Source of the DNA: Acidobacteriota bacterium
GTDB taxonomy: Bacteria; Acidobacteriota; Vicinamibacteria; Vicinamibacterales; UBA8438
DNA length: 64,000 nt
Direction of reading: 5' to 3'
Assembly (NCBI GenBank): GCA_026708265.1
Contig: JAPOVI010000156.1
Location: forward strand, 38,831-102,830
A program made the translations under genes and the position numbers. The notes beneath the pieces were generated by a model. The model searched no databases. It saw nothing but the letters and a program-made list of their open reading frames with translations, and was not told the origin of the DNA. This document shows, in pieces, positions 1 through 64,000 of the stretch. Numbering within the stretch: position 1 is the first letter of the stretch; every line of letters begins with the position of its first letter.

Positions 1-494
1 AGGTGCCGGTAGGTGTCGTCGCGCAGGCTCTCGGAAACCGCGGTCACGCCGTCGGAGTGGTCGATCGAGAACGCCGCCGTCTCCAGGTAGGAGGGGTCGC
101 TGCCGATGAGCGTCACGTCGGTGCCGTGCAGGGTGGTGATGACCCGCGGGACCTGCCCGTCACCCCCCGCGGCCAGGATCTGGCGCGCGAGATACGCCGC
201 CGTGGCATGCGGGATCGCGTAGTGCGCGTGGATGATGTCGAGCCGGTAGGCGCGCGCCACCTCTACGATCTTGCTGGCCAGCGAGAGCAGGTACTGCGGC
301 TCGCGAAACAGCGGATAGCCGGGGGTCTGCACGGCGTGGAACGCCAGCCCCGCCTGGAAGTCGCCCAGCCGGACGGGCGGCTCGCTGCTGATCAGCCGCA
401 CCTCGTGCCCGCGCCTGGCGAGCACCTTGGCCAGCTCCGTGGCGACGATTCCGCTGCCGCCGACCGACGCGTAGCAGACGATGCCGACGTTCAT
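1..494 (-). CDS. bshA: N-acetyl-alpha-D-glucosaminyl L-malate synthase, partial (3' end outside window)
   Basis: Only the N-terminal ~164 residues lie in the window. The start MNVGIVCYASVGGSGIVATE, followed by RRGHEVRLISSEPP, LDIIHAHYAIPHA and TTLHGTDVTLIGSDPS, matches the BshA family of GT4 glycosyltransferases. BshA joins UDP-GlcNAc to L-malate in the cytoplasm, the first step of bacillithiol synthesis. The GGSG loop is the nucleotide-sugar-binding loop of GT-B enzymes, and HAHYAIPHA is strongly characteristic of BshA. The ATG at 494 was chosen because the family begins exactly at this MxxGIxCY motif. No bshB or bshC is visible here; they may lie beyond position 1. Family assignment rests on recognised motifs and is confident despite truncation. 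Confidence 0.9.
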   Translation of the reverse strand, partial: MNVGIVCYASVGGSGIVATELAKVLARRGHEVRLISSEPPVRLGDFQAGLAFHAVQTPGYPLFREPQYLLSLASKIVEVARAYRLDIIHAHYAIPHATAAYLARQILAAGGDGQVPRVITTLHGTDVTLIGSDPSYLETAAFSIDHSDGVTAVSESLRDDTYRH

Positions 495-665
495 GCAGCC
501 GAGCCTCCCGGCGCCCGCGCAGGTACACGGACCCGCACATGTCTTGACGCGCCACCCGTTGCGCCCGTTTAGGCCCCACCCTCGTGCGCCGGGGCCGCGG
601 GCGGTCGCATCCTGCGCTGGAGCGCGGATGGCGCCTTGCAGACCGGGCGAGGCCGTACGCAAGAA

Positions 666-699
666 GCGGCCGCTCCAGCGTGCTGGCTGAAGCGGCCGC
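666..699. terminator. Nested hairpin between two minus-strand genes
   Basis: GCGGCCGC at 666-673 and 692-699 flank a perfect inner inverted repeat CCAGC/GCTGG (675-679 and 682-686). It lies about 40 nt past the stop of the secreted-protein gene and well before bshA. There is no T run, so a Rho-independent terminator is only possible. Confidence 0.35.
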
Positions 700-736
700 G
701 GCAGAATCCAATCCCGTCCGGACCGGCCGGGCAGGT

Positions 737-1636
737 TCAGGGCGTGACGGTGACGGTCACGTCGTCCGAAACGGCCAGACCACCGTCGTGGGCGAGCGCG
801 CGCAGGACGTACGTGCCAGGCTCAGGGAACGTCGCCCGCACGACCCACTGGCCGTCCTCGGGCGCCTCCGGCGTGGACCAGCCGGGCGACCAGGGCGACT
901 CCTCGCCCTCGCGCGTGTCCTCCCAGACCTTGATCTGCGGTGGATCGAAGATCACGTCACCGGATCCCCGGAAGACGAACCAGGACATCCGCAGCCCCGT
1001 CGCGCTGTCGGTGGTGATGCGACCCGGCGAGCGGGGGCTCGTCGCACCCAGCGGGCGCGCCGTCGGCAGGCCGTCGTCGGTGACCACCGCCCTGAGCGTC
1101 AGCGGCTCGCCCGCCGCGACGGTCCGGAACGACTGGCCCTCTACCGCGAGGACCGGAGCCTCGTTGGCCTCCGACTCCGGCGTCGCGCCGGCCGCCCCGG
1201 ACGCGCCATAGTTCGCCTGCACGACCAGGTCGTCGATGTAGTAGTCGCGCTTCAGCGTGGCGTAGGCCCGTTCCGTCTGCCCGTTGGTCGTCAGGGTCCA
1301 GATCACCTCCTTGTCGCCGAAGTCGGCGGGGACCCGGATCCGGAAGACGAAGCGGTTTCGCCGCGGGAGGAAGTGCGTCGGCTGACCCTGGTCGGGGCCG
1401 CCCGGCTCGATGCTGTTGTCCGGACCGACCGGGACGTCGAGGACCTCCTCCCAGTTGCGGTTCATGTAGCCGAACACGAGGTTGAAGGAGTCGTCCTCGT
1501 TCTGCTCCCACCCCTCGTAGGCGGGCGCGATGTTCTGCCCCGTCGCGAACGACTGCTGGGCAAGAGCGGACGGCGCCCCCACGAGCGCCGCCCCTCCGAT
1601 GCAGAGTGCCGCCAATGCCGCGCTGCGCACCGTCAT
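737..1636 (-). CDS. Exported protein of unknown function, linked to a copper monooxygenase-like gene
   Basis: 299 residues. The N-terminus MTVRSAALAALCIGGAALVG ending in SALAQ is a clear Sec signal peptide, so the protein acts outside the cytoplasm. The mature part has no catalytic motif I recognise. It looks like two beta-rich halves: one around WEEVLDVPVGPDNSIEPGG and FRIRVPADFG, and a C-terminal part (GTYVLRALAHDGGLAVSDDV) resembling an Ig-like or FN3-like fold. The ATG at 1636 sits 2 nt past the stop of the cytochrome/copper protein, so translation is probably coupled and the two gene products probably work together, perhaps as an accessory or scaffold. A start further upstream (1693) would place a charged tail before the signal peptide and overlap the neighbour, so it was rejected. 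Confidence 0.75.
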   Translation of the reverse strand: MTVRSAALAALCIGGAALVGAPSALAQQSFATGQNIAPAYEGWEQNEDDSFNLVFGYMNRNWEEVLDVPVGPDNSIEPGGPDQGQPTHFLPRRNRFVFRIRVPADFGDKEVIWTLTTNGQTERAYATLKRDYYIDDLVVQANYGASGAAGATPESEANEAPVLAVEGQSFRTVAAGEPLTLRAVVTDDGLPTARPLGATSPRSPGRITTDSATGLRMSWFVFRGSGDVIFDPPQIKVWEDTREGEESPWSPGWSTPEAPEDGQWVVRATFPEPGTYVLRALAHDGGLAVSDDVTVTVTP

Positions 1637-1638
1637 CC

Positions 1639-3054
1639 TCACTCGTTGTCGTTGTTCTCGTTCGCCAGCGCGGCGTCGTCGGACGTGCCGCACGTGAAGC
1701 AGCCGATGTCGCGCCCGCCGTCCGCCGCGAGCTTGGCCTCGCGGAGGGCGACCTCGGTCGCGAATTCCTCGTCGTCCATGTAGACGGCCTGGATCAGGTT
1801 GATGAACATGTTGTCGACCGAGCGGTGGCCCGAGCCGGACCAGTTGCGCGGATCGACCACGTTGGGGTTGGTCGGCGAGTTGTCGAACCAGCCCGTCAGG
1901 TGGAGGATGGTGCCCTTCGGCAAGAGCGGCGCCGCGTCGTCCTCATACTTGTAGACGCGGACCCAGTTGTGGTCGTAGCCGGAGCAGTTGAGGGTCTGCA
2001 CGGTCGTCCCCCACACCGCCTCCAGGCACATCCGCACGCCCGGCGCGTGCATGTGCGGCTCGTACACGCTCAGCTTCGCGTTCTCCGGCAGCGTGAAGTA
2101 GGCGTCGGCGCGCTGGTTGGACTCCATCGCGCGGATGTCGAGGTCGGGTCCGTTGCCGAAGAACAGCAGCTCCATCTCCTTCGTCGGCTCGTAGCCCACC
2201 GGGTGGAACTTGAACCCGACGTCGATGTGCGCCTTCGTGTCGGTACCGTTCGAGTGCAGGTGCGTCGACGGGAAGACGAGGACGGAGCCCGCCTTGATCA
2301 GCACGCCCGCCTCGGCATCGAAGACGTCGGCGTTGCGGCCGACCTCGTGTACGGGAAGCTGGTACGCGTCGCGCGGGTCCTCGCTGTTCGGGGGCATGAC
2401 GGTGGTCGCCGAGTGGTGGACGACGAACAGCCCGCCGACCGTGTCGGAACGCACGCCCCGCGGCAGGTCGTTCCGCTCCTTGTACTCGACCGCCGCGATG
2501 TAGCGGTCCTCGGTCAGTCCGGTCGGCACCACACCGAGAGCGCCCCACCAGTCCGGCGCCTCGCCCGGCACCTCGAACGAGGGCGACGAAACGACGAGAT
2601 CGGGCTCGCCGAGCTCCCACTCGTCCACGTCGATGAACGGCGGCGGTGTCGGCATGTCCGCCGGGTCGCCCTGCGGGGCGCCGTTGTCGGCCCAGCGGGC
2701 GATGGTCTCGATCTCGGCGTCGCTCAGCGACCAGTCGTCCTTGAACTCCTGGATGCCGATGTCCTTCTCGATGTACCAGGGCGGCATGACGCCCATCTGG
2801 TCGCGCAGGCCGGTGCGGTACTTGATGGCCCGCGCCCACGGGCGGGTGTCCTCGTAGGTGATGAGCGACATCGGGGCGAGCGCGTTCGGCCGATGGCACT
2901 TCTGGCAGCTCCGCTGCAGGATCGGAGCGATGTCCTTGCTGAACGTCGGATGCTCGACCGCCGTCTGCGCCGCCGCGGGGGCCGACGCCACCACCAGCGC
3001 GGCGAGGCCGGCGAGGCCCGCCACCCGGCTGAACTTGCGCGTGCTCTGCGTCAT
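1639..3054 (-). CDS. Exported cytochrome c / copper type II monooxygenase-like fusion protein
   Basis: 471 residues with an N-terminal signal peptide (RVAGLAGLAALVVASAPAAA, cleavage near AAAQ). A c-type heme site CQKCH lies at about residues 50-54, in a region FSKDIAPILQRSCQKCH typical of cytochrome modules on acidobacterial and planctomycete enzymes. The remaining ~400 residues hold paired histidine motifs, FPSTHLHSNG, YEPHMHAPGVRMC and LHLTGWFDNSPTNPN, resembling the copper type II ascorbate-dependent monooxygenase (PHM/DBM-like) fold. The role is probably an extracytoplasmic oxidoreductase in which the heme passes electrons to copper; the substrate is unknown. The ATG at 3054 was chosen because GTGAGGA lies 8 nt upstream. 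The C-terminus carries CFTC without a heme histidine. Confidence 0.8.
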   Translation of the reverse strand: MTQSTRKFSRVAGLAGLAALVVASAPAAAQTAVEHPTFSKDIAPILQRSCQKCHRPNALAPMSLITYEDTRPWARAIKYRTGLRDQMGVMPPWYIEKDIGIQEFKDDWSLSDAEIETIARWADNGAPQGDPADMPTPPPFIDVDEWELGEPDLVVSSPSFEVPGEAPDWWGALGVVPTGLTEDRYIAAVEYKERNDLPRGVRSDTVGGLFVVHHSATTVMPPNSEDPRDAYQLPVHEVGRNADVFDAEAGVLIKAGSVLVFPSTHLHSNGTDTKAHIDVGFKFHPVGYEPTKEMELLFFGNGPDLDIRAMESNQRADAYFTLPENAKLSVYEPHMHAPGVRMCLEAVWGTTVQTLNCSGYDHNWVRVYKYEDDAAPLLPKGTILHLTGWFDNSPTNPNVVDPRNWSGSGHRSVDNMFINLIQAVYMDDEEFATEVALREAKLAADGGRDIGCFTCGTSDDAALANENNDNE

Positions 3055-3116
3055 GATGCGAATCCTCACTCTCGCGATGCCGGCACGTCGCGCGCCGGCT
3101 CCAACCTGAACATTCT

Positions 3117-3166
3117 ATCCCAACGCCCTGTCCCGACGACCCATCCCAACGCCCTGTCCCGACGAC
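3117..3166. repeat. Two-copy direct repeat (24-nt unit, period 26)
   Basis: ATCCCAACGCCCTGTCCCGA plus CGAC occurs identically at 3117-3140 and 3143-3166, separated by CC. It sits upstream of the copper-protein start and just past the methyltransferase stop. Its function is unknown; it may be a binding site or replication slippage. Confidence 0.85.
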
Positions 3167-3272
3167 GCCTCGTCGACCGCAAGCCTCGAGCCGCGGCCAC
3201 CAGGCCGCCACGCCGGCCGGGAGTCCGCGCCGTAGAACGGCGCCGAGAGCAGCCGCGGCGACGAACGGCGGG

Positions 3273-4010
3273 CTACGGCGCCGCCCGCGGCGACGCACCG
3301 GCCCTGCGGGCCGTGACGACCGTCATCCCGCCCTCGCGCCAGACGCAGTCGGCGGCGAACCCCGCCGCCCGCAACGCGCCCAGCTCCTCCTCCAGCGGGA
3401 AGTAGGTGTCCTCCTCCGCCCACTCCTCGAAGTGCGCGAAGGCCTGCTGCTCGTCGATGCCGCAGGCGACCATGTGGTCGGCCCAGCCGCGCCAGGTCGC
3501 GGCGCGGGCGGCCGGCTCGACCGGCATCGTCGCATCGGCGTTGACGAAGCAGCCTCCCGGGTGGAGCGCCTCGTGGATCCGCCGGTAGAGGGCGCGCTTG
3601 TCGTCCAGCGACCGGACGTGGTGCAGCGCGAGCGAGGCCGCCGCGCCGTCGCACGCCGGCAGGGGATCGTGAAACGAGCGGGTGTGGAAGCGGACCCGTC
3701 CCCCGAATCTCGCGAGCCGGGTGCGGGCCTGGGCCAGCATCTCCTCGTCCACGTCGATCAGGGCCACCGTCCCGACCTCCGGATGCGCGACGATCGCCTC
3801 CGCCAGGGCCCCGGTGCCGCCCCCGAGGTCGAGGACGAGACGGGCGCCCGGCGGCGCGCCGGCTCCCTCGCCGAGCCGGGATACGCCGGCCGCGACCTCG
3901 CGGGCCGCCACCGCGAGCATCGCCTCGTAGCCCGGAATGAAGCGCCGGATCGTCTCGTCGTACGCCGCGATCTCGAGCCGCAGGTGGCGGCGGACGGAGT
4001 GCGTGGTCAT
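3273..4010 (-). CDS. Class I SAM-dependent methyltransferase
   Basis: 245 residues. Motif I is LVLDLGGGTGALAEAI, followed by VALIDVDEEMLAQARTRL (the acidic residue that binds the SAM ribose) and LALHHVRSLDDKRALYRRIHEALHPGG (motifs IV-VI). This is the standard Rossmann-fold methyltransferase layout of the Methyltransf_25 type. The N-terminal ~50 residues and the C-terminal EEWAEEDTYFPLEEELGALRAAGF helices probably form the substrate cap. The substrate cannot be told from sequence. The ATG at 4010 gives the normal family length; the longer reading frame adds an arginine-rich tail overlapping the next gene. The next upstream gene is another methyltransferase, so this may be a two-gene unit. Confidence 0.85.
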   Translation of the reverse strand: MTTHSVRRHLRLEIAAYDETIRRFIPGYEAMLAVAAREVAAGVSRLGEGAGAPPGARLVLDLGGGTGALAEAIVAHPEVGTVALIDVDEEMLAQARTRLARFGGRVRFHTRSFHDPLPACDGAAASLALHHVRSLDDKRALYRRIHEALHPGGCFVNADATMPVEPAARAATWRGWADHMVACGIDEQQAFAHFEEWAEEDTYFPLEEELGALRAAGFAADCVWREGGMTVVTARRAGASPRAAP

Positions 4011-4032
4011 GTGCTTCGGTGGCGCGCCCGCG

Positions 4033-4638
4033 CTACTTGCGGAACACCGCCGCGTAGTGGGCGGCCACCGGCCACTCCGCGGTCGCGACATGCGTGAATC
4101 CTGCCGCGGTGACCTCCGCGACCACCTGCTCGTCGTCGGTCCAGTGCGGCCACGCCCGCAGGAAGCCGAAGAGCCCGCCGAACTCCAGCTCGATGACCGC
4201 CAGTCGGCCGCCGGGCCGGAGCGCTGCGTAGAGGCTGGCGTTGGTCGCGGCCGGATCGCTCAGGTGGTGGTAGACGCGACGGTGGAAGATCGCGTCGCAG
4301 CAGGCGGGCGACAGGTTCGAATCGCGCTCGCCGGCCTCCACCACCGTGACGTTGCCGAGGCCCGCCGCGGCGACCGCTGCGCGGATGTCGTCACGCCGCG
4401 AGGCGGACAGCTCGGTCGCGAACACCCGGCCGCCCGGGCCGACCCGCCGCGCGACCTCGACGCTCAACCACCCGTTGCCGGCCCCGACATCCGCCACCGT
4501 GTCTCCCGGCTCGAGGTCGAGCAGGCGTGCGAGCCGATCCACCTCCGTCCCGCCGTCACCGCCGGCGAGCAGAAGGGCGGCGACGACGATCAGGCCCACG
4601 CCGCCCAGCCACGGGGCACTCGCCCTCCATCGGTTCAT
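4033..4638 (-). CDS. Membrane-anchored class I SAM-dependent methyltransferase
   Basis: 201 residues. The N-terminus APWLGGVGLIVVAALLLAGG is one membrane helix or uncleaved signal. Then comes a compact methyltransferase domain: motif I TVADVGAGNGWLSVEVARRV, RVFATELSASRRDDIR, AIFHRRVYHHLSDPAATNASLYAALRPGGRLAVIEL. The RRVYHHL element is common in small exported methyltransferases next to ankyrin or cytochrome genes. A SAM enzyme facing the periplasm is unlikely, so the helix probably anchors a cytoplasmic domain. The ATG at 4638 starts directly before the hydrophobic segment. The upstream 190 bases to the divergent ankyrin gene hold both promoters. Confidence 0.8.
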   Translation of the reverse strand: MNRWRASAPWLGGVGLIVVAALLLAGGDGGTEVDRLARLLDLEPGDTVADVGAGNGWLSVEVARRVGPGGRVFATELSASRRDDIRAAVAAAGLGNVTVVEAGERDSNLSPACCDAIFHRRVYHHLSDPAATNASLYAALRPGGRLAVIELEFGGLFGFLRAWPHWTDDEQVVAEVTAAGFTHVATAEWPVAAHYAAVFRK

Positions 4639-4828
4639 CCGGCCATTGTGACGTGCATCGGCCGTCCCGGGTTCCCGCCCGCCCTCGGACCGGCATCGAG
4701 GTGACGCGGGGAGGCCCGTCGCGACCCGCGGCGGCGATCCCGCGTGCGCGGTCCGCCGGCGCCCGGCGTGGCCGGAACTGGATGGCGGCGCGGGGCGTGC
4801 AGTAGGATGCACGCAAGAAGCTCTGGAG

Positions 4829-6574
4829 ATGCGAGTGGCTGCTTCGCGCGACCTGTCGGCGCCGGTTCGGGATCGCGCGCGCGGAGCGGCGCGCCGTGCC
4901 GGATTCCTCCTGGCCACGGGCATCCTTCCCTTCGCGGCCGCGGCTCCGCTCGCCGGCGGCGTTCCGCCCGTTGGCGCCGTGCCGTTCGCCGTTGCGGTTC
5001 CGCCCACGGGTGCCGCTCCGTCCGCCGGGGCCGTCGTGTCTGCCGGGGCCGTCGCGCCCGCGGGTCACGCTGCCGACAGCCCGCTGGCGGACGCCGCGGA
5101 AGACCGCGACGCGAGAGCCGTGCGGGCGCTCGTCGCCGCGGAGGCGGATCCCGACGCGCCGCAGGCAGACGGCGCCACGGCCTTGGCCTGGGCGGCGCAC
5201 TGGGACGACGGCGACATCGCCGATCTCCTGCTGAGCACCGGCGCGAGCCCCGACGCGGCCAACGACCTGGGGGTGACCCCGTTGATGCTGGCGAGCGCCA
5301 ACGGCAGCGCCCCGATGGTCGAGCGGCTCCTGGCCGCGGGCGCCGATCCGAACGCGGCCCGCCCGGCCGGCGAGACCGCACTGATGATGGCGGCGCGGGC
5401 CGGGGCCGCCTCGGTCGTGCGCCTTCTGATCGCGGCCGGCGCCGATGTCGACCAGCCGACGCGCGGGGGCCACACGGCCCTCATGTGGGCGGCCGCGGAA
5501 CGCCACCCGCGGGTGGTGACGCTGCTCGCCGAGGTGGGCGCCGACGTGGCGGCGCGCACCCGCGTGCGGACCCGACAGGGCCGGCCCATCGTGCGGGAAG
5601 CGACGGTCCTGAGCCCCTTCGAGGCGGTCAATCCGGCCGTCCTGCCGCGCGACGGCGACCGCGATCCGCCGCGGCCGGAAGGCGGATTCACGCCGCTGCT
5701 GCACGCCGTGCTGGCCGGCGACCCGGAGGTGGTCGGCGTGCTGCTGGCCGCGGGGGCCGACGTGGACGACGCGGGGCCGGACGGCGTGACCGCCCTGATG
5801 CTCGCCCTCACCAAGCACCGCACGCCGGTCGCGCGGCTGCTCCTCGAGCGGGGCGCCGACCCGCGCCCCGCGGAGGCCGGGTACACCGCGCTCCATCTGG
5901 CCGCGGCCACCGGGCAGTTGGCCATTGCGGAGATGCTGCTGGCGCGCGGCGCCGACGCGGACGCCCGTCTCGAGCGCCCGCAGCGACTGACGAACGCGTT
6001 CGAGATCGGCGTCTTCACCTCCCCGGGCTCGGGCCGGCTGACGCAGATCGGGTCGACGCCGCTGCTCGTGGCGGCCAAGTCCGCCGACGCCGCGATGATG
6101 CGGCTCCTGGCCGCCGCGGGCGCGGCCCCGAACCGGACGACCGACGACGGGACGAACGCGCTGATGTTGGCGGCCGGCCTCGGCAAGCGGGCCGCGACCG
6201 ACATCACCTACTACGACTGGACCGAGGAGAAGGCGGTCGACGCGCTCGCCGCGGGCCTGGAGCTGGGCCTCGACGTCGACGCGGCCAACGCGCACGGCGA
6301 GACCGCGCTCCACGCCGCCGCCTACCACAACGCGAACCGCGCCATTCGGTTCCTGGTCGAGCGCGGCGCCGACATCGATGCGCAGAACGCGGCCCGCCAG
6401 ACTCCGCTGCGGATCGCGGAGGGCCATCTCATCTGCTGCACCACGTTCGTGCGCCACGCCGAGGCGGCGGCCGAGCTTCGGGCGCTCGGAGCCGATCCGG
6501 TGGCCGGCATCCAGTTAACTTTCGGCCTGACCAGCTACGGCGACGAGGCCGGGGCGCAGGCGCCGCGACCTTGA
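4829..6574 (+). CDS. Exported ankyrin-repeat protein
   Basis: 581 residues. An N-terminal hydrophobic, alanine-rich leader (about residues 25-75) suggests export or anchoring. From about residue 80 there are roughly a dozen ankyrin repeats, recognised by GATALAWAAHWDDGDIADLL, GVTPLMLASANGSAPMVERL, GETALMMAARAGAASVVRLL, GYTALHLAAATGQLAIAEML and GETALHAAAYHNANRAIRFL. A longer insertion (about residues 250-285) breaks the array, a layout shared with the ankyrin proteins at 14892 and 26203. Ankyrin repeats bind proteins, so this is probably a partner of the cytochrome/Tat pair that follows 7 nt downstream. TAGGAT at 4803-4808 may be its -10 box. No heme motif is present, unlike the paralogue at 14892. 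Confidence 0.85.
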   Translation: MRVAASRDLSAPVRDRARGAARRAGFLLATGILPFAAAAPLAGGVPPVGAVPFAVAVPPTGAAPSAGAVVSAGAVAPAGHAADSPLADAAEDRDARAVRALVAAEADPDAPQADGATALAWAAHWDDGDIADLLLSTGASPDAANDLGVTPLMLASANGSAPMVERLLAAGADPNAARPAGETALMMAARAGAASVVRLLIAAGADVDQPTRGGHTALMWAAAERHPRVVTLLAEVGADVAARTRVRTRQGRPIVREATVLSPFEAVNPAVLPRDGDRDPPRPEGGFTPLLHAVLAGDPEVVGVLLAAGADVDDAGPDGVTALMLALTKHRTPVARLLLERGADPRPAEAGYTALHLAAATGQLAIAEMLLARGADADARLERPQRLTNAFEIGVFTSPGSGRLTQIGSTPLLVAAKSADAAMMRLLAAAGAAPNRTTDDGTNALMLAAGLGKRAATDITYYDWTEEKAVDALAAGLELGLDVDAANAHGETALHAAAYHNANRAIRFLVERGADIDAQNAARQTPLRIAEGHLICCTTFVRHAEAAAELRALGADPVAGIQLTFGLTSYGDEAGAQAPRP

Positions 6575-6581
6575 GACGAGG

Positions 6582-8951
6582 ATGACGAGAACGAGGCAGG
6601 CGATCGGCGCCGCCGGCATCACGGCGGCGGTCGCGCTCTGGACGATGGCCCCCGGCGCGAACGCGCAACCGACCGTCGGCGCGGCCGCGTCGACGCGCGC
6701 CCTGCTCGACCGCTACTGCCTCACGTGCCACAACGACCGGCTGCGGACGGCCGGCCTGACGCTGGCCGGCGTCGATCCGGCGCAGGTCCGAACCGACGCT
6801 GCGACATGGGAGAAGGTGGTGCGGAAGCTCCGTACCGCCACCATGCCGCCGTCGCCGCGCCCCCGCCCCGATGCGGCCGCCTACGCGGAGGCCGTCGCCT
6901 ACCTCGAAGGCGCGCTGGATCGCGCGGCCGAGGCCCACCCGGATCCGGGCCGCCCGGCCGTGCAGCGGCTCAACCGCACCGAGTACGTCAACGCGATCCG
7001 CGACCTGCTGGCCCTGGAGGTCGACGGCCGCGCGCTGCTGCCGGCCGACGAGTCGAGCTACGGCTTCGACAACGTCGGCGACGTGTTGTCGGTCTCCCCC
7101 GGGCTGCTCGAGCGCTACCTGCTGGCCGCGGCGCGCGTCAGCCGGAGCGCGGTCGGCGACCCCACGCTGCGGCCGACGACCGCCGCCTACCGGACGTCGC
7201 CGCTCCTGGCGCAGGACGGCCGGGTAGGCGACGACCTGCCGTTCGGATCGCGCGGCGGGCTCGCGGTGCGCCACCACTTCCCGCTCGACGGGGAGTACGT
7301 CATCCGCATCTCCCTTCGCGGCCGGGCGCGGGCCGGGCACCAACTCGAGATCCGGCTGGACCGCGCGCGGGTCGCACGCTTCGACCTCGGCCGTCGCGGG
7401 CCCCTGGAGGTGCGGCTGCCGGTCCGGGCGGGCACGCGGCGCGTCGGCGTCTCGTTCGTCGAGGCGCTCGAGGGGACGCTCCCGGTCGACGGACGCCCGC
7501 CGCCGCCCCCGATCACCAGCTTCGCGTTCACGCTCTACCCGAACGCGCCGTCGGTGGAGCAGATCTCGGTGGTCGGGCCCTACGGTGGCCGGACGCCGGA
7601 CGCCACGCCGAGCCGGGCCGCGGTCTTCACCTGCGTTCCCGACCGCCGTGCGGCCGAGGGGCCGTGCGCCCGCGACATCCTCGGCACACTCGCCCGCCGC
7701 GCCTACCGGCGTCCGGTGACCGAAGCCGACGTCGCTCCCCTGCTCGCCGCCTACGAGGCGGGGCGGGAGGCCGGCGGCAGGTTCGAGGAGGGCGTTCGGT
7801 GGGCGCTCGAAGCGCTGCTCGTGTCGCCGAAGTTCCTCTTCCGCGTCGAGGAGGATCCGACCGGCGTCGCCTCCGGCGCCCCGTACCGCATCGGCGATCT
7901 GGATCTCGCTTCCCGGCTGTCGTTCTTCCTCTGGAGCAGCATCCCGGACGACGATCTCATCGACGCGGCCGAGCGCGGCGACCTGCGGGATCCCGAGCGG
8001 CTCGAGCGCGAGGTCCGGCGGATGCTCGACGACCCGCGTTCGGACGCGCTCGTGGAGAACTTCGCCGGGCAGTGGCTCTACCTGCGGAACCTGCGGAGCG
8101 TGGCGCCGGACGCCGCGCGGTTCCCCGACTTCGACGACAACCTGCGCAACGCGCTCCGGCGGGAGACGGAGCTGTTCTTCGCCAGCCAGCTCCGGGAGGA
8201 CCGCAGCATCCACGATCTGCTGCGCGCCGACTACACGTTCGTCAACGAGCGCCTGGCCCGCCACTACGGCATCCCGAACGTCTACGGCAACCACTTCCGC
8301 CGCGTGGCCCACGGCGACGACCGTCGGCCCGGCCTGCTCGGCCACGGCAGCATCCTCACGGTCACCTCCTATCCGCACCGCACCTCGCCGGTGGTGCGCG
8401 GCAAGTGGCTGCTCGAGAACCTGCTCGGCGCGCCCCCGGCGCCCCCGCCGCCCGACATCCCGGAGCTCGCCGAGGACGATGGTGCGGGGGAACGGCCGGC
8501 GTCGATGCGCGAGCGGATGGCGCAGCACCGCGCCAGCCCGGCCTGCTCGACCTGCCACGCCAAGATCGACCCGCTCGGCTTCGCCCTCGAGAACTACGAT
8601 GCGGTCGGTCGCTGGCGCACCCACGAGGGCGGGATCGGCGCGGAGCCCATCGACGCGTCGGGTGCGCTGCCGGACGGCGCGGTGTTCGACGGTCCGGGCG
8701 CGTTCCGGGACGCGCTGCTGCGCGAGCCGTGGGCCAGCGAGTTCGCGGCGACGGTCACGGACAAGCTGCTGACCTACGCCCTCGGCCGGGGCCTGGACCA
8801 TCGGGACGCGCCGGCCGTGCGAAGGATCCTCCGGGACGCGGAAGCGGACGACTACCGCTGGTCGTCCCTGATACGCGGTATCGTCGAGAGCGCGCCGTTC
8901 CGGATGCGGCGAGCGTCGGATTCCGAGCCCACGAAGGCTGGCTCCCCATGA
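6582..8951 (+). CDS. Exported DUF1587/DUF1592/DUF1588/DUF1585 di-heme-type cytochrome (copy 1)
   Basis: 789 residues with a signal peptide ending near NAQP. The first heme site CLTCH (residues 46-50) is in an N-terminal cytochrome module with the DUF1587 element LNRTEYVNAIRDLLALEVDG and DELLPADES-like loop. The middle holds DUF1595 (RAYRRPVTEADVAPLLAAYE) and DUF1592 (RLSFFLWSSIPDDDLIDAAE to the FVNERLARHYGIP region). Then DUF1588 carries a second CxxCH (CSTCH, about residue 655) before KIDPLGFALENYDAVG, and DUF1585 ends the protein (VTDKLLTYALGRGLDHRD). These are the planctomycete-type cytochromes of unknown substrate. The stop overlaps the ATG of the DUF1552 gene (ATGA at 8948), so the two products are probably made in a fixed ratio. 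Confidence 0.9.
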   Translation: MTRTRQAIGAAGITAAVALWTMAPGANAQPTVGAAASTRALLDRYCLTCHNDRLRTAGLTLAGVDPAQVRTDAATWEKVVRKLRTATMPPSPRPRPDAAAYAEAVAYLEGALDRAAEAHPDPGRPAVQRLNRTEYVNAIRDLLALEVDGRALLPADESSYGFDNVGDVLSVSPGLLERYLLAAARVSRSAVGDPTLRPTTAAYRTSPLLAQDGRVGDDLPFGSRGGLAVRHHFPLDGEYVIRISLRGRARAGHQLEIRLDRARVARFDLGRRGPLEVRLPVRAGTRRVGVSFVEALEGTLPVDGRPPPPPITSFAFTLYPNAPSVEQISVVGPYGGRTPDATPSRAAVFTCVPDRRAAEGPCARDILGTLARRAYRRPVTEADVAPLLAAYEAGREAGGRFEEGVRWALEALLVSPKFLFRVEEDPTGVASGAPYRIGDLDLASRLSFFLWSSIPDDDLIDAAERGDLRDPERLEREVRRMLDDPRSDALVENFAGQWLYLRNLRSVAPDAARFPDFDDNLRNALRRETELFFASQLREDRSIHDLLRADYTFVNERLARHYGIPNVYGNHFRRVAHGDDRRPGLLGHGSILTVTSYPHRTSPVVRGKWLLENLLGAPPAPPPPDIPELAEDDGAGERPASMRERMAQHRASPACSTCHAKIDPLGFALENYDAVGRWRTHEGGIGAEPIDASGALPDGAVFDGPGAFRDALLREPWASEFAATVTDKLLTYALGRGLDHRDAPAVRRILRDAEADDYRWSSLIRGIVESAPFRMRRASDSEPTKAGSP

Positions 8952-10315
8952 TGATCACGAACAGGACACTCTCCCGCCGGACGGTTCTCCGCGGCCTCGG
9001 CGCCTCGCTGGCGTTGCCGCTTCTCGACGGCATGGTGCCGGCGTTCGCCGCCGCCCGCAGCGCCGCCGCGCGCCCGGTGCGGCGCTTCGGCGCGATCTAC
9101 GTGCCGAACGGGGTGGAGATGCGCGCCTGGACGCCGCCCGGGCCGGACGACGCGATCAGCGCACCGCTGGAGCTCACGCCGGTCCTCGAGCCGCTGGCGC
9201 CGGTGCGCGAGCAGGTGAACATCCTGACCGGCCTCGCCGACAAGGTCGCCATCCCCCGCGAGGGCGAGGGGGTCGGCGACCATGCCCGCGCCGCGTCGAC
9301 CTGGCTGACCGGCGTGCACGTCAAGAAGACGGAAGGCGCCGATATCCGGGCCGGCGTCTCGATGGATCAGATTGCGGCGCGCGCCCTCGGGCAGGAGACG
9401 CAGCTCGCATCGCTGGAGCTGGCCATCGACTCCGTCGAGGTGCTCGGGGCCTGCGACCAGGGCTACAGTTGCGCCTACGCCAACACGATCGCCTGGCGCA
9501 CGCCGACCACGCCGCTCCCGATGGAGAACAACCCCCGCGCGGTGTTCGAGCGGCTCTTCGGCGCCACCGACAGCACCGACGTCAAGGCACGGCTGGCGCG
9601 CCTGCGCCAGGACCGCAGCATCCTCGACTTCGTGACCGACGAGGCCCGCAGCCTTCGGCGCACCCTGGGCGCGGGCGACCGCCTCAAGCTGACGCAGTAC
9701 CTCGACGCCGTCCGGGACGTCGAGCGGCGTATCCGGATGGCCGAGGCCCAGAGCGACCGCGAGCTGCCGGTGGTCGAGCAGCCGGTCGGCATCCCCGACA
9801 CGTTCGAGCAGCACTGCCGCCTGATGTTCGATCTGCTGCTGCTCGCCTACCAGACCGACCTGACACGGGTCAGCACCTTCATGTTCGGCCGGGAGGTGAG
9901 CGGCCGGTCGTTCCCGGAGATCGGCGTGCCGGGCGGCCACCACGGCTACTCCCACCACCAGAACGACCCCGAGAACCTGGCGATGCTGGCGCGGATCAAC
10001 ACGCACCACATCCGTCAGCTCGGCTACTTCCTGGAGCGGATGCAGGCCACGCCGGACGGCGACGGCTCGCTCCTCGACCACTCCCTGTTCGTCTACGGGT
10101 CGGGGATCAGCGACGGCAACCTCCACTTCCACCTCGACCTGCCGACGCTGCTCGCGGGCGGAGCGGCGGGAAGCGTCGCGGGCGGGCGGCACCTGCGCTA
10201 CCCGTCCGACACGCCGCTCACGAACCTGCACGTCGCCGTGCTCGACAAGCTGGGGCTCCCCGTGGAGAGCTTCGGCGACAGCACGGGGACGCTGGGCTAC
10301 CTGTCGGAGGTGTAA
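8948..10315 (+). CDS. Tat-exported DUF1552 protein (copy 1)
   Basis: 455 residues. The N-terminus SRRTVLRGLGASLALPLLDG is a twin-arginine signal. The family core follows: RRFGAIYVPNGV, NILTGLADK, SCAYANTIAWRTPTTPLPME, NPRAVFERLFG, EIGVPGGHHGYSHHQND and SLLDHSLFVYGSGISDGNLH. The fold is related to the sulfatase/DUF1501 alkaline-phosphatase-like group, judging by the GGHHxxSHH and GSxISDGNxHxH elements, which look like metal-binding sites. The enzymatic role is undescribed. Tat export implies folding, perhaps with cofactor, in the cytoplasm. Its start overlaps the DUF1592 stop by four bases. It converges on the esterase gene with only 3 nt between stops. Confidence 0.9.
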   Translation: MMITNRTLSRRTVLRGLGASLALPLLDGMVPAFAAARSAAARPVRRFGAIYVPNGVEMRAWTPPGPDDAISAPLELTPVLEPLAPVREQVNILTGLADKVAIPREGEGVGDHARAASTWLTGVHVKKTEGADIRAGVSMDQIAARALGQETQLASLELAIDSVEVLGACDQGYSCAYANTIAWRTPTTPLPMENNPRAVFERLFGATDSTDVKARLARLRQDRSILDFVTDEARSLRRTLGAGDRLKLTQYLDAVRDVERRIRMAEAQSDRELPVVEQPVGIPDTFEQHCRLMFDLLLLAYQTDLTRVSTFMFGREVSGRSFPEIGVPGGHHGYSHHQNDPENLAMLARINTHHIRQLGYFLERMQATPDGDGSLLDHSLFVYGSGISDGNLHFHLDLPTLLAGGAAGSVAGGRHLRYPSDTPLTNLHVAVLDKLGLPVESFGDSTGTLGYLSEV

Positions 10316-10318
10316 GGG

Positions 10319-11929
10319 CTACGGCGCCGGCGCGTTCACGACGTCGAACAGGTCCAGCTTGTCCTTGCGGACCCCGGTCGTGACCCCGAGTTCGGATCCG
10401 AACTCCAGCCACTGGTCGGCCTCGGCGGCGTAGCGCGGCCACGCCGGGAGGTCGCCGCCGTTGGGGTCCCCGGTGCGCGCGAAGTTCACCCAGTACTGCG
10501 ACATCGCGTCCGACAGCTCGTGGTCCCAGTCGGTCCAGTTGATGCCGACGAGGCGCGTGTTGGCGAAGACGTACGCCAGATCGCCGGAGTGGTAGGCGCC
10601 GTAGCCGCGCGGTCCGTCCGGCAGGTCGATGGCGGCGCGCTCCGGCACGTAGATCCGGAACACCGGCGGCGCCTGGCTGAAGAAGTAGAGGTAGGCGTCG
10701 TTGCCGGCCGCCTCCACCGCACGGGCCCAGGTCCGCATCTCCCAGACGAAGCTGCGGTCGGCCTGGATGGCCTGCGCGCCGCCCCTGGTCGAGCGGTCCA
10801 CCTCCGGACCGTAGGCGGCCAGCACGGCGCCGGCGCGCTCGCCGTACTCGGCACGCAGCGTCGCGGTCAGCTCCGCCTCGGTTCGCTCCGGCATGCCGGC
10901 GTAGAGCGTGGTGCCCTCGTCGGCCAGGGCGCCAGCGATGACCGGCACGTCGTTGTGCTCGCGGGCGTCGAAGATCGCGCGCGCCGCCCGCGGCATGAAC
11001 CAGCCGTCGACGATGGCCCCGGAACCGAGGTCCGAGTCGAGCACGGCCGGCGCGTCGAGGGCCCGGAGCGCCGCCAGCGCCTCGGCTCCGCCGCCCTCCG
11101 CCCCGAGCGCTGACGCCGCCGCGAGACCCTGCGCGTGCGCGGCCTCGAGGTCCGGCCGGCCGCCGCGGAAGCAGCCCCCGGAATGCCCGATCGCCTTGTG
11201 GAAGAGCCCGGCCGTCAACGGCGACGCCATCAGGTAGCAGACGCTCCACGAGCCGGCCGACTGCCCGAAGATGGTGACGTTGCCGGGGTCGCCCCCGAAG
11301 GCCGCGATGTTGTCGCGCACCCAGGCCAGCGCCGCCACCTTGTCGAGCAGGCCGTAGTTGCCGGACGCGCCGTGGGGCGACTCGGCGCTCAGCGCCGGAT
11401 GCGCGAGGAAGCCGAACGCGCCGAGCCGGTAGTTGATGGTGACGAGCACGACGCCCTTCTGCGCCAGCGCCGTCCCGTCGAAGACCCTGGCGCTCCCCCA
11501 CCCGCCGCTGTGCCCGCCGCCGTGGAACCAGACCATCACCGGCCGGGCGTCGGCCGCGTCCGTCGCCGCCGTCCAGACGTTGAGGTAGAGGCAGTCCTCG
11601 TCGCGCTCGAGGTCACCGCGCGTGTAGATGGAAGACTCCGGCGTGAGGCCCTGCCAGCACGCCGGCCCGAACGTCGTGGCCGCGCGCGTGCCGTCCCACG
11701 CCGCCTTGGCGATCGGCGGCCGCCAGCGGGCGTCGCCCACCGGCGGCTCGGCGTACGGGATGCCCCGGAACACGAGGACCTCGTCGTGACCCGCGACGGG
11801 CTCGCCTGCGAGCGTTCCCAGACTGGATTCCACAACCGGGCCGAGCGTCTGGCCTGTCGCGGCTGAGGCCGCCCACACCGAGAGCACGAGTACGCCGGCC
11901 GCACGGGCGAGAACAAGGGTAGTGCGCAT
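10319..11929 (-). CDS. Exported type B carboxylesterase (para-nitrobenzyl esterase-like)
   Basis: 536 residues with a signal peptide ending near AATGQT. The carboxylesterase signature is complete: FRGIPYAEPPVGDARW near the N-terminus, EDCLYLNVW, the oxyanion loop VMVWFHGGGHSGG, and the nucleophile elbow TIFGQSAGSWS (Ser near residue 220). The catalytic histidine is probably in GYGAYHSGDLAYVF, and the acid lies in the central region. The C-terminal WVNFARTGDPNGGDLPAWPRY is typical. It hydrolyses esters in the periplasm or outside the cell; the natural substrate is unknown. GGAGGG lies 9 nt upstream of the ATG. Family size is normal and the gene looks intact. Confidence 0.92.
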   Translation of the reverse strand: MRTTLVLARAAGVLVLSVWAASAATGQTLGPVVESSLGTLAGEPVAGHDEVLVFRGIPYAEPPVGDARWRPPIAKAAWDGTRAATTFGPACWQGLTPESSIYTRGDLERDEDCLYLNVWTAATDAADARPVMVWFHGGGHSGGWGSARVFDGTALAQKGVVLVTINYRLGAFGFLAHPALSAESPHGASGNYGLLDKVAALAWVRDNIAAFGGDPGNVTIFGQSAGSWSVCYLMASPLTAGLFHKAIGHSGGCFRGGRPDLEAAHAQGLAAASALGAEGGGAEALAALRALDAPAVLDSDLGSGAIVDGWFMPRAARAIFDAREHNDVPVIAGALADEGTTLYAGMPERTEAELTATLRAEYGERAGAVLAAYGPEVDRSTRGGAQAIQADRSFVWEMRTWARAVEAAGNDAYLYFFSQAPPVFRIYVPERAAIDLPDGPRGYGAYHSGDLAYVFANTRLVGINWTDWDHELSDAMSQYWVNFARTGDPNGGDLPAWPRYAAEADQWLEFGSELGVTTGVRKDKLDLFDVVNAPAP

Positions 11930-12187
11930 GAATCAACCCTCCATCGAAGATTGGGGCCTGCCGCGCGATGATACTCTCGTTGTCCGTCCCTCGGCGTGGT
12001 GGTCGCTCTACCACTCGGCATGGATGCAGCGGGTTTCGAGCGCCGACTCCGGACCGCGCGCGCAGGAGCCCTCTGACGCAGGCCGGAGGCGTGCGTTGTG
12101 ATAGGGTCGTTGCGATCTCTGCGCGCCCCGGGTCGCGCGCGTGGCAGGTGTCGCGCGGCGAGCGCAGACCTTGTAGGAGGAGACCCG

Positions 12188-12625
12188 ATGACTCGGGCGG
12201 CTTGCCTGATCCTGCCGCTGCTGTGGCTCGGCGCCGGACCCGCGCCGGCCCAGCCCGCCGAGCTGCAGCTTGCGATAACGAACCCGGTGGACGGCGCGGA
12301 GGTGGGGCGCGAGTTGACCGTGGCCGGCACCTCTGCCGGAATCTCCGCCGAGCGCATCCTGGTGTTCGTCTTCTCCCCCGCCGCCGACCGGTGGTTCTTT
12401 CAGGGGGAGGCGATGGTCGGCGCGGACGGCGCGTGGCAGGTCCACCCGGTCATCGTCAGCGACGGCGCCCTGCGCTCGGCGCGGATCACGGCGGAAGGGG
12501 TGCGAATCGTGGCGACCGCGATCGAAGAGGTGCCTTCCGGGCTCTCCGGGATCCCGGCCGCCGACTTCCCGCCCGCCGGCACGTTGACGCAATCCCCTAT
12601 CGTCGTCGTCAGTCGCGGCGAGTGA
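12188..12625 (+). CDS. Small exported beta-sandwich protein of unknown function
   Basis: 145 residues with a signal peptide (CLILPLLWLGAGPAPAQ). The mature part begins LAITNPVDGAEVGRELTVAGTSAG, the opening of an Ig-like domain of the kind found in bacterial surface and adhesion proteins (P-x-x-G-x-x-V...V-x-G). WFFQGEAMVGADGAWQVHPVIV and SGLSGIPAADFPPAGT complete one domain. No catalytic residues stand out. The start is firm: TAGGAGGAG lies about 6 nt before the ATG. The PQQ-like propeller gene follows on the same strand after 142 bases, so co-transcription is possible but not shown. Confidence 0.75.
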   Translation: MTRAACLILPLLWLGAGPAPAQPAELQLAITNPVDGAEVGRELTVAGTSAGISAERILVFVFSPAADRWFFQGEAMVGADGAWQVHPVIVSDGALRSARITAEGVRIVATAIEEVPSGLSGIPAADFPPAGTLTQSPIVVVSRGE

Positions 12626-12767
12626 TGGTCAGCGCCCCGGACCCGGCGGCCGCAGCGTCGGTACCGCATCTCCTCCCCGGCGGCCCGGGCCGCGCCGGAG
12701 GCACGTAGTCCGGCAGCAGGAACCCGGAACCCAGCTCGGAGACCGGGTCCAGTTCGGAGACCAAGGC

Positions 12768-14153
12768 ATGCACGGCAACCCGACTCCGGCATCGCACGTT
12801 CCCAGGCGGAGACTCCCGGCGCTCATCGCCGTCGCCGCCGTCATCGCGAGCGCGCCGCTTCTGGCCGACGACTGGACGCAGTTCCGAGGGCCCGGCCGCC
12901 TTGGCGTCTGGCACGAGACCGGCATCGTGGAGACGCTGCCGGAGCAGTTGAAGATCACGTGGCGCACGCCGCTCGGAGGGGGCTACTCGGGACCGGCGGT
13001 CTCGGACGGGCGCATCTTCGTCGCCGACTGGTTCGAGGATCCCGAGTCGCGCACCGTCGACGGCACCGAGCGCGCCCTCGCCCTCGACGAGCAGACGGGC
13101 GAGATTCTCTGGACGCACGAGTGGCAGACGACCTACCGCATGCTCGTCTACTCGTATGCCGTGGGGCCGCGCGCCACGCCGACCGTCGACGGGGACCGCG
13201 TCTACGTGCTCGGGGCCACCGGCCGGCTCTTCTGCTTCGACGTCGAGTCCGGGGCGGTGCGCTGGGAGAAGGACTACGTAGCCGACTACGACACGAGCGT
13301 CCCGGTGTACGGCGTCGCGAGCGCCCCGCTCGTCGACGGCGACCGGCTGATCGCGTTGGTCGGCGGCGAGCCGGACGCGCTGGTCGTGGCCTTCGACAAG
13401 CACACAGGCGAGGAGCTCTGGCGCTCGCTGCCGGTCCGCTCCGAAATGGGCTACGCGCACCCGGTGATCTACGAGGCGGGCGGCGTGCGCCAGCTCATCA
13501 TCTGGCATCCGGAAGCCCTCGCCTCGCTCGATCCCCAGACAGGTGACGTGTACTGGGAGCATCCGTGGGAGGTGCCCGCGGCGGTGTCCGTCGCGACTCC
13601 GGTCCGGAGCGGCGACTACCTCTTCGTGTCGCAGTTCTTCAGCGGCTCGATGATGATGCGACTGAGCAGCGACCGGCCCGCGGCGACGGAGCTCTGGCGC
13701 GGCGGGAGCCGCAGCGAGCTGCCGGACCAGACCGAGGGCCTGCACGCCCTGGTCACGACGCCCGTCATCGTCGGAGACACCATCTACGGGGTCGGCAGCT
13801 ACGGCGAACTGCGGGGCCTCGACGCCCGGACCGGCGAGCGGCTCTGGATGAGCCAGGACATGACGGTGGAGGTCCGCTGGAGCAGCGCCCACCTCGTGCA
13901 GCACGAGGACCGCTACTTCGTCAACAACGACATCGGCGACCTGATCCTCGCCCGCTTCACGCCGACCGGCTATGTCGAGCTGGCCCGCACGAAGCTGATC
14001 GAGCCGACCAGCAGCTCCGGCACGCGCACGCCGCACGGGGCGATCGCCGAGCGCATCGTGAACTGGACGCACCCCGCGTACGCCAATGGCCACATCGTGC
14101 ACCGCAACGACCGGGAGATCGTCCGCGCCTCGCTCCGGGCGTCCGACTACTGA
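12768..14153 (+). CDS. Exported PQQ-binding-like beta-propeller protein (copy 1)
   Basis: 461 residues with a signal peptide (LPALIAVAAVIASAPLLA). The mature start DDWTQFRGPGRLGVWHETG is the WxQFRGPxR...G element that opens this subgroup. Propeller blades follow: ALALDEQTGEILWTHEW, LFCFDVESGAVRWEKDY, VVAFDKHTGEELWRSL, LASLDPQTGDVYWEHPW and LRGLDARTGERLWMSQD, each an A-x-D-x-x-T-G-x-x-x-W motif of the PQQ/BamB-like fold. It probably mediates binding in the periplasm; true PQQ dehydrogenase active-site residues are not evident. A close homologue lies at 50776-52122. Its end overlaps the convergent nucleotidyltransferase remnant by 7 bases. Confidence 0.85.
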   Translation: MHGNPTPASHVPRRRLPALIAVAAVIASAPLLADDWTQFRGPGRLGVWHETGIVETLPEQLKITWRTPLGGGYSGPAVSDGRIFVADWFEDPESRTVDGTERALALDEQTGEILWTHEWQTTYRMLVYSYAVGPRATPTVDGDRVYVLGATGRLFCFDVESGAVRWEKDYVADYDTSVPVYGVASAPLVDGDRLIALVGGEPDALVVAFDKHTGEELWRSLPVRSEMGYAHPVIYEAGGVRQLIIWHPEALASLDPQTGDVYWEHPWEVPAAVSVATPVRSGDYLFVSQFFSGSMMMRLSSDRPAATELWRGGSRSELPDQTEGLHALVTTPVIVGDTIYGVGSYGELRGLDARTGERLWMSQDMTVEVRWSSAHLVQHEDRYFVNNDIGDLILARFTPTGYVELARTKLIEPTSSSGTRTPHGAIAERIVNWTHPAYANGHIVHRNDREIVRASLRASDY

Positions 14154-14545
14154 GCGGCGTCCGGGAACCGCCTCGGCTCAGCGCTCGAACTCGGTACGCT
14201 CCCGGGGAACGAGAACGGGCTGGCGCGCTCGACGATCCTCTCCTCGAACGGCAGCCCGCCGAGGGCGACGTCGATGCCGACGCCGGAAGCGGCGCGCAGC
14301 AGCAGCACGCGGTTCGCGCGGGCGAAGCCGGCCGCGTCGGGGATCCGGCCGTCGTAGCGGTCCAGCAGGGCCGTGACGAACGGCTCCTCTCCGCCGAAGC
14401 CGGTCACGAGGGTGACGTTGACGTCGACCGTCTCCCGCGGCTCTCCCCAACGCTGCAGGGCCAGGCCGCCGATGAAGCAGAAGCGCCAGCGCCGGGCCTC
14501 GCAGAAGGCCTGCAGGTCGGCGGCCACCCTGATCAGCTCAATCAC
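14147..14545 (-). pseudogene. C-terminally truncated nucleotidyltransferase (toxin-like)
   Basis: 132 residues in frame. FCFIGGLALQRWGEPRETVDVNVTL matches the nucleotidyltransferase core of the AbiEii/MNT-like families (GG-x(n)-D-x-D-type signature, here degraded to VDVNV). GVGIDVALGGLPFEERIVERASPF is the usual next segment. Family members then continue with a (C/S)xxEDLVxxKxFAGRxRDWxD helical half, which is missing. After SFPG the frame runs into unrelated sequence and stops inside the convergent propeller gene. The gene begins with GTG at 14545, overlapping the upstream stop in a GTGA, as expected of a toxin-antitoxin pair. The protein is probably non-functional or only a remnant. Confidence 0.65.
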
Positions 14546-14793
14546 CGGCGTGCGGCGAGCCTGAACCAGCGCTGCTGCTCGACGAGGCCCGACGTCGCCC
14601 GGGGGGCGCGCGGCGCCTTCGTGTAGTCGGCCTCGCCGCAGAGCAGGGCGACAGCGTGCTGCGGGTCAAGCCGCCGCAACTCGTCTCGGCGCACCTGCTC
14701 CAGGCGTGGCCCGGCCTCCTGCCACGTCCGCACCCAGCGCCGGGCAGCCGCAACCTGCTTCGGACTCCAGCCGGCGAAGTGCGGGCCCTCCAC
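14542..14793 (-). CDS. Small antitoxin-like protein paired with a nucleotidyltransferase
   Basis: 83 residues starting at GTG 14793 (VEGPHFAGWSPKQVAAARRW). It is helical and charged, with GWSPKQVAAARRWVRTWQEA and EQVRRDELRRLDPQHAVALL. This kind of short protein precedes nucleotidyltransferase genes in many genomes, and its stop overlaps the partner start (GTGA). The start is supported by TACAAT exactly 6 nt upstream, which implies a leaderless mRNA. A longer reading frame back to 14862 exists but would run through this promoter. Antitoxin function is inferred from position only; no DNA-binding motif is clear. Confidence 0.6.
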   Translation of the reverse strand: MEGPHFAGWSPKQVAAARRWVRTWQEAGPRLEQVRRDELRRLDPQHAVALLCGEADYTKAPRAPRATSGLVEQQRWFRLAARR

Positions 14794-14799
14794 GTCGCG

Positions 14800-14805
14800 A
14801 TTGTA
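14800..14805 (-). promoter_or_regulatory. -10 box for a leaderless antitoxin-like gene
   Basis: TACAAT (5 of 6 matches to TATAAT) with CGCGAC between it and the GTG start at 14793. The 6-nt spacing means transcription would begin at or next to the start codon. No -35 box is evident. Confidence 0.5.
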
Positions 14806-14891
14806 TCGGCTCCCGCCGGTTGGCAGGAGTCTGCGCGCCCGGGTTCCGTGCTTGCGGGGCAAGCGAGACGGCAGCGCGCGGACCGCGCGAC

Positions 14892-17036
14892 TCAGGGGAG
14901 TTGCTGCAGGAAGTTGACGACGTTCCAGATGTCCCGTTCCGCCAGGCGGGCGCCGAAGGCGTCCATGGCGAAGTCGGGGCCGATGCCGTCACGAATCGCG
15001 ACGAAGATCTCGCCATCGCTGGCGCCGTGCTGCCACGCAGGGTCGGCGAGATTCGACGGGCGGGCGCCGTAGGCGGCGGTCGCGGCGGCGAGCGGACCAT
15101 CGCCCCGACCGGTCGTGCCGTGGCAGGAGGCGCAGTAGCGGGCGTAGGCGGCGGCTCCCGCGGCGACCGAGTCGGGCGTCGCGGCAACCGGATTGGCCAG
15201 GTCCCGGGCCTCCGGGTGCCCGTGCGATGCGGCCGGATGGCGGTCCGGCGCGACCGGGCGCGCGACCGGCGCAGACGCGCGCTCGCTCCGCGCGGCCGGC
15301 CGCCCGGCCGGTGCATCGGCATCCTCCAGGGACGCGGCGTCCGCACCCTCGAGAGACTGGAGCAGCTCGGCCGTCGACTCGCGGACGAAGCGGTCGCCGG
15401 CGATGCCTTCGGAGTAGACGGCCACGTCGAGCGGCGTCTGGCCGCGCCGGTTCGCCGCCCGCACGTCGGCGCCGCGGGCGGCCAGCAGCTCGATGACGGT
15501 GTTCATGCCGTGGGACGCCGCCGCGTGGAGCGCAGTGTCGCCCGCGTCGTTCGCCGCGCGGACCCGCGCGCCGAGATGGAGGGCCGCGGCTACCGCCTCG
15601 CGCGCCAGGCGCTCCTCCGCGGGCGGGATCGTCGAGCCCAGCGCCGCCGACTCCACGGGGTTGTAGGACGAGAAGTCGCGCCGGTCGCGGAGGAACGCGC
15701 TTCCGCCGCCGCGGTTGTAGCCGAAGCCCGCCGCGGCCATGAGCGGCGTCGTGCCGTCGCGGCTGGGGGCTCGCGGGTCGGCGCCCGCCTCCGCGAGGAC
15801 GTGCATCATCTCCACCTCGAGGAAGTGGGCGGCCAGCCAGAACGGCGTGGCGCCCACCCAGCGATCCATGAAGGCGAAGTCGTGGCTCCAGCGCCGCACC
15901 GGCGTCCCCCGCCGGAGGCGCGCGTCCGGGTCGGCCCCGTGCGCGAGGAGCGCCCGCGCCAGCGGCAGCCCGGCCCGCGGATCCTCGTTCCGCACGCCGC
16001 GGTCGCGCAGGGTGCCCCGGAGCACCGCGGCGTGGAGCGGGGTGTAGCCCAGCGGGGCCGCGTTGGGATCGGCGCCCCGCTCGAGCAGGAACACCGCCAG
16101 CGAGGCGTGCCCGCTGTGGGCGGCGATGGCGAGTGCCGTGTTGCCGTCGGCGGTCGTGTCGTGGACGTCGGCGCCGGCGGAGAGGAGGAGGCGGGCGGAC
16201 GCCAGGTCGCCCGACCGGGCGGCAAAGAGGAGCGCCGTCGAGCCCCCCTCCGTCACCTCCTCCAGGGCGATGCCGCGCGAGGCCGAGCCGGCGGAGCGGC
16301 TGCCGCCCATGTTGTAGACGCGACCGCGGGTCCGGGTGCGGGCCGCAACGTCGGCCCCGTGCGCGAGAAGCGCGCGCGTGACGGAGGGACGCCGGTTGGC
16401 CACGGCCCACATGAGCGCGGTCTGGCCACGCGTGGCCTCCGCGGCGTTCACCCGCGCGCCGCGTTCCAGCAACGCCTCCACCGCGGCCAGGCTGCCGGCC
16501 CGGGCGGCCGCCATCAGCGCCGTCTCCCCGCTCGGCAACGCCGCGGTCGGATCCGCCCCGGCGGCCAGGAGGCGTGCCGCCAGCGCTCCCTGGCCGCGGC
16601 GGCTCGCCATCAGGAGCGGCGTCACCCCGAGGTCGTTCGCCGCCCCGACGTCGGCTCCCGCGCGAATCAGCGCCCCGGCGGTCTCGACATCCTCCCGGTG
16701 CACGGCCCAGTGGAGCGCCGTCGCGCCGTCCGGCTGCGCCGCGTTCACCTCTGCCCCGGCCGCGAGGAGCGCGCTCACCGCGCCGCGATCCCCGGCCCGG
16801 ACGGCGGCGACCAGGGGCGGCACGCCAGCCTCCGGGACGGATTGAGCCCCGAGGTTGCCGGGCGGCGCGAGGACGGCGGCAGTCAGGACCATCGCGACGC
16901 CGGCGGACGAAGCGCGCCTGCGCCGTGCCGAGCCGTCGCCCGGCCCACCCTTCGTCGCCGCGACCGCAAGGTCGCGCTGCGGCCTCCGCCGCCTCCGCGG
17001 ACGTCCCACCCGCGCGCTGGGTTCGGGGCCGGCCAT
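14892..17036 (-). CDS. Exported ankyrin-repeat protein fused to a C-terminal cytochrome c
   Basis: 714 residues. An arginine-rich N-terminus (RVGRPRRRRRPQ) precedes a hydrophobic stretch SAGVAMVLTAAVLAPPGNLGAQ, probably a long signal peptide. Around fourteen ankyrin repeats follow: GATALHWAVHREDVETAGAL, GVTPLLMASRRGQGALAARL, GQTALMWAVANRRPSVTRAL, GNTALAIAAHSGHASLAVFL, GDTALHAAASHGMNTVIELL. The C-terminal ~85 residues form a cytochrome c domain: YARYCASCHGTTGRGDGPLA (heme Cys635 to His639) and a likely axial Met in DFAMDAFGARL, ending NVVNFLQQLP. The start at 17036 has AAGGAGGG 6-7 nt upstream. A heme on an ankyrin scaffold points to electron transfer with docked partners, probably the DUF1552/DUF1592 proteins encoded just upstream on the same strand. 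Confidence 0.88.
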   Translation of the reverse strand: MAGPEPSARVGRPRRRRRPQRDLAVAATKGGPGDGSARRRRASSAGVAMVLTAAVLAPPGNLGAQSVPEAGVPPLVAAVRAGDRGAVSALLAAGAEVNAAQPDGATALHWAVHREDVETAGALIRAGADVGAANDLGVTPLLMASRRGQGALAARLLAAGADPTAALPSGETALMAAARAGSLAAVEALLERGARVNAAEATRGQTALMWAVANRRPSVTRALLAHGADVAARTRTRGRVYNMGGSRSAGSASRGIALEEVTEGGSTALLFAARSGDLASARLLLSAGADVHDTTADGNTALAIAAHSGHASLAVFLLERGADPNAAPLGYTPLHAAVLRGTLRDRGVRNEDPRAGLPLARALLAHGADPDARLRRGTPVRRWSHDFAFMDRWVGATPFWLAAHFLEVEMMHVLAEAGADPRAPSRDGTTPLMAAAGFGYNRGGGSAFLRDRRDFSSYNPVESAALGSTIPPAEERLAREAVAAALHLGARVRAANDAGDTALHAAASHGMNTVIELLAARGADVRAANRRGQTPLDVAVYSEGIAGDRFVRESTAELLQSLEGADAASLEDADAPAGRPAARSERASAPVARPVAPDRHPAASHGHPEARDLANPVAATPDSVAAGAAAYARYCASCHGTTGRGDGPLAAATAAYGARPSNLADPAWQHGASDGEIFVAIRDGIGPDFAMDAFGARLAERDIWNVVNFLQQLP

Positions 17037-17120
17037 CACAAGCCCTCCTTCAGCCCGGCTTCGTCGACCTCGGAGCGGGGGATGAAGGTTCCGAACGGAG
17101 TGCTGCGCCACGACCTGCTC

Positions 17121-18494
17121 CTACAGGTCCAGGCGGCCCGTGCTGTCGTGGATGCCCTCGAGCGGCAACCCCAGTCTTTCGAGCACGGTCAGGTGCAGGT
17201 TGGCGAGCGGCGTCCCTCCCTCGACCGAGCGGCCACTCCCGGTTCCGGCGTCGTAGCGGACGTGCCGCCCGCCCGCGAGCCGCCCGCCGCCACCCCCCGC
17301 CACCACCAGCGGCAGGTTCCACGGCTGGTGGTCGCCCTCGGCCATGCCCGCCCCGTAGTAGAGGATCACGTTGTCCAGCAGCGACCCGTCGCCGTCCGGC
17401 GTCGCGGCCAGCCGCGCCAGGTAGTAGGCGAACTGCTCGGCGTGGTGCCGGTTGATGCGGACGAGCTGCTCGCGGCTGGCCGCGCTGTGCTCGTGCGACA
17501 GCGGGTGGTGGCCGCCGGGGGCGCCGATCTCCGGGTAGGTGCGGCTGCTGAACTCGCGGCCGACCATGAACGTGATGACCCGCGTCAGGTCGCTCTGGTA
17601 GGCCAGCACCTGCAGGTCGAACATCAGCCGCGCGTGGTCCGCGAAGCTCGCCGGCACCCCCGCCGGCTGGTCGAACGCCGGCAGCTCGCGCGCCGCGTCC
17701 GCCTCGACCCGCTCGATCCGCCGCTCGATGTCGCGGACCGCGTCGAGGTACTCGGTCAGCTTCGCCGCGTCACCCGGGCCGAGCGTGCGCGCGAGGTCGG
17801 CCGCCTTCTCGCCGACCGAGTCGAGCAGGCTGCGGCTGTGCCGGGCCTGCGCCCGCCGGGCCGCGGGATCCGTGCTCCCGCCGTCGCCGAACATCCGCTC
17901 GAAGACGACGCGCGGGTTGTGCTCCATCGGGAGCGGCGTCCGCGGGCCGCGCCACGTGATCGTGTGGCTGTACGTGCAACTGTAGCCGCCGTCGCAGGTG
18001 CCGGCGCCCTTGTCGCCCGATTCCAGCGACAGCTCCAGCGACCCGAGCTGCGTGTCGCGGCCGATCTCGCGCGCCACGAGCTGGTCGAGCGAGACGTCGG
18101 CCAGGAAGTCGTTCCCCTCCTGCCCGAACGGCCGCGGAATGGCGCCGGTGAGGAACTTGGTCGCGCAGCGGCCGTGCACGGCGCCGCTCTGCGCCGTCAG
18201 GCCCTGGACGTTCTGCGTGAGACCGGTCAGGACCGTCAGCCGCTCGCGGTACGGCTCGAGCGGCTCGAGGATCGGCGTGAACGCGAACCCGCGGCCGGTG
18301 GTCGGCGGGGTCCACTCGTCGATCACCACGCCGTTCGGTACGTAGACGACGCCGAAGCGGCGGACGGGGCGCGCCGCGGTCCGCCCGAGCGCCGTGAGCG
18401 CCGGCACCATGCCGTCGAGGAGCGGCAGTGCGACCGCCGCGCCGATGCCGCGCAGCACCGTCCGGCGCGGCAGCGCCTTGCGGGTGATGATCAT
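17121..18494 (-). CDS. Tat-exported DUF1552 protein (copy 2)
   Basis: 457 residues. Twin-arginine leader PRRTVLRGIGAAVALPLLDG, then RRFGVVYVPNGVVIDEWTPP, LTVLTGLTQNV, SCTYSHTITWRGPRTPLPME, NPRVVFERMFG, EIGAPGGHHPLSHEHS and SLLDNVILYYGAGMAEGDHQ. It is a clear paralogue of the genes at 8948 and 41686. The histidine cluster GGHHPLSHEH is retained, consistent with a metal site. The ATG at 18494 overlaps the DUF1592 stop by four bases. The ankyrin-cytochrome gene follows 84 bases downstream on the same strand, so all three may form one transcript. The function of DUF1552 proteins is not established. Confidence 0.9.
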   Translation of the reverse strand: MIITRKALPRRTVLRGIGAAVALPLLDGMVPALTALGRTAARPVRRFGVVYVPNGVVIDEWTPPTTGRGFAFTPILEPLEPYRERLTVLTGLTQNVQGLTAQSGAVHGRCATKFLTGAIPRPFGQEGNDFLADVSLDQLVAREIGRDTQLGSLELSLESGDKGAGTCDGGYSCTYSHTITWRGPRTPLPMEHNPRVVFERMFGDGGSTDPAARRAQARHSRSLLDSVGEKAADLARTLGPGDAAKLTEYLDAVRDIERRIERVEADAARELPAFDQPAGVPASFADHARLMFDLQVLAYQSDLTRVITFMVGREFSSRTYPEIGAPGGHHPLSHEHSAASREQLVRINRHHAEQFAYYLARLAATPDGDGSLLDNVILYYGAGMAEGDHQPWNLPLVVAGGGGGRLAGGRHVRYDAGTGSGRSVEGGTPLANLHLTVLERLGLPLEGIHDSTGRLDL

Positions 18495-21163
18495 GACTCC
18501 GTCCTCCGCATGCGGAACGGCGTGCTCCGGGCGATCCCCAGGATCAGGGACGACCAGCGGTGGTCGTCGGCGGCGGCGGACCGCGCGATGGCGCGGATCA
18601 CCGGCCGGTCGTAGTGCTCGATCCCGCGGCCGAGCGCGTAGGTCAGCAGCTTCTCGGTCACCGTCTCGACGAACTGCCCGGACCGCTCCAGCAGCACCTC
18701 GCGCAGCCCGGCCGGCCCGTCGAAGCGGGTCGCGCCGTCCGCGAGGACGGCCGAGGCGTCGATCGGGACGCCGGCGTCCAGCGTGCGCCAGCCGCCGAGG
18801 GCGTCGAAGTTCTCGAGAGCGAAGCCGAGCGGGTCCATCGGCGCGTGGCAGATGGCGCAGGCGGCGTTGCGGCGGTGCCGGGCGAGGCGCTCGCGGACCG
18901 TGCGCGGCTCGCCGGCCTCCGCCCCGCTCTCCGGCAGCGGCGGGATGTCCGGGGGCGGCGGCGACGGCGGGCTCCCGAGGACGTTCTCGAGCAGCCACTT
19001 CGCGCGAAGGACGGGCGACGTCCGGTTGCCGTACGAAGTCACGGCGAGGACGCTCCCGTGACCGAGCAGCCCGGCCCGCCGCGCGTCCGACAGCCTCACG
19101 CGGCGGAAGTGGTTACCCGTGACACCGGGCACGCCGTAGTGCCGAGCCAGCCGCTCGTTGAGGAACGTGTAGTCGGCCCGCAGGAGGTCCACCACGCTCC
19201 GGTCCTCGCGGAGCTGGCTCTCCAGGAACAGATCGGTCTCCCGGCGGAGCGCCTCCCGCAGGTTCTCGTCGAACTCGGGGAAGAGGTTCGGATCGGGGGC
19301 GAGGCCGTCCACGCTGCGCAGCGCCAGCCACTGGCCGGCGAAGTTCTCGACCAGCGCCCCCGCGCGCGGGTCGGCGAGCATGCGCCGCACCTGCCGTTCG
19401 AGCTCGCCTCCGTCGGACAACCGGCCCGCGGCCGCAACGTCGAGCAACTCGTCGTCCGGGATGCTGCTCCAGAGGAAGAACGACAGCCGCGACGCGAGCT
19501 CCAGGTCCGCCAGCCGGTAGGGAGCGCCCGGCGGGAGGCCCTCCGGGTCGCGCTCGATGCGGAAGAGGAACTCCGGGTCGATGAGCAGCCGCTCGAGGGC
19601 CATCTGGATGCCCGCCTCGAACCCGCCCGCCGCGCGCCCTGCCCGGTAGAAAGTGAGGAGCGGCGCGAGGTCCTCGTCGCCGACCGGCCGCCGGAACGCG
19701 CGCCGGGCCAGGCGGGCCAGGATGGTCCGCGCGCAGTCTTCGCCGCCGTCGGCGCCGTCTCCAGGTTGCAGGCGATCCGTCCGCGACAGCGATGCGGGGG
19801 GAGGAGCCGCCTCTCCGCCGGCCTCGCCGGGCCGGCAGAGGAAGATGCGGGCGCGGCTGGCCGTCTGCCCCGGCCCCGACGGCCGGTACGGCCCGTCGAT
19901 GGCGACGCTTCCCACGCCTGGGCCTTCCGGCCGCGACGAGGTGTCCGTGGTCTCGGTAACGGTCGCGCCGTACTCGCGAAGCGGCGGCTGCAGCACGCCC
20001 TCGTGCTCCCACGACTTGCCGGCGAACGACACCCCCACGACGCGCGTCCCCGCACCCACGTCGACGCGCACGGCCAGCTCCGCGTCGGCCCCTGTCCGAT
20101 AGTCGTCCCAGGCCTGGCTCGGGTAGCCCCGACCGCCCGCGGCCACGAAGGTGCCGGAGAAGCTGACCGGCGCCGGCCGCCCGGGGGCCTCCCCCCCGAC
20201 GGCGAACCGGGCGACGCGGCGGCCGTCGATTCGCACGTCGAGGTCGTGCGACTCGTCGAGGTTGACGATGTACTCGTACACGCTCCGCTGCAGGCGGATG
20301 GTGATGGCGTACTCGCCGTCGAGCGGAAAACGGTGGCGCACGGCGAGGCCGGCCCGCGAGCCGAACGGCAGGTCCTCGCTCATCCGGTCGTTCTGCGCCA
20401 TGTTGATTGGCACGACGTAGGTCTTCGAGGTGAAGCCCGGCCCGATCGTCGGGTCTCCGACGGCGAGGCGGCTGATGCGCCGCGCCGCCGAGAGGTACCG
20501 CTCCATGAGCGCCGGCGAGAGCGCCAGGGTGCCCGCCAGGTTGTCGAAGCCGTGGCCGACGTCGTCAGCCGGCAACAATTCCGCCCCGTCGATCTCGAGC
20601 GCCAGCAGATCGCGGACCGCGTTGGCGTACTCGGCGCGGTTCAGGCGGTGCGCCGGCACCCGTCCCGGGTCCGGTCTCGACTCGGCCGCACGGTCGAGTT
20701 CCGCCTCGAGCCACGAGCGGAAGCCGTCGTACTCCGCCGGAGCGGGCCGCGGCCGGCCGGCGGGAGGCATCATGCCGCCGCGCAGCTTCAGAACGACGCG
20801 CTCCCAGAGCTCGGGCGCCGCCCCGACGCGGGTGACGTCGAGCGCATCGAGGGCCAGACCGCCCGTGCGGCGGCGCTCGTTGTGGCAGGTCACGCAGTAG
20901 CGGTCGAGGAGCGCACGCTGCGGCGTTGCTGCGAGGGGCGCGGGAGGGGCGGTCTGCTGCGCCTCGGAGGCGGGCGGCGCCAAGCGAGGCTCGGTCTCCG
21001 CGGGCCCCGCCGCCGCGGCCCGGGCGCTCGCGGAGCCGGCCCCGGCCAGCGCGGTGGCGAGTGAGAGCGCCACCAGCGCGCCCCCCCGCGCGCGCCGGGA
21101 GTCTGCCCTCGCACGAAGCACCCGCAAAGCGCGATCCGCGGCGGAGACTCCTGGCCGAGCCAT
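18491..21163 (-). CDS. Exported DUF1587/DUF1592/DUF1588/DUF1585 cytochrome (copy 2)
   Basis: 890 residues, the longest of the three copies. The N-terminal signal region (GGALVALSLATALAGAGSAS) is followed by a proline/alanine linker and heme site CVTCH (residues 90-94). DUF1587 begins at HRLNRAEYANAVRDLLALEI. A longer insertion than in copy 1 contains VYEYIVNLDESHDLDVRIDG and a carbohydrate-binding-like beta region. DUF1595 (RAFRRPVGDEDLAPLLTFYR), DUF1592 (RLSFFLWSSIPDDELLDVAA), DUF1588 with a second CxxCH (CAICHAPMDPLGFALENFDA) and DUF1585 (VTEKLLTYALGRGIEHYDRP) follow. The ATG at 21163 is the only reasonable start before the signal peptide. It shares a 258-base divergent promoter region with the Vgb-like gene. 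Confidence 0.9.
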   Translation of the reverse strand: MARPGVSAADRALRVLRARADSRRARGGALVALSLATALAGAGSASARAAAAGPAETEPRLAPPASEAQQTAPPAPLAATPQRALLDRYCVTCHNERRRTGGLALDALDVTRVGAAPELWERVVLKLRGGMMPPAGRPRPAPAEYDGFRSWLEAELDRAAESRPDPGRVPAHRLNRAEYANAVRDLLALEIDGAELLPADDVGHGFDNLAGTLALSPALMERYLSAARRISRLAVGDPTIGPGFTSKTYVVPINMAQNDRMSEDLPFGSRAGLAVRHRFPLDGEYAITIRLQRSVYEYIVNLDESHDLDVRIDGRRVARFAVGGEAPGRPAPVSFSGTFVAAGGRGYPSQAWDDYRTGADAELAVRVDVGAGTRVVGVSFAGKSWEHEGVLQPPLREYGATVTETTDTSSRPEGPGVGSVAIDGPYRPSGPGQTASRARIFLCRPGEAGGEAAPPPASLSRTDRLQPGDGADGGEDCARTILARLARRAFRRPVGDEDLAPLLTFYRAGRAAGGFEAGIQMALERLLIDPEFLFRIERDPEGLPPGAPYRLADLELASRLSFFLWSSIPDDELLDVAAAGRLSDGGELERQVRRMLADPRAGALVENFAGQWLALRSVDGLAPDPNLFPEFDENLREALRRETDLFLESQLREDRSVVDLLRADYTFLNERLARHYGVPGVTGNHFRRVRLSDARRAGLLGHGSVLAVTSYGNRTSPVLRAKWLLENVLGSPPSPPPPDIPPLPESGAEAGEPRTVRERLARHRRNAACAICHAPMDPLGFALENFDALGGWRTLDAGVPIDASAVLADGATRFDGPAGLREVLLERSGQFVETVTEKLLTYALGRGIEHYDRPVIRAIARSAAADDHRWSSLILGIARSTPFRMRRTES

Positions 21164-21421
21164 CGGCCGAATGTTACACCCGCGCCCCGGCGCCCACGGA
21201 CGACGGGAACGCGACCGGCTTCGCCTGCAGATCGGGTTGGAGTGCCGGGCGCACGGTGCACTGGAAGTCGGCGTCGTAGAACGGCGCGGACTCCTGTAGG
21301 CTTGGCTGAGCACGGAGCGGAGCCGTCCGGCTACGAACGGCCCGGCTGATCGGCAGCCCCGCGCGGGCAACGGGAAGGCAGGCGCCGGAGCGGCCGCCGA
21401 GGAGTGCGGAGGAGGAGATCC

Positions 21422-23200
21422 ATGCAGACCCAGTCGACGATCGGGCTCGGAACCGGCGCGGGGATCCTGGCGCTCGCGGCTGTGCTGCTGGCTGGCGAGG
21501 GCATGCTGCCCGTCGGCGTCGCGCTCGCCCAGGGCGGAGACGCCACCGGCGTCATCTCGGGACGCGTGACCGCCGACTCCGGCGAGGTCCGCGCCGTGCG
21601 GGTGAAGGCGCACGACACCGTGCACCGCATCGCCTACACCGTCTACACGCACGACGGCCGCTATCGGATCTACAACCTCCCCCCGAGCACCTACGACATC
21701 AGCGTGGTCGAGGAGGCGTTCGAGGCGCCAACCCTCACGGTCGAGGTGAGCCCGGGAGCGCGGACGACGGTCGACATCGAGCTCACCGCCCGGGGAGCGG
21801 GATCCGAGCAGGGCGCGGCGGCGCGCGGGGCCTCCGCGCAACGGAACTACGGGGGCGGGGCGGAGGACGACCGGGCGGTCGAGATCGTCGACTTCGACAC
21901 CCTCTATCCGCCGCATCCGGCCCGCGACATCATGCTGCGGTCGTGCTTCGGCTGCCACGGGCCGGCCGGCTTCCACCGGCGCGGGCCGCGGAACGAGCGC
22001 GGCTGGCGCGCCGCGGTGGACCGGATGTTCGACATCGACGGCCGCGTGGCGAACATGGCCCCCGGCGTGCCGCAGGTGACGCACGACCTGGTCTCGGTGG
22101 AGGAGAAGGAGCTCATCATCGAGTACCTGACTTCCCTCTTCGGGCCGGGCTCGGAGCCGCGCGACCTGGAGCTCGACCCACTGGTGCGAGATGAAGCCGC
22201 GCTGTCCGAGGCCGTCTACATCGAGTACGAGCTCAACCGGGGCCCGCAGCGCCTGCTGGCGAACGGCGCGCCCCCCCGGGGCTCGATCCACAGCGTCTTC
22301 GCCAGCCTCGTCGAGCCGGGCGTCATCTGGGTATCGGGCAACGGCTCGAACTCCATCATCCGTCTCGACAGCCGCGACCCGGACTACGAGCGCCGCACCA
22401 CGGAGTACTGGATCGACAACCCGGAGAACATCAACGTCACGCCGCACGGCATCGTCGAGCACCGCGGCCGAGTCTACTGGGTGGAGCTGACCGGGGATCA
22501 CTTCGGCGAGCTCGACCCGGCCACGGGCGCGATCACGCGCTATCCGATGCCGACGAAGGGCGCCGGCCCCCACAGCGTCTGGGTCGACTCCCGCGGCAGC
22601 TTCTGGTACACCTATTTCGCCTCCGCGGGCCGCATCGGCCGATTCGACCTCGCTGCGCGGGACTTCACCGAGTGGGAGCCGCTGGCCGGCTTCAGCGGCT
22701 ACGGGATCGTCGTCGACCGGCAGGACCGCGTCTGGGCCGTCGGGCTGCACACCCCGGCGATCTACATGTACAACCAGGAAACGGCCGCGTGGCGGTCCTA
22801 CCCGCTCGCCAACCCGGCGCGCCGCCCGGCCATCGACGCCAACGGCAAGATCTGGGCCGCGCACTACTTCGGGAACGCCATCTCGAAGGTCGACCCCGTG
22901 ACGTCGGCCGTCACCGAGTACACCCTGCCCCTCAAGGACGGCAACCCCTACGACGTCTGGCCGGACGCCGACGACAACCTGTGGGTGGAGAACGGGATCT
23001 ACAACTCGCTGGTGCGCTTCGATCAGGCCACCAACGAGTTCACCTACTTCCCGTTCCCGGAGCTCGCCGCCCACACGCCGAAGCTCGACCGCGACGCCGA
23101 GGGCACGCTCTGGTTCACGCTGCGCGGGCCGTCGGGTCCCGGTGTCGCGGCGCTCAAGCCGCGCGGCAACGTGCCGGCAGCCGGGCCATCCGCGCAGTAG
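21422..23200 (+). CDS. Exported carboxypeptidase-regulatory / cytochrome c / Vgb-like propeller fusion
   Basis: 592 residues with three parts after a signal peptide (LALAAVLLAGEGMLPVGVALAQ). Residues ~40-120 form a carboxypeptidase regulatory-like beta domain (VISGRVTADSGEVRAVRVKA to YRIYNLPPSTYDISV). Residues ~160-240 hold a heme site CFGCH (Cys175 to His179). From ~270 to the end lies a virginiamycin B lyase-like propeller (PHGIVEHRGRVYWVELTGDH, GPHSVWVDSRGSFWYTYFAS, PYDVWPDADDNLWVENGIYN). True streptogramin lyase activity is doubtful; the propeller probably binds a substrate or partner. GGAGGAG lies just upstream of the ATG, fixing the start. Confidence 0.85.
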   Translation: MQTQSTIGLGTGAGILALAAVLLAGEGMLPVGVALAQGGDATGVISGRVTADSGEVRAVRVKAHDTVHRIAYTVYTHDGRYRIYNLPPSTYDISVVEEAFEAPTLTVEVSPGARTTVDIELTARGAGSEQGAAARGASAQRNYGGGAEDDRAVEIVDFDTLYPPHPARDIMLRSCFGCHGPAGFHRRGPRNERGWRAAVDRMFDIDGRVANMAPGVPQVTHDLVSVEEKELIIEYLTSLFGPGSEPRDLELDPLVRDEAALSEAVYIEYELNRGPQRLLANGAPPRGSIHSVFASLVEPGVIWVSGNGSNSIIRLDSRDPDYERRTTEYWIDNPENINVTPHGIVEHRGRVYWVELTGDHFGELDPATGAITRYPMPTKGAGPHSVWVDSRGSFWYTYFASAGRIGRFDLAARDFTEWEPLAGFSGYGIVVDRQDRVWAVGLHTPAIYMYNQETAAWRSYPLANPARRPAIDANGKIWAAHYFGNAISKVDPVTSAVTEYTLPLKDGNPYDVWPDADDNLWVENGIYNSLVRFDQATNEFTYFPFPELAAHTPKLDRDAEGTLWFTLRGPSGPGVAALKPRGNVPAAGPSAQ

Positions 23201-23279
23201 CGCGCGGCACGCTTCGTGCGTAACTCCGGCCTGACGGCGGGTGGTTGACCGCAGACCGCGCCGCTATGCAGACGCCGGA

Positions 23280-25697
23280 ATGTCGCTGACCGATATCGTC
23301 TACCGCACCGACGAGGCGGGGCTCGAGCCGCTTCTGCGCTCGATCGACCGCGCGGGGGACTATTGCACCCACGGGCGGTCGTTCTACCCCATGCCGCTCA
23401 TCTCGGTGGACGAGGTCGGCGTGCTGTCGTTCCCGGTGCCCGAGGCGCAGATCCGCGCCCTCGTCGCCGTGGCGGAGCGCGCTCCCTACGGCCGCGGATC
23501 GGAAACGCGCGTGGACACATCCGTGCGCAACTCCTGGCAGCTCGACGCGGCGCGCGTGCACGTGGGAGGCGGCGCGTGGCCGGGGACGCGGTCGCAGATC
23601 CTCGAGGCGGCCGCGCGGGGGCTCGGCTGCCCTCCCGACCGCCTCGAGGCGCACCTCTACAAGCTCCTGGTCTACGAGCCGGGCGGGTTCTTCGCGGCCC
23701 ACCGGGACACGGAGAAGATCGACGGCATGGTCGCGACGCTGTCCGTCTCGCTGCCCACCCCAGGCACCGGCGGCGCACTGGCCGTCCGCCACCGGGGCCG
23801 GGAGACCGTGATCGACATGAACGCCGCCGAGCCCTCGGAGCTGGCGTACGCGGCCTTCTACGCCGACTGCGAGCACGAGACGCAGCCCGTGCGGGAGGGA
23901 CACCGGCTGTCGCTGGTCTTCAACCTCCGTGTGCGCCCGGGAGACGACCCGGCCGCGGTCCGCCCGCCCGACCACGCCGAGCGGGTCGCGGCCATCGCGG
24001 AGCGTCTCGGCGGCCTGGGCGGTGACGCAGGGGGGGACAAGCTCGTGTGGCTGCTCGAGCACGAGTACACGCAGGCCGGCCTGTCGTTCGACACGCTGAA
24101 GAACGCCGACGCGGCCGTCGCGCGAGCGCTCGGTCAGGCCGCCGCGCGCGCCGATTGCGCCATCCACGCCGCCATCGTGCAGATTCGCCGGCGGGGGGGC
24201 GCGCGGGTCGAGGACGACTACATCGATAGCTGGAACGTGACCGATTACGACGCCGCCGACCTGGAGATGGACGACGAGTTCGACGCCGATCAATGGCTCG
24301 ACGGGTGGGCGTCCCCGGACGGCGGGCGGCCGGCATTCGAACGCATCCCGCTGCTCCCGGGCGAGCTGCTGCCCCACGGCGCCCTCGACGGCGCGGATCC
24401 CGACGAGCAGCGGCTGCGGGAAGCAACGGGCAACGAGGGGGTGACGCTGGAGCGGACGTATCGCCGCGCCGCCCTCGTGGTCTGGCCGCGGGCGAGGACG
24501 CTGGACGTGATGATCAGCGCCGGCACGGCACGCGCCGTCGCCTGGGTGACCGGGGAGCACGAGCGCCGGGATGCCGGGTCGGGAGACCGCACCGAGAAGC
24601 TCGTCGCGCGGCTGATTGACGTCTGGCCCGCAGACGACGACGGTCCGTCCGCGCGGGCCTCGCGTCTGAGCGACTTCTGGCCGGACCGGGGGCCTCGTCC
24701 CGAAGAGTTGGCCCGCTGCGGCATGCTCCGCCTGCTCGTGGCAGTCGGGGACGCATCCCTCGGCGTCCGGTTCCTGCGCCGCGTCGTCCTCGCAGACTAC
24801 AGCGGCCGCGAGAACGAAGACTTGCCGGCCGCGTTCGGCCTGGTCGGACCGCACTCCACCGCGGAGCTCCTGCCCGAGCTCTCGAAGCGCCACTTCGCGG
24901 ATCTGCCCGAGGACGTGCTGGAGCTCCAGCGCCGGGTGGACGATCTCGAGTCGGCGGACCCTGCCTGGCGCGGCGCGGTGCAGGCCGCCCTGCGGACCAC
25001 CTTGCAGGCTGCCGCCGCGGCGGTGGAGGCGCGAGCCGCGAGCCGGGCGCGGGCGTGGATCTTCGACCCACGCCCCTTGGAAGGGCGCTTCGTCCGAACC
25101 CTGTTCGGGATGGCGTGGCGCCACGGCCTGATCGAGGAGGCCGAGGCGGCAGGGGAAGCCATCGGACGCCATCCGAAGGCCGTGTCGCCCGACCGCGCGC
25201 TCCCGGCAGCGTTGCGGGACCTGTACCGGGAACCCGGCCTCGCGGCTGCCCCCGCCTACGTCGGTCTGTGGCGGACCGCCGCCGGGGCGCTCCTGGCGCG
25301 CAGCTCCACGCCCCCCGCCGGGCCCCGCGACTGGAGCATCGCCGCCGACCTCTCGTGCGACTGCGAGCTGTGCCGGAGGCTGCGGAGCTTCTGCGAGGAC
25401 CCCGGAACCCGACAGGCCCGCTTTCCTCTGCGAGAGGACCTGCGGGCTCACCTCGACAACGTCATCCGAGAGCACCGGCTCGACCTCGATCACGAGACCG
25501 AGCGGCAGGGGGACCTCCCCGTCCTCGTCTGCACCAAGAATCGCGCGAGCCACGAGCGACGCGACGCCGAGTACCGGGAGGACGTCTCGTGGATGCAGTC
25601 GCTCCTCGACTCGGTGCCGCGCCGGGCCGCTGTGGAGATCTGCCCCGCTGAGGGGACGCGACTGCGCCAGGCGGTCGCGGCGGCGCCTGTCCGCTGA
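23280..25697 (+). CDS. Large 2OG-Fe(II) oxygenase family protein
   Basis: 805 residues. The N-terminal ~220 residues form a prolyl-4-hydroxylase-like double-stranded beta-helix: KLLVYEPGGFFAAHRDTEK supplies His141 and Asp143 of the iron triad, and YADCEHETQPVREGHRLSLVF supplies the distal His199 and the 2-oxoglutarate-binding Arg. The remaining ~580 residues are of unknown fold, mostly helical, with a cysteine cluster SCDCELCRRLRSFCEDPGT near residue 700 that could bind zinc. It is cytoplasmic, as there is no signal peptide. The ATG at 23280 was chosen over the GTG at 23241 because family alignments begin close to the catalytic domain. No operon partner is evident. The substrate is unknown; a protein or nucleic acid is possible. 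Confidence 0.8.
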   Translation: MSLTDIVYRTDEAGLEPLLRSIDRAGDYCTHGRSFYPMPLISVDEVGVLSFPVPEAQIRALVAVAERAPYGRGSETRVDTSVRNSWQLDAARVHVGGGAWPGTRSQILEAAARGLGCPPDRLEAHLYKLLVYEPGGFFAAHRDTEKIDGMVATLSVSLPTPGTGGALAVRHRGRETVIDMNAAEPSELAYAAFYADCEHETQPVREGHRLSLVFNLRVRPGDDPAAVRPPDHAERVAAIAERLGGLGGDAGGDKLVWLLEHEYTQAGLSFDTLKNADAAVARALGQAAARADCAIHAAIVQIRRRGGARVEDDYIDSWNVTDYDAADLEMDDEFDADQWLDGWASPDGGRPAFERIPLLPGELLPHGALDGADPDEQRLREATGNEGVTLERTYRRAALVVWPRARTLDVMISAGTARAVAWVTGEHERRDAGSGDRTEKLVARLIDVWPADDDGPSARASRLSDFWPDRGPRPEELARCGMLRLLVAVGDASLGVRFLRRVVLADYSGRENEDLPAAFGLVGPHSTAELLPELSKRHFADLPEDVLELQRRVDDLESADPAWRGAVQAALRTTLQAAAAAVEARAASRARAWIFDPRPLEGRFVRTLFGMAWRHGLIEEAEAAGEAIGRHPKAVSPDRALPAALRDLYREPGLAAAPAYVGLWRTAAGALLARSSTPPAGPRDWSIAADLSCDCELCRRLRSFCEDPGTRQARFPLREDLRAHLDNVIREHRLDLDHETERQGDLPVLVCTKNRASHERRDAEYREDVSWMQSLLDSVPRRAAVEICPAEGTRLRQAVAAAPVR

Positions 25698-25781
25698 GGA
25701 GCGCATACGCGTGGGCCGGACTGCGCCGGCTGGCAGAGGAAGCGGCCGGCAGGTGAGTCGCCGCCGTGCCCGGCGGGGGTA

Positions 25782-25787
25782 TACACT
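25782..25787 (+). promoter_or_regulatory. -10 box for a leaderless antitoxin-like gene
   Basis: TACACT lies exactly 6 nt before the GTG start at 25794, within GTATACACT. A leaderless transcript is inferred. No convincing -35 box is seen. Confidence 0.45.
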
Positions 25788-25793
25788 CGTTGT

Positions 25794-25979
25794 GTGGACC
25801 GCCCCCCGGCGCCGCCCCTCGACCCGGTCATCGAGGCGTACAAGGCGGGTGTCGATCGGACGCTGCTGCGGGAGAACCTGAAGCTGAGCGTCGAGGACCG
25901 GCTGCGGCAGTTGATGGAGCTTCAACGCTTCGCCGACGAGCTGCGGAGAGCCGGGCGCGTCGCGCGCCGCCGTCCGTGA
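25794..25979 (+). CDS. Small antitoxin-like protein of a nucleotidyltransferase pair
   Basis: 61 residues: PPLDPVIEAYKAGVDRTLLR followed by ENLKLSVEDRLRQLMELQRF. This short helical, charged protein is of the type that often precedes nucleotidyltransferase genes, and its stop overlaps the downstream GTG (GTGA at 25976). It probably forms or once formed a toxin-antitoxin-like unit. The GTG start is supported by a -10 box 6 nt upstream. It looks intact even though its partner has lost its catalytic core. No sequence-specific DNA-binding motif is evident, so transcriptional autoregulation cannot be claimed. Confidence 0.6.
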   Translation: MDRPPAPPLDPVIEAYKAGVDRTLLRENLKLSVEDRLRQLMELQRFADELRRAGRVARRRP

Positions 25980-26179
25980 CCGACTTCGCCACCCTCCTTC
26001 GGACCCGCGGCACCTACGAACTGCTCCGGCCGGATTCCGAGGAGGTGACGGCGTTCGGCGTCACGTGCCGCGGCGTGACCCTCGAGCGACTGATTCACCT
26101 CAAGCGGTCGGCCGGGCGCGTCAAGGACCTCGAGGCGATCGCCGAGCTGGAGATGCTGCGCGAAGAACGCGAGCGCTGA
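25976..26179 (+). pseudogene. Nucleotidyltransferase remnant with catalytic core deleted in frame
   Basis: 67 residues. The first nine, VTDFATLLR, match the usual N-terminus of this nucleotidyltransferase family. The rest, GTYELLRPDSEEVTAFG and GVTLERLIHLKRSAGRVKDL, EAIAELEMLREERER, match its C-terminal helical part (family form: LDLERLIRxKRAAGRPxDLEAIAELE). The ~90 residues between, which should hold the GG and DxD motifs, are absent without loss of frame. It therefore cannot be an active nucleotidyltransferase. The GTGA overlap with the upstream small gene is kept. It ends 23 bases from the convergent ankyrin gene. Confidence 0.65.
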
Positions 26180-26202
26180 CCCGGCGACAGCCGGCTGCCG
26201 CG

Positions 26203-27852
26203 CTACTGCTCCTGCTCGGCAACGAGCCGCGCCCTGAACTCGGCTTCGAGCTCGGCCTCCCACTCCACCCGCTCGCGGATCTGGTCGCCGCGGGTCTGCA
26301 GGCAGTCGAAGCAGACGCTGCCCGGGATGGCGTGGCCCTCGCCGTCGGTCGGGATGCCGCGGGCCTCCATCAGCTCGCGCAGGAGGCTCGCGGTGTGCTT
26401 CTGCGCCTTGTAGAAGTCCGAGTAGCTGAAGCCGTCGGCGATGGCGAGCGGCGAATAGCCGAGATCGGTGCGAGCGTCGAGGTCGGCGCCCTGCTCGACG
26501 AGATAGGCGACGACGTTGTTGGCGCCGCGGAAGGCGGCGCCGTGCAGGGCCGTCTCGCCCCGGTAGTTGACGGCGTGGAGGTCGTTGCCCAGCTCGACGC
26601 ACATCCGCACCGCCTCGAGCACCTCGTCCTCCTGCCCGGGCAGCGAGCCGCCGTCCTCCCCGGGGTTCCAGATGGCGAGCCCGGCCGCGACCATCAGCGG
26701 CGTCGTGCCGTCGGCGCTCGGGGTGACCGTGTCGGCGCCCGCCTCGACCAGCACGCGCATCGCCTCGGTGTCGGTCACCTTGGCGGCGAGGAAGAACGGC
26801 GTGGCGCCGAGCCGGTTCAGGCGGTTGCGCTGGCCGTCCTTCATGCCGTTGGTCGTCATCCGGGCGTCGACGTCGCCGCCGAGCGCGATCATCTTCCGCA
26901 GGACGTCGATGCTGTCGACGCGGCCGCTCGGGATCGGCGCCGGGAACCCGAAGCCGGTGTTCATCCGTCGCGTGCGCAGGAGCTGGTGGAGCGCGTTCCA
27001 GCCGGCCCCGGCCAGGTTGGGGTCGGCGCCCCGGTCGAGCATGAAGTCGGCCAGCTCCCAGTTGGCGTTGGCTACCGCGACCACGAGCGCGCTCTGCCCG
27101 TCGGACAGGGTGTCGTTGATGTCGGCGCCGGCCGCGAGCAGGACGCGCATGGCGTCGACGTGGCCGCCGCGCGCCGCGAACGTCAGGGCGGTGAAGCCGG
27201 TGGGCGGCGGCGCGTAGAAGAGCCGGTTCCCGTTGGCCGGACGCGCAGCAGACTCGGTCCGCGCGTGCAGATCGGCCCCCAGCTCGGCCAGGGCGTGCAC
27301 GGCATCCGCGTTGTTCCGGGAGGCGGCCCACATCAGCGCCGTCTGGCCCCGGAAGCGGTCGCGCGCGTTCGGGTCCGCACCCCGCACGAGCAGCGCCCAA
27401 ATGGATGCGGCGTCGCCGGTGCGAGCTGCCGTCATCAGCACGGTCTCGCCCTCGGGGAGCACGGCGTTGGGGTCGGCACCGGCGTCGAGCAGGGCGTCGA
27501 GGATCGCCGCGCTCCCGTTCTCCGCCGCCAGCGAGATCGGCTGCACCCCGTACCGATTGGCCGCTGCGACGTCCGCACCGGCCGCGATCAGCAGGTCGAC
27601 CAGCTCGGCGTCGTTGCGATGGACCGCCCAGTGGAGCGCCGTCGCGCCGTCCGGCTCCGCCTGATTCACGTCGACGGCCTGCTCGCCGACCAGCGCACGC
27701 ACGGTGTCGACGTCGGCCGCCTTCACGGCAGCGACGAGCGGAGCGTCGCGCCCCACCCCGGCCTCGGCCGCCGTGACGCCCAGCCCCGTAGTGAACACTA
27801 TCGCGGCCAGCGTCGACACGAGCATGTGTGGTCTCACGGCAGAAACGTGCAT
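26203..27852 (-). CDS. Exported ankyrin-repeat protein with C-terminal CxxC
   Basis: 549 residues. Signal peptide MLVSTLAAIVFTTGLGVTAAEA, then ankyrin repeats: GATALHWAVHRNDAELVDLL, GVQPISLAAENGSAAILDAL, GQTALMWAASRNNADAVHAL, FTALTFAARGGHVDAMRVLL, GETALHGAAFRGANNVVAYL. An insertion (about residues 325-360) interrupts the array, as in the ankyrin proteins at 4829 and 14892. The C-terminus IPGSVCFDCLQTRGDQIRER has CxxC without a following His, so it is not a heme site; it may bind metal or be a degenerate heme motif. The last 30 residues are a charged helix. The ATG at 27852 has GAGGT 5 nt upstream; longer frames would put 24 or more residues before the signal peptide. Confidence 0.85.
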   Translation of the reverse strand: MHVSAVRPHMLVSTLAAIVFTTGLGVTAAEAGVGRDAPLVAAVKAADVDTVRALVGEQAVDVNQAEPDGATALHWAVHRNDAELVDLLIAAGADVAAANRYGVQPISLAAENGSAAILDALLDAGADPNAVLPEGETVLMTAARTGDAASIWALLVRGADPNARDRFRGQTALMWAASRNNADAVHALAELGADLHARTESAARPANGNRLFYAPPPTGFTALTFAARGGHVDAMRVLLAAGADINDTLSDGQSALVVAVANANWELADFMLDRGADPNLAGAGWNALHQLLRTRRMNTGFGFPAPIPSGRVDSIDVLRKMIALGGDVDARMTTNGMKDGQRNRLNRLGATPFFLAAKVTDTEAMRVLVEAGADTVTPSADGTTPLMVAAGLAIWNPGEDGGSLPGQEDEVLEAVRMCVELGNDLHAVNYRGETALHGAAFRGANNVVAYLVEQGADLDARTDLGYSPLAIADGFSYSDFYKAQKHTASLLRELMEARGIPTDGEGHAIPGSVCFDCLQTRGDQIRERVEWEAELEAEFRARLVAEQEQ

Positions 27853-27925
27853 TGGACACCTCGCCCGGAACGCCGGCGCGACTCCCCCCGAGCGTCGGCG
27901 GAACCTCTCGGTCTCGTTGTCGGCC

Positions 27926-27954
27926 ATCGTAGGAGCTTGCGCCGCAGAAAGCAA
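27926..27954 (-). promoter_or_regulatory. Possible promoter of the ankyrin gene at 26203
   Basis: TACGAT (27926-27931) with TTGCTT 17 nt upstream (27949-27954). It would give a 5' leader of roughly 65 nt before the ATG at 27852. The -35 match is weak. Confidence 0.3.
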
Positions 27955-28163
27955 CGCCGTGGAGTACCGCGGCGCAAGCTCCCGGGCCGGTGGGGGCTGG
28001 GGCCGAACACGGAGCCTGCGACGGGGTTGGCGGCGCCAGCACGGTGCGCGGGCACGGGCCGGTCGCCGCGAGCCGCGCCTCCTTCGCCGGCGGACGGTCC
28101 GGCGTAGGCTCGCGCGCGGTCGCGGCCCCCTCCGCCTTCCCAAGCGCGGGGAACAGGCACGCA

Positions 28164-28169
28164 TAGAAT
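28164..28169 (+). promoter_or_regulatory. -10 box for a leaderless AAA-like gene
   Basis: TAGAAT (5 of 6 matches to TATAAT) exactly 6 nt before the GTG at 28176. No ribosome-binding site is present between them, which fits a leaderless mRNA. Confidence 0.5.
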
Positions 28170-28175
28170 GCCTGC

Positions 28176-29835
28176 GTGAAGAAGCGCAGGCTTCCGACCG
28201 GCATCCAGAACCTCCGCCAGATCCGCGAGGAAGGCTACTACTACGTCGACAAGACCCGCTACGCCCGCCGGATCGCGGAGGACGCCGGCAAGCACTACTT
28301 CCTGTCCCGCCCGCGCCGCTTCGGGAAGAGCCTGTTCGTCGACACCCTCAAGGAGCTGTACGAGGGCAGCGAACCCCTGTTCCGCGGTCTGGCGGTCCAC
28401 GACGCGTGGGACTGGTCGAGGCGGCGGGCGGTGGTGCGACTGAGCTTCGCCGGTGGCAATTTTCCGGAGGCCGGGCGAGCTGCAGGCCAGCGTCATGCAG
28501 CAACTCGCCGGCGCGGAGCGTCGGGCCGGGCTGCCGGCGTCACAGGTCCCCACACCCGCGGGGCGCTTCGCGAGCCTGCTGGAGGCACTGCACGAACGCA
28601 CCGGCGAGCGGGTGGTCGTCCTGGTGGACGAGTACGACAAGCCGATCCTGAACGCACTGGAGGGGCCGGCGCCGGCAACGGACGTGCCTCGGGGGACGTC
28701 CGCCGCCCCCGACGCACAGGCGACCGCCAACCGCGACGATTTGCGCGGGCTCTACGGCACGCTCAAGGACTGCGACGCCCACGTCGAGCGTACGTTCCTC
28801 ACCGGGGTCAGCAAGTTCTCCAAGGTCTGCCTGTTCTCCGACCTCAACTTCCTGACCGACCTCACCCTGGACCCGCGCCACGCCGCCGTCTGCGGCTACA
28901 CCGAGGCGGATCTCGACGCGGTCTTCGCACCGGAGCTTCCCGGCCTCGATCGCGGGCAGATCCGCGCCTGGTACAACGGGTACAACTGGCGCGGCACCGA
29001 GAGCGTCTACAACCCCTGGGCCATCCTGCACCTGTTCCAGAGCCGCGAGTTCAAGGCCCACTGGTTCGAGACCGCCACCCCGCGCTTCCTCGTCGACACG
29101 CTGATCGAGCGCGGCTTCTCCGCTCCCGATCTCGAAGGGCTGCACGCCGACGACGACCTGCTGTCGGCATTCGACGTGGCGTCGGTGGGGACCGAGGCGC
29201 TGCTGTTCCAGACGGGCTACCTGACGATCGCCGCCGAGGAGGAGCTGGACGGATACACGCAGTATCGCCTCGGGTATCCGAATCGGGAGGTGCGGCGCGG
29301 CCTGAACCGCGGTCTGCTCGACGCCCTGGCGCCGCGCTGGCGGTCGGCGGGCAGCGGGGTCGCGCTCCGGCGGCTGCTGGCGGCAGGGGACTGGACCGGC
29401 CTGGAGGCACTGTTCCGGTCGTTCCTGGCGTCCATTCCGCACGACTGGCACCGGCGGAACGAGATCGCCCGCTACGAGGGCTACTGGTCGAGCGTCTTCT
29501 ATGCCTGGTTCCAGGCGTCGATGGACGGCGTGGCAGTGGAGGACACCACCAGCCGCGGGCGGCTGGACATGGCGGTCGTCCTGGGCGACGTCGCCTGCGT
29601 GTTCGAGTTCAAGGTGCGCGAACGCGCGGCGCGGGGCGCTCGGCCGGGGAGCACGGCCGAGAACGCCCCATCGACGGACGGCGCTACCCCCGCGGACCGA
29701 TCCGCGCTGATGCAGTTGAAAGCGCGCCGCTACGGGGACAAGTATCGGGCCCCGAACCGCACGGTCTACCTGATCGGCGTCGAGATCGGGGCCGAGTCGC
29801 GCGACCTCACGGCCTTCGACGTGGAGCCGGCCTGA
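28176..29835 (+). pseudogene. AAA-ATPase-like / DUF1703 (PD-(D/E)XK) protein, frameshifted
   Basis: Two adjoining frames together give the usual ~550-residue protein. Frame one starts MKKRRLPTGIQNLRQIREEG and has the P-loop-like FLSRPRRFGKSLFVDTLKEL. After LSFAGGNF the family sequence continues in the +1 frame as RRPGELQASVMQQLAGAERR, then VVVLVDEYDKPI (Walker B-like) and RTFLTGVSKFSKVCLFSDLN. The C-terminal DUF1703 part has RLDMAVVLGDVACVFEFKVR, a D...EFK nuclease-like motif. The break is at the TTTT run 28460-28463; removing one T restores the frame. This family is widespread, often in many copies per genome, and may be a mobile or defence nuclease. Either it is a real disruption or a sequencing error. 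Confidence 0.8.
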
Positions 29836-30433
29836 CTTCGCTGGCGAGCGGCGCGTTGGTCCGTCCGAAGCGGCGCCGCGGGCATGCGGGTGCGGAGACG
29901 GAACCTGTGTTTTGGCAGAGCCTCGACCCACATGCGGTGCGATGCGGAGGCGGGAGGCGTCGCGCCCATGCGGCCGGATTGCGCCTGTCGCTCAATTGAC
30001 ACCAACAGCTAGCCTGTTGTCTCCATAGAGCCACACCTGATCCGATAGGGTACGGGAGTTGTTGAGAGCCCAACCACTCCTGCAGGTGGTGTTCCGCCAT
30101 ATGCCGGCGTCACCCTTCGCCGTTGGCGCTCGCCGAACTTGCCCCGCAGTCTTGCCCGAGAGAGCAGGGGAGGTCGCAACGAGCGTGCGACCAGTCTGTC
30201 GAAGGAGCGCCGATACGGGCCGGGCCGACCGCTCTCGGCGACCGTCGCGTCATCAAGGAGGCGCAGCCGAAGGGTCGAGTGCTGCGGGTACGCCGCTCAG
30301 GTGGGCAGACACCACGCTGCATTCGCGCGGCCAATCGTGGACTTCACAGCCACCACTGGTTGGCGTCGAAGTCAGCAAGAGCGGAGCGGCTGTCGCTTGA
30401 GCGTCAGCCGCCCCGGTATCGCGAGAGGGTGAA
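29836..30433. other. Intergenic region upstream of the six-gene motor/cytoskeletal locus
   Basis: About 600 bases, less GC-rich in the middle than the flanks. Short reading frames exist on both strands, but none has codon use or motifs of a real gene. It contains a perfect TTGACA (29996-30001) and, immediately after, the inverted repeat CAACAG-CTAGC-CTGTTG (30003-30019), described separately. No good -10 hexamer sits 16-18 nt past the TTGACA. It may hold the promoter and control region of the downstream operon, or decayed sequence left by an insertion. Confidence 0.5.
29996..30019 (+). promoter_or_regulatory. TTGACA followed by a perfect inverted repeat (possible operator)
   Basis: TTGACA at 29996-30001 and CAACAG/CTGTTG arms (30003-30008 and 30014-30019) around CTAGC. 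The repeat would lie in the spacer of a promoter, where a repressor could block polymerase. The lack of a matching -10 box makes this tentative. Confidence 0.3.
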
Positions 30434-30799
30434 GTGGTTTCGGGTGCTTGGTGTAACGACCCCGGCCGTGAGTGGGACTTGCTCATCGTCTCGGTCGTGA
30501 TCGGCACGTTCGCAGCCTTCGTGGTCGCACTGTTTCGCGGTCGCCAGCTGGAGCGCTGGGATCTACGCAACTCACTGGTCGCACCCTCGACGGCCGCGAT
30601 CCTGTGGACGGTGGCGCTGAGCGCCGTGATCCCCGCCGCCCTGATGTCGCTGTCGGTGTACACGGCGGAACCGTGCGCCCCGGCCCAGAAGACGGCGAAC
30701 GTCCTGTATCTGTGGGCCGGCGCCCTGGTCGGCGTGGCCGTGTGCTTGTTCGGCTTGGCAATCGCGAACCGACGGTACGCGAGAGGCAGCAGGCGTTGA
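30434..30799 (+). CDS. Small three-helix membrane protein, first gene of the motor/cytoskeletal locus
   Basis: 121 residues, GTG start. Three hydrophobic helices lie at about residues 15-34 (DLLIVSVVIGTFAAFVVALF), 52-74 (STAAILWTVALSAVIPAALM) and 90-110 (VLYLWAGALVGVAVCLFGLA), with a basic tail RRYARGSRR. It resembles no family I recognise. It could be a membrane anchor or regulator for the giant protein encoded next. Its TGA overlaps the TTG start of that gene (TTGA at 30796), so the two are translationally coupled, supporting a joint role. The six-gene locus continues on the same strand to 40690. Confidence 0.65.
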   Translation: MVSGAWCNDPGREWDLLIVSVVIGTFAAFVVALFRGRQLERWDLRNSLVAPSTAAILWTVALSAVIPAALMSLSVYTAEPCAPAQKTANVLYLWAGALVGVAVCLFGLAIANRRYARGSRR

Positions 30800-33700
30800 G
30801 TAACACCCTGGTCGTTTGTGGCGGAACCGGTGCGCACGTAGCGCTCGCGCTTCTGCGGTTGCACACGCTCGGCCATGCGCTCGGGTTCTTTCGCCACGCG
30901 GACGACAAACCGCTCGCCTTCCCGACACTCTACCTCGTGGACCAGGACTCCGGGGACGGCGCCCGCGAGGCAACCGCCTGGCAGGAGGCCAAGCGGTTGG
31001 TTGCCCGTCACCCGGGGCGACACGATTGGAACCTGGCGATCGGCCGCTCCGATCCTCCCGAGCGCAAGGTCGTCACGCCGCTTCCCATAGGCAGCAAACG
31101 AACTTGGTTCGATCCGCCGTTCGACACCCTCAGGCGGCGCTTCGCGGACTCGCCCTGGCTCGATCTGCTCACGTCGCAGGGACAGCGCGGCATCCGCTTC
31201 TCCCACGGGATGATGGGATCGCCGGCCGTCGGATCGCTGCTGTTCCGTCTGAAGGACTTCGACAGGAAGCAGAGCGGCACCAATCACGACGGCGCCTACC
31301 ACGAACTGCTGAGCGCGCGCGGCCGGGTGGCGGTGGTCGGATCCGCGGTCGGCGGCACCGGCGCCGCCGTGGGACCGACACTGGCGCAGCGGCTTGCCGA
31401 CTCCGGCGCCGCCGTGATGGCCGTCATGGTCCTCAACTGGTTCCGGTTCGATCCCGAAGACCTCGACGAAGAGACCCTGGAGAAGGCGCAACTCCGCGAC
31501 CGCTCCATGGTCGAGAACGCCAACTCCGCGTTCGCCTACTACGGCAGCCAACTGGCGCGCCGCGTGGCCACCGTGCCGGTCGGGGTGCCCGACGCGGCCG
31601 TCAAGCTGCGACGCTACACGTCGGACACCCGGCAACCGATTCAGGAGTCCCTCGTCCATGGGGTCGCGGCGCTCTGCACGCTGCAGCACTTCCTCGCCGT
31701 CGAGCCTCCTGGGCCCGGCCTGTACCAGATGGGAGCCGAGGACCCAGCCCGGCTGGGCGGCGGCAACCGTCTTCCCGGCCGGACCGGCGACGACTCGGTC
31801 CAGAGCCTTGCCAACCAGGCGGCGACGCTCGCTGACGTGCTCGACGTCTTCGCGGGCGCATTGGCGGCTCGGCACAGCGGCGCCTGGCTCGGCGTCGCGC
31901 CGGCCATCCATGACGCGACCAGGCGCATCGCCGCCCCCGAGCGGGTCGGCGACGCGCTGGGTCGACTGGTTACCGAGTACCGCGAGCATCTGGACTGGAT
32001 GGAGAGGGTGCTGGGCGTACGGCCACAGCCCGACGAGTCGCTGACGCCCGAAGCGCGGTCGCGCGCCAGGCTCGCCGGGCATGACCTCGAGCCGGCGGCT
32101 CGGGCCGACACTTCCAGGGAGGATGCCGCAGCGCTAGCGCTCTTTCACTGGACGGCGGACTGGATCGCGGATTGGAGCCGTGAGGAGGACAGTGCCAGCC
32201 TCATCGTTGCGCCCGCCCGTTCCCCCGGCGGGGGCTACTGGCCACCTCTGGTGGGCCCAGACAGCCTCAACGTCTCGGTGGAGCACGCCGGGACGTTGAC
32301 AAGGGTGGCGGATCAGAGCATCCAGGGCACCGTCGAGGGCTTCATCGTCGACGATCGCGTCACCGAGAACGGGTGGCCCGACCCCCTCGCCGCGGCCGAC
32401 CACTTCCGCTACGCCATCCTGCGCGAGCAACCTGCCGCGCGCCGGCAACTGGAGATGCTGCTCGCAAGCATCGTGATGGGCAAGCTGAGGTTGCGCGAGG
32501 TCCGGCGTCCGGCGTCGCCCCCCACCTTGTCGCTCGATCACCTCGTGGACGAGGCTCGCACCGGGCGCGCCCCGGACATCGCGAGCGTGGCGCTGGTCTA
32601 CGGGCGCGAGGACGACGCGCTCGTCCTTGGCTTCAATTCGCCCTACACGCTGCTCTGCCCGACGCCCACGGATCGGTCCGACGAGGCGCGCGAGAACGCC
32701 TGGGGCAGGTTGTGGCAGACCCTGACCGGTTCGGACCGACCCCGCGACTGGAGGACGGAGGAGATCGAGTGGCGTCACGCCCGGAGTGCCATCCGTCAGA
32801 TTCGCGCATGGATCGAGGCCGAGAAACGGGCGCACGGCGGCGCGCCCCCGCCGTGGACTTCCATCTTCCAGACCGGGTCGGCGCCGCCTTCCGTGCCGTT
32901 CGGACGCGGGCGCGCACTGACCGTGTACTGGGACCCCGGCGCCGAACCGCCGCCCGTTACCGTGTGGCTGCCGACCGCGGAAGCGGGCAACTACTGGCCC
33001 GACGGCGACACGCTGCGGATCTCCGAAGACGAGCTGCTGGCGCGGGAGTCCGCCGTTCGGACGCTGCAATCCGGGGCCGGGGTGCAGTTCGAGATGGTGG
33101 AATTCGAGTTGCCCGACCGCGAAGCCCGCGTGCGAGCCTTCTGGAGAGAACACCTCGAGCAGCTCCAGCAGAGCGGCGCCGTAGCGGCCTTCGGGGCCAG
33201 GCCAGATGATCGCCAGGTCGCCTTCTTGACCGCGGACCGGCGCGCCGCGGCGGTGCTGGACAACGTCATCGTCCTCGACCGTGACGTCATCATGATCCGG
33301 GAATGCTGCCCGATGCGGCAGACACCCGTTCAACCCGTCACGCCTGGGCGGATCCTCTATCCCAATTACCCGTTGCGTTCCGACTACGCGGCCCTCGTGG
33401 AAACCGATGACGGCCGCTGCGTCGTCGACCTGCTCAAGGACGGGGAACGGGTTCCCCCGTCTCAGCCATCCGTTGACGACGTGCCAAGCGGGAGAGCCGC
33501 CGGCCGCGGACCACGCGAGCAGACGGTGGAGGCCGCCCGCAGGCTGGTTTCCGAGGGTCGCCGCGTTATCGACCGACTGTGGCGCGGAGAGTCGTCCGCG
33601 GCGGAGCGGCCGCCAGCCGACTACGAGCCCGCGCGGCAAGAGGCAAGGGCGACCTGGAGTCTGCGTCTCGCAGGCCGCAGCGACCGAGTCGGGATTACCC

Positions 33701-35877
33701 TCCCGGTCCCGTCGGCCAGTGCTCCGGACGCCCAGGTCGACCCACACCGAGCGCACTGGATGGTCTGGCCCCGGTTCCGTTCCACCACCGCCCCGTACTG
33801 GCGCGCCTACTACGTCTACGAACGCTGTACCGACGCCCGACTGCACTTGCGGACGCTGTGGCTCGACCCGGACCACCAGCGTCTTCGTCGCGCGGCGCTG
33901 TCCCGAACGGGGTCGCAGCCGATCCGGTTCGCTCCCGACCAGCAGCGCGTCCACACGGGGGGTCCCCCTCTCGCGTTCAGCCTCGAGAACGGGTTGTCCG
34001 GCCAGGAGTTGGGGCTCTACGTGATCAACCTCGATCGCCTGCCCCGAAGGGATGCGGACGTCAAGGTCGGGCTCGACTTCGGCACGTCCCATACGGTCGC
34101 CGCGGTGGAGACGGAGGGCGAGAAGCACCTCGTGGAGTTGACTTCCGAGCTCACTTCCGACGCGCGTCACGCACTCACGCACCACGTCAGCGAAGACCGG
34201 ACGCACGTAATGGACGCCTACGACGACGATGGCCTGAAGGCGCTCGGCATATGGCAGCCCACGTACACGGACGCCCCCGTCCAGAAGGAGCAGGCGGGGC
34301 TGTTGCCCGCGGAGCTGCTGACGATCGAGACGATCCAGGAGCTGGTGAGGCTGCACGGCGATCGTGTCGCGCAGTGGCAACCTGGCCGGGACTTCGTCAT
34401 CCCCTACATGGACATGCAGCGGCGCGACCTCGCCGACCACCTGCTGTCCGATTTCAAGTTGGAGTCGTCGGTTCGGGCCTTCCAGGGTCAGGAACCCGCG
34501 CTGCGGGAGGTCTACCTCGGCATGGCCACCGAGCTGGTGATGGCAGAAGTGGTCTGGCGCCGGCTGCACGCGCTGCCGGAGCGGGTCGACTTTACGTTCA
34601 CCTATCCGCTCCGCTCGCCCCGCGACGAGGTGAAGGGATGGGAGCGTACGGTGCGCAGCGTGCTGGACAGCGGTGGGCAGAGCCTCGGCTCGACGCTGCA
34701 ACTCGCCAACGATATCGGAATCTACAACGAGTCGAGCGCCGCGAAGGGGGGCACGCACCGTTTCGGCGAGGTGTGTCTGGTGGGCGATCTGGGAGGGGGA
34801 ACTCTCGACCTGTTCATCTCGGCCTACGGCGGTCCGGGGGTCGAGTTCGAGGAAGTGGCGGACAGCGCGAAGCTCGGCGGCAATGCGCTGCTGCGCACGA
34901 TGGCCGAGCATCCCGATCGCTTCCTGCCGCACGACTGGACACAGGCCAACGACGTCAACACGCTGCTGCGGGCGTGGATGCGCTCGAAGGGGGCCGCGCG
35001 GCTCTTCGGTGACGGCACCACTCCCAGAGAGCGCCTTCCCGGGCTTGACGTGAGAGGCTTCGCCCAGCCCGGGGACGCGACGGCGGCGCGGGCGCTGATC
35101 GGCCGCTACTTCCGTCTGATCGTGGAGTACATGTCGCGGAATCTGGCGGCCTACCTCGTCCGCCACTGGTATCCGCGGGTGTTGGAGAGCCGCCCGGAAG
35201 ACCACGGTGTGCTCCGCGTCCTCGTACAGCTTCGCGGCAACGGATGGCGCCTGTGGCACGAGACGGACGACTATGCGGCGATCGAAGCGAAGATCGCGGC
35301 GGACGTCGGGGCGCGGACCGCCGAGCTGTGGCGCGATCGCGCCGGCCATCGGGACGCCTGGCGCGGTCTCGACTTGTGGCGGACGCACCTCTGGACGACC
35401 GCCGGGGAAGACGGGGGCGGACCGGCAGTCGGGCCGCCGAAGTGCGCGCCGGAAGGGTCGCGCGCCCCGAATCCCAAGGCGGCGCCGATACTGAACGTCG
35501 TTGGACTGGCGCAAAGGCACGACGAGATCCACTGCTCCCGCTACGCGCTCGTGCAACTCGCCGTGCGGACCCACCCCGCGCCGGCGGGCGGCGGTTCGCG
35601 GACGATCCACTGGTTCGACAGGCTCCCGGTGGACACCGGGGGCGGCACGGTCAAGGTCGAGTTCGACAGCATCGAACCACCGTTGTCGTTGAGTCACCCG
35701 CAGGCCGCCCCGGAGGCCCGCCAGGAGCTCGACGACCTCGAACCGGAACTCAAGCGCGAGATCAACCGCGCTCTCGAGAAGGGCTACACGGGGGAGGTCA
35801 ACTACAGCGCGCCGATTGCTGAGCTCGTTTGGGAGAGAGCATTCAGATCCCGGCGTTTCGTGCGGGGCGAGCGATGA
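30796..35877 (+). CDS. Giant fusion protein: N-terminal tubulin/FtsZ-like and C-terminal Hsp70/actin-like domains
   Basis: 1693 residues, TTG start. The N-terminus NTLVVCGGTGAHVALALLRL has the glycine loop that opens tubulin/FtsZ-type GTPases. GRVAVVGSAVGGTGAAVGPT (about residues 177-196) resembles the tubulin signature GGTG(S/T)G, most like the bacterial Tubulin_2 group. Residues ~420-1085 have no known domain. The C-terminal third has DVKVGLDFGTSHTVAAVE (phosphate-1 loop, about 1088-1105) and GEVCLVGDLGGGTLDLFIS (phosphate-2 loop, about 1325-1342), then DSAKLGGNALLRTM, as in Hsp70/actin-like ATPases. There are no membrane helices, so it is cytoplasmic. Both nucleotidase signatures appear in one uninterrupted frame. 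Stop overlaps the next ATG. Domain calls are from motifs only and need structure prediction. Confidence 0.8.
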   Translation: MSNTLVVCGGTGAHVALALLRLHTLGHALGFFRHADDKPLAFPTLYLVDQDSGDGAREATAWQEAKRLVARHPGRHDWNLAIGRSDPPERKVVTPLPIGSKRTWFDPPFDTLRRRFADSPWLDLLTSQGQRGIRFSHGMMGSPAVGSLLFRLKDFDRKQSGTNHDGAYHELLSARGRVAVVGSAVGGTGAAVGPTLAQRLADSGAAVMAVMVLNWFRFDPEDLDEETLEKAQLRDRSMVENANSAFAYYGSQLARRVATVPVGVPDAAVKLRRYTSDTRQPIQESLVHGVAALCTLQHFLAVEPPGPGLYQMGAEDPARLGGGNRLPGRTGDDSVQSLANQAATLADVLDVFAGALAARHSGAWLGVAPAIHDATRRIAAPERVGDALGRLVTEYREHLDWMERVLGVRPQPDESLTPEARSRARLAGHDLEPAARADTSREDAAALALFHWTADWIADWSREEDSASLIVAPARSPGGGYWPPLVGPDSLNVSVEHAGTLTRVADQSIQGTVEGFIVDDRVTENGWPDPLAAADHFRYAILREQPAARRQLEMLLASIVMGKLRLREVRRPASPPTLSLDHLVDEARTGRAPDIASVALVYGREDDALVLGFNSPYTLLCPTPTDRSDEARENAWGRLWQTLTGSDRPRDWRTEEIEWRHARSAIRQIRAWIEAEKRAHGGAPPPWTSIFQTGSAPPSVPFGRGRALTVYWDPGAEPPPVTVWLPTAEAGNYWPDGDTLRISEDELLARESAVRTLQSGAGVQFEMVEFELPDREARVRAFWREHLEQLQQSGAVAAFGARPDDRQVAFLTADRRAAAVLDNVIVLDRDVIMIRECCPMRQTPVQPVTPGRILYPNYPLRSDYAALVETDDGRCVVDLLKDGERVPPSQPSVDDVPSGRAAGRGPREQTVEAARRLVSEGRRVIDRLWRGESSAAERPPADYEPARQEARATWSLRLAGRSDRVGITLPVPSASAPDAQVDPHRAHWMVWPRFRSTTAPYWRAYYVYERCTDARLHLRTLWLDPDHQRLRRAALSRTGSQPIRFAPDQQRVHTGGPPLAFSLENGLSGQELGLYVINLDRLPRRDADVKVGLDFGTSHTVAAVETEGEKHLVELTSELTSDARHALTHHVSEDRTHVMDAYDDDGLKALGIWQPTYTDAPVQKEQAGLLPAELLTIETIQELVRLHGDRVAQWQPGRDFVIPYMDMQRRDLADHLLSDFKLESSVRAFQGQEPALREVYLGMATELVMAEVVWRRLHALPERVDFTFTYPLRSPRDEVKGWERTVRSVLDSGGQSLGSTLQLANDIGIYNESSAAKGGTHRFGEVCLVGDLGGGTLDLFISAYGGPGVEFEEVADSAKLGGNALLRTMAEHPDRFLPHDWTQANDVNTLLRAWMRSKGAARLFGDGTTPRERLPGLDVRGFAQPGDATAARALIGRYFRLIVEYMSRNLAAYLVRHWYPRVLESRPEDHGVLRVLVQLRGNGWRLWHETDDYAAIEAKIAADVGARTAELWRDRAGHRDAWRGLDLWRTHLWTTAGEDGGGPAVGPPKCAPEGSRAPNPKAAPILNVVGLAQRHDEIHCSRYALVQLAVRTHPAPAGGGSRTIHWFDRLPVDTGGGTVKVEFDSIEPPLSLSHPQAAPEARQELDDLEPELKREINRALEKGYTGEVNYSAPIAELVWERAFRSRRFVRGER

Positions 35878-36908
35878 CAGGGCGGACGATCGCTCATCTC
35901 GGCCTGGGTTGCGGGGGCGCCTGCCTGGTCGTCGTCGCGGTGCAACTGGGCGGCGCACCCGACTGGCTTCCGAGCATCGACTCCCCTCCGACGAACCGGG
36001 AGGTCCTCGGCATCGGGGCCGTCACGGTGCTGGGAACGGTTCTCGTTGCAGTCGGCGTCGTCGGCCTGCTGCTGGACACTGGCGTCTTCACCGCGGCGAC
36101 TCGGCAGGCAGCCGAGCGGGACGGCTCGCGCGGTCATCCCGCCGCGCAGGTCAGCGCGGCGACAGCGGCAGACCGTCGGGCCCCTTCGGAGATCCTCGAC
36201 TCACCCGCCCGGCTCGACGCGGTCGAGCCTCCGACGAAGCGAACCGTGTCAGAACGGCTCGCGGCCCGGGCGCCTGCGGATACGGCGCCTCTGCCCCGAG
36301 CGGACGGACAGCGCGCGTGGGCTTCGGAGCGCCGCGCGGCGGAGTCACGCAAGGACGCCGAGCGCACCGACGATGATCGACCTGCCGGCCGGCAGGGCCG
36401 TGCGCCTGGGGAGAACCGCGTGGGGCAGCACCAGGTGGGCGAGCCCGCTGCGGTGCGCCACGACGCAGCGGAGCCGGAAACTGCCGCTCAGGAGGGGCTG
36501 GAGGAGGTGGTCAGGTCGCCGCCACAGGCCGACCTCTCCCCATCCGTGCCCGTGCCGCAACCCGGGGATCTCGTTGCGGCCTGGGACGATTACCGGCGCA
36601 CCGGCGACGGCCACTTCAACGCCCGCGGTCTGCAACGTGTGCTGGACGAGCGGGGAATCGGGGCCACGGTTGGCGGGGGTGACCGGATCGCCGCCGGCGG
36701 CAGCGTGCTGATCGTCGAAACGCCGTCCCGCCAGGCGCATTTCTACGTCCTGCCCAGCTTCGCCAAGTCGCCGCGCGCGGTGGCGGATTGGTTCGACGAC
36801 GGCAGCAGCGGGGTCCTGACCGGACGGACGGAGCGCGTGCTCCAGATCGCAGAGGGCCGGTGGACCCGCATGGGTTTCGAGGTGACGAGCCGCGGCCAAG
36901 TGGCGTAG
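35874..36908 (+). CDS. Two-helix membrane protein with charged linker and conserved-looking C-terminal domain
   Basis: 344 residues. Helices at about 5-27 (TIAHLGLGCGGACLVVVAVQ) and 44-67 (VLGIGAVTVLGTVLVAVGVV). Residues ~75-235 are rich in Arg, Glu, Ala and Pro and probably disordered. The last ~110 residues (LVAAWDDYRRTGDGHFNARG, VLIVETPSRQAHFYVLPSFA, GVLTGRTERVLQIAEGRWTR) look like a small folded alpha/beta domain, probably cytoplasmic. No named family is recognised. Its ATG overlaps the stop of the giant protein gene (ATGA at 35874). A 70-base gap separates it from the vWA-like gene, the only gap in the locus. It may connect the cytoskeletal-type protein to the membrane. Confidence 0.65.
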   Translation: MTGRTIAHLGLGCGGACLVVVAVQLGGAPDWLPSIDSPPTNREVLGIGAVTVLGTVLVAVGVVGLLLDTGVFTAATRQAAERDGSRGHPAAQVSAATAADRRAPSEILDSPARLDAVEPPTKRTVSERLAARAPADTAPLPRADGQRAWASERRAAESRKDAERTDDDRPAGRQGRAPGENRVGQHQVGEPAAVRHDAAEPETAAQEGLEEVVRSPPQADLSPSVPVPQPGDLVAAWDDYRRTGDGHFNARGLQRVLDERGIGATVGGGDRIAAGGSVLIVETPSRQAHFYVLPSFAKSPRAVADWFDDGSSGVLTGRTERVLQIAEGRWTRMGFEVTSRGQVA

Positions 36909-36978
36909 CGGGCCGGGCGGAGGCGGCGCGAGGGGCGGCACTCGGCGGCGGTGATCGGAGTCTCAGGCGAAGGCGACC

Positions 36979-38451
36979 ATGGCTGACATCTCGCGTTCTG
37001 CTGTCCTGCTGCCCCTCACGGCGGTGGCCGCGATCCTCCTGGCGCTCGTGACCATGGAATGCGCTGGCGACGGCGGTGACGCCGCCCCCGTCGCCACCTT
37101 GCCAGACCGGGATACCGCCGCCAGTCCAGAATGGGACGAGCCGCCGTCCACCGAGCCTCCCGAGCGCACGGAGGAACCGAGCGTCGTCGAGGTGCACCTC
37201 GACGTCTCCCATCCGATGGCCGGCTTTCTGCCGCTCCCCTCGCGCCAGGACGATCTCTCCACCTTCCAGATCGTCACCCAGAACGTGGCGCAGCACATGG
37301 CGCGTGTCTACGGGAGGGCCGGCGGCATCGAGGTCCGCTGGCGCGGTATCGGCCATGCGCTCGGCCCCCTGCCCCAGTCGCCGCGCCTGCGACCCGCCCT
37401 GTTCGACGGGCGGTCCACGCGGCTCGATCTCTCGATCGCGAGCATGCTGCGCGACTTCCTCAGCGGCCGCGCGGAGGCGGCGGCCCTGGTCACCGACCTC
37501 ATGGCGACCGGCGAACGCACGGGAGTCACCGGACCGTTGTCCGTCGCCAATGCCCTCGGCGAGTGGCTGCGGTCAGAGGACGTGCGCTCCGGCGTTTTTC
37601 ATGTCGGGCTACTGGGGGTTAAGGCCGAGTACCGTGGCGTCACCGATGCCGCGCGGTGCCCGCCCGGGCCGCCCCTCGGCTGCTGGTACGACGAGCGGTT
37701 GCCAGGATTCCGGCGCCTCGACAGCGTGGCGCGGATCCCTTTCTACGTGCTCGTGCTCGGCCGGGGAGCGGACTCCATCACCTCCGTGCTGGCGTCCCTG
37801 CAGCGCGGCGCGGTCGAGCTCGATCCTGACGCCGAGGTGCAGTGGGAGCTGCTCACGCGGCGCTCGCTGGGCTTCGACACAGCCCTGTCCTGCACCGCGG
37901 GCGAACAGTACGCGCTGTTCGTCGAGCCGCGACAGCAGTATCGCTGCGTGCGGGACGACCGCGTCACCCTGTCGTGCGGCTTCGAGAACGGATTCCGGCC
38001 GGACGCCGGCCGTGGGACGTGGAACCGGACGCCGGCGGACGGCCCTGGTGACGGACGGGCGCCTGCCGGTCCGGAAGTTGGGGCCTCCGCTCCGGTGGCG
38101 GCGCAGTTGCCGTCGCCCATCGACCTGCGCGTCGACGGAGCGCGACTCGACGTCGACCTCGATTGCGCACCGCTCCGCGCGTTCCGCTCTCCGGATGCCG
38201 TTCTGGCGCTGCGTCTCGACGTCACCGGAGGGGTCGACGAACTGACGGCCGACTGGCGCGTCAGGCCCTGGGCGCAGCGGTCCACGGGCGATGGCGCGAC
38301 GGACAACGCGGCCGACTGGAGCGACTGGTCGACCGAACTGGGCGTGCTGGGGAAGACGGTGCACCTCGACGGCTTTCTCCAGACCGTGCGCATCGAGCCG
38401 GACGGGTACCGGGTCGAGTTGCCGGCCGTCCTCCGGTTTCCGGGATCATGA
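36979..38451 (+). CDS. Exported or membrane-anchored vWA-like protein
   Basis: 490 residues. One N-terminal hydrophobic helix (VLLPLTAVAAILLALVTM) is followed by a proline- and acid-rich linker. Then VVEVHLDVSHPMAGFLPLPS (Asp75, Ser77) opens a von Willebrand factor A-like fold with a degenerate MIDAS (DxSxxM rather than DxSxS). ALVTDLMATGERTG (Asp173) fits the later strand that usually supplies another MIDAS residue. The C-terminal half has paired cysteines (CRCVRDDRVTLSCGFENG-like region) and beta-rich segments typical of extracytoplasmic proteins. VTMEC is a poor lipobox, so a membrane anchor is more likely than a lipoprotein. Its stop overlaps the ZorA-like ATG (ATGA at 38448). It may bind the motor in the periplasm. 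Confidence 0.65.
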   Translation: MADISRSAVLLPLTAVAAILLALVTMECAGDGGDAAPVATLPDRDTAASPEWDEPPSTEPPERTEEPSVVEVHLDVSHPMAGFLPLPSRQDDLSTFQIVTQNVAQHMARVYGRAGGIEVRWRGIGHALGPLPQSPRLRPALFDGRSTRLDLSIASMLRDFLSGRAEAAALVTDLMATGERTGVTGPLSVANALGEWLRSEDVRSGVFHVGLLGVKAEYRGVTDAARCPPGPPLGCWYDERLPGFRRLDSVARIPFYVLVLGRGADSITSVLASLQRGAVELDPDAEVQWELLTRRSLGFDTALSCTAGEQYALFVEPRQQYRCVRDDRVTLSCGFENGFRPDAGRGTWNRTPADGPGDGRAPAGPEVGASAPVAAQLPSPIDLRVDGARLDVDLDCAPLRAFRSPDAVLALRLDVTGGVDELTADWRVRPWAQRSTGDGATDNAADWSDWSTELGVLGKTVHLDGFLQTVRIEPDGYRVELPAVLRFPGS

Positions 38452-40076
38452 CCCTGCTCGATCCTGTCCTGGGGACCGTTCTTCTGCTGCAGGCCGGCAT
38501 CCTCGTACGCTGCGTGTTTCTCGCCCACGCAGACGACTCGCAAGCCCTCGACAGCCTGTGGAACAAGTTCAGGCGTGACGTCATCGGACGGGCGAGTCGC
38601 GGCGACGGCCCCGACTGGGTGCGCTACATGGACGAAGCGGACCGTGTCCACGAGCGACGTATCGACAGGATGCGAGTCTGGGCAACCGCGGCGCTTGTCG
38701 TGGGCATCGGCGGCACGATGGCAGCGCTGGCGCTTCGTCTCACCGGAGTCAGCATCGACCAGGAGTCGTCGGACGCCGCGCTCGGAGGGCTCATGGCCGC
38801 GGTCGGACCCGCGCTGCTGGCAAGCCTCAGTGGCGTCGGGAACAACATCCTGATTACGCTGGCCCTGTTTCACTGGTCGGATCGGCGCTTCGGGGTCTAC
38901 CTGGACGAGTTCCGCAACGCGATTGAGTCCTGCAGCGTCGAGCATCCGCCGCACGAGAAGTTCGCGAGCGCGGTCCGCGATCAGCTCGGCATTGCGTTCC
39001 GTGAGGCGGTGCAGACGTTCCCCGACGCCTTCGCGAGGCTGGACGAGAGCGTCACGGCGTTGGGGGAGGTCACCGAAGCGCAGTCGAAGGCGGTGCTCAA
39101 AGCCGCGCGCGAACTGAAGCGGAGCGCGGACGGCTTGAGTGAGGCGGCGTCGGAGGTCGCGCCGGCGGCGGGGCTGCTGCGGTCTTCCATCGACCGGTTG
39201 CGCGCCCTCCCTGACCAGCTTGCTCAGACCCTCAACGAGACGCACGCCCGATGGGAGAAAGCAATCCGCCGCGACCAGAACTCCTTCGTCGAAGGCGTCA
39301 AACAAGTGCTGGACAGCCAGCAGGATCTGCTCGAAAGCACGCGGAGCTCCTTCGAATCGTGGGAGCGGCAGCGGGGAACTACTGCCGCGGAGCAGAAGGC
39401 GGAGTGGCGCGACGCAATCGCTCTGCTGCAGAAGTCCGCATCGGAGATCCTGGCCACCGTTGAAGGCTTGCCCGCCACGTTTTCGCGGGAGGTCGAGCGC
39501 ACGGCCGACACGATGGGCAGGCAGTTCGGTCTTGAGGCCCGGCAACACGTCGAGGACCTGACCAGAGCCGTCCGCGACGGGAACGACAACTTGCGGGAGC
39601 AGGTCGGCGAGACCGCGAGAGACCTGCAGAATCGTTTCCTGGACGACACCGCGAGGGTAGTAGCCGAGACGTTGACGCGCGTGCACCGCGACGTCGAGGG
39701 TACTTTGCTGGCCTCCCTGAAGGAGGTCGGTGAGGGTCTACGCGAAGCGCTGCGCACGCTCCCGGCTAACGCCACGACCTTCGCCGCCAGCCTGTCGACG
39801 GCTGACGAGAAGCTCCAGCGGTCGATCGCCCGGCTCGCGGAGTCCGCCGCCCACCTGGACCGCATCGCCGGGCTCACGGAACAGTTCGAGGCCTCCCTGA
39901 CGCGGGCGCTCCAGGACGCAACGGCCCGCAGCTTCGAACCTCTCCGCGGCCAGATGCAGGAGATCGTGATGGAACTGCGACGCTCAGCGGGCATCCCCGA
40001 CGCGCCGAGGGGGTGGTTGGGCCGCCTTTGGCGGAAGCTCACGGGGCACGGAATCCGCTACGACGACGTCACATGA
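38448..40076 (+). CDS. MotA/ZorA-like proton channel subunit with long helical tail
   Basis: 542 residues. Hydrophobic helices at about 3-24 (LLDPVLGTVLLLQAGILV), 78-102 (WATAALVVGIGGTMAALALR) and 117-144 (LGGLMAAVGPALLASLSGVG, NNILITLALFHW). VGIGGTMAAL and GLMAAVGPALLASLSGVGNN are the paired channel helices of the MotA/TolQ/ExbB superfamily. The remaining ~395 residues are almost entirely helical and charged, a long cytoplasmic tail as in ZorA of the Zorya defence system. ZorA forms a pentamer around two ZorB chains and turns ion flow into rotation. The start overlaps the vWA-like gene and the stop overlaps the ZorB-like gene (ATGA at 40073), as expected for fixed stoichiometry. No flagellar gene is nearby. 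Confidence 0.8.
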   Translation: MTLLDPVLGTVLLLQAGILVRCVFLAHADDSQALDSLWNKFRRDVIGRASRGDGPDWVRYMDEADRVHERRIDRMRVWATAALVVGIGGTMAALALRLTGVSIDQESSDAALGGLMAAVGPALLASLSGVGNNILITLALFHWSDRRFGVYLDEFRNAIESCSVEHPPHEKFASAVRDQLGIAFREAVQTFPDAFARLDESVTALGEVTEAQSKAVLKAARELKRSADGLSEAASEVAPAAGLLRSSIDRLRALPDQLAQTLNETHARWEKAIRRDQNSFVEGVKQVLDSQQDLLESTRSSFESWERQRGTTAAEQKAEWRDAIALLQKSASEILATVEGLPATFSREVERTADTMGRQFGLEARQHVEDLTRAVRDGNDNLREQVGETARDLQNRFLDDTARVVAETLTRVHRDVEGTLLASLKEVGEGLREALRTLPANATTFAASLSTADEKLQRSIARLAESAAHLDRIAGLTEQFEASLTRALQDATARSFEPLRGQMQEIVMELRRSAGIPDAPRGWLGRLWRKLTGHGIRYDDVT

Positions 40077-40690
40077 GACGCTCGCGCGCACCAATGACGG
40101 CGTGGCCGGCGTTCGCCGACCTCATGACAATCCTCGCCGTGGTTAGCTTGGCGATCGCGGCGGTAGTCGTCAGAGGCGGCCCAGGAGACGAGGGCGCCCC
40201 CCGCCATCAGATCGCCGAACTGCGAAGCCAGTTGGCCGACGCCCACGCGACGATCACGGAACAGCGCGACCGAATCCGGGAATTGCAGCTTCGGCTCCTG
40301 ACCGGGGGCGCCCTGCCGTGCCTCTGGGAGCCCGGCCCGCCGATGGCAATCGTGTCACTACTGCGGATCGTCGTGGCGTCGGATGCGGAGTACGTGCTTA
40401 TCCGGTTGTGGCCCCCTGGACGCGACGCCGATGTCGCCGCCATCCCGGGGCTCGCCGACGCCGTCGAGCAGAATCGAATGAGCGTGGGAGAGTTCGAACG
40501 GTACGCCGGTGCGATCTATCAGCACGGGAACCGCGCCGACACGTTCGAAGGTCCGTGCCGGTTCTTCGTCGAACTCAAGCAGGGCGGGACCGAACCTCTG
40601 GCGTTCCCCGCCGCCCTCGGCGTCGTAAACCAGTACTTGCTAATCTCGAATGCGGCGGAAGTGAACAGGATCCTCCGCGGCGAGGACTGA
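40073..40690 (+). CDS. MotB/ZorB-like channel subunit lacking an OmpA domain
   Basis: 205 residues. The N-terminus MTAWPAFADLMTILAVVSLA has the W..FxDLMT pattern of MotB/ZorB; Asp16 at the start of the single membrane helix is the expected ion-carrying residue. A coiled coil follows (HQIAELRSQLADAHATITEQ, about 43-72). The C-terminal ~120 residues (SDAEYVLIRLWPPGRDADVA, YAGAIYQHGNRADTFEGPCR, FFVELKQGGTEPLAFPAALG) are not an OmpA peptidoglycan-binding domain, which MotB and ZorB normally carry. Stator anchoring must therefore differ, perhaps through the vWA-like protein. This is the last gene of the locus; 209 bases separate it from the Uma2-like gene. Confidence 0.75.
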   Translation: MRRSRAPMTAWPAFADLMTILAVVSLAIAAVVVRGGPGDEGAPRHQIAELRSQLADAHATITEQRDRIRELQLRLLTGGALPCLWEPGPPMAIVSLLRIVVASDAEYVLIRLWPPGRDADVAAIPGLADAVEQNRMSVGEFERYAGAIYQHGNRADTFEGPCRFFVELKQGGTEPLAFPAALGVVNQYLLISNAAEVNRILRGED

Positions 40691-40887
40691 GGCGTGCCTT
40701 CGTCTCGTCATCTCGCCGACGCCTGCCACCGGCACAGCCACCCGACGAGCGCCGTCACGCCGGACCGCAGCGCAGTGCCGACTGCATGGCACGACGGCCG
40801 GGCGACGCGCGCAGCCGGCGTCGACGAGCCCGACCGGCAGGGGTTCTACCCGCCAGCCGATCGTTGCCTGACCGCGCGCGCTGCAGG

Positions 40888-40893
40888 TAGGCT
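40888..40893 (+). promoter_or_regulatory. -10 box for a leaderless Uma2-like gene
   Basis: TAGGCT lies exactly 6 nt before the GTG at 40900. Together with similar spacing at three other accessory genes in the window, this points to leaderless transcription. Confidence 0.4.
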
Positions 40894-40899
40894 GCTGGG

Positions 40900-41607
40900 G
40901 TGGCGGTCGTGACGCCGATCCCCAACGAGCATTCGGACCTGCGCTGCGAGCACGGGGCGCTGATCTTCCCCATGCCCGTGGCCTGCTACGACCGGTTGAT
41001 GGACAGCGAGAGCCTGCCGCGCGGCTCCTCGTACAACGGACCCCGCGGCACGCTGGAGGTGGACGCCGTGCCCAACGGTCGGTACCACGACCCGCGGACC
41101 TTCGCCGTGGCCGAACTGCTGACCGCGCTGCGCCGTGCGTCCGGCGTTCCGGCTCACGTGGGAGCCACCGCACCGATCGAAGGCCGCGAGGGCGACCGGC
41201 GTCACCCGGATGCGCAACTCTTCGTCTCGCCCGCGAAACTCCGGGAGCTCGATGCGGCGGCCAGGCCCGCGCCCGTGCCGGACGTGGTCGTGGAAGTCGA
41301 CACGACGCCGCTGAGCCGGGAACGGTTCGACGCCCGCCTCGCGGCCTACCGACGCCTCGGCGTACCGGAGCTATGGATCTGGACGCGAACCGGCGGGTCG
41401 GAGGCCCGACCGGACGGCACCGCCACGTTGCTCGTCGCCGGGCACGAGCGTTGGCGCAAGACGGACGAGTCCCCCGCCGTACCCGGTCTCCGGCCCGCCG
41501 ACCTGGACGCGCTGCTCCGCGAACCCAGCGATATGGCGCGCACGCGACGCGCCGAGGCGCTGGCGGCGCGCCTCGCACCGGCCTTCGCGCTGCGGTACAG
41601 CGCCTGA
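40900..41607 (+). CDS. Uma2 family (DUF820) restriction endonuclease-like protein
   Basis: 235 residues, GTG start. PDVVVEVDTTPLSRERFDAR followed by LAAYRRLGVPELWIWTRTGG is the Uma2/DUF820 core: Asp of PD and Glu-x-Asp (EVD) correspond to the PD-(D/E)XK nuclease site, and the (R/K)xxYRRxGVPExWI segment is diagnostic. The N-terminal half (YNGPRGTLEVDAVPNGRYHD) is less typical, though HPDAQLFVSPAKL resembles the first conserved strand. These proteins are abundant in cyanobacteria and other large genomes, and their cellular role is unclear. It is a single gene between the motor locus and the third DUF1552/DUF1592 pair. Confidence 0.8.
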   Translation: MAVVTPIPNEHSDLRCEHGALIFPMPVACYDRLMDSESLPRGSSYNGPRGTLEVDAVPNGRYHDPRTFAVAELLTALRRASGVPAHVGATAPIEGREGDRRHPDAQLFVSPAKLRELDAAARPAPVPDVVVEVDTTPLSRERFDARLAAYRRLGVPELWIWTRTGGSEARPDGTATLLVAGHERWRKTDESPAVPGLRPADLDALLREPSDMARTRRAEALAARLAPAFALRYSA

Positions 41608-41641
41608 GCGGGCCGCTTCCCGGCCCACTAGTCGTCGCCTG

Positions 41642-41660
41642 CGCCTCCCGGTGGGAGGCG
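41642..41660. terminator. Convergent terminator-like hairpin
   Basis: Perfect 8-bp stem CGCCTCCC/GGGAGGCG with a GGT loop, between the convergent Uma2-like and DUF1552 genes. It could serve both directions. No T run follows on either strand. Confidence 0.5.
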
Positions 41661-41685
41661 GCGCGCCGCTCTACGGCGCAGGCTC

Positions 41686-43029
41686 CTACACGCCCGTCAG
41701 CGGTCCCGTGCTGTCGGAGATGCGGTCGACCTTCACACCGACCTTCTCGAGCAGCGTCAGCCCCAGGTTCATGAACGGCGTGTGCATCTCGTAGACGAGG
41801 TGCCGGTTGCCGCCGAGCTGGCCGCAGCCGCCGCCCATCAGCGTGATCGGCAGGTTGTACGGCGTGTGCTGGTCGCCGTCGCCCATGCCGGCGCCGTGCA
41901 GCAGGATGCTGTGGTCGAGCAGCGTGCCGTCGCCGTCGGGCGTGGCGCGCATCTTGTCGACCAGGCCGGCGAAGAGCGTCATCTGGTACTGGCTGATCTT
42001 GGTGTACTGGGCGATATTGTGCGGGTCCTGCTGGTGGTGTGAGACCGTGTGGTGCGCCTCGGGCACGCCGATGTTCGGATAGGTCCGGCCGCTGGTCTCG
42101 CGGGCCATCTGCATGCAGCTCACGCGCGTGATGTCGGCCTGGAACGCCAGCACCAGCATGTCCTGCAACAGCCCGACGTGCTCCTCGTAGTCGTCGGGAA
42201 CGCCGGCCGGCTGGTCGACCTGCGGGAGCGGCGTCGTGGTGTTGGTCTCTTCCGTGCGCTGGATGCGGCGCTCGATGGCGCGGATCGACTGCAGGTACTC
42301 GTCGACGGCCAAGCGATCCTGGACGCCGACGCGCCGCTCGAGCCGGTGGATGGAGTCGGTCACCGAGTCCAGGATGCTGCGGTCGGTCTTCATCTGCGCC
42401 AGCCGCGCCTCGACGCTGCCGCCGTCCCCGAAGAGCCGCTGGAAGACGACCCGCGGATCGCGCTCGTGCGGGAGCGGCGTGGACGGCGTGAGCCAGGAGG
42501 TGGAGTTGCGGTAGGCGCAACTGTAGCCGTTCTCGCAGTTGCCCACCTGGTAGTTCGACTCCGTGGTGAGCTCGAGCGAGCGGAGCGCGGTCTCGGCGCC
42601 CAGCTTGTCGGCGGCGTACTGGTCGATGGTCTTGCCGGCCCGGATGTCCGCCCCTTCGGTCCGCTTCGGGAGGATGCCGTTCAGCCAGCCGCCGTGGGCC
42701 CGCGTGTGGACGCCGCCGCCCTCGTTGGGGCTCACGACGCCCGAGTTGCTGAGTCCGGTCACGACCGTCATCCGGTCCCGGTGCGCCGCGAGCGGGCTCA
42801 GCACGGGCGACAGCGCGAAGTCCGACCCGCCGCTGCCCTCGGGGTGGAAGACGCGCGGCAGGATGCCGTTCGGGATGTAGAAGAACGCCAGGCGCGGCAC
42901 CGGCGCCGTCACGGAGCGGGCCGCGGCCGACAGCGCCGGCACCATGGCGTCGAGCAGCGGCAGGGCGACCGTTGCGCCGAGGCCACGCAGCACGGTCCGA
43001 CGAGACAGCGACTTGTGGGTGACGATCAT
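41686..43029 (-). CDS. Tat-exported DUF1552 protein (copy 3)
   Basis: 447 residues. Twin-arginine leader SRRTVLRGLGATVALPLLDA, then RLAFFYIPNGILPRVFHPEG, TVVTGLSNSGVV, SCAYRNSTSWLTPSTPLPHE, DPRVVFQRLFG, IGVPEAHHTVSHHQQDPHNI and TLLDHSILLHGAGMGDGDQH. The usual GGHH is EAHH here, but the His-rich SHHQQD segment is kept. Paralogous to the genes at 8948 and 17121; more diverged than they are from each other by eye. The ATG at 43029 overlaps the DUF1592 stop by four bases. No ankyrin gene is adjacent, unlike the other two copies. Function undescribed. Confidence 0.9.
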   Translation of the reverse strand: MIVTHKSLSRRTVLRGLGATVALPLLDAMVPALSAAARSVTAPVPRLAFFYIPNGILPRVFHPEGSGGSDFALSPVLSPLAAHRDRMTVVTGLSNSGVVSPNEGGGVHTRAHGGWLNGILPKRTEGADIRAGKTIDQYAADKLGAETALRSLELTTESNYQVGNCENGYSCAYRNSTSWLTPSTPLPHERDPRVVFQRLFGDGGSVEARLAQMKTDRSILDSVTDSIHRLERRVGVQDRLAVDEYLQSIRAIERRIQRTEETNTTTPLPQVDQPAGVPDDYEEHVGLLQDMLVLAFQADITRVSCMQMARETSGRTYPNIGVPEAHHTVSHHQQDPHNIAQYTKISQYQMTLFAGLVDKMRATPDGDGTLLDHSILLHGAGMGDGDQHTPYNLPITLMGGGCGQLGGNRHLVYEMHTPFMNLGLTLLEKVGVKVDRISDSTGPLTGV

Positions 43030-45485
43030 GACTGCGATCTCCTCATCAGGAACGGGTCGGACGTGACGATGCCGAGGATGATGCTCTGGAAGCGGTAGTC
43101 GTCCGCCGCCGCGCCGCGCACGATGCGCCGGAGCGACGGCATGTCGTAGTAGTCGACGCCGCGGCCGAGGGCGTAGGTCATCAGCTTCTCGGTCGCGGTG
43201 GTGACGAACTGCTCGGGGTCGGCGACGAGCGCGGCGCGCATTCCGGCGACGTCGCCGAACGCGCGGCCGTCGGGCAGCACGCCGGACGGGTCGATCGGGT
43301 TGAACGACTCGTCGACCTCCCGCCAGCGCCCGATGGCGTCGAAGTTCTCCAGCGCGAACCCCGTCGGGTCGATCATCGCGTGGCACGCCGAGCACGCCGG
43401 GTTGTCCCGATGCACCTCGAGCCGCTCGCGCACGGTGGGGCGCTTGGCCTGCGTGCGCTGGTCGTTCAGCGCCGGGACGTTCGCGGGCGGATCCGGCGGC
43501 GGCGTCCCCAGCAGGTTGTCGAGGATCCACTTGCCGCGCAGCACCGGCGACGTCCGGATGGCGTGCGAGGTGAGCGTCAGGATGCTGCCGTGCCCGAGGA
43601 TCCCGCGCCGCGCGCTCGCGGCCGGGAGCTCGACGCGGCGGAAGTGGCTTCCGGTGACCCCCGGCAGGCCGTAGTGGTCGGCCAGCCGCTCGTTCAGGAA
43701 CGTGTAGTCGGCCGTCAGCAGCTCCAGCATGCTGTGGTCGTCGCGGACGATGCTGTCGACGAAGAGCTCGGTCTCGCGCAGCATGCTCTGCCGCAGCGAC
43801 TCGTCGAAGGCGACCGAGAACGGGTCGCCCGGGCGGACCGTCGTCTCCAGGTTGCGAAGTTGCAGCCACTGCGCCGCGAAGTTGGTCGTCAGCGTCTCCG
43901 AGCGCGGGTCCGCCACCATCCGCCGGACCTGCCGCTCCAGCTCGGCCGGGTCGCGCAGCCGCCCCTGCTCGGCCGCCGCGAGCAGCTCGTCGTCCGGAAT
44001 GCTGCTCCAGAGGAAGAACGACAGACGCGACGCGAGATCGAGGTCCGCCACGCGATACGGCGTACCCGGCTCGACACCGTCCGGGTCGGCCTCGACGCGG
44101 TAGAGGAACTCGGGGCTCACCAGCAGCCGCCGGAGCGCGAGCTCGATCCCGTCCTCGAAGCTGCCGTCGCCGCGGCCCCGCTCGTAGAAGTCGAGCAGCA
44201 CGCCCAGCTCCGCGTCGTCGGGCGTCACCGGGCGCCGGAAGGCGCGCCGGACCAGCCGGGAGAGAACCTCGCGCGCGCAGGCGGGCTCGTCGGCGACTAC
44301 CGCGGGCTGGCAGGTGAAGATGCGCGCGCGGGAGGGCGTCTCGGTGACGCCCGTGCCCCCGTACGGCCCGGTGATGGTGACGCTGCGGACGAACGGCTGC
44401 CGCCCCGCCAGCCCGCCCGTGTTCCCCGCCACGCGCGGGTTCGGGAACGGCTCGCGGACCTGCTCGACGAGCGCCGACGGCTTCTTGAAGAAGGTGACGC
44501 CGACCTCGCGGGGACCGGCGGGGACCGGCACGCGGAAGTCGACGATCGAGGCGCTCGCGTACGGGTTGTCCGGCTCCCCTTCGGGCGCCGGGCCGAGCGT
44601 GACGAGCTTCACCGGCTCGCCGTCGACCGTCACCTCGAGGTCGTGGTTCTCGGCAAGGTTGCGGGTGCCGGTCAGCTCGACCCGCACGTCGTAGTCGGCA
44701 TCGCGCGGGAACAGGTGCTCGATGTAGAGGCCGCCGCGCGTCCCGAACGGCAGAGCCTCGACGCGGCCGTGCTGCGGGAGGTCCTGCGCCGCCTCGTAGG
44801 TGTCGGCCGCGACCGCCGGCGGCGGGCTGCCGATGGCAAGCCGGCTGATGGTCCGCGCCGCCGCGAGGTAGCGCTCCATCAGCGACTGCGACATCCGCAG
44901 GATGCCGCCGATGTTGTCGAAGCCGAAGCTCGCGTCGTCCGCCGGCAGGAAGTCGTCGGCGTCGATCTCCACCGCCAGGAGGTCGCGGATCGCGTTGCGG
45001 TACTCGGTGCGGTTCAGGCGGTGGAAGGTCGCGGTGCGGCCCGGGTCGCGCGTGACCGCCCACTCGCGGTCGAGCTCGTCCTCCAGCCAGCCGACGAATC
45101 CCTCGAGCTCGGCGGAGTCCGGCCGGGGCCGCCCGGCCGGCGGCATGACGCCGCCCCGCAGCTTGCGGACCACCTTCTCCCATTCGCCGGCGTGGCGTCC
45201 GACGTCCGCGAGGTCCAGCGTGTCGAGGGTCAGGCCGACGCCGCGGAGCTGGCTCACGAGCGCCGAGCGCGGCCGTTCCCGTCCGGTGACGACGCCCTCG
45301 TTGTGGCAGGTCACGCAGTAGCGGTCCAGCAGGGCCCGGTGCGCGGCGACGGATGCCTTCCCTGCCGCCGGCGCCGGCTCCACCGTCTGCGCCGCCAGAG
45401 GGGCCGGCGCAAGCGCTGGGAGCGCCCCCAGCGCGGTGGCCACGACGCCCCCAGCCCACGAACACGCTACGCTGCGTCTCGTCAT
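43026..45485 (-). CDS. Exported DUF1587/DUF1592/DUF1588/DUF1585 cytochrome (copy 3)
   Basis: 819 residues with a signal peptide (SWAGGVVATALGALPALAPA). Heme sites at CVTCH (residues 57-61) and a second CxxCH before MIDPTGFALENFDA (CSACH). Domains in order: cytochrome/DUF1587 (HRLNRTEYRNAIRDLLAVEI), a carbohydrate-binding-like beta region (VRVELTGTRNLAENHDLEVT), DUF1595 (RAFRRPVTPDDAELGVLLDF), DUF1592 (RLSFFLWSSIPDDELLAAAE, TFLNERLADHYGLPGVTGSH), DUF1588 and DUF1585 (ATEKLMTYALGRGVDYYDMP). A two-copy 16-nt repeat lies just upstream at 45495-45526. It is co-translated with the DUF1552 gene through an ATGA overlap. Confidence 0.9.
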   Translation of the reverse strand: MTRRSVACSWAGGVVATALGALPALAPAPLAAQTVEPAPAAGKASVAAHRALLDRYCVTCHNEGVVTGRERPRSALVSQLRGVGLTLDTLDLADVGRHAGEWEKVVRKLRGGVMPPAGRPRPDSAELEGFVGWLEDELDREWAVTRDPGRTATFHRLNRTEYRNAIRDLLAVEIDADDFLPADDASFGFDNIGGILRMSQSLMERYLAAARTISRLAIGSPPPAVAADTYEAAQDLPQHGRVEALPFGTRGGLYIEHLFPRDADYDVRVELTGTRNLAENHDLEVTVDGEPVKLVTLGPAPEGEPDNPYASASIVDFRVPVPAGPREVGVTFFKKPSALVEQVREPFPNPRVAGNTGGLAGRQPFVRSVTITGPYGGTGVTETPSRARIFTCQPAVVADEPACAREVLSRLVRRAFRRPVTPDDAELGVLLDFYERGRGDGSFEDGIELALRRLLVSPEFLYRVEADPDGVEPGTPYRVADLDLASRLSFFLWSSIPDDELLAAAEQGRLRDPAELERQVRRMVADPRSETLTTNFAAQWLQLRNLETTVRPGDPFSVAFDESLRQSMLRETELFVDSIVRDDHSMLELLTADYTFLNERLADHYGLPGVTGSHFRRVELPAASARRGILGHGSILTLTSHAIRTSPVLRGKWILDNLLGTPPPDPPANVPALNDQRTQAKRPTVRERLEVHRDNPACSACHAMIDPTGFALENFDAIGRWREVDESFNPIDPSGVLPDGRAFGDVAGMRAALVADPEQFVTTATEKLMTYALGRGVDYYDMPSLRRIVRGAAADDYRFQSIILGIVTSDPFLMRRSQS

Positions 45486-45494
45486 CTCTTCATT

Positions 45495-45526
45495 GCGTCT
45501 TCGGATCGAGGCGTCTTCGGATCGAG
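45495..45526. repeat. Perfect two-copy tandem repeat (16-nt unit)
   Basis: GCGTCTTCGGATCGAG occurs at 45495-45510 and 45511-45526, followed by a degenerate third copy (CCGCTTCCGGATCC). It sits 10 bases upstream of the DUF1592 start, in its promoter or leader region. Confidence 0.85.
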
Positions 45527-45664
45527 CCGCTTCCGGATCCCCGCATCGTAGTTGCTGCCGTCGGGGGGTGTCAACGACGGTCGCGCAAGGACGAGCTACG
45601 GCGGTAGCCGAGAGCTACGTACGGAGGGAGGGGGACGTGCGCGCCTGGCGCGACTGGGTTTGAG

Positions 45665-48286
45665 CTACGGCGCGAGGGCCTCCAGGCGCAGCAGACGGAG
45701 GACCGGCTCGGCGGCCGCGCGCGAGGCGGACAGATCGACCTCGAGCTCCGCCACCCAGTCGTTGTGGCCCTGCTCGTCCACCAGCATCTGCTCGACCCGC
45801 CACGTCGCGCCGTCGTCCGACGGCCGGGTATACGTGTGGCGACGGTTGCGCCCCTCGGGATCCAGGCGCAGGCCGCCGTTCGCCGCCACGAACGCCTCCC
45901 GCGCCGCCGCCAGCCGCTCGGCCGTCCAGGCCCGGCCGGCCCCGTCCAGCCGCCTGCCCCGCAGCTCCGTCGCCGCGACATCGCTCGAGCGCGGACTCCC
46001 GACGCGCCCATCCGGATCCGCAGGCGCCGAATCGAGGGTCTCGAGCGCGGCCTCGTCGTCGCCGGTCGACCAGGCGCGCAACAGGGCGAACACGCGCGCC
46101 CGGATGGCCGCGGTGAACGCGCGCGTGTCGCGCGTCACGTCGACCGGCTCGTCGCGGCCGGGCGCGGCGGGCTCGGACGCCCCGGCGGACGCAGGCTGCA
46201 GATCGGGATCGCGCATCCGCTCCCATTCCTCGAGGAGGCTCGAATCGACCCGGCGGACGAGATCCCGGAGGTAGAGCTCCATCTCCACCACCTCGTCGGT
46301 CTTCATGCCGTCCGGCACCGTCTGGCGCAGCACCTTGTAGACGCTGGAGAGGTGCCGCAGGAGCAGCCCCTCCATGCGTTCGAGGCCGTATTCCCGGACG
46401 TAGTCGGCGAACGAGAGCCAGGTCTCGAACATCTCGCGCGCGATCGACTTGGGCCGCACGTTCTCCTCGCCGACCCACGGGTGCCGGTCGGCGAAGTCGT
46501 TGAACGTCGCGTAGACGAAGTCGGCGAGCGGCTTGGGATGCTCGATCTCCTCGAGCTTCGCCATGCGCTCCTCGTAGTCCAGCCCGGCCGCCTTCATCTC
46601 CGCCACCGCCTCGGACTTCAGCTTGTCGAGCTGCCGGCGCAGGATGGCGCCGGGATTCTCGAGGATGCTCTCCACGAGCGTGAGCAGGTCGAGCGCGTGG
46701 GTCTCGGCGTCGCGGTCGAGCAGCGGGATCGTCTCGATGAGGTAGAGCGACAGCGTCTGGTCCATCGAGAAGTCGTCCTGGAGCTCGACGTTCACGCGCA
46801 ACCGCGAGCCGTCGGGCGTCCGGGGCACGATCTCGACGACGCCGCGCGCAACCAGCGACCGGAAGAGCTGCCAGCCGCGCCGCCGGTGGGCCCGCTTCGC
46901 GGCCTCGGATTCGTGGCTGTCGCGCACGAGCTGCCGCATGGCGCCGCAGCCGTCGCCGCGCCGCGACAGCACGTTGAGCAGCATGCCGTGCGAGACCGCG
47001 AAGCGCGACTTGAGCCGCTCCGGGCGGGCGCCCACGAGCCTCTGGAACGTCTGCCCGTCCCAGGGCGCGAAGCCCCGCGGCGGCTGCCGCCGGACCACCT
47101 TCTTCCCGGCCTTCGCCTTCGCGGCCAGCCGCCGGTTCTCGATGACGTGCTCGGGGGCCTGGGCCACGACGTAGCCGCGCTCGTCGAAGCCCTTGCGCCC
47201 GGCGCGGCCGGCGATCTGGTGGAAGTCGCGGGCCGAGAGCACGGCCGTCTTCTCCCCGTCGTACTTCGACAGGCGGCTGAACAGTACGGTGCGGATGGGC
47301 ACGTTGACGCCGACCCCCAGCGTGTCGGTGCCGCAGATGACCTTCAGCAGGCCCCGCTGCGCGAGGTGCTCGGCCAGCACGCGGTAGCGCGGCAGGAGGC
47401 CGGCGTGGTGGATGCCGATGCCGTGCTTCAGCCAGGTGCGGACGCGGGGGCCGTAGGGCGTGGAGAAGCGCACGTCCTCGACCGCCGCCCCCAGGGCCTG
47501 CTTCTCGTCGCGCGTCGCGATCCGCAGGCTGGTGAAGGCCTGCGCGCTCTGGGCGGCGTCCTTCTGCGTGAAGTGGACCACGTAGACGGGGACCCGGTCC
47601 GCCTCGACCAGCCGCTCCACCGCCCGCGCGAGCGGCTCCTCGGAGTAGGCGTACTCCAGCGGCACCGGGCGCTCGCCCGAGGTGACGGTCACCGTCTCCC
47701 GACCCGTGCGACGCGTGAGCTCCTGCTCGAAGAACGTCACGTCGCCGAGCGTCGCCGACATCAGCAGGAAGCGGGTCTGCGGCAGGGTCAGGAGCGGCGC
47801 CTGCCAGGCCACGCCGCGGTCCCGGTCGGCGTACCAGTGGAACTCGTCCATCACGACGTCGTCCACCGCCGCCCGCTCCCCCTCCCGCAGCGCCAGGTTG
47901 GCCAGGATCTCGGCCGTGCAGCAGAGCAGCGGGGCGTCGCGGTTGACGGTGGCGTCACCGGTGGCCAGCCCCACGTTCTCGGGGCCGAACTCGCGGCACA
48001 GGGCCATCCATTTCTCGTTGACCAGCGCCTTGATGGGGCAGGTGTAGACGGAGCGCCGCCCGCGGGCGAGCGACGCGAAGTGCAGGGCGAACGCGGCCAG
48101 CGACTTGCCCGAGCCGGTCGGCGTGTTCAGGATGACGTGCCGGTCCTCGAGCAGGGCCAGGATCGCCTCCTCCTGGGCGGGATAGAGGGTCAGTCCCAGC
48201 CGGTCGACATAGTCGAGAAAGCGGTCCAGCAGCACGTCGCCGGTCGCCTCCCCGGCCGGCAGCAGATCGAACAGGGGCGCCGTCAT
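45665..48286 (-). CDS. DEAD/DEAH-box helicase with C-terminal DUF3516 domain
   Basis: 873 residues. Superfamily 2 motifs in order: Q-like YPAQEEAI, Walker [10 protein letters not shown] (about 52-60), [16 protein letters not shown] box [21 protein letters not shown] (LLMSATLGD), and the C-terminal RecA lobe with [29 protein letters not shown] and [10 protein letters not shown]. The remaining ~450 residues form the DUF3516 region ([40 protein letters not shown]). It is an ATP-dependent RNA or DNA helicase of the Ski2/Mtr4-like type; the bacterial role is not settled. The ATG at 48286 starts at [13 protein letters not shown], the family's usual start. It looks intact. Confidence 0.9.
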
Positions 48287-48311
48287 GCCGTGGATTGTCC
48301 CCCCGTCTTCG

Positions 48312-48683
48312 TCAACGCTCCGGTTGCTCCTGATACTCCCGGATGTGTCCTCGCTGCACGATCCACAGCTTGCCGTCAATGGTGTTTCCCGCAAGTCCGG
48401 CCGCCAGCGTGCGAACCGCCTGAAGCAGATCTCCTGCACCGGACCCGCGCTGCAACCGCAAGATCGCGATGCCCGCGTGGCGCGACGGCGTGAATCGAAG
48501 TGGGTTGCCGAAGTCCAGGTCGAGCGTCACCAGACACTTGCGGTCCGAACGACAGACTTCCGCGAGGTGCTCGTCGCTGGCTGACGCGAGTCTCTCGTCG
48601 GCCACGGTCGTGACCTGATGCCCGGCCGCACGCAGAATGGCAGCGCCCCGGCGGCCGAGGTTCTCGTCGAGCTTGATGTTCAC
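48312..48683 (-). CDS. DUF5615 PIN-like toxin
   Basis: 123 residues, GTG start at 48683. [20 protein letters not shown] opens the family, with the conserved D-E-N near the N-terminus, and [20 protein letters not shown] supplies the paired acidic residues (DLDFGNP). This is the Mut7-C/DUF5615 PIN-like fold, thought to be an RNase toxin. The start overlaps the DUF433 stop (GTGA at 48680), the standard arrangement of DUF433-DUF5615 pairs. The C-terminus ([17 protein letters not shown]) is complete. It would cut RNA in the cytoplasm if active; this is known of related families, not shown here. Confidence 0.88.
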
Positions 48684-48928
48684 GCAGAAGACTCCAGCGG
48701 GACGTCCACGTAGCGTTCGCGCGACATCTCCGCACCGTATGCGATGCACGCCAGGACATCCGCCTCCTCGACGCCGGGGTACTCGTCGAGAAGCTGCTCG
48801 ACCGTCCACCCGCTGGCCAGCAGGTCGAGCACCAGGGACACCCAGATGCGGTGTCCGCGGATGCACGGCTTGCCGAAGCAGATGTCGGGGTCGATCGATA
48901 TGCGGGAAAGAAGCTCGCGCCTGTTCAT
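48680..48928 (-). CDS. DUF433 antitoxin
   Basis: 82 residues. SISDPxICFGKPxIRGxR is the DUF433 signature: here RISIDPDICFGKPCIRGHRI, followed by VLDLLASGWTVEQLLDEYPG and VEEADVLACIAYGAEMSRER. DUF433 proteins have a helix-turn-helix-like fold and serve as antitoxins for DUF5615 PIN-like toxins, probably binding both the toxin and their own promoter. The downstream DUF5615 gene overlaps its stop codon. No clear ribosome-binding site or palindromic operator is seen in the 145 bases upstream. Confidence 0.88.
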   Translation of the reverse strand: MNRRELLSRISIDPDICFGKPCIRGHRIWVSLVLDLLASGWTVEQLLDEYPGVEEADVLACIAYGAEMSRERYVDVPLESSA

Positions 48929-49073
48929 CGGAGGTCACCGTCTTCACCACGCCACGCGGTGCCTGTTCCGAGCGCAACTTGGGAACGGACAGCACCTTGG
49001 CCAACATTACCGGACGGCACACCGCCGGCGCGCGGTCCCCGGCGGATGCCCGTGGCAGCCCGAATCCGAGCCG

Positions 49074-50813
49074 TCAGAGCACGGGCTGCCGGCCGCACGT
49101 CCCGGCCATCTCCCAGCCGGTGCCTTCTTCGGTCGCACGCCAGTAGCGGATGGCGGGCAACGCGGGGGTTCCTTCGTAGGGGTCGATGCGGACGAAGCCG
49201 TAGCAGGGCGGGAGGTGCTCCGGCCGCAGGGCCTCGAGCAACTCGGCGTCCGAGAGCCCGTGCTCGGCGCGCAGCCGCCCGAACTGCACCGGCGTGATGG
49301 TCCGCTGCCAGGGGCCGCCGTTGATCACGACCGGCGCGAGCGCGTTGCGGACCGGCGAGAAGCCGTCGACGATGACGGTGCGGCCGAGACGGGTCAGCTC
49401 CAGCACGCGCTGGCGCCAGTCGACGAGGAGCGTGTGGTTGTGGACGAAGACGGCGATGGGCGGCGCATCCGGCGGCCGGCCCGCCTGGGCCTCCAGCAAG
49501 CGATCGCCGTAGATGCGGTCCCTCGTCCGCCAGAAGTAGTCGAACAGGCCGCCGCGGCTGTCGGGATGGCGCGGGCATTCGCGCACCGGCGGGCCCTGGG
49601 GATCGAACTGCGTGAGCACCCGCTCGAACCTCCGGCGGGCGCGCCGGGAGGCGGCGCGGTAGTCGCAGAGCGCGATCAGCTCGTCGTCGCCGAGGCTCGC
49701 CATCAGCGCGTCGAGCCGGCCCGCCGCCTGCGCCTGCCGCGCGAGCGGCTTGAACCGGTGATCGTTCGGCAGGGAGTCGACCAGGAACGAAATGCCCTGC
49801 TCGCGGACGGCGGTCAGATCCCAGGAAGGCGGCTGCACGTCGCCGGCGTCGAGGTCGACCCGGAACTGCTGCCACGGCATCCGGAAGAGGACGTAACGGA
49901 GCAAGGCGGCGGCTTCCGGGCCGAGGTCGCTCGTCCCTTCGGCGGCCAGCCCGTGCGTCAGGCCGGCGCCCTCGTCGGCGAAGTTGTCGATGACGGGGTA
50001 GCGGGCCTCCAGCGCGTCGAAGAAGCCGTCGACGGCCCGCGCCCACTCCGGCCGCGCCAGGTGCCGGCGGCCACCGCGTTCGACGAACGGCTCGGGCCAG
50101 TCCTCGAACCGATCCACCCGCCAGCCGATCTGGTGTCCGTGCTCGACGTGGACCTGGCCGTCGTCCGACTGCCAGTAGCCGTCCGCCGCCACCTCGGCGC
50201 GGCCCTCCGGCCCGCCGAGTGCTGCCTCGACCCGACGGCCCACGGCCGGGAACAGGAGCGCCGCGTCGTGCTCGCCGGGCACCAGAACGACGCGGTTCGC
50301 GCCCGAGGTGGCGAACGCTGCGAGGGAATCCACGACGTCCCGGTGGGCGGCCAGCACCCGGTCGAGGCGGTCGAGCGCCTCCTGCTCCGTGCACCCGAGC
50401 GCCGGATCGCCGTGCGCGCAACCCGCATCCCCCGACCGCGTCAGGTCGAACGTGTCGCCGTTCAGTATGAGGTCGGTCGCGCCTCCGCGCTCCGCATCGA
50501 GGGCGTCGAGAAACAGGGCGAACTCATCCGCCCAGCGGAAGTCCTCATCGGACCGCCACTCCCCGGCCTCGTCGCGGCCGAGGCCCAGGTGCAGGTCGCC
50601 GATGACGGCAACGAGGCGCCGTCCGGAGCCCGGGTCAGGCTCCTGCGCCGAGGCGCCGGTCGCGACGGGCCACGCGCCGCTGCCGAGCCACACGGGGACC
50701 ATCACCGCCGCGCAGGCCGCCGCCACCGCGGCGAGAAGCGCGAGCCCGGACTCCCGACGCGGCCGCAAGCGCGCGCTACGGCGCGGCGAGCGAGAAGCGG
50801 GCGATTTCTTCAT
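49074..50813 (-). CDS. Exported or membrane-anchored metallophosphoesterase
   Basis: 579 residues. An arginine-rich start and hydrophobic stretch (GLALLAAVAAACAAVMVPVW) suggest export or anchoring. The calcineurin-like metal motifs are all present: VAVIGDLHLGLG (GDxHx), LILNGDTFDLT (GNxD variant), VVLVPGEHDAALL (GNHD variant), HVEHGHQIGW (H) and AVFVHNHTLLVD (GHxH variant). The long central region is specific to a subgroup of UDP-diacylglucosamine hydrolase-like phosphatases; the substrate is unknown. The start is uncertain: ATG at 50813 or 50831, neither with a clear ribosome-binding site. The 5' end overlaps the upstream propeller gene by 38 bases, supporting co-translation. Confidence 0.8.
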   Translation of the reverse strand: MKKSPASRSPRRSARLRPRRESGLALLAAVAAACAAVMVPVWLGSGAWPVATGASAQEPDPGSGRRLVAVIGDLHLGLGRDEAGEWRSDEDFRWADEFALFLDALDAERGGATDLILNGDTFDLTRSGDAGCAHGDPALGCTEQEALDRLDRVLAAHRDVVDSLAAFATSGANRVVLVPGEHDAALLFPAVGRRVEAALGGPEGRAEVAADGYWQSDDGQVHVEHGHQIGWRVDRFEDWPEPFVERGGRRHLARPEWARAVDGFFDALEARYPVIDNFADEGAGLTHGLAAEGTSDLGPEAAALLRYVLFRMPWQQFRVDLDAGDVQPPSWDLTAVREQGISFLVDSLPNDHRFKPLARQAQAAGRLDALMASLGDDELIALCDYRAASRRARRRFERVLTQFDPQGPPVRECPRHPDSRGGLFDYFWRTRDRIYGDRLLEAQAGRPPDAPPIAVFVHNHTLLVDWRQRVLELTRLGRTVIVDGFSPVRNALAPVVINGGPWQRTITPVQFGRLRAEHGLSDAELLEALRPEHLPPCYGFVRIDPYEGTPALPAIRYWRATEEGTGWEMAGTCGRQPVL

Positions 50814-52122
50814 CGTTGCGCGCGACGACATGCCGGTTGGCGTACGCCGGGTGGGACCAGTTGACGTAGGGGCCCTGGGCGCGCCGGCGAACATAGGGGC
50901 TCGTAGGGGCGATGAGGTGCGTGCGGCTGATCTCCTCGTAGCCCGCGGGCGAGAACCGCGCGATCACCAGGTCGCCCCCGTCGGTGTTGATGAAGTAGCG
51001 GTCGCCGTGGCGTACGAAGAACGCCGTCGCCCAGCGCGCGGGATCGCGAATGAGATCCGCGGTCTCCCAGACGCGTCTGCCCGTCCGCAGCTCCAGGCAG
51101 CGCAGCACTCCTTCGCCGTCCACGCCGTACACGTAGTCCCCCTGGATGACCGGCGTGCTGATGACGGAGTCGAGCGTGTCGAAGTCGCGGCCGTGCTCCG
51201 GATCGCTCTCGCCGACGCCCTGCCAGATCAGCGTCGCGTCGGGATGCGTCTCCGCCAGCCGCAGCATGCGGGCCCCGCCCCACTGCGAGGTCACGAAGAG
51301 CCACGGGCCGCTCCGGACAGGCGTCGGCACGCTCATCCCCATGTCGACGACGTGCGGCAACTCCCAGTAGACGGCGCCGGTCGCCGGATCGAGCGAGCTG
51401 ATCGCCCGCGGGTGCCAGATGATGAGCTGCGGCACCCCGGCCGCGTCGATCAGGAAGGGAGCCGAGTAGCCCGGCTCCCAGTCGGACGAGAGCGCCTCCC
51501 AGAGCACGTCCCCGGTCCGCTTGTCGAAGGCGATGACCTTGGCGTCGGGCTCGCCGCCCACCAGGCAGATGAGCCGGTCGCCGTCGACCAGCGGTGCGCC
51601 GCTGATGCCCCAGGAGGGAACCGCGGCGCCGAAGTCGCGGACGTAGTCCCTCTGCCAGAGGACGTTGCCCTCGGCAACGTCGAGCGCCACCAGGTTGCCC
51701 ATCGCCCCGAGCGCGTAGACGACATCCCCGTCCACGGTAGGCGTCGCGCGCGGCCCGATCGCGTAGGCGAGTTGGAGCCCGGCGTAGTTCGTCTCCCACT
51801 CGTGGGTCCAGAGCACCGCCCCCGTCGCCTCGTCCAGCGCGAGGATGCGCTCGATCGCGGCGGTGCTGCGGAGGTCGGGGCGCCGGGCGTCGGTCACGAA
51901 CACGCGCCCGTCCGCCACCGCCGGCCCCGCGTAGCCGCCATGAATCGGCACCCGCCAGGCGGCGGTGAGCCCCTCTTCGGGGAACTCCTCGAGGATGCCG
52001 CTCTCGGTCCACACGCCGACGCGGCCGGCGCCCCGCCACTCCGGCCAGTCCGCCGCGCGGAGCGGCCACGCGGCGGCGCACAGCACGACCGCGGCGACGA
52101 GGGTTCGAGGCATGGCACGCAT
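50776..52122 (-). CDS. Exported PQQ-binding-like beta-propeller protein (copy 2)
   Basis: 448 residues with a signal peptide (TLVAAVVLCAAAWPLRA). Mature start ADWPEWRGAGRVGVWTESGI matches the copy at 12768. Blade motifs: ILALDEATGAVLWTHEWETN, LVALDVAEGNVLWQRDYVRD, VIAFDKRTGDVLWEALSSDW, ISSLDPATGAVYWELPHVVD and LRCLELRTGRRVWETADLIR. The two copies share blade order and the C-terminal FSPAGYEEISRTHLIAPTS element, so they are paralogues. PQQ-dehydrogenase catalytic residues are not evident. The start could be 52122 or 52113; both lie just before the signal peptide. It probably forms a unit with the metallophosphoesterase gene downstream. Confidence 0.85.
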   Translation of the reverse strand: MRAMPRTLVAAVVLCAAAWPLRAADWPEWRGAGRVGVWTESGILEEFPEEGLTAAWRVPIHGGYAGPAVADGRVFVTDARRPDLRSTAAIERILALDEATGAVLWTHEWETNYAGLQLAYAIGPRATPTVDGDVVYALGAMGNLVALDVAEGNVLWQRDYVRDFGAAVPSWGISGAPLVDGDRLICLVGGEPDAKVIAFDKRTGDVLWEALSSDWEPGYSAPFLIDAAGVPQLIIWHPRAISSLDPATGAVYWELPHVVDMGMSVPTPVRSGPWLFVTSQWGGARMLRLAETHPDATLIWQGVGESDPEHGRDFDTLDSVISTPVIQGDYVYGVDGEGVLRCLELRTGRRVWETADLIRDPARWATAFFVRHGDRYFINTDGGDLVIARFSPAGYEEISRTHLIAPTSPYVRRRAQGPYVNWSHPAYANRHVVARNDEEIARFSLAAP

Positions 52123-52266
52123 CAACTACATCGTCTCACAGGCAGACGATCCTACTTCGGCTTCGCCGTCATATCACCCGTGCGCGACCGGGACCCGGTC
52201 AAGGTGCTCCGCTCGGCTCCGGCGAGCCCGGATTATGATGCGGGCCGGGATACCGGAAGCACGGTC

Positions 52267-52647
52267 ATGACCGACAGACGAATTCGGATCGCGGCGGGTG
52301 GCATCGTCGTGTCGGCCGCCCTCAACCGTTCGACGACGGCCGACGCGCTGTGGGACGCCCTGCCAATCACCGGCAGCGTCCAGACCTGGGGCGACGAGAT
52401 CTACTTCGCGATCCCGGTCGAGGCGGAGGAAACGGCCGACGCGCAAGCGACGGTCGACAAGGGAGCCGTGGCGTACTGGCCGCCGGGTGACGCGCTCTGC
52501 CTCTTCTGGGGGCCGACCCCGATGAGCCGCGGCAACGAGATCCGGCCCGCGAGTCCGGTCAACGTCCTCGGCATGATCGACGGCGACCCTGCGGTGCTCG
52601 CCCGGGTGGCGGACGGCGCCCGGATCACGGTCGAGCGCATCGAATAG
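52267..52647 (+). CDS. Cyclophilin-like fold protein
   Basis: 126 residues. WGDEIYFAIPVEAEETADAQ followed by VDKGAVAYWPPGDALCLFWG, PTPMSRGNEIRPASPVNVLG matches the small cyclophilin-like fold family (TM1367-like). The PPGDALCLFWGPTP element is the most diagnostic. These proteins share a cyclophilin barrel but lack the prolyl isomerase active site, and their role is not established. There is no signal peptide. The ATG at 52267 gives the normal family length. TATGAT at 52234-52239 may be its -10 box. Confidence 0.75.
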   Translation: MTDRRIRIAAGGIVVSAALNRSTTADALWDALPITGSVQTWGDEIYFAIPVEAEETADAQATVDKGAVAYWPPGDALCLFWGPTPMSRGNEIRPASPVNVLGMIDGDPAVLARVADGARITVERIE

Positions 52648-52663
52648 CGGCTCCGCCTTGCCG

Positions 52664-53524
52664 CTACCCGCCGCTACGGGCCAGCGCGCCGTCGAGGGCA
52701 CGCCGTGTGAACACCGGGATCATGGCGCGGCGGTACTCGGCGCTGGCGTGGATGTCGCTGTTGAGGTCTTCGATGCCGGCGCCCCCGAAGCGCGCCGCCG
52801 AGGCGGCCGTCTCGGACGAGGCGGGCTGGCCGGCGAGGGCGGACTCGACGTTCGCCAGGCGGGCGGGGCTGGAGGCAGCGCCGGTCAACCCGACGCGGGC
52901 CGACGCGATGACCCCGCCGCGGACCTCCAGGGCCGCCGCCACCCCGACGATGGCGAAGCGCGAAGCCTGCTGGTGCAGCTTGGCGTAGGCCGCGGTCCGG
53001 ACGGGCGCGAACGTCACCCGGGCGAGAATCTCGTCGGGGGCCAGGTCGACGGTGAAGACCCCCTGCACGAAGTCGCGCGCCGCGACCACGCGCCAGCCGC
53101 TCGGTCCCTTGACGTGCAGATCGGCGTCGACGGCGAGCATGACGGCGGGATAGTCGGCGGCCGGATCGGCATGGGCCAGGCTGCCCCCGATCGTGCCCCG
53201 GTTGCGCACCTGCGGATCCCCGATGACGGCCGCGGTCTCGGCCACGGCGGGGCACTGGTCGTGCAGCAGAGGCGAGGTCGCCACGTCGTGGTGCGTGGTC
53301 CCGGCGCCGATCTCGATCTTCCCGTCCACCTCGCGAATGCCCGCGAAGTCCGGGATGTGGCCGATGTCGATGAGGACCGTCGGCTCGCTCAGCCGCAGCT
53401 TCATCAACGGGACGAGGCTGTGGCCGCCCGCGAGCAGCTTCCCCGCGGCGCCGGCCGCGGCCAGCTTCGCCACCGCGTCGTCGAGCGAGGTCGCGCGTTC
53501 GTACTCGAAAGCGGTGGGGATCAC
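52664..53524 (-). CDS. FAD-binding subunit of a molybdenum hydroxylase (CoxM-like)
   Basis: 286 residues, GTG start. FEYERATSLDDAVAKLAAAG opens the family; KLLAGGHSLVPLMKLRLSEP and the TIGGSLAHADPAADYPAVML segment are the two FAD-binding motifs (AGGxSLxPxxK and IGGxxxHxDPxxD). The C-terminal FAD_binding_5/CO_deh_flav_C part follows. It takes electrons from the iron-sulfur subunit. It overlaps the CoxL stop (GTGA at 53521) and has GGGAGGACAGGC directly upstream. It is the last gene of the operon CoxS-CoxL-CoxM. Confidence 0.9.
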   Translation of the reverse strand: MIPTAFEYERATSLDDAVAKLAAAGAAGKLLAGGHSLVPLMKLRLSEPTVLIDIGHIPDFAGIREVDGKIEIGAGTTHHDVATSPLLHDQCPAVAETAAVIGDPQVRNRGTIGGSLAHADPAADYPAVMLAVDADLHVKGPSGWRVVAARDFVQGVFTVDLAPDEILARVTFAPVRTAAYAKLHQQASRFAIVGVAAALEVRGGVIASARVGLTGAASSPARLANVESALAGQPASSETAASAARFGGAGIEDLNSDIHASAEYRRAMIPVFTRRALDGALARSGG

Positions 53525-55923
53525 GCCTGTCCTCCCTGCGGGCTGCCGTGTGCCCCGTGCGGGCTCGCGTTCGCCCCGTGAATCACGCGCCACAGCCGCT
53601 CCGGCCGCAGCATCATGTCGACGTGCCGCACGCCGAAGCCGCTCAGCGCATCGACCGCGGCGGATACGATGCAGGGCGTCGAGCCGATCGTCCCCGCCTC
53701 GCCGACTCCCTTGGCACCGAGCGGGTTGACCGGCGTCGGCGTCACCGTGCTCTCGAGCTCGAAGCGGGGGAAGTCGCTCGCCCGCGGGATGGCGTAGTCC
53801 ATGAACGACCCGGTCAGCGGCTGGCCGTCGTCGGAGTAGGCCACTTCCTCGATCATCGCCTGCCCGATCCCCTGGGCGAGGCCCCCGTGGATCTGCCCCT
53901 CCACGATGAGCGGGTTGATCAGGTGCCCGGCGTCGTCCACCGCCACCATCTTCAGCAGCCGGGGCTCGCCGGTGTCACGGTCGACCTCCAGCATCGCGAT
54001 GTGGCACCCGAACGGGTAGGTGTTGTTCGAGGGCTCGAAGAACGCCTCCTCGCTCAGCCCCGGCTCCAGCCCCTCCGGGAGCTTCACCGGACGGTAGGCG
54101 TAGCCCGCCACCTCGGCGAACGACTTGGCGGACGACGGCGCTCCCCTGACGGCGATCATGCCGTTCTCGAAGACCAGGTCGCCCTCGTGCGCCTCGAGGA
54201 GCGCCGCGGCGAACTTCGCCATCTTCGCCTTGACCCTGCCGCCGGCGAGGTGGAGGGCCGCCCCCCCGACCGCCTGCGAGCGGCTGCCGAAGGTGCCGAT
54301 GCCCTGCTTCACGACCCCGGTGTCGCCGTGGTGGATGCGCACGTGCTCCATGGGGATGCCGAGCTGGTCCGCGAGCATCTGGGCGAACGTCGTCTCGTTG
54401 CCCTGGCCGTGCGGCGACGCTCCCGTCGTGGCGCTCACCCGGCCGTCGCGCTCCACCGTCACCTGCGAGTGCTCCCAACCGCCCGTCGGAAGCCCCGACG
54501 ACGGGCCGACTCCGCAGACCTCGACGTACATCGAGAGGCCCAGGCCGACCAGCCGGCCCTCGGCGCGGGCGGCGTCGCGCTCGGCCTTGAGCTGCTCCCA
54601 GCCCGCCTTCTCCAGCGCGTGGTCGAGCGCCTTCGCGTAGTCCCCCTAGTCGTAGACCGCGCCCGTCTGGGTCTTGAACGGGAACTGGTCCGGTCGAATG
54701 AAGTTGCGGCGGCGGACCTCGGCCGGGTCCATGCCCAGCTCCCGCGCCAGCAGGTCCATCGCCCGCTCCACGAAGTAGATCGCCTCCGGGCGCCCGGCGC
54801 CGCGGTAGGCGTCGGTCGGCGTCTTGTTGGTGAAGACCTCCGTGAGCGTGGCCCGGATGGCGGGGATGGCGTACACGTTGCTCGCCATCGTCATCGTCAG
54901 CGTGGGGATGGCCGCCGTGAGCAGCATGTTGTAGGCGCCGATGTCGGCCACGAGGCGCATCCTCAGGCCGAGCACGGTCCCGTCGCGGCGCGCCGCGAGA
55001 TCGACGTAGGCGACGATGTCGCGGCCATGGATGGTGCACAGGAACGCCTCCGAACGATCCTCCACCCACTTGAGCGGCAGGCCGAGGCGCTTCGAGAGCG
55101 CGGCCGCGACGTACTCCTCGCCGTAGATGTTGATCTTCGAGCCGAACCCGCCGCCCACCTCCGGCGCGATTGCCCGCACCTGGTCCTGCCCGAGGCCGGT
55201 GAGCGATGCGATGAACGTGCGCAGGATGTGCGGGTTCTGGGTCGACGACCAGATGGTCATCGCGTCCTTGCCCGGCTCGTAGTGGGCCACGACGCCCCGC
55301 GGCTCGATCGACGTCGGCGCGAGCCGGTGGTTGACCATCCGCTGCGAGACGACGACTTCGGCCTCGGCGAACGCCTGGTCGATCGCCGTGTCGTCGACGC
55401 CCTTCGGAGAGGCGCCGGTCCCGCCCGGCAGCGGCCCCACGGCCGCGTTGTTCGGGAAGTCGGTGTGGAGCACGGCCGGCTGCCCGGTCAGCGCCCGCTC
55501 GGGATCGACCACCGCCGGGAGCGGCTCGTACTCGACGGTGATGGCGTCGGCCGCGTCGCGGGCCACGTAGCGGTCCCGCGCGACGACGACGGCCACCGGC
55601 TCGCCCACGTAGCGCACCACGTCGGCGGCCACCGCCCGGTGCTCCGGCGACGGAAACGGCGTCCCGATCGGCATTGGCCCGAGGAACTCCGCGATCTGCG
55701 CACCCGTGAAGACCGCCTCGACGCCGTCGACGGCCTCCGCGGCGCTCGTGTCCACGGAGCGGATGCGACCGTGCGCGATGTCGCTCCGCTTGAAGGCCAG
55801 GTGCTGCATGCCGGCGATCTTCACGTCGTCGACGTAGGTGCCGCGGCCCTGGATGAGCCGCGGGTCCTCGCGCCGCTTCACGCGCTGGCCGACGAGCTTC
55901 GGCAGGACGGGAGACGCCGCCAT
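53521..55923 (-). pseudogene. Molybdopterin-binding large subunit (CoxL-like, form II), interrupted by an in-frame amber codon
   Basis: About 800 residues if read through. N-terminal part: LVGQRVKRREDPRLIQGRGT, HRLAPTSIEPRGVVAHYEPG, APEVGGGFGSKINIYGEEYV, and the active-site loop TDAYRGAGRPEA. That loop is AYRGAGR, typical of form II, not the AYxCSFR of true CO dehydrogenases. After QTGAVYD comes TAG at 54648-54646, then GDYAKALDHALEKAGWEQLK continues in the same frame, to TPTPVNPLGAKGVGEAGTIG and the stop at 53521. The family has YDSGDY here, so a single change TCG to TAG explains the stop. No other damage is seen. Whether this is a recent mutation, a sequencing error or suppressed is unknown. 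Confidence 0.85.
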
Positions 55924-55926
55924 CGC

Positions 55927-56397
<471 letters not shown>

Positions 56398-56426
56398 CGC
56401 TCTCCCCCTCCCGGTTGGCGCGCATA

Positions 56427-56432
56427 GCCTAC
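56427..56432 (-). promoter_or_regulatory. Possible -10 box of the CoxS-CoxL-CoxM operon
   Basis: TAGGCT 29 nt upstream of the CoxS ATG (56397). The same hexamer serves as a likely -10 box before the Uma2-like gene. No -35 box is clear. Confidence 0.3.
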
Positions 56433-56464
56433 CGGGGCGGGCTGGCGGGCGACAAGGGCCGGAG

Positions 56465-56488
56465 CCGCCCCCCGTCCTTCGGGGGCGG
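56465..56488. terminator. GC hairpin between hipA and the Cox operon
   Basis: Perfect 8-bp stem CCGCCCCC/GGGGGCGG around CGTCCTTC. It lies about 175 nt past the hipA stop on the minus strand and upstream of CoxS. There is no T run, so terminator function is uncertain. Confidence 0.4.
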
Positions 56489-56661
56489 GGAGCCGGGGAA
56501 GCGGACGGATGCCCCCGGGGGCGGCCGGACGGGAGGGCCCCGGCGAATGCCCGCCCCCGACGGACCCGCCGGCCGTCTCGGGTGCGAGCTCCCGATCCGC
56601 TCGGCACTTCGAAGACGGCGATCGGGTTTCAGGCGGGGCATGTCGACCAGGACGCCGCGCG

Positions 56662-57933
56662 TCACGAGGCCGTCCTTCCGGCCCCCAGCCCGTCGTAGAC
56701 GAACGCCCCGCGGATTGCGGCGCGGTCGGTCGCATCGACCCCCGCCCCGCGCATCGCCGGCAGCCAGCGCGCGCGGACCGTCGAGACGATGCGGTCGAAG
56801 ATGCCGGCGGCGTCATCGTCGCGGAGCAGGAACCGCCCGCAGCCGCTCAACAGGTTGTCCCTGGTGGCATGGCGCCCGAACCGACCGCAGGTCATCGCGA
56901 GGTCGCGGCGTTCTCGCGAGATCACCGGCGACGGCGTCAGGTCGTACGCCGGACTCAGACGCCAGCGGCGGTCGACGGCGATCATCGCGTGGTTCCGGGG
57001 ATGATCGTCGAGATTCGAGACGGCCGCGTTGAAGCACATGCGGCCGAACAGCTCGTGCAGGTCGGCCCGCGGATCGGCGCTCGAGCGCCGGATCTCGTCG
57101 GCCAGGGCGAGATACGACCAGTCCCGCCGGTCGCCGACGCCGTCGCCCGCGCGGAGCAGGGTGAGCGCGCTGACCATGCGGTGTCGGCGCCAGCCGTCCT
57201 CCGCGCGGTCACGGTCGAAGCGGCGCACGAGCAGAACGTCCCGCCCGGCGACCGTCTCGCAGCGGCAGTCGGCGGCATCGAGGCCTGCAGCCCGGGCGAG
57301 GGCGAGCATGCCGTGCTCGACGCGCGGGTGATTCCAGCGGTCGTTCCGGCGACCGAACTTGGCGATCCAGAGAATCCCGTCGTCCTCGACGACCGCCTTC
57401 GGCCGGGCGCCGCCAAGGGACGTACCCGGGAACAGGAGCTCTTCGACCTGCCGTCCGGCCGGTCCGGCGCGCTCGGGGCGGCCGTCGACGATGGCGTCGG
57501 CCGCCCGGCGCAACCGGTCGAGATCCGAGGCGCGCGCCAACCGCCGGATCGGCGCGGGGGGTTCGACCCGCACCCCGAATCCCAGTGCGCCGGCGCGGTC
57601 GTCCGGCCCCTCGAGCAGGTAGTCGAACTCGTCGCTCTCGGTCACGCCCGCGCGGCGGTCGACCACGAGGCGACCCCAGGCATCCGGCATCGCATCGCGG
57701 ATCGCCCCGAAGAACCCGCTCAGGCGCGCCGTCTCGTGGACGCGGTCGGACAGCCGCAACTCGACCGGGTCGAGCTCGACCGCGTCCGGCCGCTCACGGT
57801 AGCGGCGGCCGTACACGAACGCACCGGCAGCATCGCCGGACGCCCCCGTCGACACGCGGAACCGACCCGCGGTCACGAACGACGTGGCGCCGGGTAGCAC
57901 GATGTAGACGAAGCACTCCCGCTCAGAAGTCAT
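56662..57933 (-). CDS. HipA-family serine/threonine kinase toxin
   Basis: 423 residues. The HipA N-terminal subdomain (AGAFVYGRRYRERPDAVELD, FFGAIRDAMPDAWGRLVVDR) precedes the kinase fold. The glycine-rich loop is PGTSLGGARPKAVVEDDG, the catalytic loop FNAAVSNLDDHPRNHAMI (Asp of the DDHxRNH motif), and the metal-binding motif LSPAYDLTPSPVIS. HipA toxins phosphorylate glutamyl-tRNA synthetase or other targets and cause dormancy. The ATG at 57933 overlaps the hipB-like stop by 11 bases. Length and motifs are complete, so it appears functional. The target is unknown; many HipA-like kinases differ from the E. coli enzyme. Confidence 0.88.
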   Translation of the reverse strand: MTSERECFVYIVLPGATSFVTAGRFRVSTGASGDAAGAFVYGRRYRERPDAVELDPVELRLSDRVHETARLSGFFGAIRDAMPDAWGRLVVDRRAGVTESDEFDYLLEGPDDRAGALGFGVRVEPPAPIRRLARASDLDRLRRAADAIVDGRPERAGPAGRQVEELLFPGTSLGGARPKAVVEDDGILWIAKFGRRNDRWNHPRVEHGMLALARAAGLDAADCRCETVAGRDVLLVRRFDRDRAEDGWRRHRMVSALTLLRAGDGVGDRRDWSYLALADEIRRSSADPRADLHELFGRMCFNAAVSNLDDHPRNHAMIAVDRRWRLSPAYDLTPSPVISRERRDLAMTCGRFGRHATRDNLLSGCGRFLLRDDDAAGIFDRIVSTVRARWLPAMRGAGVDATDRAAIRGAFVYDGLGAGRTAS

Positions 57934-58264
57934 CCGCGAGGCGCTGCGGGCGCCCGGCACGCGTCGGCATTCGGGCGCGCTCGAGCGCCTTCCCCTCGTC
58001 GTCGCGGTCCGGGTCGCCCACGTCCTGCATCCGGGACAGCAGACCCAGCGCCCAGAGCGCACCCAGGTGGGCAGCGACGCCGGTGGTCGCCTTCCCCCTC
58101 TCGACATCGGCGATCACGAAGCGCGACACCCCCACCCGCTGCGCCAGCTCTTCCTGTGTCAGCCGGCGCCGGAGCCGCGCGATGCGGATGTTGCGCCCCA
58201 GCCGTTCCAGCGCGTCCTGCACGGCGGCAGGCGGCGATTCGGCGATCCGGGTGCGGCTCGGCAT
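57923..58264 (-). CDS. HipB-like Xre-family antitoxin
   Basis: 113 residues. IRIARLRRRLTQEELAQRVG followed by VSRFVIADVERGKATTGVAA is a typical Xre helix-turn-helix. The N-terminal 20 residues and the C-terminal DPDRDDEGKALERARMPTRA are less conserved, the latter probably contacting HipA. It overlaps the hipA start. A strong promoter with an inverted repeat in its spacer lies immediately upstream, as expected for an autoregulated antitoxin. The ATG at 58264 is only about 14 nt from the -10 box, so the leader is very short. Confidence 0.85.
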   Translation of the reverse strand: MPSRTRIAESPPAAVQDALERLGRNIRIARLRRRLTQEELAQRVGVSRFVIADVERGKATTGVAAHLGALWALGLLSRMQDVGDPDRDDEGKALERARMPTRAGRPQRLADDF

Positions 58265-58277
58265 GTAAAGTGAAGAT

Positions 58278-58306
58278 ATCGTACGCAGAGGATCTGTACG
58301 TTTCAA
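58278..58306 (-). promoter_or_regulatory. hipBA promoter with overlapping inverted-repeat operator
   Basis: TTGAAA (58301-58306) and TACGAT (58278-58283) are 17 nt apart, 5 and 4 matches to consensus. CGTAC (58280-58284) and GTACG (58296-58300) form an inverted repeat with an 11-nt gap inside the spacer, placed to block polymerase when bound by the antitoxin. Confidence 0.65.
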
Positions 58307-58490
58307 GGAACATGATTCGCACCCCGGACGCTTCGGGGGCGTCGCACGAGGTGTGCAAGCACCCGGAGCGGGCTGCCGGCGGAGAGTTCGCTGGCGGGTC
58401 TCCCCAAGCTCGCTCATCGGGCGACGGGCCAAGCCACCGGCGAACCGGTCGGAGACCCCTCGGGGGCCGGGCGGCGGAAGGCCGACGGGC

Positions 58491-58520
58491 CGGCGCGTCG
58501 ATCCTCGGACCGACGCGCCG
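58491..58520. terminator. Terminator-like hairpin after the exported-protein gene
   Basis: Perfect 10-bp stem CGGCGCGTCG/CGACGCGCCG with a 10-nt loop, about 65 nt past the stop at 58584 (minus strand). No T run follows. Confidence 0.5.
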
Positions 58521-58583
58521 ATCGCCACCGGAATCACCGCACCGGCGCCGGCGGGAGCCCGGGGTGATTTCCGGGCGGCTACG

Positions 58584-59753
58584 TCAGCGCAGGGGATCGC
58601 GGTTCGCGTCGAACGCCGAGCCGCAGCCGGCCGTGCACAGGGTCGCCGGGTCGGGGCCCTCGCCGGCCGCGAACTCGCGCTCCTCGGCGCGGGCGCCCGC
58701 GAGCAACGCCGGCATGCCGTAGTTGCCCTCGTGGCAGCGCGGTTCCTTGTAGATGCGGTTGGCTTCGTTGCTCTGCAGGCTCAACTCGAGTTGCACCGTC
58801 CAGGGCCGCGTCCACGTCGTCGGATCGTCCATCGTGACGACGTACTCCAGCGTTCCGCTGTCGAGGCGCGTCCAGCGCTCGACGAGGTGCAGGTTCTCGC
58901 GGGAACCCTGGTAGTCGGTCTTGGCGCTGAAGTTGGTGACGTCGACGACCAGCGTGTCGCCCTCCCACCGGCCGCGCGAGTCGCCCCACCACTGGCGGAT
59001 GTGCGAGGGCAGATGCGGCCGGTCGGTGATCGGTATGACCCGCTGCCAACCCTGGCCCTGGCCGGTGTCGTAGAAGACCGACACCGTCTCCGGCGACTGC
59101 ACGATCTGCAGGAAGTACCCTGCGATGCCCCCGAAGTCCGGCAGGCGGGCCGACATGCAGCGCTCCCCCAGGCCCCGGTCCTCCGGATTGTCGGAACGAT
59201 TGAAGGAACCGGTCGGGTAGGACGGAGGTGGTTCGTTCCGGCGCGGCGACGGGGGCCCGTACTCCCCGCCCGCGCAGCCGGGCATCCCGTTGCGGCAGAC
59301 GTCGGTCGGCTGCAGCAGCGCAAGCTGATACTCGCGGAAGTCTTGGCGCCGCGCCTGCACCTCCGCGGTGACGGGAGGAATCCGCCCGTCCGGCGGATCG
59401 ACGATCAGCGACGTCCGGGTGCCGGTCTGCTTGTGCGTGAAGAATATCGCCCGGTTGTAGGCTCCCCCCACGTCCTGCTCGCTCCCCCGCTCGTCTCGTG
59501 GATCCTGGGCCAGCAGCGCCGACCGCTCCCGATCGAGCTCCGCCCGCTCCTCCTCCGTGAACTCGGTCTGGCCCGCGAACCGGGCCGGACGCTGGAGGGG
59601 AACGGCGGTCTCCGTGGTCCAGATGCCCTGCAGGTCAGGCTCTCCCCACGGCGTCCGGGCCTCCTGCCCCGCGGCCGCCGCAGGAACTCCGAGCACGGTC
59701 GCCGCCGCTACGATCACCGCCACACAGGTCGTCCCGACCAGTCGTCTGCTCAT
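58584..59753 (-). CDS. Exported protein of unknown function, tandem copy A
   Basis: 389 residues with a signal peptide (CVAVIVAAATVLGVPAAAAG). The mature start TPWGEPDLQGIWTTETAVPL and the core HIRQWWGDSRGRWEGDTLVV, DVTNFSAKTDYQGSRENLHL place it in a family common in Acidobacteriota, often several copies per genome. CHEGNYGMPALLAGARAEER near the C-terminus, and paired cysteines (TLCTAGCGSAF), may bind metal or form disulfides. No catalytic mechanism is known to me. It is closely similar to the gene immediately upstream (59772), with long identical stretches, so the pair arose by tandem duplication. Only 18 bases separate the two, so they are probably co-transcribed. Confidence 0.8.
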   Translation of the reverse strand: MSRRLVGTTCVAVIVAAATVLGVPAAAAGQEARTPWGEPDLQGIWTTETAVPLQRPARFAGQTEFTEEERAELDRERSALLAQDPRDERGSEQDVGGAYNRAIFFTHKQTGTRTSLIVDPPDGRIPPVTAEVQARRQDFREYQLALLQPTDVCRNGMPGCAGGEYGPPSPRRNEPPPSYPTGSFNRSDNPEDRGLGERCMSARLPDFGGIAGYFLQIVQSPETVSVFYDTGQGQGWQRVIPITDRPHLPSHIRQWWGDSRGRWEGDTLVVDVTNFSAKTDYQGSRENLHLVERWTRLDSGTLEYVVTMDDPTTWTRPWTVQLELSLQSNEANRIYKEPRCHEGNYGMPALLAGARAEEREFAAGEGPDPATLCTAGCGSAFDANRDPLR

Positions 59754-59771
59754 GTCGAACCTCGTGCATCC

Positions 59772-61013
59772 CTACGGCTGGCGCCGCAACGGGTTGATCT
59801 CGTCCCCCTGCTCCGCGAACCCCGCGGCGAAGCCGCCGCATCCCGCCGTGCACAGGGTCGCGGGGTCGGGCCCCTCGCCGGCCGCGAACTCCTGCTCCTC
59901 GACGCGAGCGCCCGCGAGCAGCGCCGGCAGCCCGTAGTTGCCCTCGTGGCAGCGCGGCTCCTTGTAGATCCGGTTGGCCTCGTTGTTCTGCAGGCTGAAC
60001 TCCATCGCCACCGTCCACGGCCGCGTCCACGTCGTCGGATCGCTCATCGTGGCGACGTAGTCCAGCGTCCCGGCGTCGCGGCGCGTCCAGCGCTCGACCA
60101 GGTGCAGGTTCTCGCGCGAGCCCTGGTAGTCGGTCTTGGGGCTGAAGTTCGTCACGTCGACGACCAGCGTGTCGCCTTCCCACCGGCCGCGCGAGTCGCC
60201 CCACCACTGGCGGATGTGCGAAGGGAGGTGAGGCCGGTCGGTTACCGGGATGACCCGCTGCCAGCCCTGCCCCTGCCCCGTGTCGTAGAAGATCGACACC
60301 GTCTCCGGCGACTGCACGATCTGCAGGAAGTACCCCGCGACGCTCCCGAAGTTCGGCAGCAGGGCCTGCATGCACCGCTCTCCCAGACCCCGGTCCTCCG
60401 GATTGTCCGACCGATTGAAGGAGCTGGCGGGGTAGAACGGCGGCGGCTCGTCCCGGCGCGGGGACACCGGTCCGTACTGCCCGCCCGTGCAGCCGGCCAG
60501 ACCGTTGCGGCAGACCTCGGTCGGTTGCAGCAGCGCGAGCTGATACTCCCGGAAGGCGGCGCGCCGCGCCTGCGCCTCCGCGGTGAGCGGAGGGATGCGC
60601 CCGTCCGGCGGATCCACGATGAGCGACGTCCGCCGGCCCAGGTGCTTGTGGGTCAGGAAGATGTCGGCCGCGTAGGCGCCCCCGACGTCCTGCTCGCTGC
60701 CGCGCGCGTCGTACCGTCGATCGAGCCCGATGATACGCGCCCGTTCCCGGTCCAGCTCGGCCCGTTCCTCGTCGGTGAGAAACTCCCGCCCCGCGAACCG
60801 CGCGGGACGCTGCAGGGGAATCTCGTAGTCGGCGGTCCAGATGCCCTGCAGGTCCGGCTCTCCCCACGCGGTCGGCTCCGCCGGGGCCGCCTCCGACGGC
60901 TCCGGGGCATCCTGCGCCTGGCCCGCGACGGGGACCGGCGCCAGTTGCAGGAGCAACGCCACGGCCAGGACCGCCGCCGCCACGCCGACCAGCTCGAGCA
61001 TTCTTCGCGTCAT
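59772..61013 (-). CDS. Exported protein of unknown function, tandem copy B
   Basis: 413 residues. Signal or anchor ELVGVAAAVLAVALLLQLAP, a proline/glutamate linker, then TAWGEPDLQGIWTADYEIPL and the same HIRQWWGDSRGRWEGDTLVV core as its neighbour at 58584. The two differ mainly in the leader and in RRYDARGSEQDVGGAYAADI. The C-terminus (TLCTAGCGGFAAGF) keeps the paired cysteines. The ATG at 61013 has GGGGGAG upstream. It is the first gene of the pair, the duplicate lying 18 bases downstream. Function unknown; a role in handling an exported substrate is only a guess. Confidence 0.8.
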   Translation of the reverse strand: MTRRMLELVGVAAAVLAVALLLQLAPVPVAGQAQDAPEPSEAAPAEPTAWGEPDLQGIWTADYEIPLQRPARFAGREFLTDEERAELDRERARIIGLDRRYDARGSEQDVGGAYAADIFLTHKHLGRRTSLIVDPPDGRIPPLTAEAQARRAAFREYQLALLQPTEVCRNGLAGCTGGQYGPVSPRRDEPPPFYPASSFNRSDNPEDRGLGERCMQALLPNFGSVAGYFLQIVQSPETVSIFYDTGQGQGWQRVIPVTDRPHLPSHIRQWWGDSRGRWEGDTLVVDVTNFSPKTDYQGSRENLHLVERWTRRDAGTLDYVATMSDPTTWTRPWTVAMEFSLQNNEANRIYKEPRCHEGNYGLPALLAGARVEEQEFAAGEGPDPATLCTAGCGGFAAGFAEQGDEINPLRRQP

Positions 61014-61148
61014 GAACTCCCCCACTGGCTTGCGCAGACTCCTAGCTACACCCGCATCGGAGCGAAGTCAAGCGCGAAACGGCCCGGGCGGCCCGGGCAC
61101 GGGCTCGCGCGCGTTCGCCGATGCCCGCGCTGGCCGGCGGATGCTGGT

Positions 61149-61167
61149 AGGCGGCGCCCTGCCGCCT
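61149..61167. terminator. Terminator-like hairpin just past thiC
   Basis: Perfect 7-bp stem AGGCGGC/GCCGCCT with a GCCCT loop, 12 nt past the thiC stop. No T run. Confidence 0.5.
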
Positions 61168-61179
61168 GTCCGGTGCGGG

Positions 61180-64000
<2,821 letters not shown>

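What the first reader, a model, noticed from the sequence alone, without database searches (positions are those of the whole stretch)
30434..40690. Six-gene locus combining two cytoskeletal-type nucleotidase domains with a MotAB/ZorAB-like motor
All six genes are on one strand, and four of five junctions are 4-base start/stop overlaps (TTGA, ATGA, ATGA, ATGA), so the products are almost certainly made together. The set is a 3-TM protein, a tubulin-like plus Hsp70/actin-like giant, a 2-TM linker protein, an exported vWA-like protein, a ZorA-like channel with a long helical tail and a ZorB-like channel. I know of no named system with this composition. Zorya shares only the ZorAB part and lacks ZorC/D/E partners here. 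Inference: an ion-driven motor whose force is passed to, or gated by, nucleotide-dependent cytoplasmic assemblies; defence against phage or a secretion/motility role are both possible.
Basis: partly seen in the sequence, partly recalled or inferred. Interest (0 to 1): 0.95.

Follow-up and report, generated by a model that had tools for sequence, protein, structure and literature searches.

The report
Ion motor wired to tubulin–Hsp70 giant
Six neighbouring genes, five of which keep the same order in bacteria of several phyla, encode a giant protein with a predicted tubulin-like part and a likely Hsp70-like part, next to a likely ion-driven membrane motor and a predicted periplasmic adhesion-type protein, so they would likely form one machine that links the cell envelope to an assembly inside the cell.

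Summary
Six genes at 30434-40690 lie on one strand, with four 4-base start/stop overlaps and one 70-base gap. The cassette is real. A scan of one genome per species returned 12 loci (Vicinamibacteria, Holophagales, Thermoanaerobaculia, Rhodothermales/Bacteroidetes, Gemmatimonadota). In all 12 the detectable genes keep order and strand. All 8 whose contigs span the cassette have g1, g2, g4, g5 and g6; g3 was found in 3 of the 12.

No named system in the papers searched has this composition. Zorya, FtsZl1/Tubulin_2, GTPase-centred systems and vWA force transducers each share one part. Distribution is sporadic and some copies look broken, so it is probably accessory. My best reading is an envelope-to-cytoplasm machine, perhaps phage or stress defence. 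Function is untested; one lineage (L019/L020) sits among defence genes.

The parts
30434..30799 (+). g1: small membrane protein, 3 predicted TM; overlaps g2 by TTGA
   Evidence: an iterative profile finds it in 13 of 14 loci searched, upstream of g2; the miss is the broken L022 (= L015), where tblastn sees only a fragment
30796..35877 (+). g2: 1693-aa protein without TM (predicted cytoplasmic); residues 1-543 predicted FtsZ/tubulin fold, middle region of unassigned fold, residues about 1060-1693 Hsp70/actin-type domain
   Evidence: fold; Hsp70 profile matches; family and motifs
35874..36908 (+). g3: 2 predicted N-terminal TM, variable linker, conserved C-terminal domain of about 110 aa; found in only 3 of 12 related loci
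36979..38451 (+). g4: predicted exported (in many relatives lipobox-like) protein with a vWA-like domain (about 64-277) and a beta-sandwich (about 297-490)
   Evidence: loosely defined lipobox match in 42 of 76 N-terminally complete homologues, not in the window's own copy
38448..40076 (+). g5: ZorA/TolQ-like protein, 3 predicted TM followed by a helical tail of about 410 aa (predicted cytoplasmic)
40073..40690 (+). g6: ZorB/MotB-like protein; TM helix with conserved Asp (residue 16) in TxWPAxADLMT; C-terminal domain with two conserved Cys and no OmpA match seen

Best explanation
The cassette likely encodes one envelope-spanning machine in which a predicted ion-driven ZorAB/TolQR-type motor (g5/g6) is coupled, probably through the long tail of g5, to a giant protein (g2) that carries a predicted tubulin/FtsZ fold and a likely Hsp70-type ATPase domain, with a predicted periplasmic vWA-like protein (g4) as its outer contact. 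Shown here: gene order and strand are conserved in 12 of 12 loci as far as the contigs reach; g2/g5 and g2/g6 identities fall in step across 7 loci; the nucleotide-site motifs of both g2 domains and the g6 membrane Asp are kept almost without exception; and the system is sporadic, with some copies that look broken. Inferred: g5 and g6 form a 5:2 ion channel; g4 and the g6 Cys-pair domain lie in the periplasm and sense or grip something there; opening of the motor turns or pulls the g5 tail and changes the GTP/ATP-dependent assembly state of g2; g1 and g3 anchor g2 at the membrane. I commit to an accessory surveillance or defence role (about 0.4) over a transport, motility or surface-structure role (about 0.3). 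g2 would then act as the nucleotide-controlled switch or effector platform in place of Zorya's nucleases.
Against: No motor structure was predicted. PF01618 is under its cut-off for g5, MotB_plug finds nothing in the window's genome, and the profile-profile values for g4, g5 and g6 are low in themselves. HMMs of the g5 core and g6 N-terminus did not separate common MotA/MotB proteins from background significantly (best E 0.56, not a MotA frame by its alignment, and 1.7, a MotB). In the PDB lists unrelated rows outrank ZorA/ZorB: coiled-coil fusion proteins, a designed helical protein, photosystem subunits. No experiment shows that the products interact; g5-to-g2 coupling is topology plus co-divergence only, and two close pairs of loci drive much of the correlation. 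Clear defence neighbours were placed in one lineage, without a background control. There is no recognisable nuclease or toxin in g1-g6. g4 lacks the canonical DxSxS (it has DxSxP[ML]). The catalytic T7 loop of the tubulin domain was not examined at residue level.
Confidence: 0.5

Rival explanations
1. A trans-envelope force or transport machine: cytoplasmic tubulin/Hsp70-type assembly and the ion motor together drive the periplasmic vWA protein for adhesion, gliding, surface assembly or export, not defence.
For: vWA proteins tied to TolQ-type motors have been proposed as force transducers, including in Rhodothermota (PMC12204202, passages). g4 is a vWA-like plus beta-sandwich protein whose structural matches include pilus tip proteins and adhesins.
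Against: Sporadic distribution, copies that look broken, and distant phyla with the same cassette fit an accessory module better than a housekeeping organelle. No pilin, adhesin or outer-membrane channel was recognised among g1-g6.
Confidence: 0.3
2. A divergent member of the NTP-dependent systems with tubulin, HSP70 and vWA parts (FtsZl1 operons, GTPase-centred systems), in which the motor replaces the GTPase/GAP1 module.
For: PMC7159879 (passages) describes tubulin, HSP70 and vWA proteins as recurrent parts of one predicted class; PMC2875224 describes FtsZl1 + vWA + OmpA operons. Profile-profile links the g2 N-terminus to Tubulin_2 at 86%. Here the tubulin and Hsp70 parts are fused.
Against: No P-loop GTPase, GAP1 or FNIII protein was recognised in g1-g6. 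PF13809 does not hit g2 or its 27 aligned homologues at E 0.1. In PMC7159879 tubulin and HSP70 belong to different, non-overlapping themes, and MotA, TolQ and ExbB have 0 occurrences in its main text.
Confidence: 0.2
3. A new Zorya type: ZorAB-like motor whose downstream effectors are replaced by g2.
For: g5 hits PADLOC ZorA models (best 1.4e-7); g6 aligns with ZorB at the ion-carrying Asp; a long helical tail is present, as in ZorA.
Against: The best ZorA stretches lie on residues 172-507, the helical tail, not the channel. NCBIfam ZorA scores 26.9 against a cut-off of 190. No OmpA domain (PF00691) among the precomputed Pfam domains of 115 g6 homologues or the 25 of 27 families shown, and no ZorC, D, E, F or G in the cassette.
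Confidence: 0.15
4. The six genes are neighbours with separate functions.
For: g3 was not found in 9 of 12 loci, one of which (L011) ends soon after g2.
Against: The other five keep order, strand and often start/stop overlaps across distant phyla and GC contents of 0.43-0.72.
Confidence: 0.03

Closest known systems
Zorya (ZorA/ZorB motor; PMC11890865, passages read)
   Same: Adjacent ZorA-like and ZorB-like genes, a long helical tail on the A subunit, conserved membrane Asp on the B subunit, Thr/Ser in the A-subunit TM2/TM3
   Different: No OmpA-type peptidoglycan-binding domain detected on g6, no ZorC/D/E/F/G, ZorA models far below cut-off; partners are a tubulin-Hsp70 giant and a vWA-like protein
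FtsZl1 / Tubulin_2 (PF13809) operons (PMC2875224, abstract and parts 1-2 of 5 read)
   Same: Divergent FtsZ/tubulin domain in a large protein, genes for a vWA protein and membrane proteins beside it, predicted membrane role; profile-profile 86% to Tubulin_2
   Different: g2 is not recognised by the PF13809 model itself, has a C-terminal Hsp70-type domain in place of coiled coil, and no P-loop GTPase or kinase was recognised in the cassette
GTPase-centred (GAP1-N2) conflict systems with tubulin or HSP70 (PMC7159879, passages read)
   Same: Tubulin, HSP70 and membrane-bound vWA proteins as parts of one predicted class
   Different: There tubulin and HSP70 are separate genes in separate themes, with GTPase, GAP1 and FNIII proteins; none of these were recognised here; MotA, TolQ and ExbB have 0 occurrences in the main text
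vWA force transducers beside TolQ/TolR-like motors (PMC12204202, passages read)
   Same: A vWA-type envelope protein encoded next to a 5:2-type motor
   Different: No tubulin or Hsp70 partner in the passages seen; there the vWA protein is tethered by a TM helix, here g4 has a single N-terminal hydrophobic segment, in many relatives with a lipobox-like Cys
CoCoNuT systems with Hsp70-like domains and VWA (PMC11090510, passages read)
   Same: Hsp70-like NBD fused to a large protein, VWA genes nearby, predicted defence
   Different: McrB-type GTPase and nuclease core; no tubulin ('tubulin' has 0 occurrences) and no comparable motor in the passages seen

Membership tests
Zorya | ZorA recognised by curated models over the channel region | tested here: not met
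   NCBIfam ZorA 26.9 bits against 190; best PADLOC stretches fall on residues 172-507, the helical tail
Zorya | ZorB with TM Asp and an OmpA-type peptidoglycan-binding domain | tested here: not met
   TM Asp met (111 of 111 with the region), but no PF00691 among precomputed domains of 115 homologues, none for the window's g6 at E <= 1, and no ZorB match in PADLOC; peptidoglycan binding itself not testable
Zorya | ZorC/D, ZorE or ZorF/G effector genes in the cassette | tested here: not met
   0 PADLOC families for g1-g4 and g6 at E <= 1. A ZorD/DpdE-like SNF2 helicase lies near the L019 cassette
MotA/TolQ/ExbB channel superfamily | PF01618 match and three or four TM | tested here: inconclusive
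   3 predicted TM; PF01618 16.3 bits, E 0.0082, under the cut-off of 22.9; TM-core profile aligns with ZorA 8vvi_F at E 0.28, below photosystem hits; profile-profile 3% over 91 columns, best of five families
MotB/ExbD/ZorB superfamily | single N-terminal TM helix with ion-binding Asp | tested here: inconclusive
   Motif and Asp conserved; profile hits to ZorB 8qyd_F at E 0.32-0.81 and 8vvn_B at 0.38, not the top rows; no MotB_plug match in G000; profile-profile 11%, best of five families
FtsZ/tubulin superfamily | FtsZ/tubulin fold with GGTG-type loop | tested here: met
FtsZl1 / Tubulin_2 (PF13809) | PF13809 match | tested here: not met
   No PF13809 match in 28 of 28 proteins at E 0.1 and none in G000. 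Profile-profile against three Tubulin_2 proteins gives 86%, E 4.7e-6 for one template, so distant kinship is likely
Hsp70/actin (ASKHA) superfamily | Phosphate-1, phosphate-2 and adenosine-type motifs in order, profile match to Hsp70 | tested here: met
   Profile-profile 95%, 210 columns; PDB profile best E 0.0011, 59 of 60 rows shown named Hsp70/DnaK; motifs in 94-95 of 95. No structure of this domain was predicted
vWA domain | vWA fold | tested here: met
vWA domain | MIDAS motif DxSxS...T...D | tested here: not met
   DxSxP[ML] in 79 of 85 and [TS]DL[ML] in 81 of 85 homologues; last Ser replaced by Pro
GAP1-N2 GTPase-centred systems | P-loop GTPase plus GAP1 plus FNIII proteins | tested here: not met
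   No such Pfam/NCBIfam match in g1-g6; GAP1 models as such were not searched for separately

The most novel reading that the evidence does not exclude
This is the first known machine in which a proton- or sodium-driven 5:2 motor directly controls a cytoskeletal-type polymer whose single subunit carries both a tubulin and an Hsp70/actin-type nucleotide switch, reporting envelope injury read by a periplasmic vWA protein.
Probability: 0.25. Interest if true: 0.95.

Novelty: categorically new. Interest (0 to 1): 0.74.

Why it matters
If right, it joins three things so far known apart: ion-driven rotary motors, tubulin/FtsZ GTPases and Hsp70/actin-type ATPases. It would give a direct test of whether a membrane motor can drive or gate a cytoplasmic nucleotide-dependent assembly, and it would extend the Zorya logic (motor senses, tail signals) beyond nucleases. 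It also names a protein architecture (tubulin fold plus Hsp70-type domain in one chain) for which I found no description in ten searches of the held papers; most subscription papers are not in that library.

Tried and rejected
Ordinary-explanation checks: g1-g6 against Pfam, PADLOC and NCBIfam gave no named system. Plasmid and phage records gave no match for g2, and a pattern scan of viral contigs none.

Profile-profile comparison in the box: the first two builds were faulty, because loci of the genome search keep the genome's strand and I read many matches on the wrong strand; one search also skipped 21 of 89 family members. They gave 92% and 3% for Tubulin_2 and low values for the rest. One search repeats the test with all 89 members on the right strand and replaces them. 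An HMM of the g5 core or g6 N-terminus against 2722 open frames gave nothing significant; the g6 top row was a MotB protein at E 1.7. The g3 profile gave only weak calmodulin rows (best E 0.12). The middle of g2 (about 544-1060) was not folded alone, so nothing is said on its fold.

Defence enrichment: genes at the very start of a stretch were left out, then of 78 called neighbours in 9 loci 73 were scanned (5 dropped: four at the ends of the fetched stretches and one of 61 aa). PADLOC at 1e-5 gave 70 families, 25 shown. Of 20 neighbours then scanned one by one, 2 hit at 1e-10, both in L019. By coordinates the AIPR match and the AbiU match are one protein beside the L019 cassette, with AIPR also beside L020; the Cas12f match is a TnpB-type frame in L012; the PDC-M72A model matches L022:9645-11249 but also 119 places in that genome, so it says nothing. 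Hits to C3a212, Ankyrin and the 45 families not shown were not placed. No background set was scanned, so enrichment is not claimed.

Papers: PMC2875224 (abstract, parts 1-2 of 5), PMC7159879, PMC9871819, PMC11890865, PMC12505986, PMC12204202, PMC11090510 (passages only). The Nature Zorya paper (PMC11946911) is not held; that E. coli ZorB Asp26 is the ion-carrying residue is recalled.

Full report
1. What is there. The window lies in a 6.55-Mb draft genome of 446 contigs. A relative of the same family (G014) has a contig of 32407 bases that appears to be the one of L009, a record titled Vicinamibacteria bacterium, so the host is probably a Vicinamibacteria (Acidobacteriota) species. Six genes follow each other on the + strand with four 4-base overlaps and one 70-base gap.

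2. A conserved cassette. One scan of one genome per species returned 12 loci for g2, in records titled Vicinamibacteria, Acidobacteria, Holophagales, Thermoanaerobaculia, Rhodothermales, Bacteroidetes/Bacteroidota and Gemmatimonadota. Tblastn and an iterative profile search of open frames show the order g1-g2-(g3)-g4-g5-g6 in every locus as far as the contig reaches: 12 of 12 consistent, 8 of 8 spanning loci with g1, g2, g4, g5 and g6 (L009, L012, L014, L016, L017, L018, L019, L020; the last two are close relatives). L010, L011 and L013 end inside or before g5, and L015 (= L022) starts at g2 with a g1 fragment. g3 was found only in L010, L017 and L018; L011 ends too soon after g2 to tell. Pairwise identities in 7 loci correlate between the five genes with r 0.66-0.99; two close pairs drive much of this. 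GC of the loci is 0.43-0.72. L010 (Rhodothermales, GC 0.55) is nearer to the window in g2 (48-59%) than the Holophagales locus (43%) or the other Rhodothermales loci (33-35%), which suggests transfer between phyla, although mis-binned contigs cannot be excluded.

3. Distribution. Among 100 relatives, 4 genomes match, the window's own included, and one of these (G024) holds only the start of g2. In a phylum sample, 2 of 396 match, own included. No match in plasmids, phages or viral contigs. In the protein collection 130 homologues of g2 were scored at E <= 0.001; that search scored only the 7990 candidates sharing most words.

6. g5 and g6. g5 has three predicted TM and a long helical tail. Its channel core keeps a Thr in TM2 and a Ser in TM3 in 9 of 9 sequences, as expected for the polar ring described for ZorAB and MotAB (PMC11890865, passages). 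g6 starts with TxWPAxADLMT; the Asp is present in 111 of 111 homologues that include the region, the other 4 of 115 starting later. ZorB 8qyd_F aligns over equal-length spans at that Asp, and ZorB 8vvn_B and ZorA 8vvi_F appear in the lists (identified as Zorya structures in PMC11890865). These hits are weak by E-value and are outranked by unrelated rows; the exception is the g5 tail (8vvi_F E 2.7e-4), where helical similarity is expected and apolipoproteins score higher. Profile-profile puts the g5 core nearest MotA_ExbB (3%, 91 columns) and g6 nearest MotB (11%) among five families. The motor reading is therefore likely, not proven.

7. Mechanism. Topology puts the g5 tail and g2 on the same, cytoplasmic side, and g4 and the Cys-pair domain of g6 outside (inferred). 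The simplest machine is a motor whose opening or rotation is controlled from the periplasm and read by g2, or the reverse. The sporadic distribution, copies that look broken (L018, L010, L022/L015, L023) and one lineage embedded among an SNF2 helicase (ZorD/DpdE-like, 2.6e-139), a methyltransferase-like gene and an AIPR protein lean towards defence or conflict, without proving it.

8. Known neighbours in idea space. Zorya shares the motor; FtsZl1 operons share tubulin + vWA (+ OmpA); GTPase-centred systems share tubulin, HSP70 and vWA as separate genes; vWA force transducers share motor + vWA. None has, in what I read, a tubulin-Hsp70 fusion or a motor with such a partner. I therefore rate the system categorically new in composition, with known parts and unknown function.

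Noticed in passing
L019:1501-7753 and 21679-23547 (AIPR also in L020): The cassette of this Rhodothermales lineage is flanked by an SNF2 helicase (ZorD/DpdE-like), a type II methyltransferase-like gene and, downstream, an AIPR protein, i.e. a defence-gene setting.
   Followed up: partly
L018:8447-13107 and 15106-17076; L010:440-5141; L022:536-7329: Copies that look broken: g2 read in two frames (L018, L010), g5 interrupted (L018), g2 and g4 interrupted or truncated (L022 = L015). MAG errors are possible.
   Followed up: partly
L023 (G024:C102:66210-66759): A remnant with g1 and only about the first 184 residues of g2, inside a long contig, next to other genes.
   Followed up: no
L014:9045-9635 and 9743-10378: Two g6-like frames in tandem after g5, seen in none of the other loci searched.
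   Followed up: no
L012:2109-3338 (-): A TnpB-type frame (Cas12f model) about 6.6 kb upstream of the cassette, in a genome with 30 such matches.
   Followed up: partly
window 28176-29999 (+): Open frame whose residues 7-95 match AAA-ATPase_like (PF09820, E 2.6e-28), just upstream of the cassette.
   Followed up: no
window 57923-58222 (-): Small HipB/XRE-type DNA-binding protein (PDB HipB E 5e-06).
   Followed up: no
window 14147-14527 (-): Possible AbiEii-type nucleotidyltransferase fragment (E 0.1).
   Followed up: no
window 35874-36908, C-terminal part of g3: Conserved domain of about 110 aa with a DGHF motif; only weak calmodulin rows (E 0.12), so an EF-hand-like loop is a guess.
   Followed up: partly
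G014:C184:18954-19346 (L026): The same-family genome that also holds the cassette has a separate weak Tubulin_2 match (35.8 bits).
   Followed up: no
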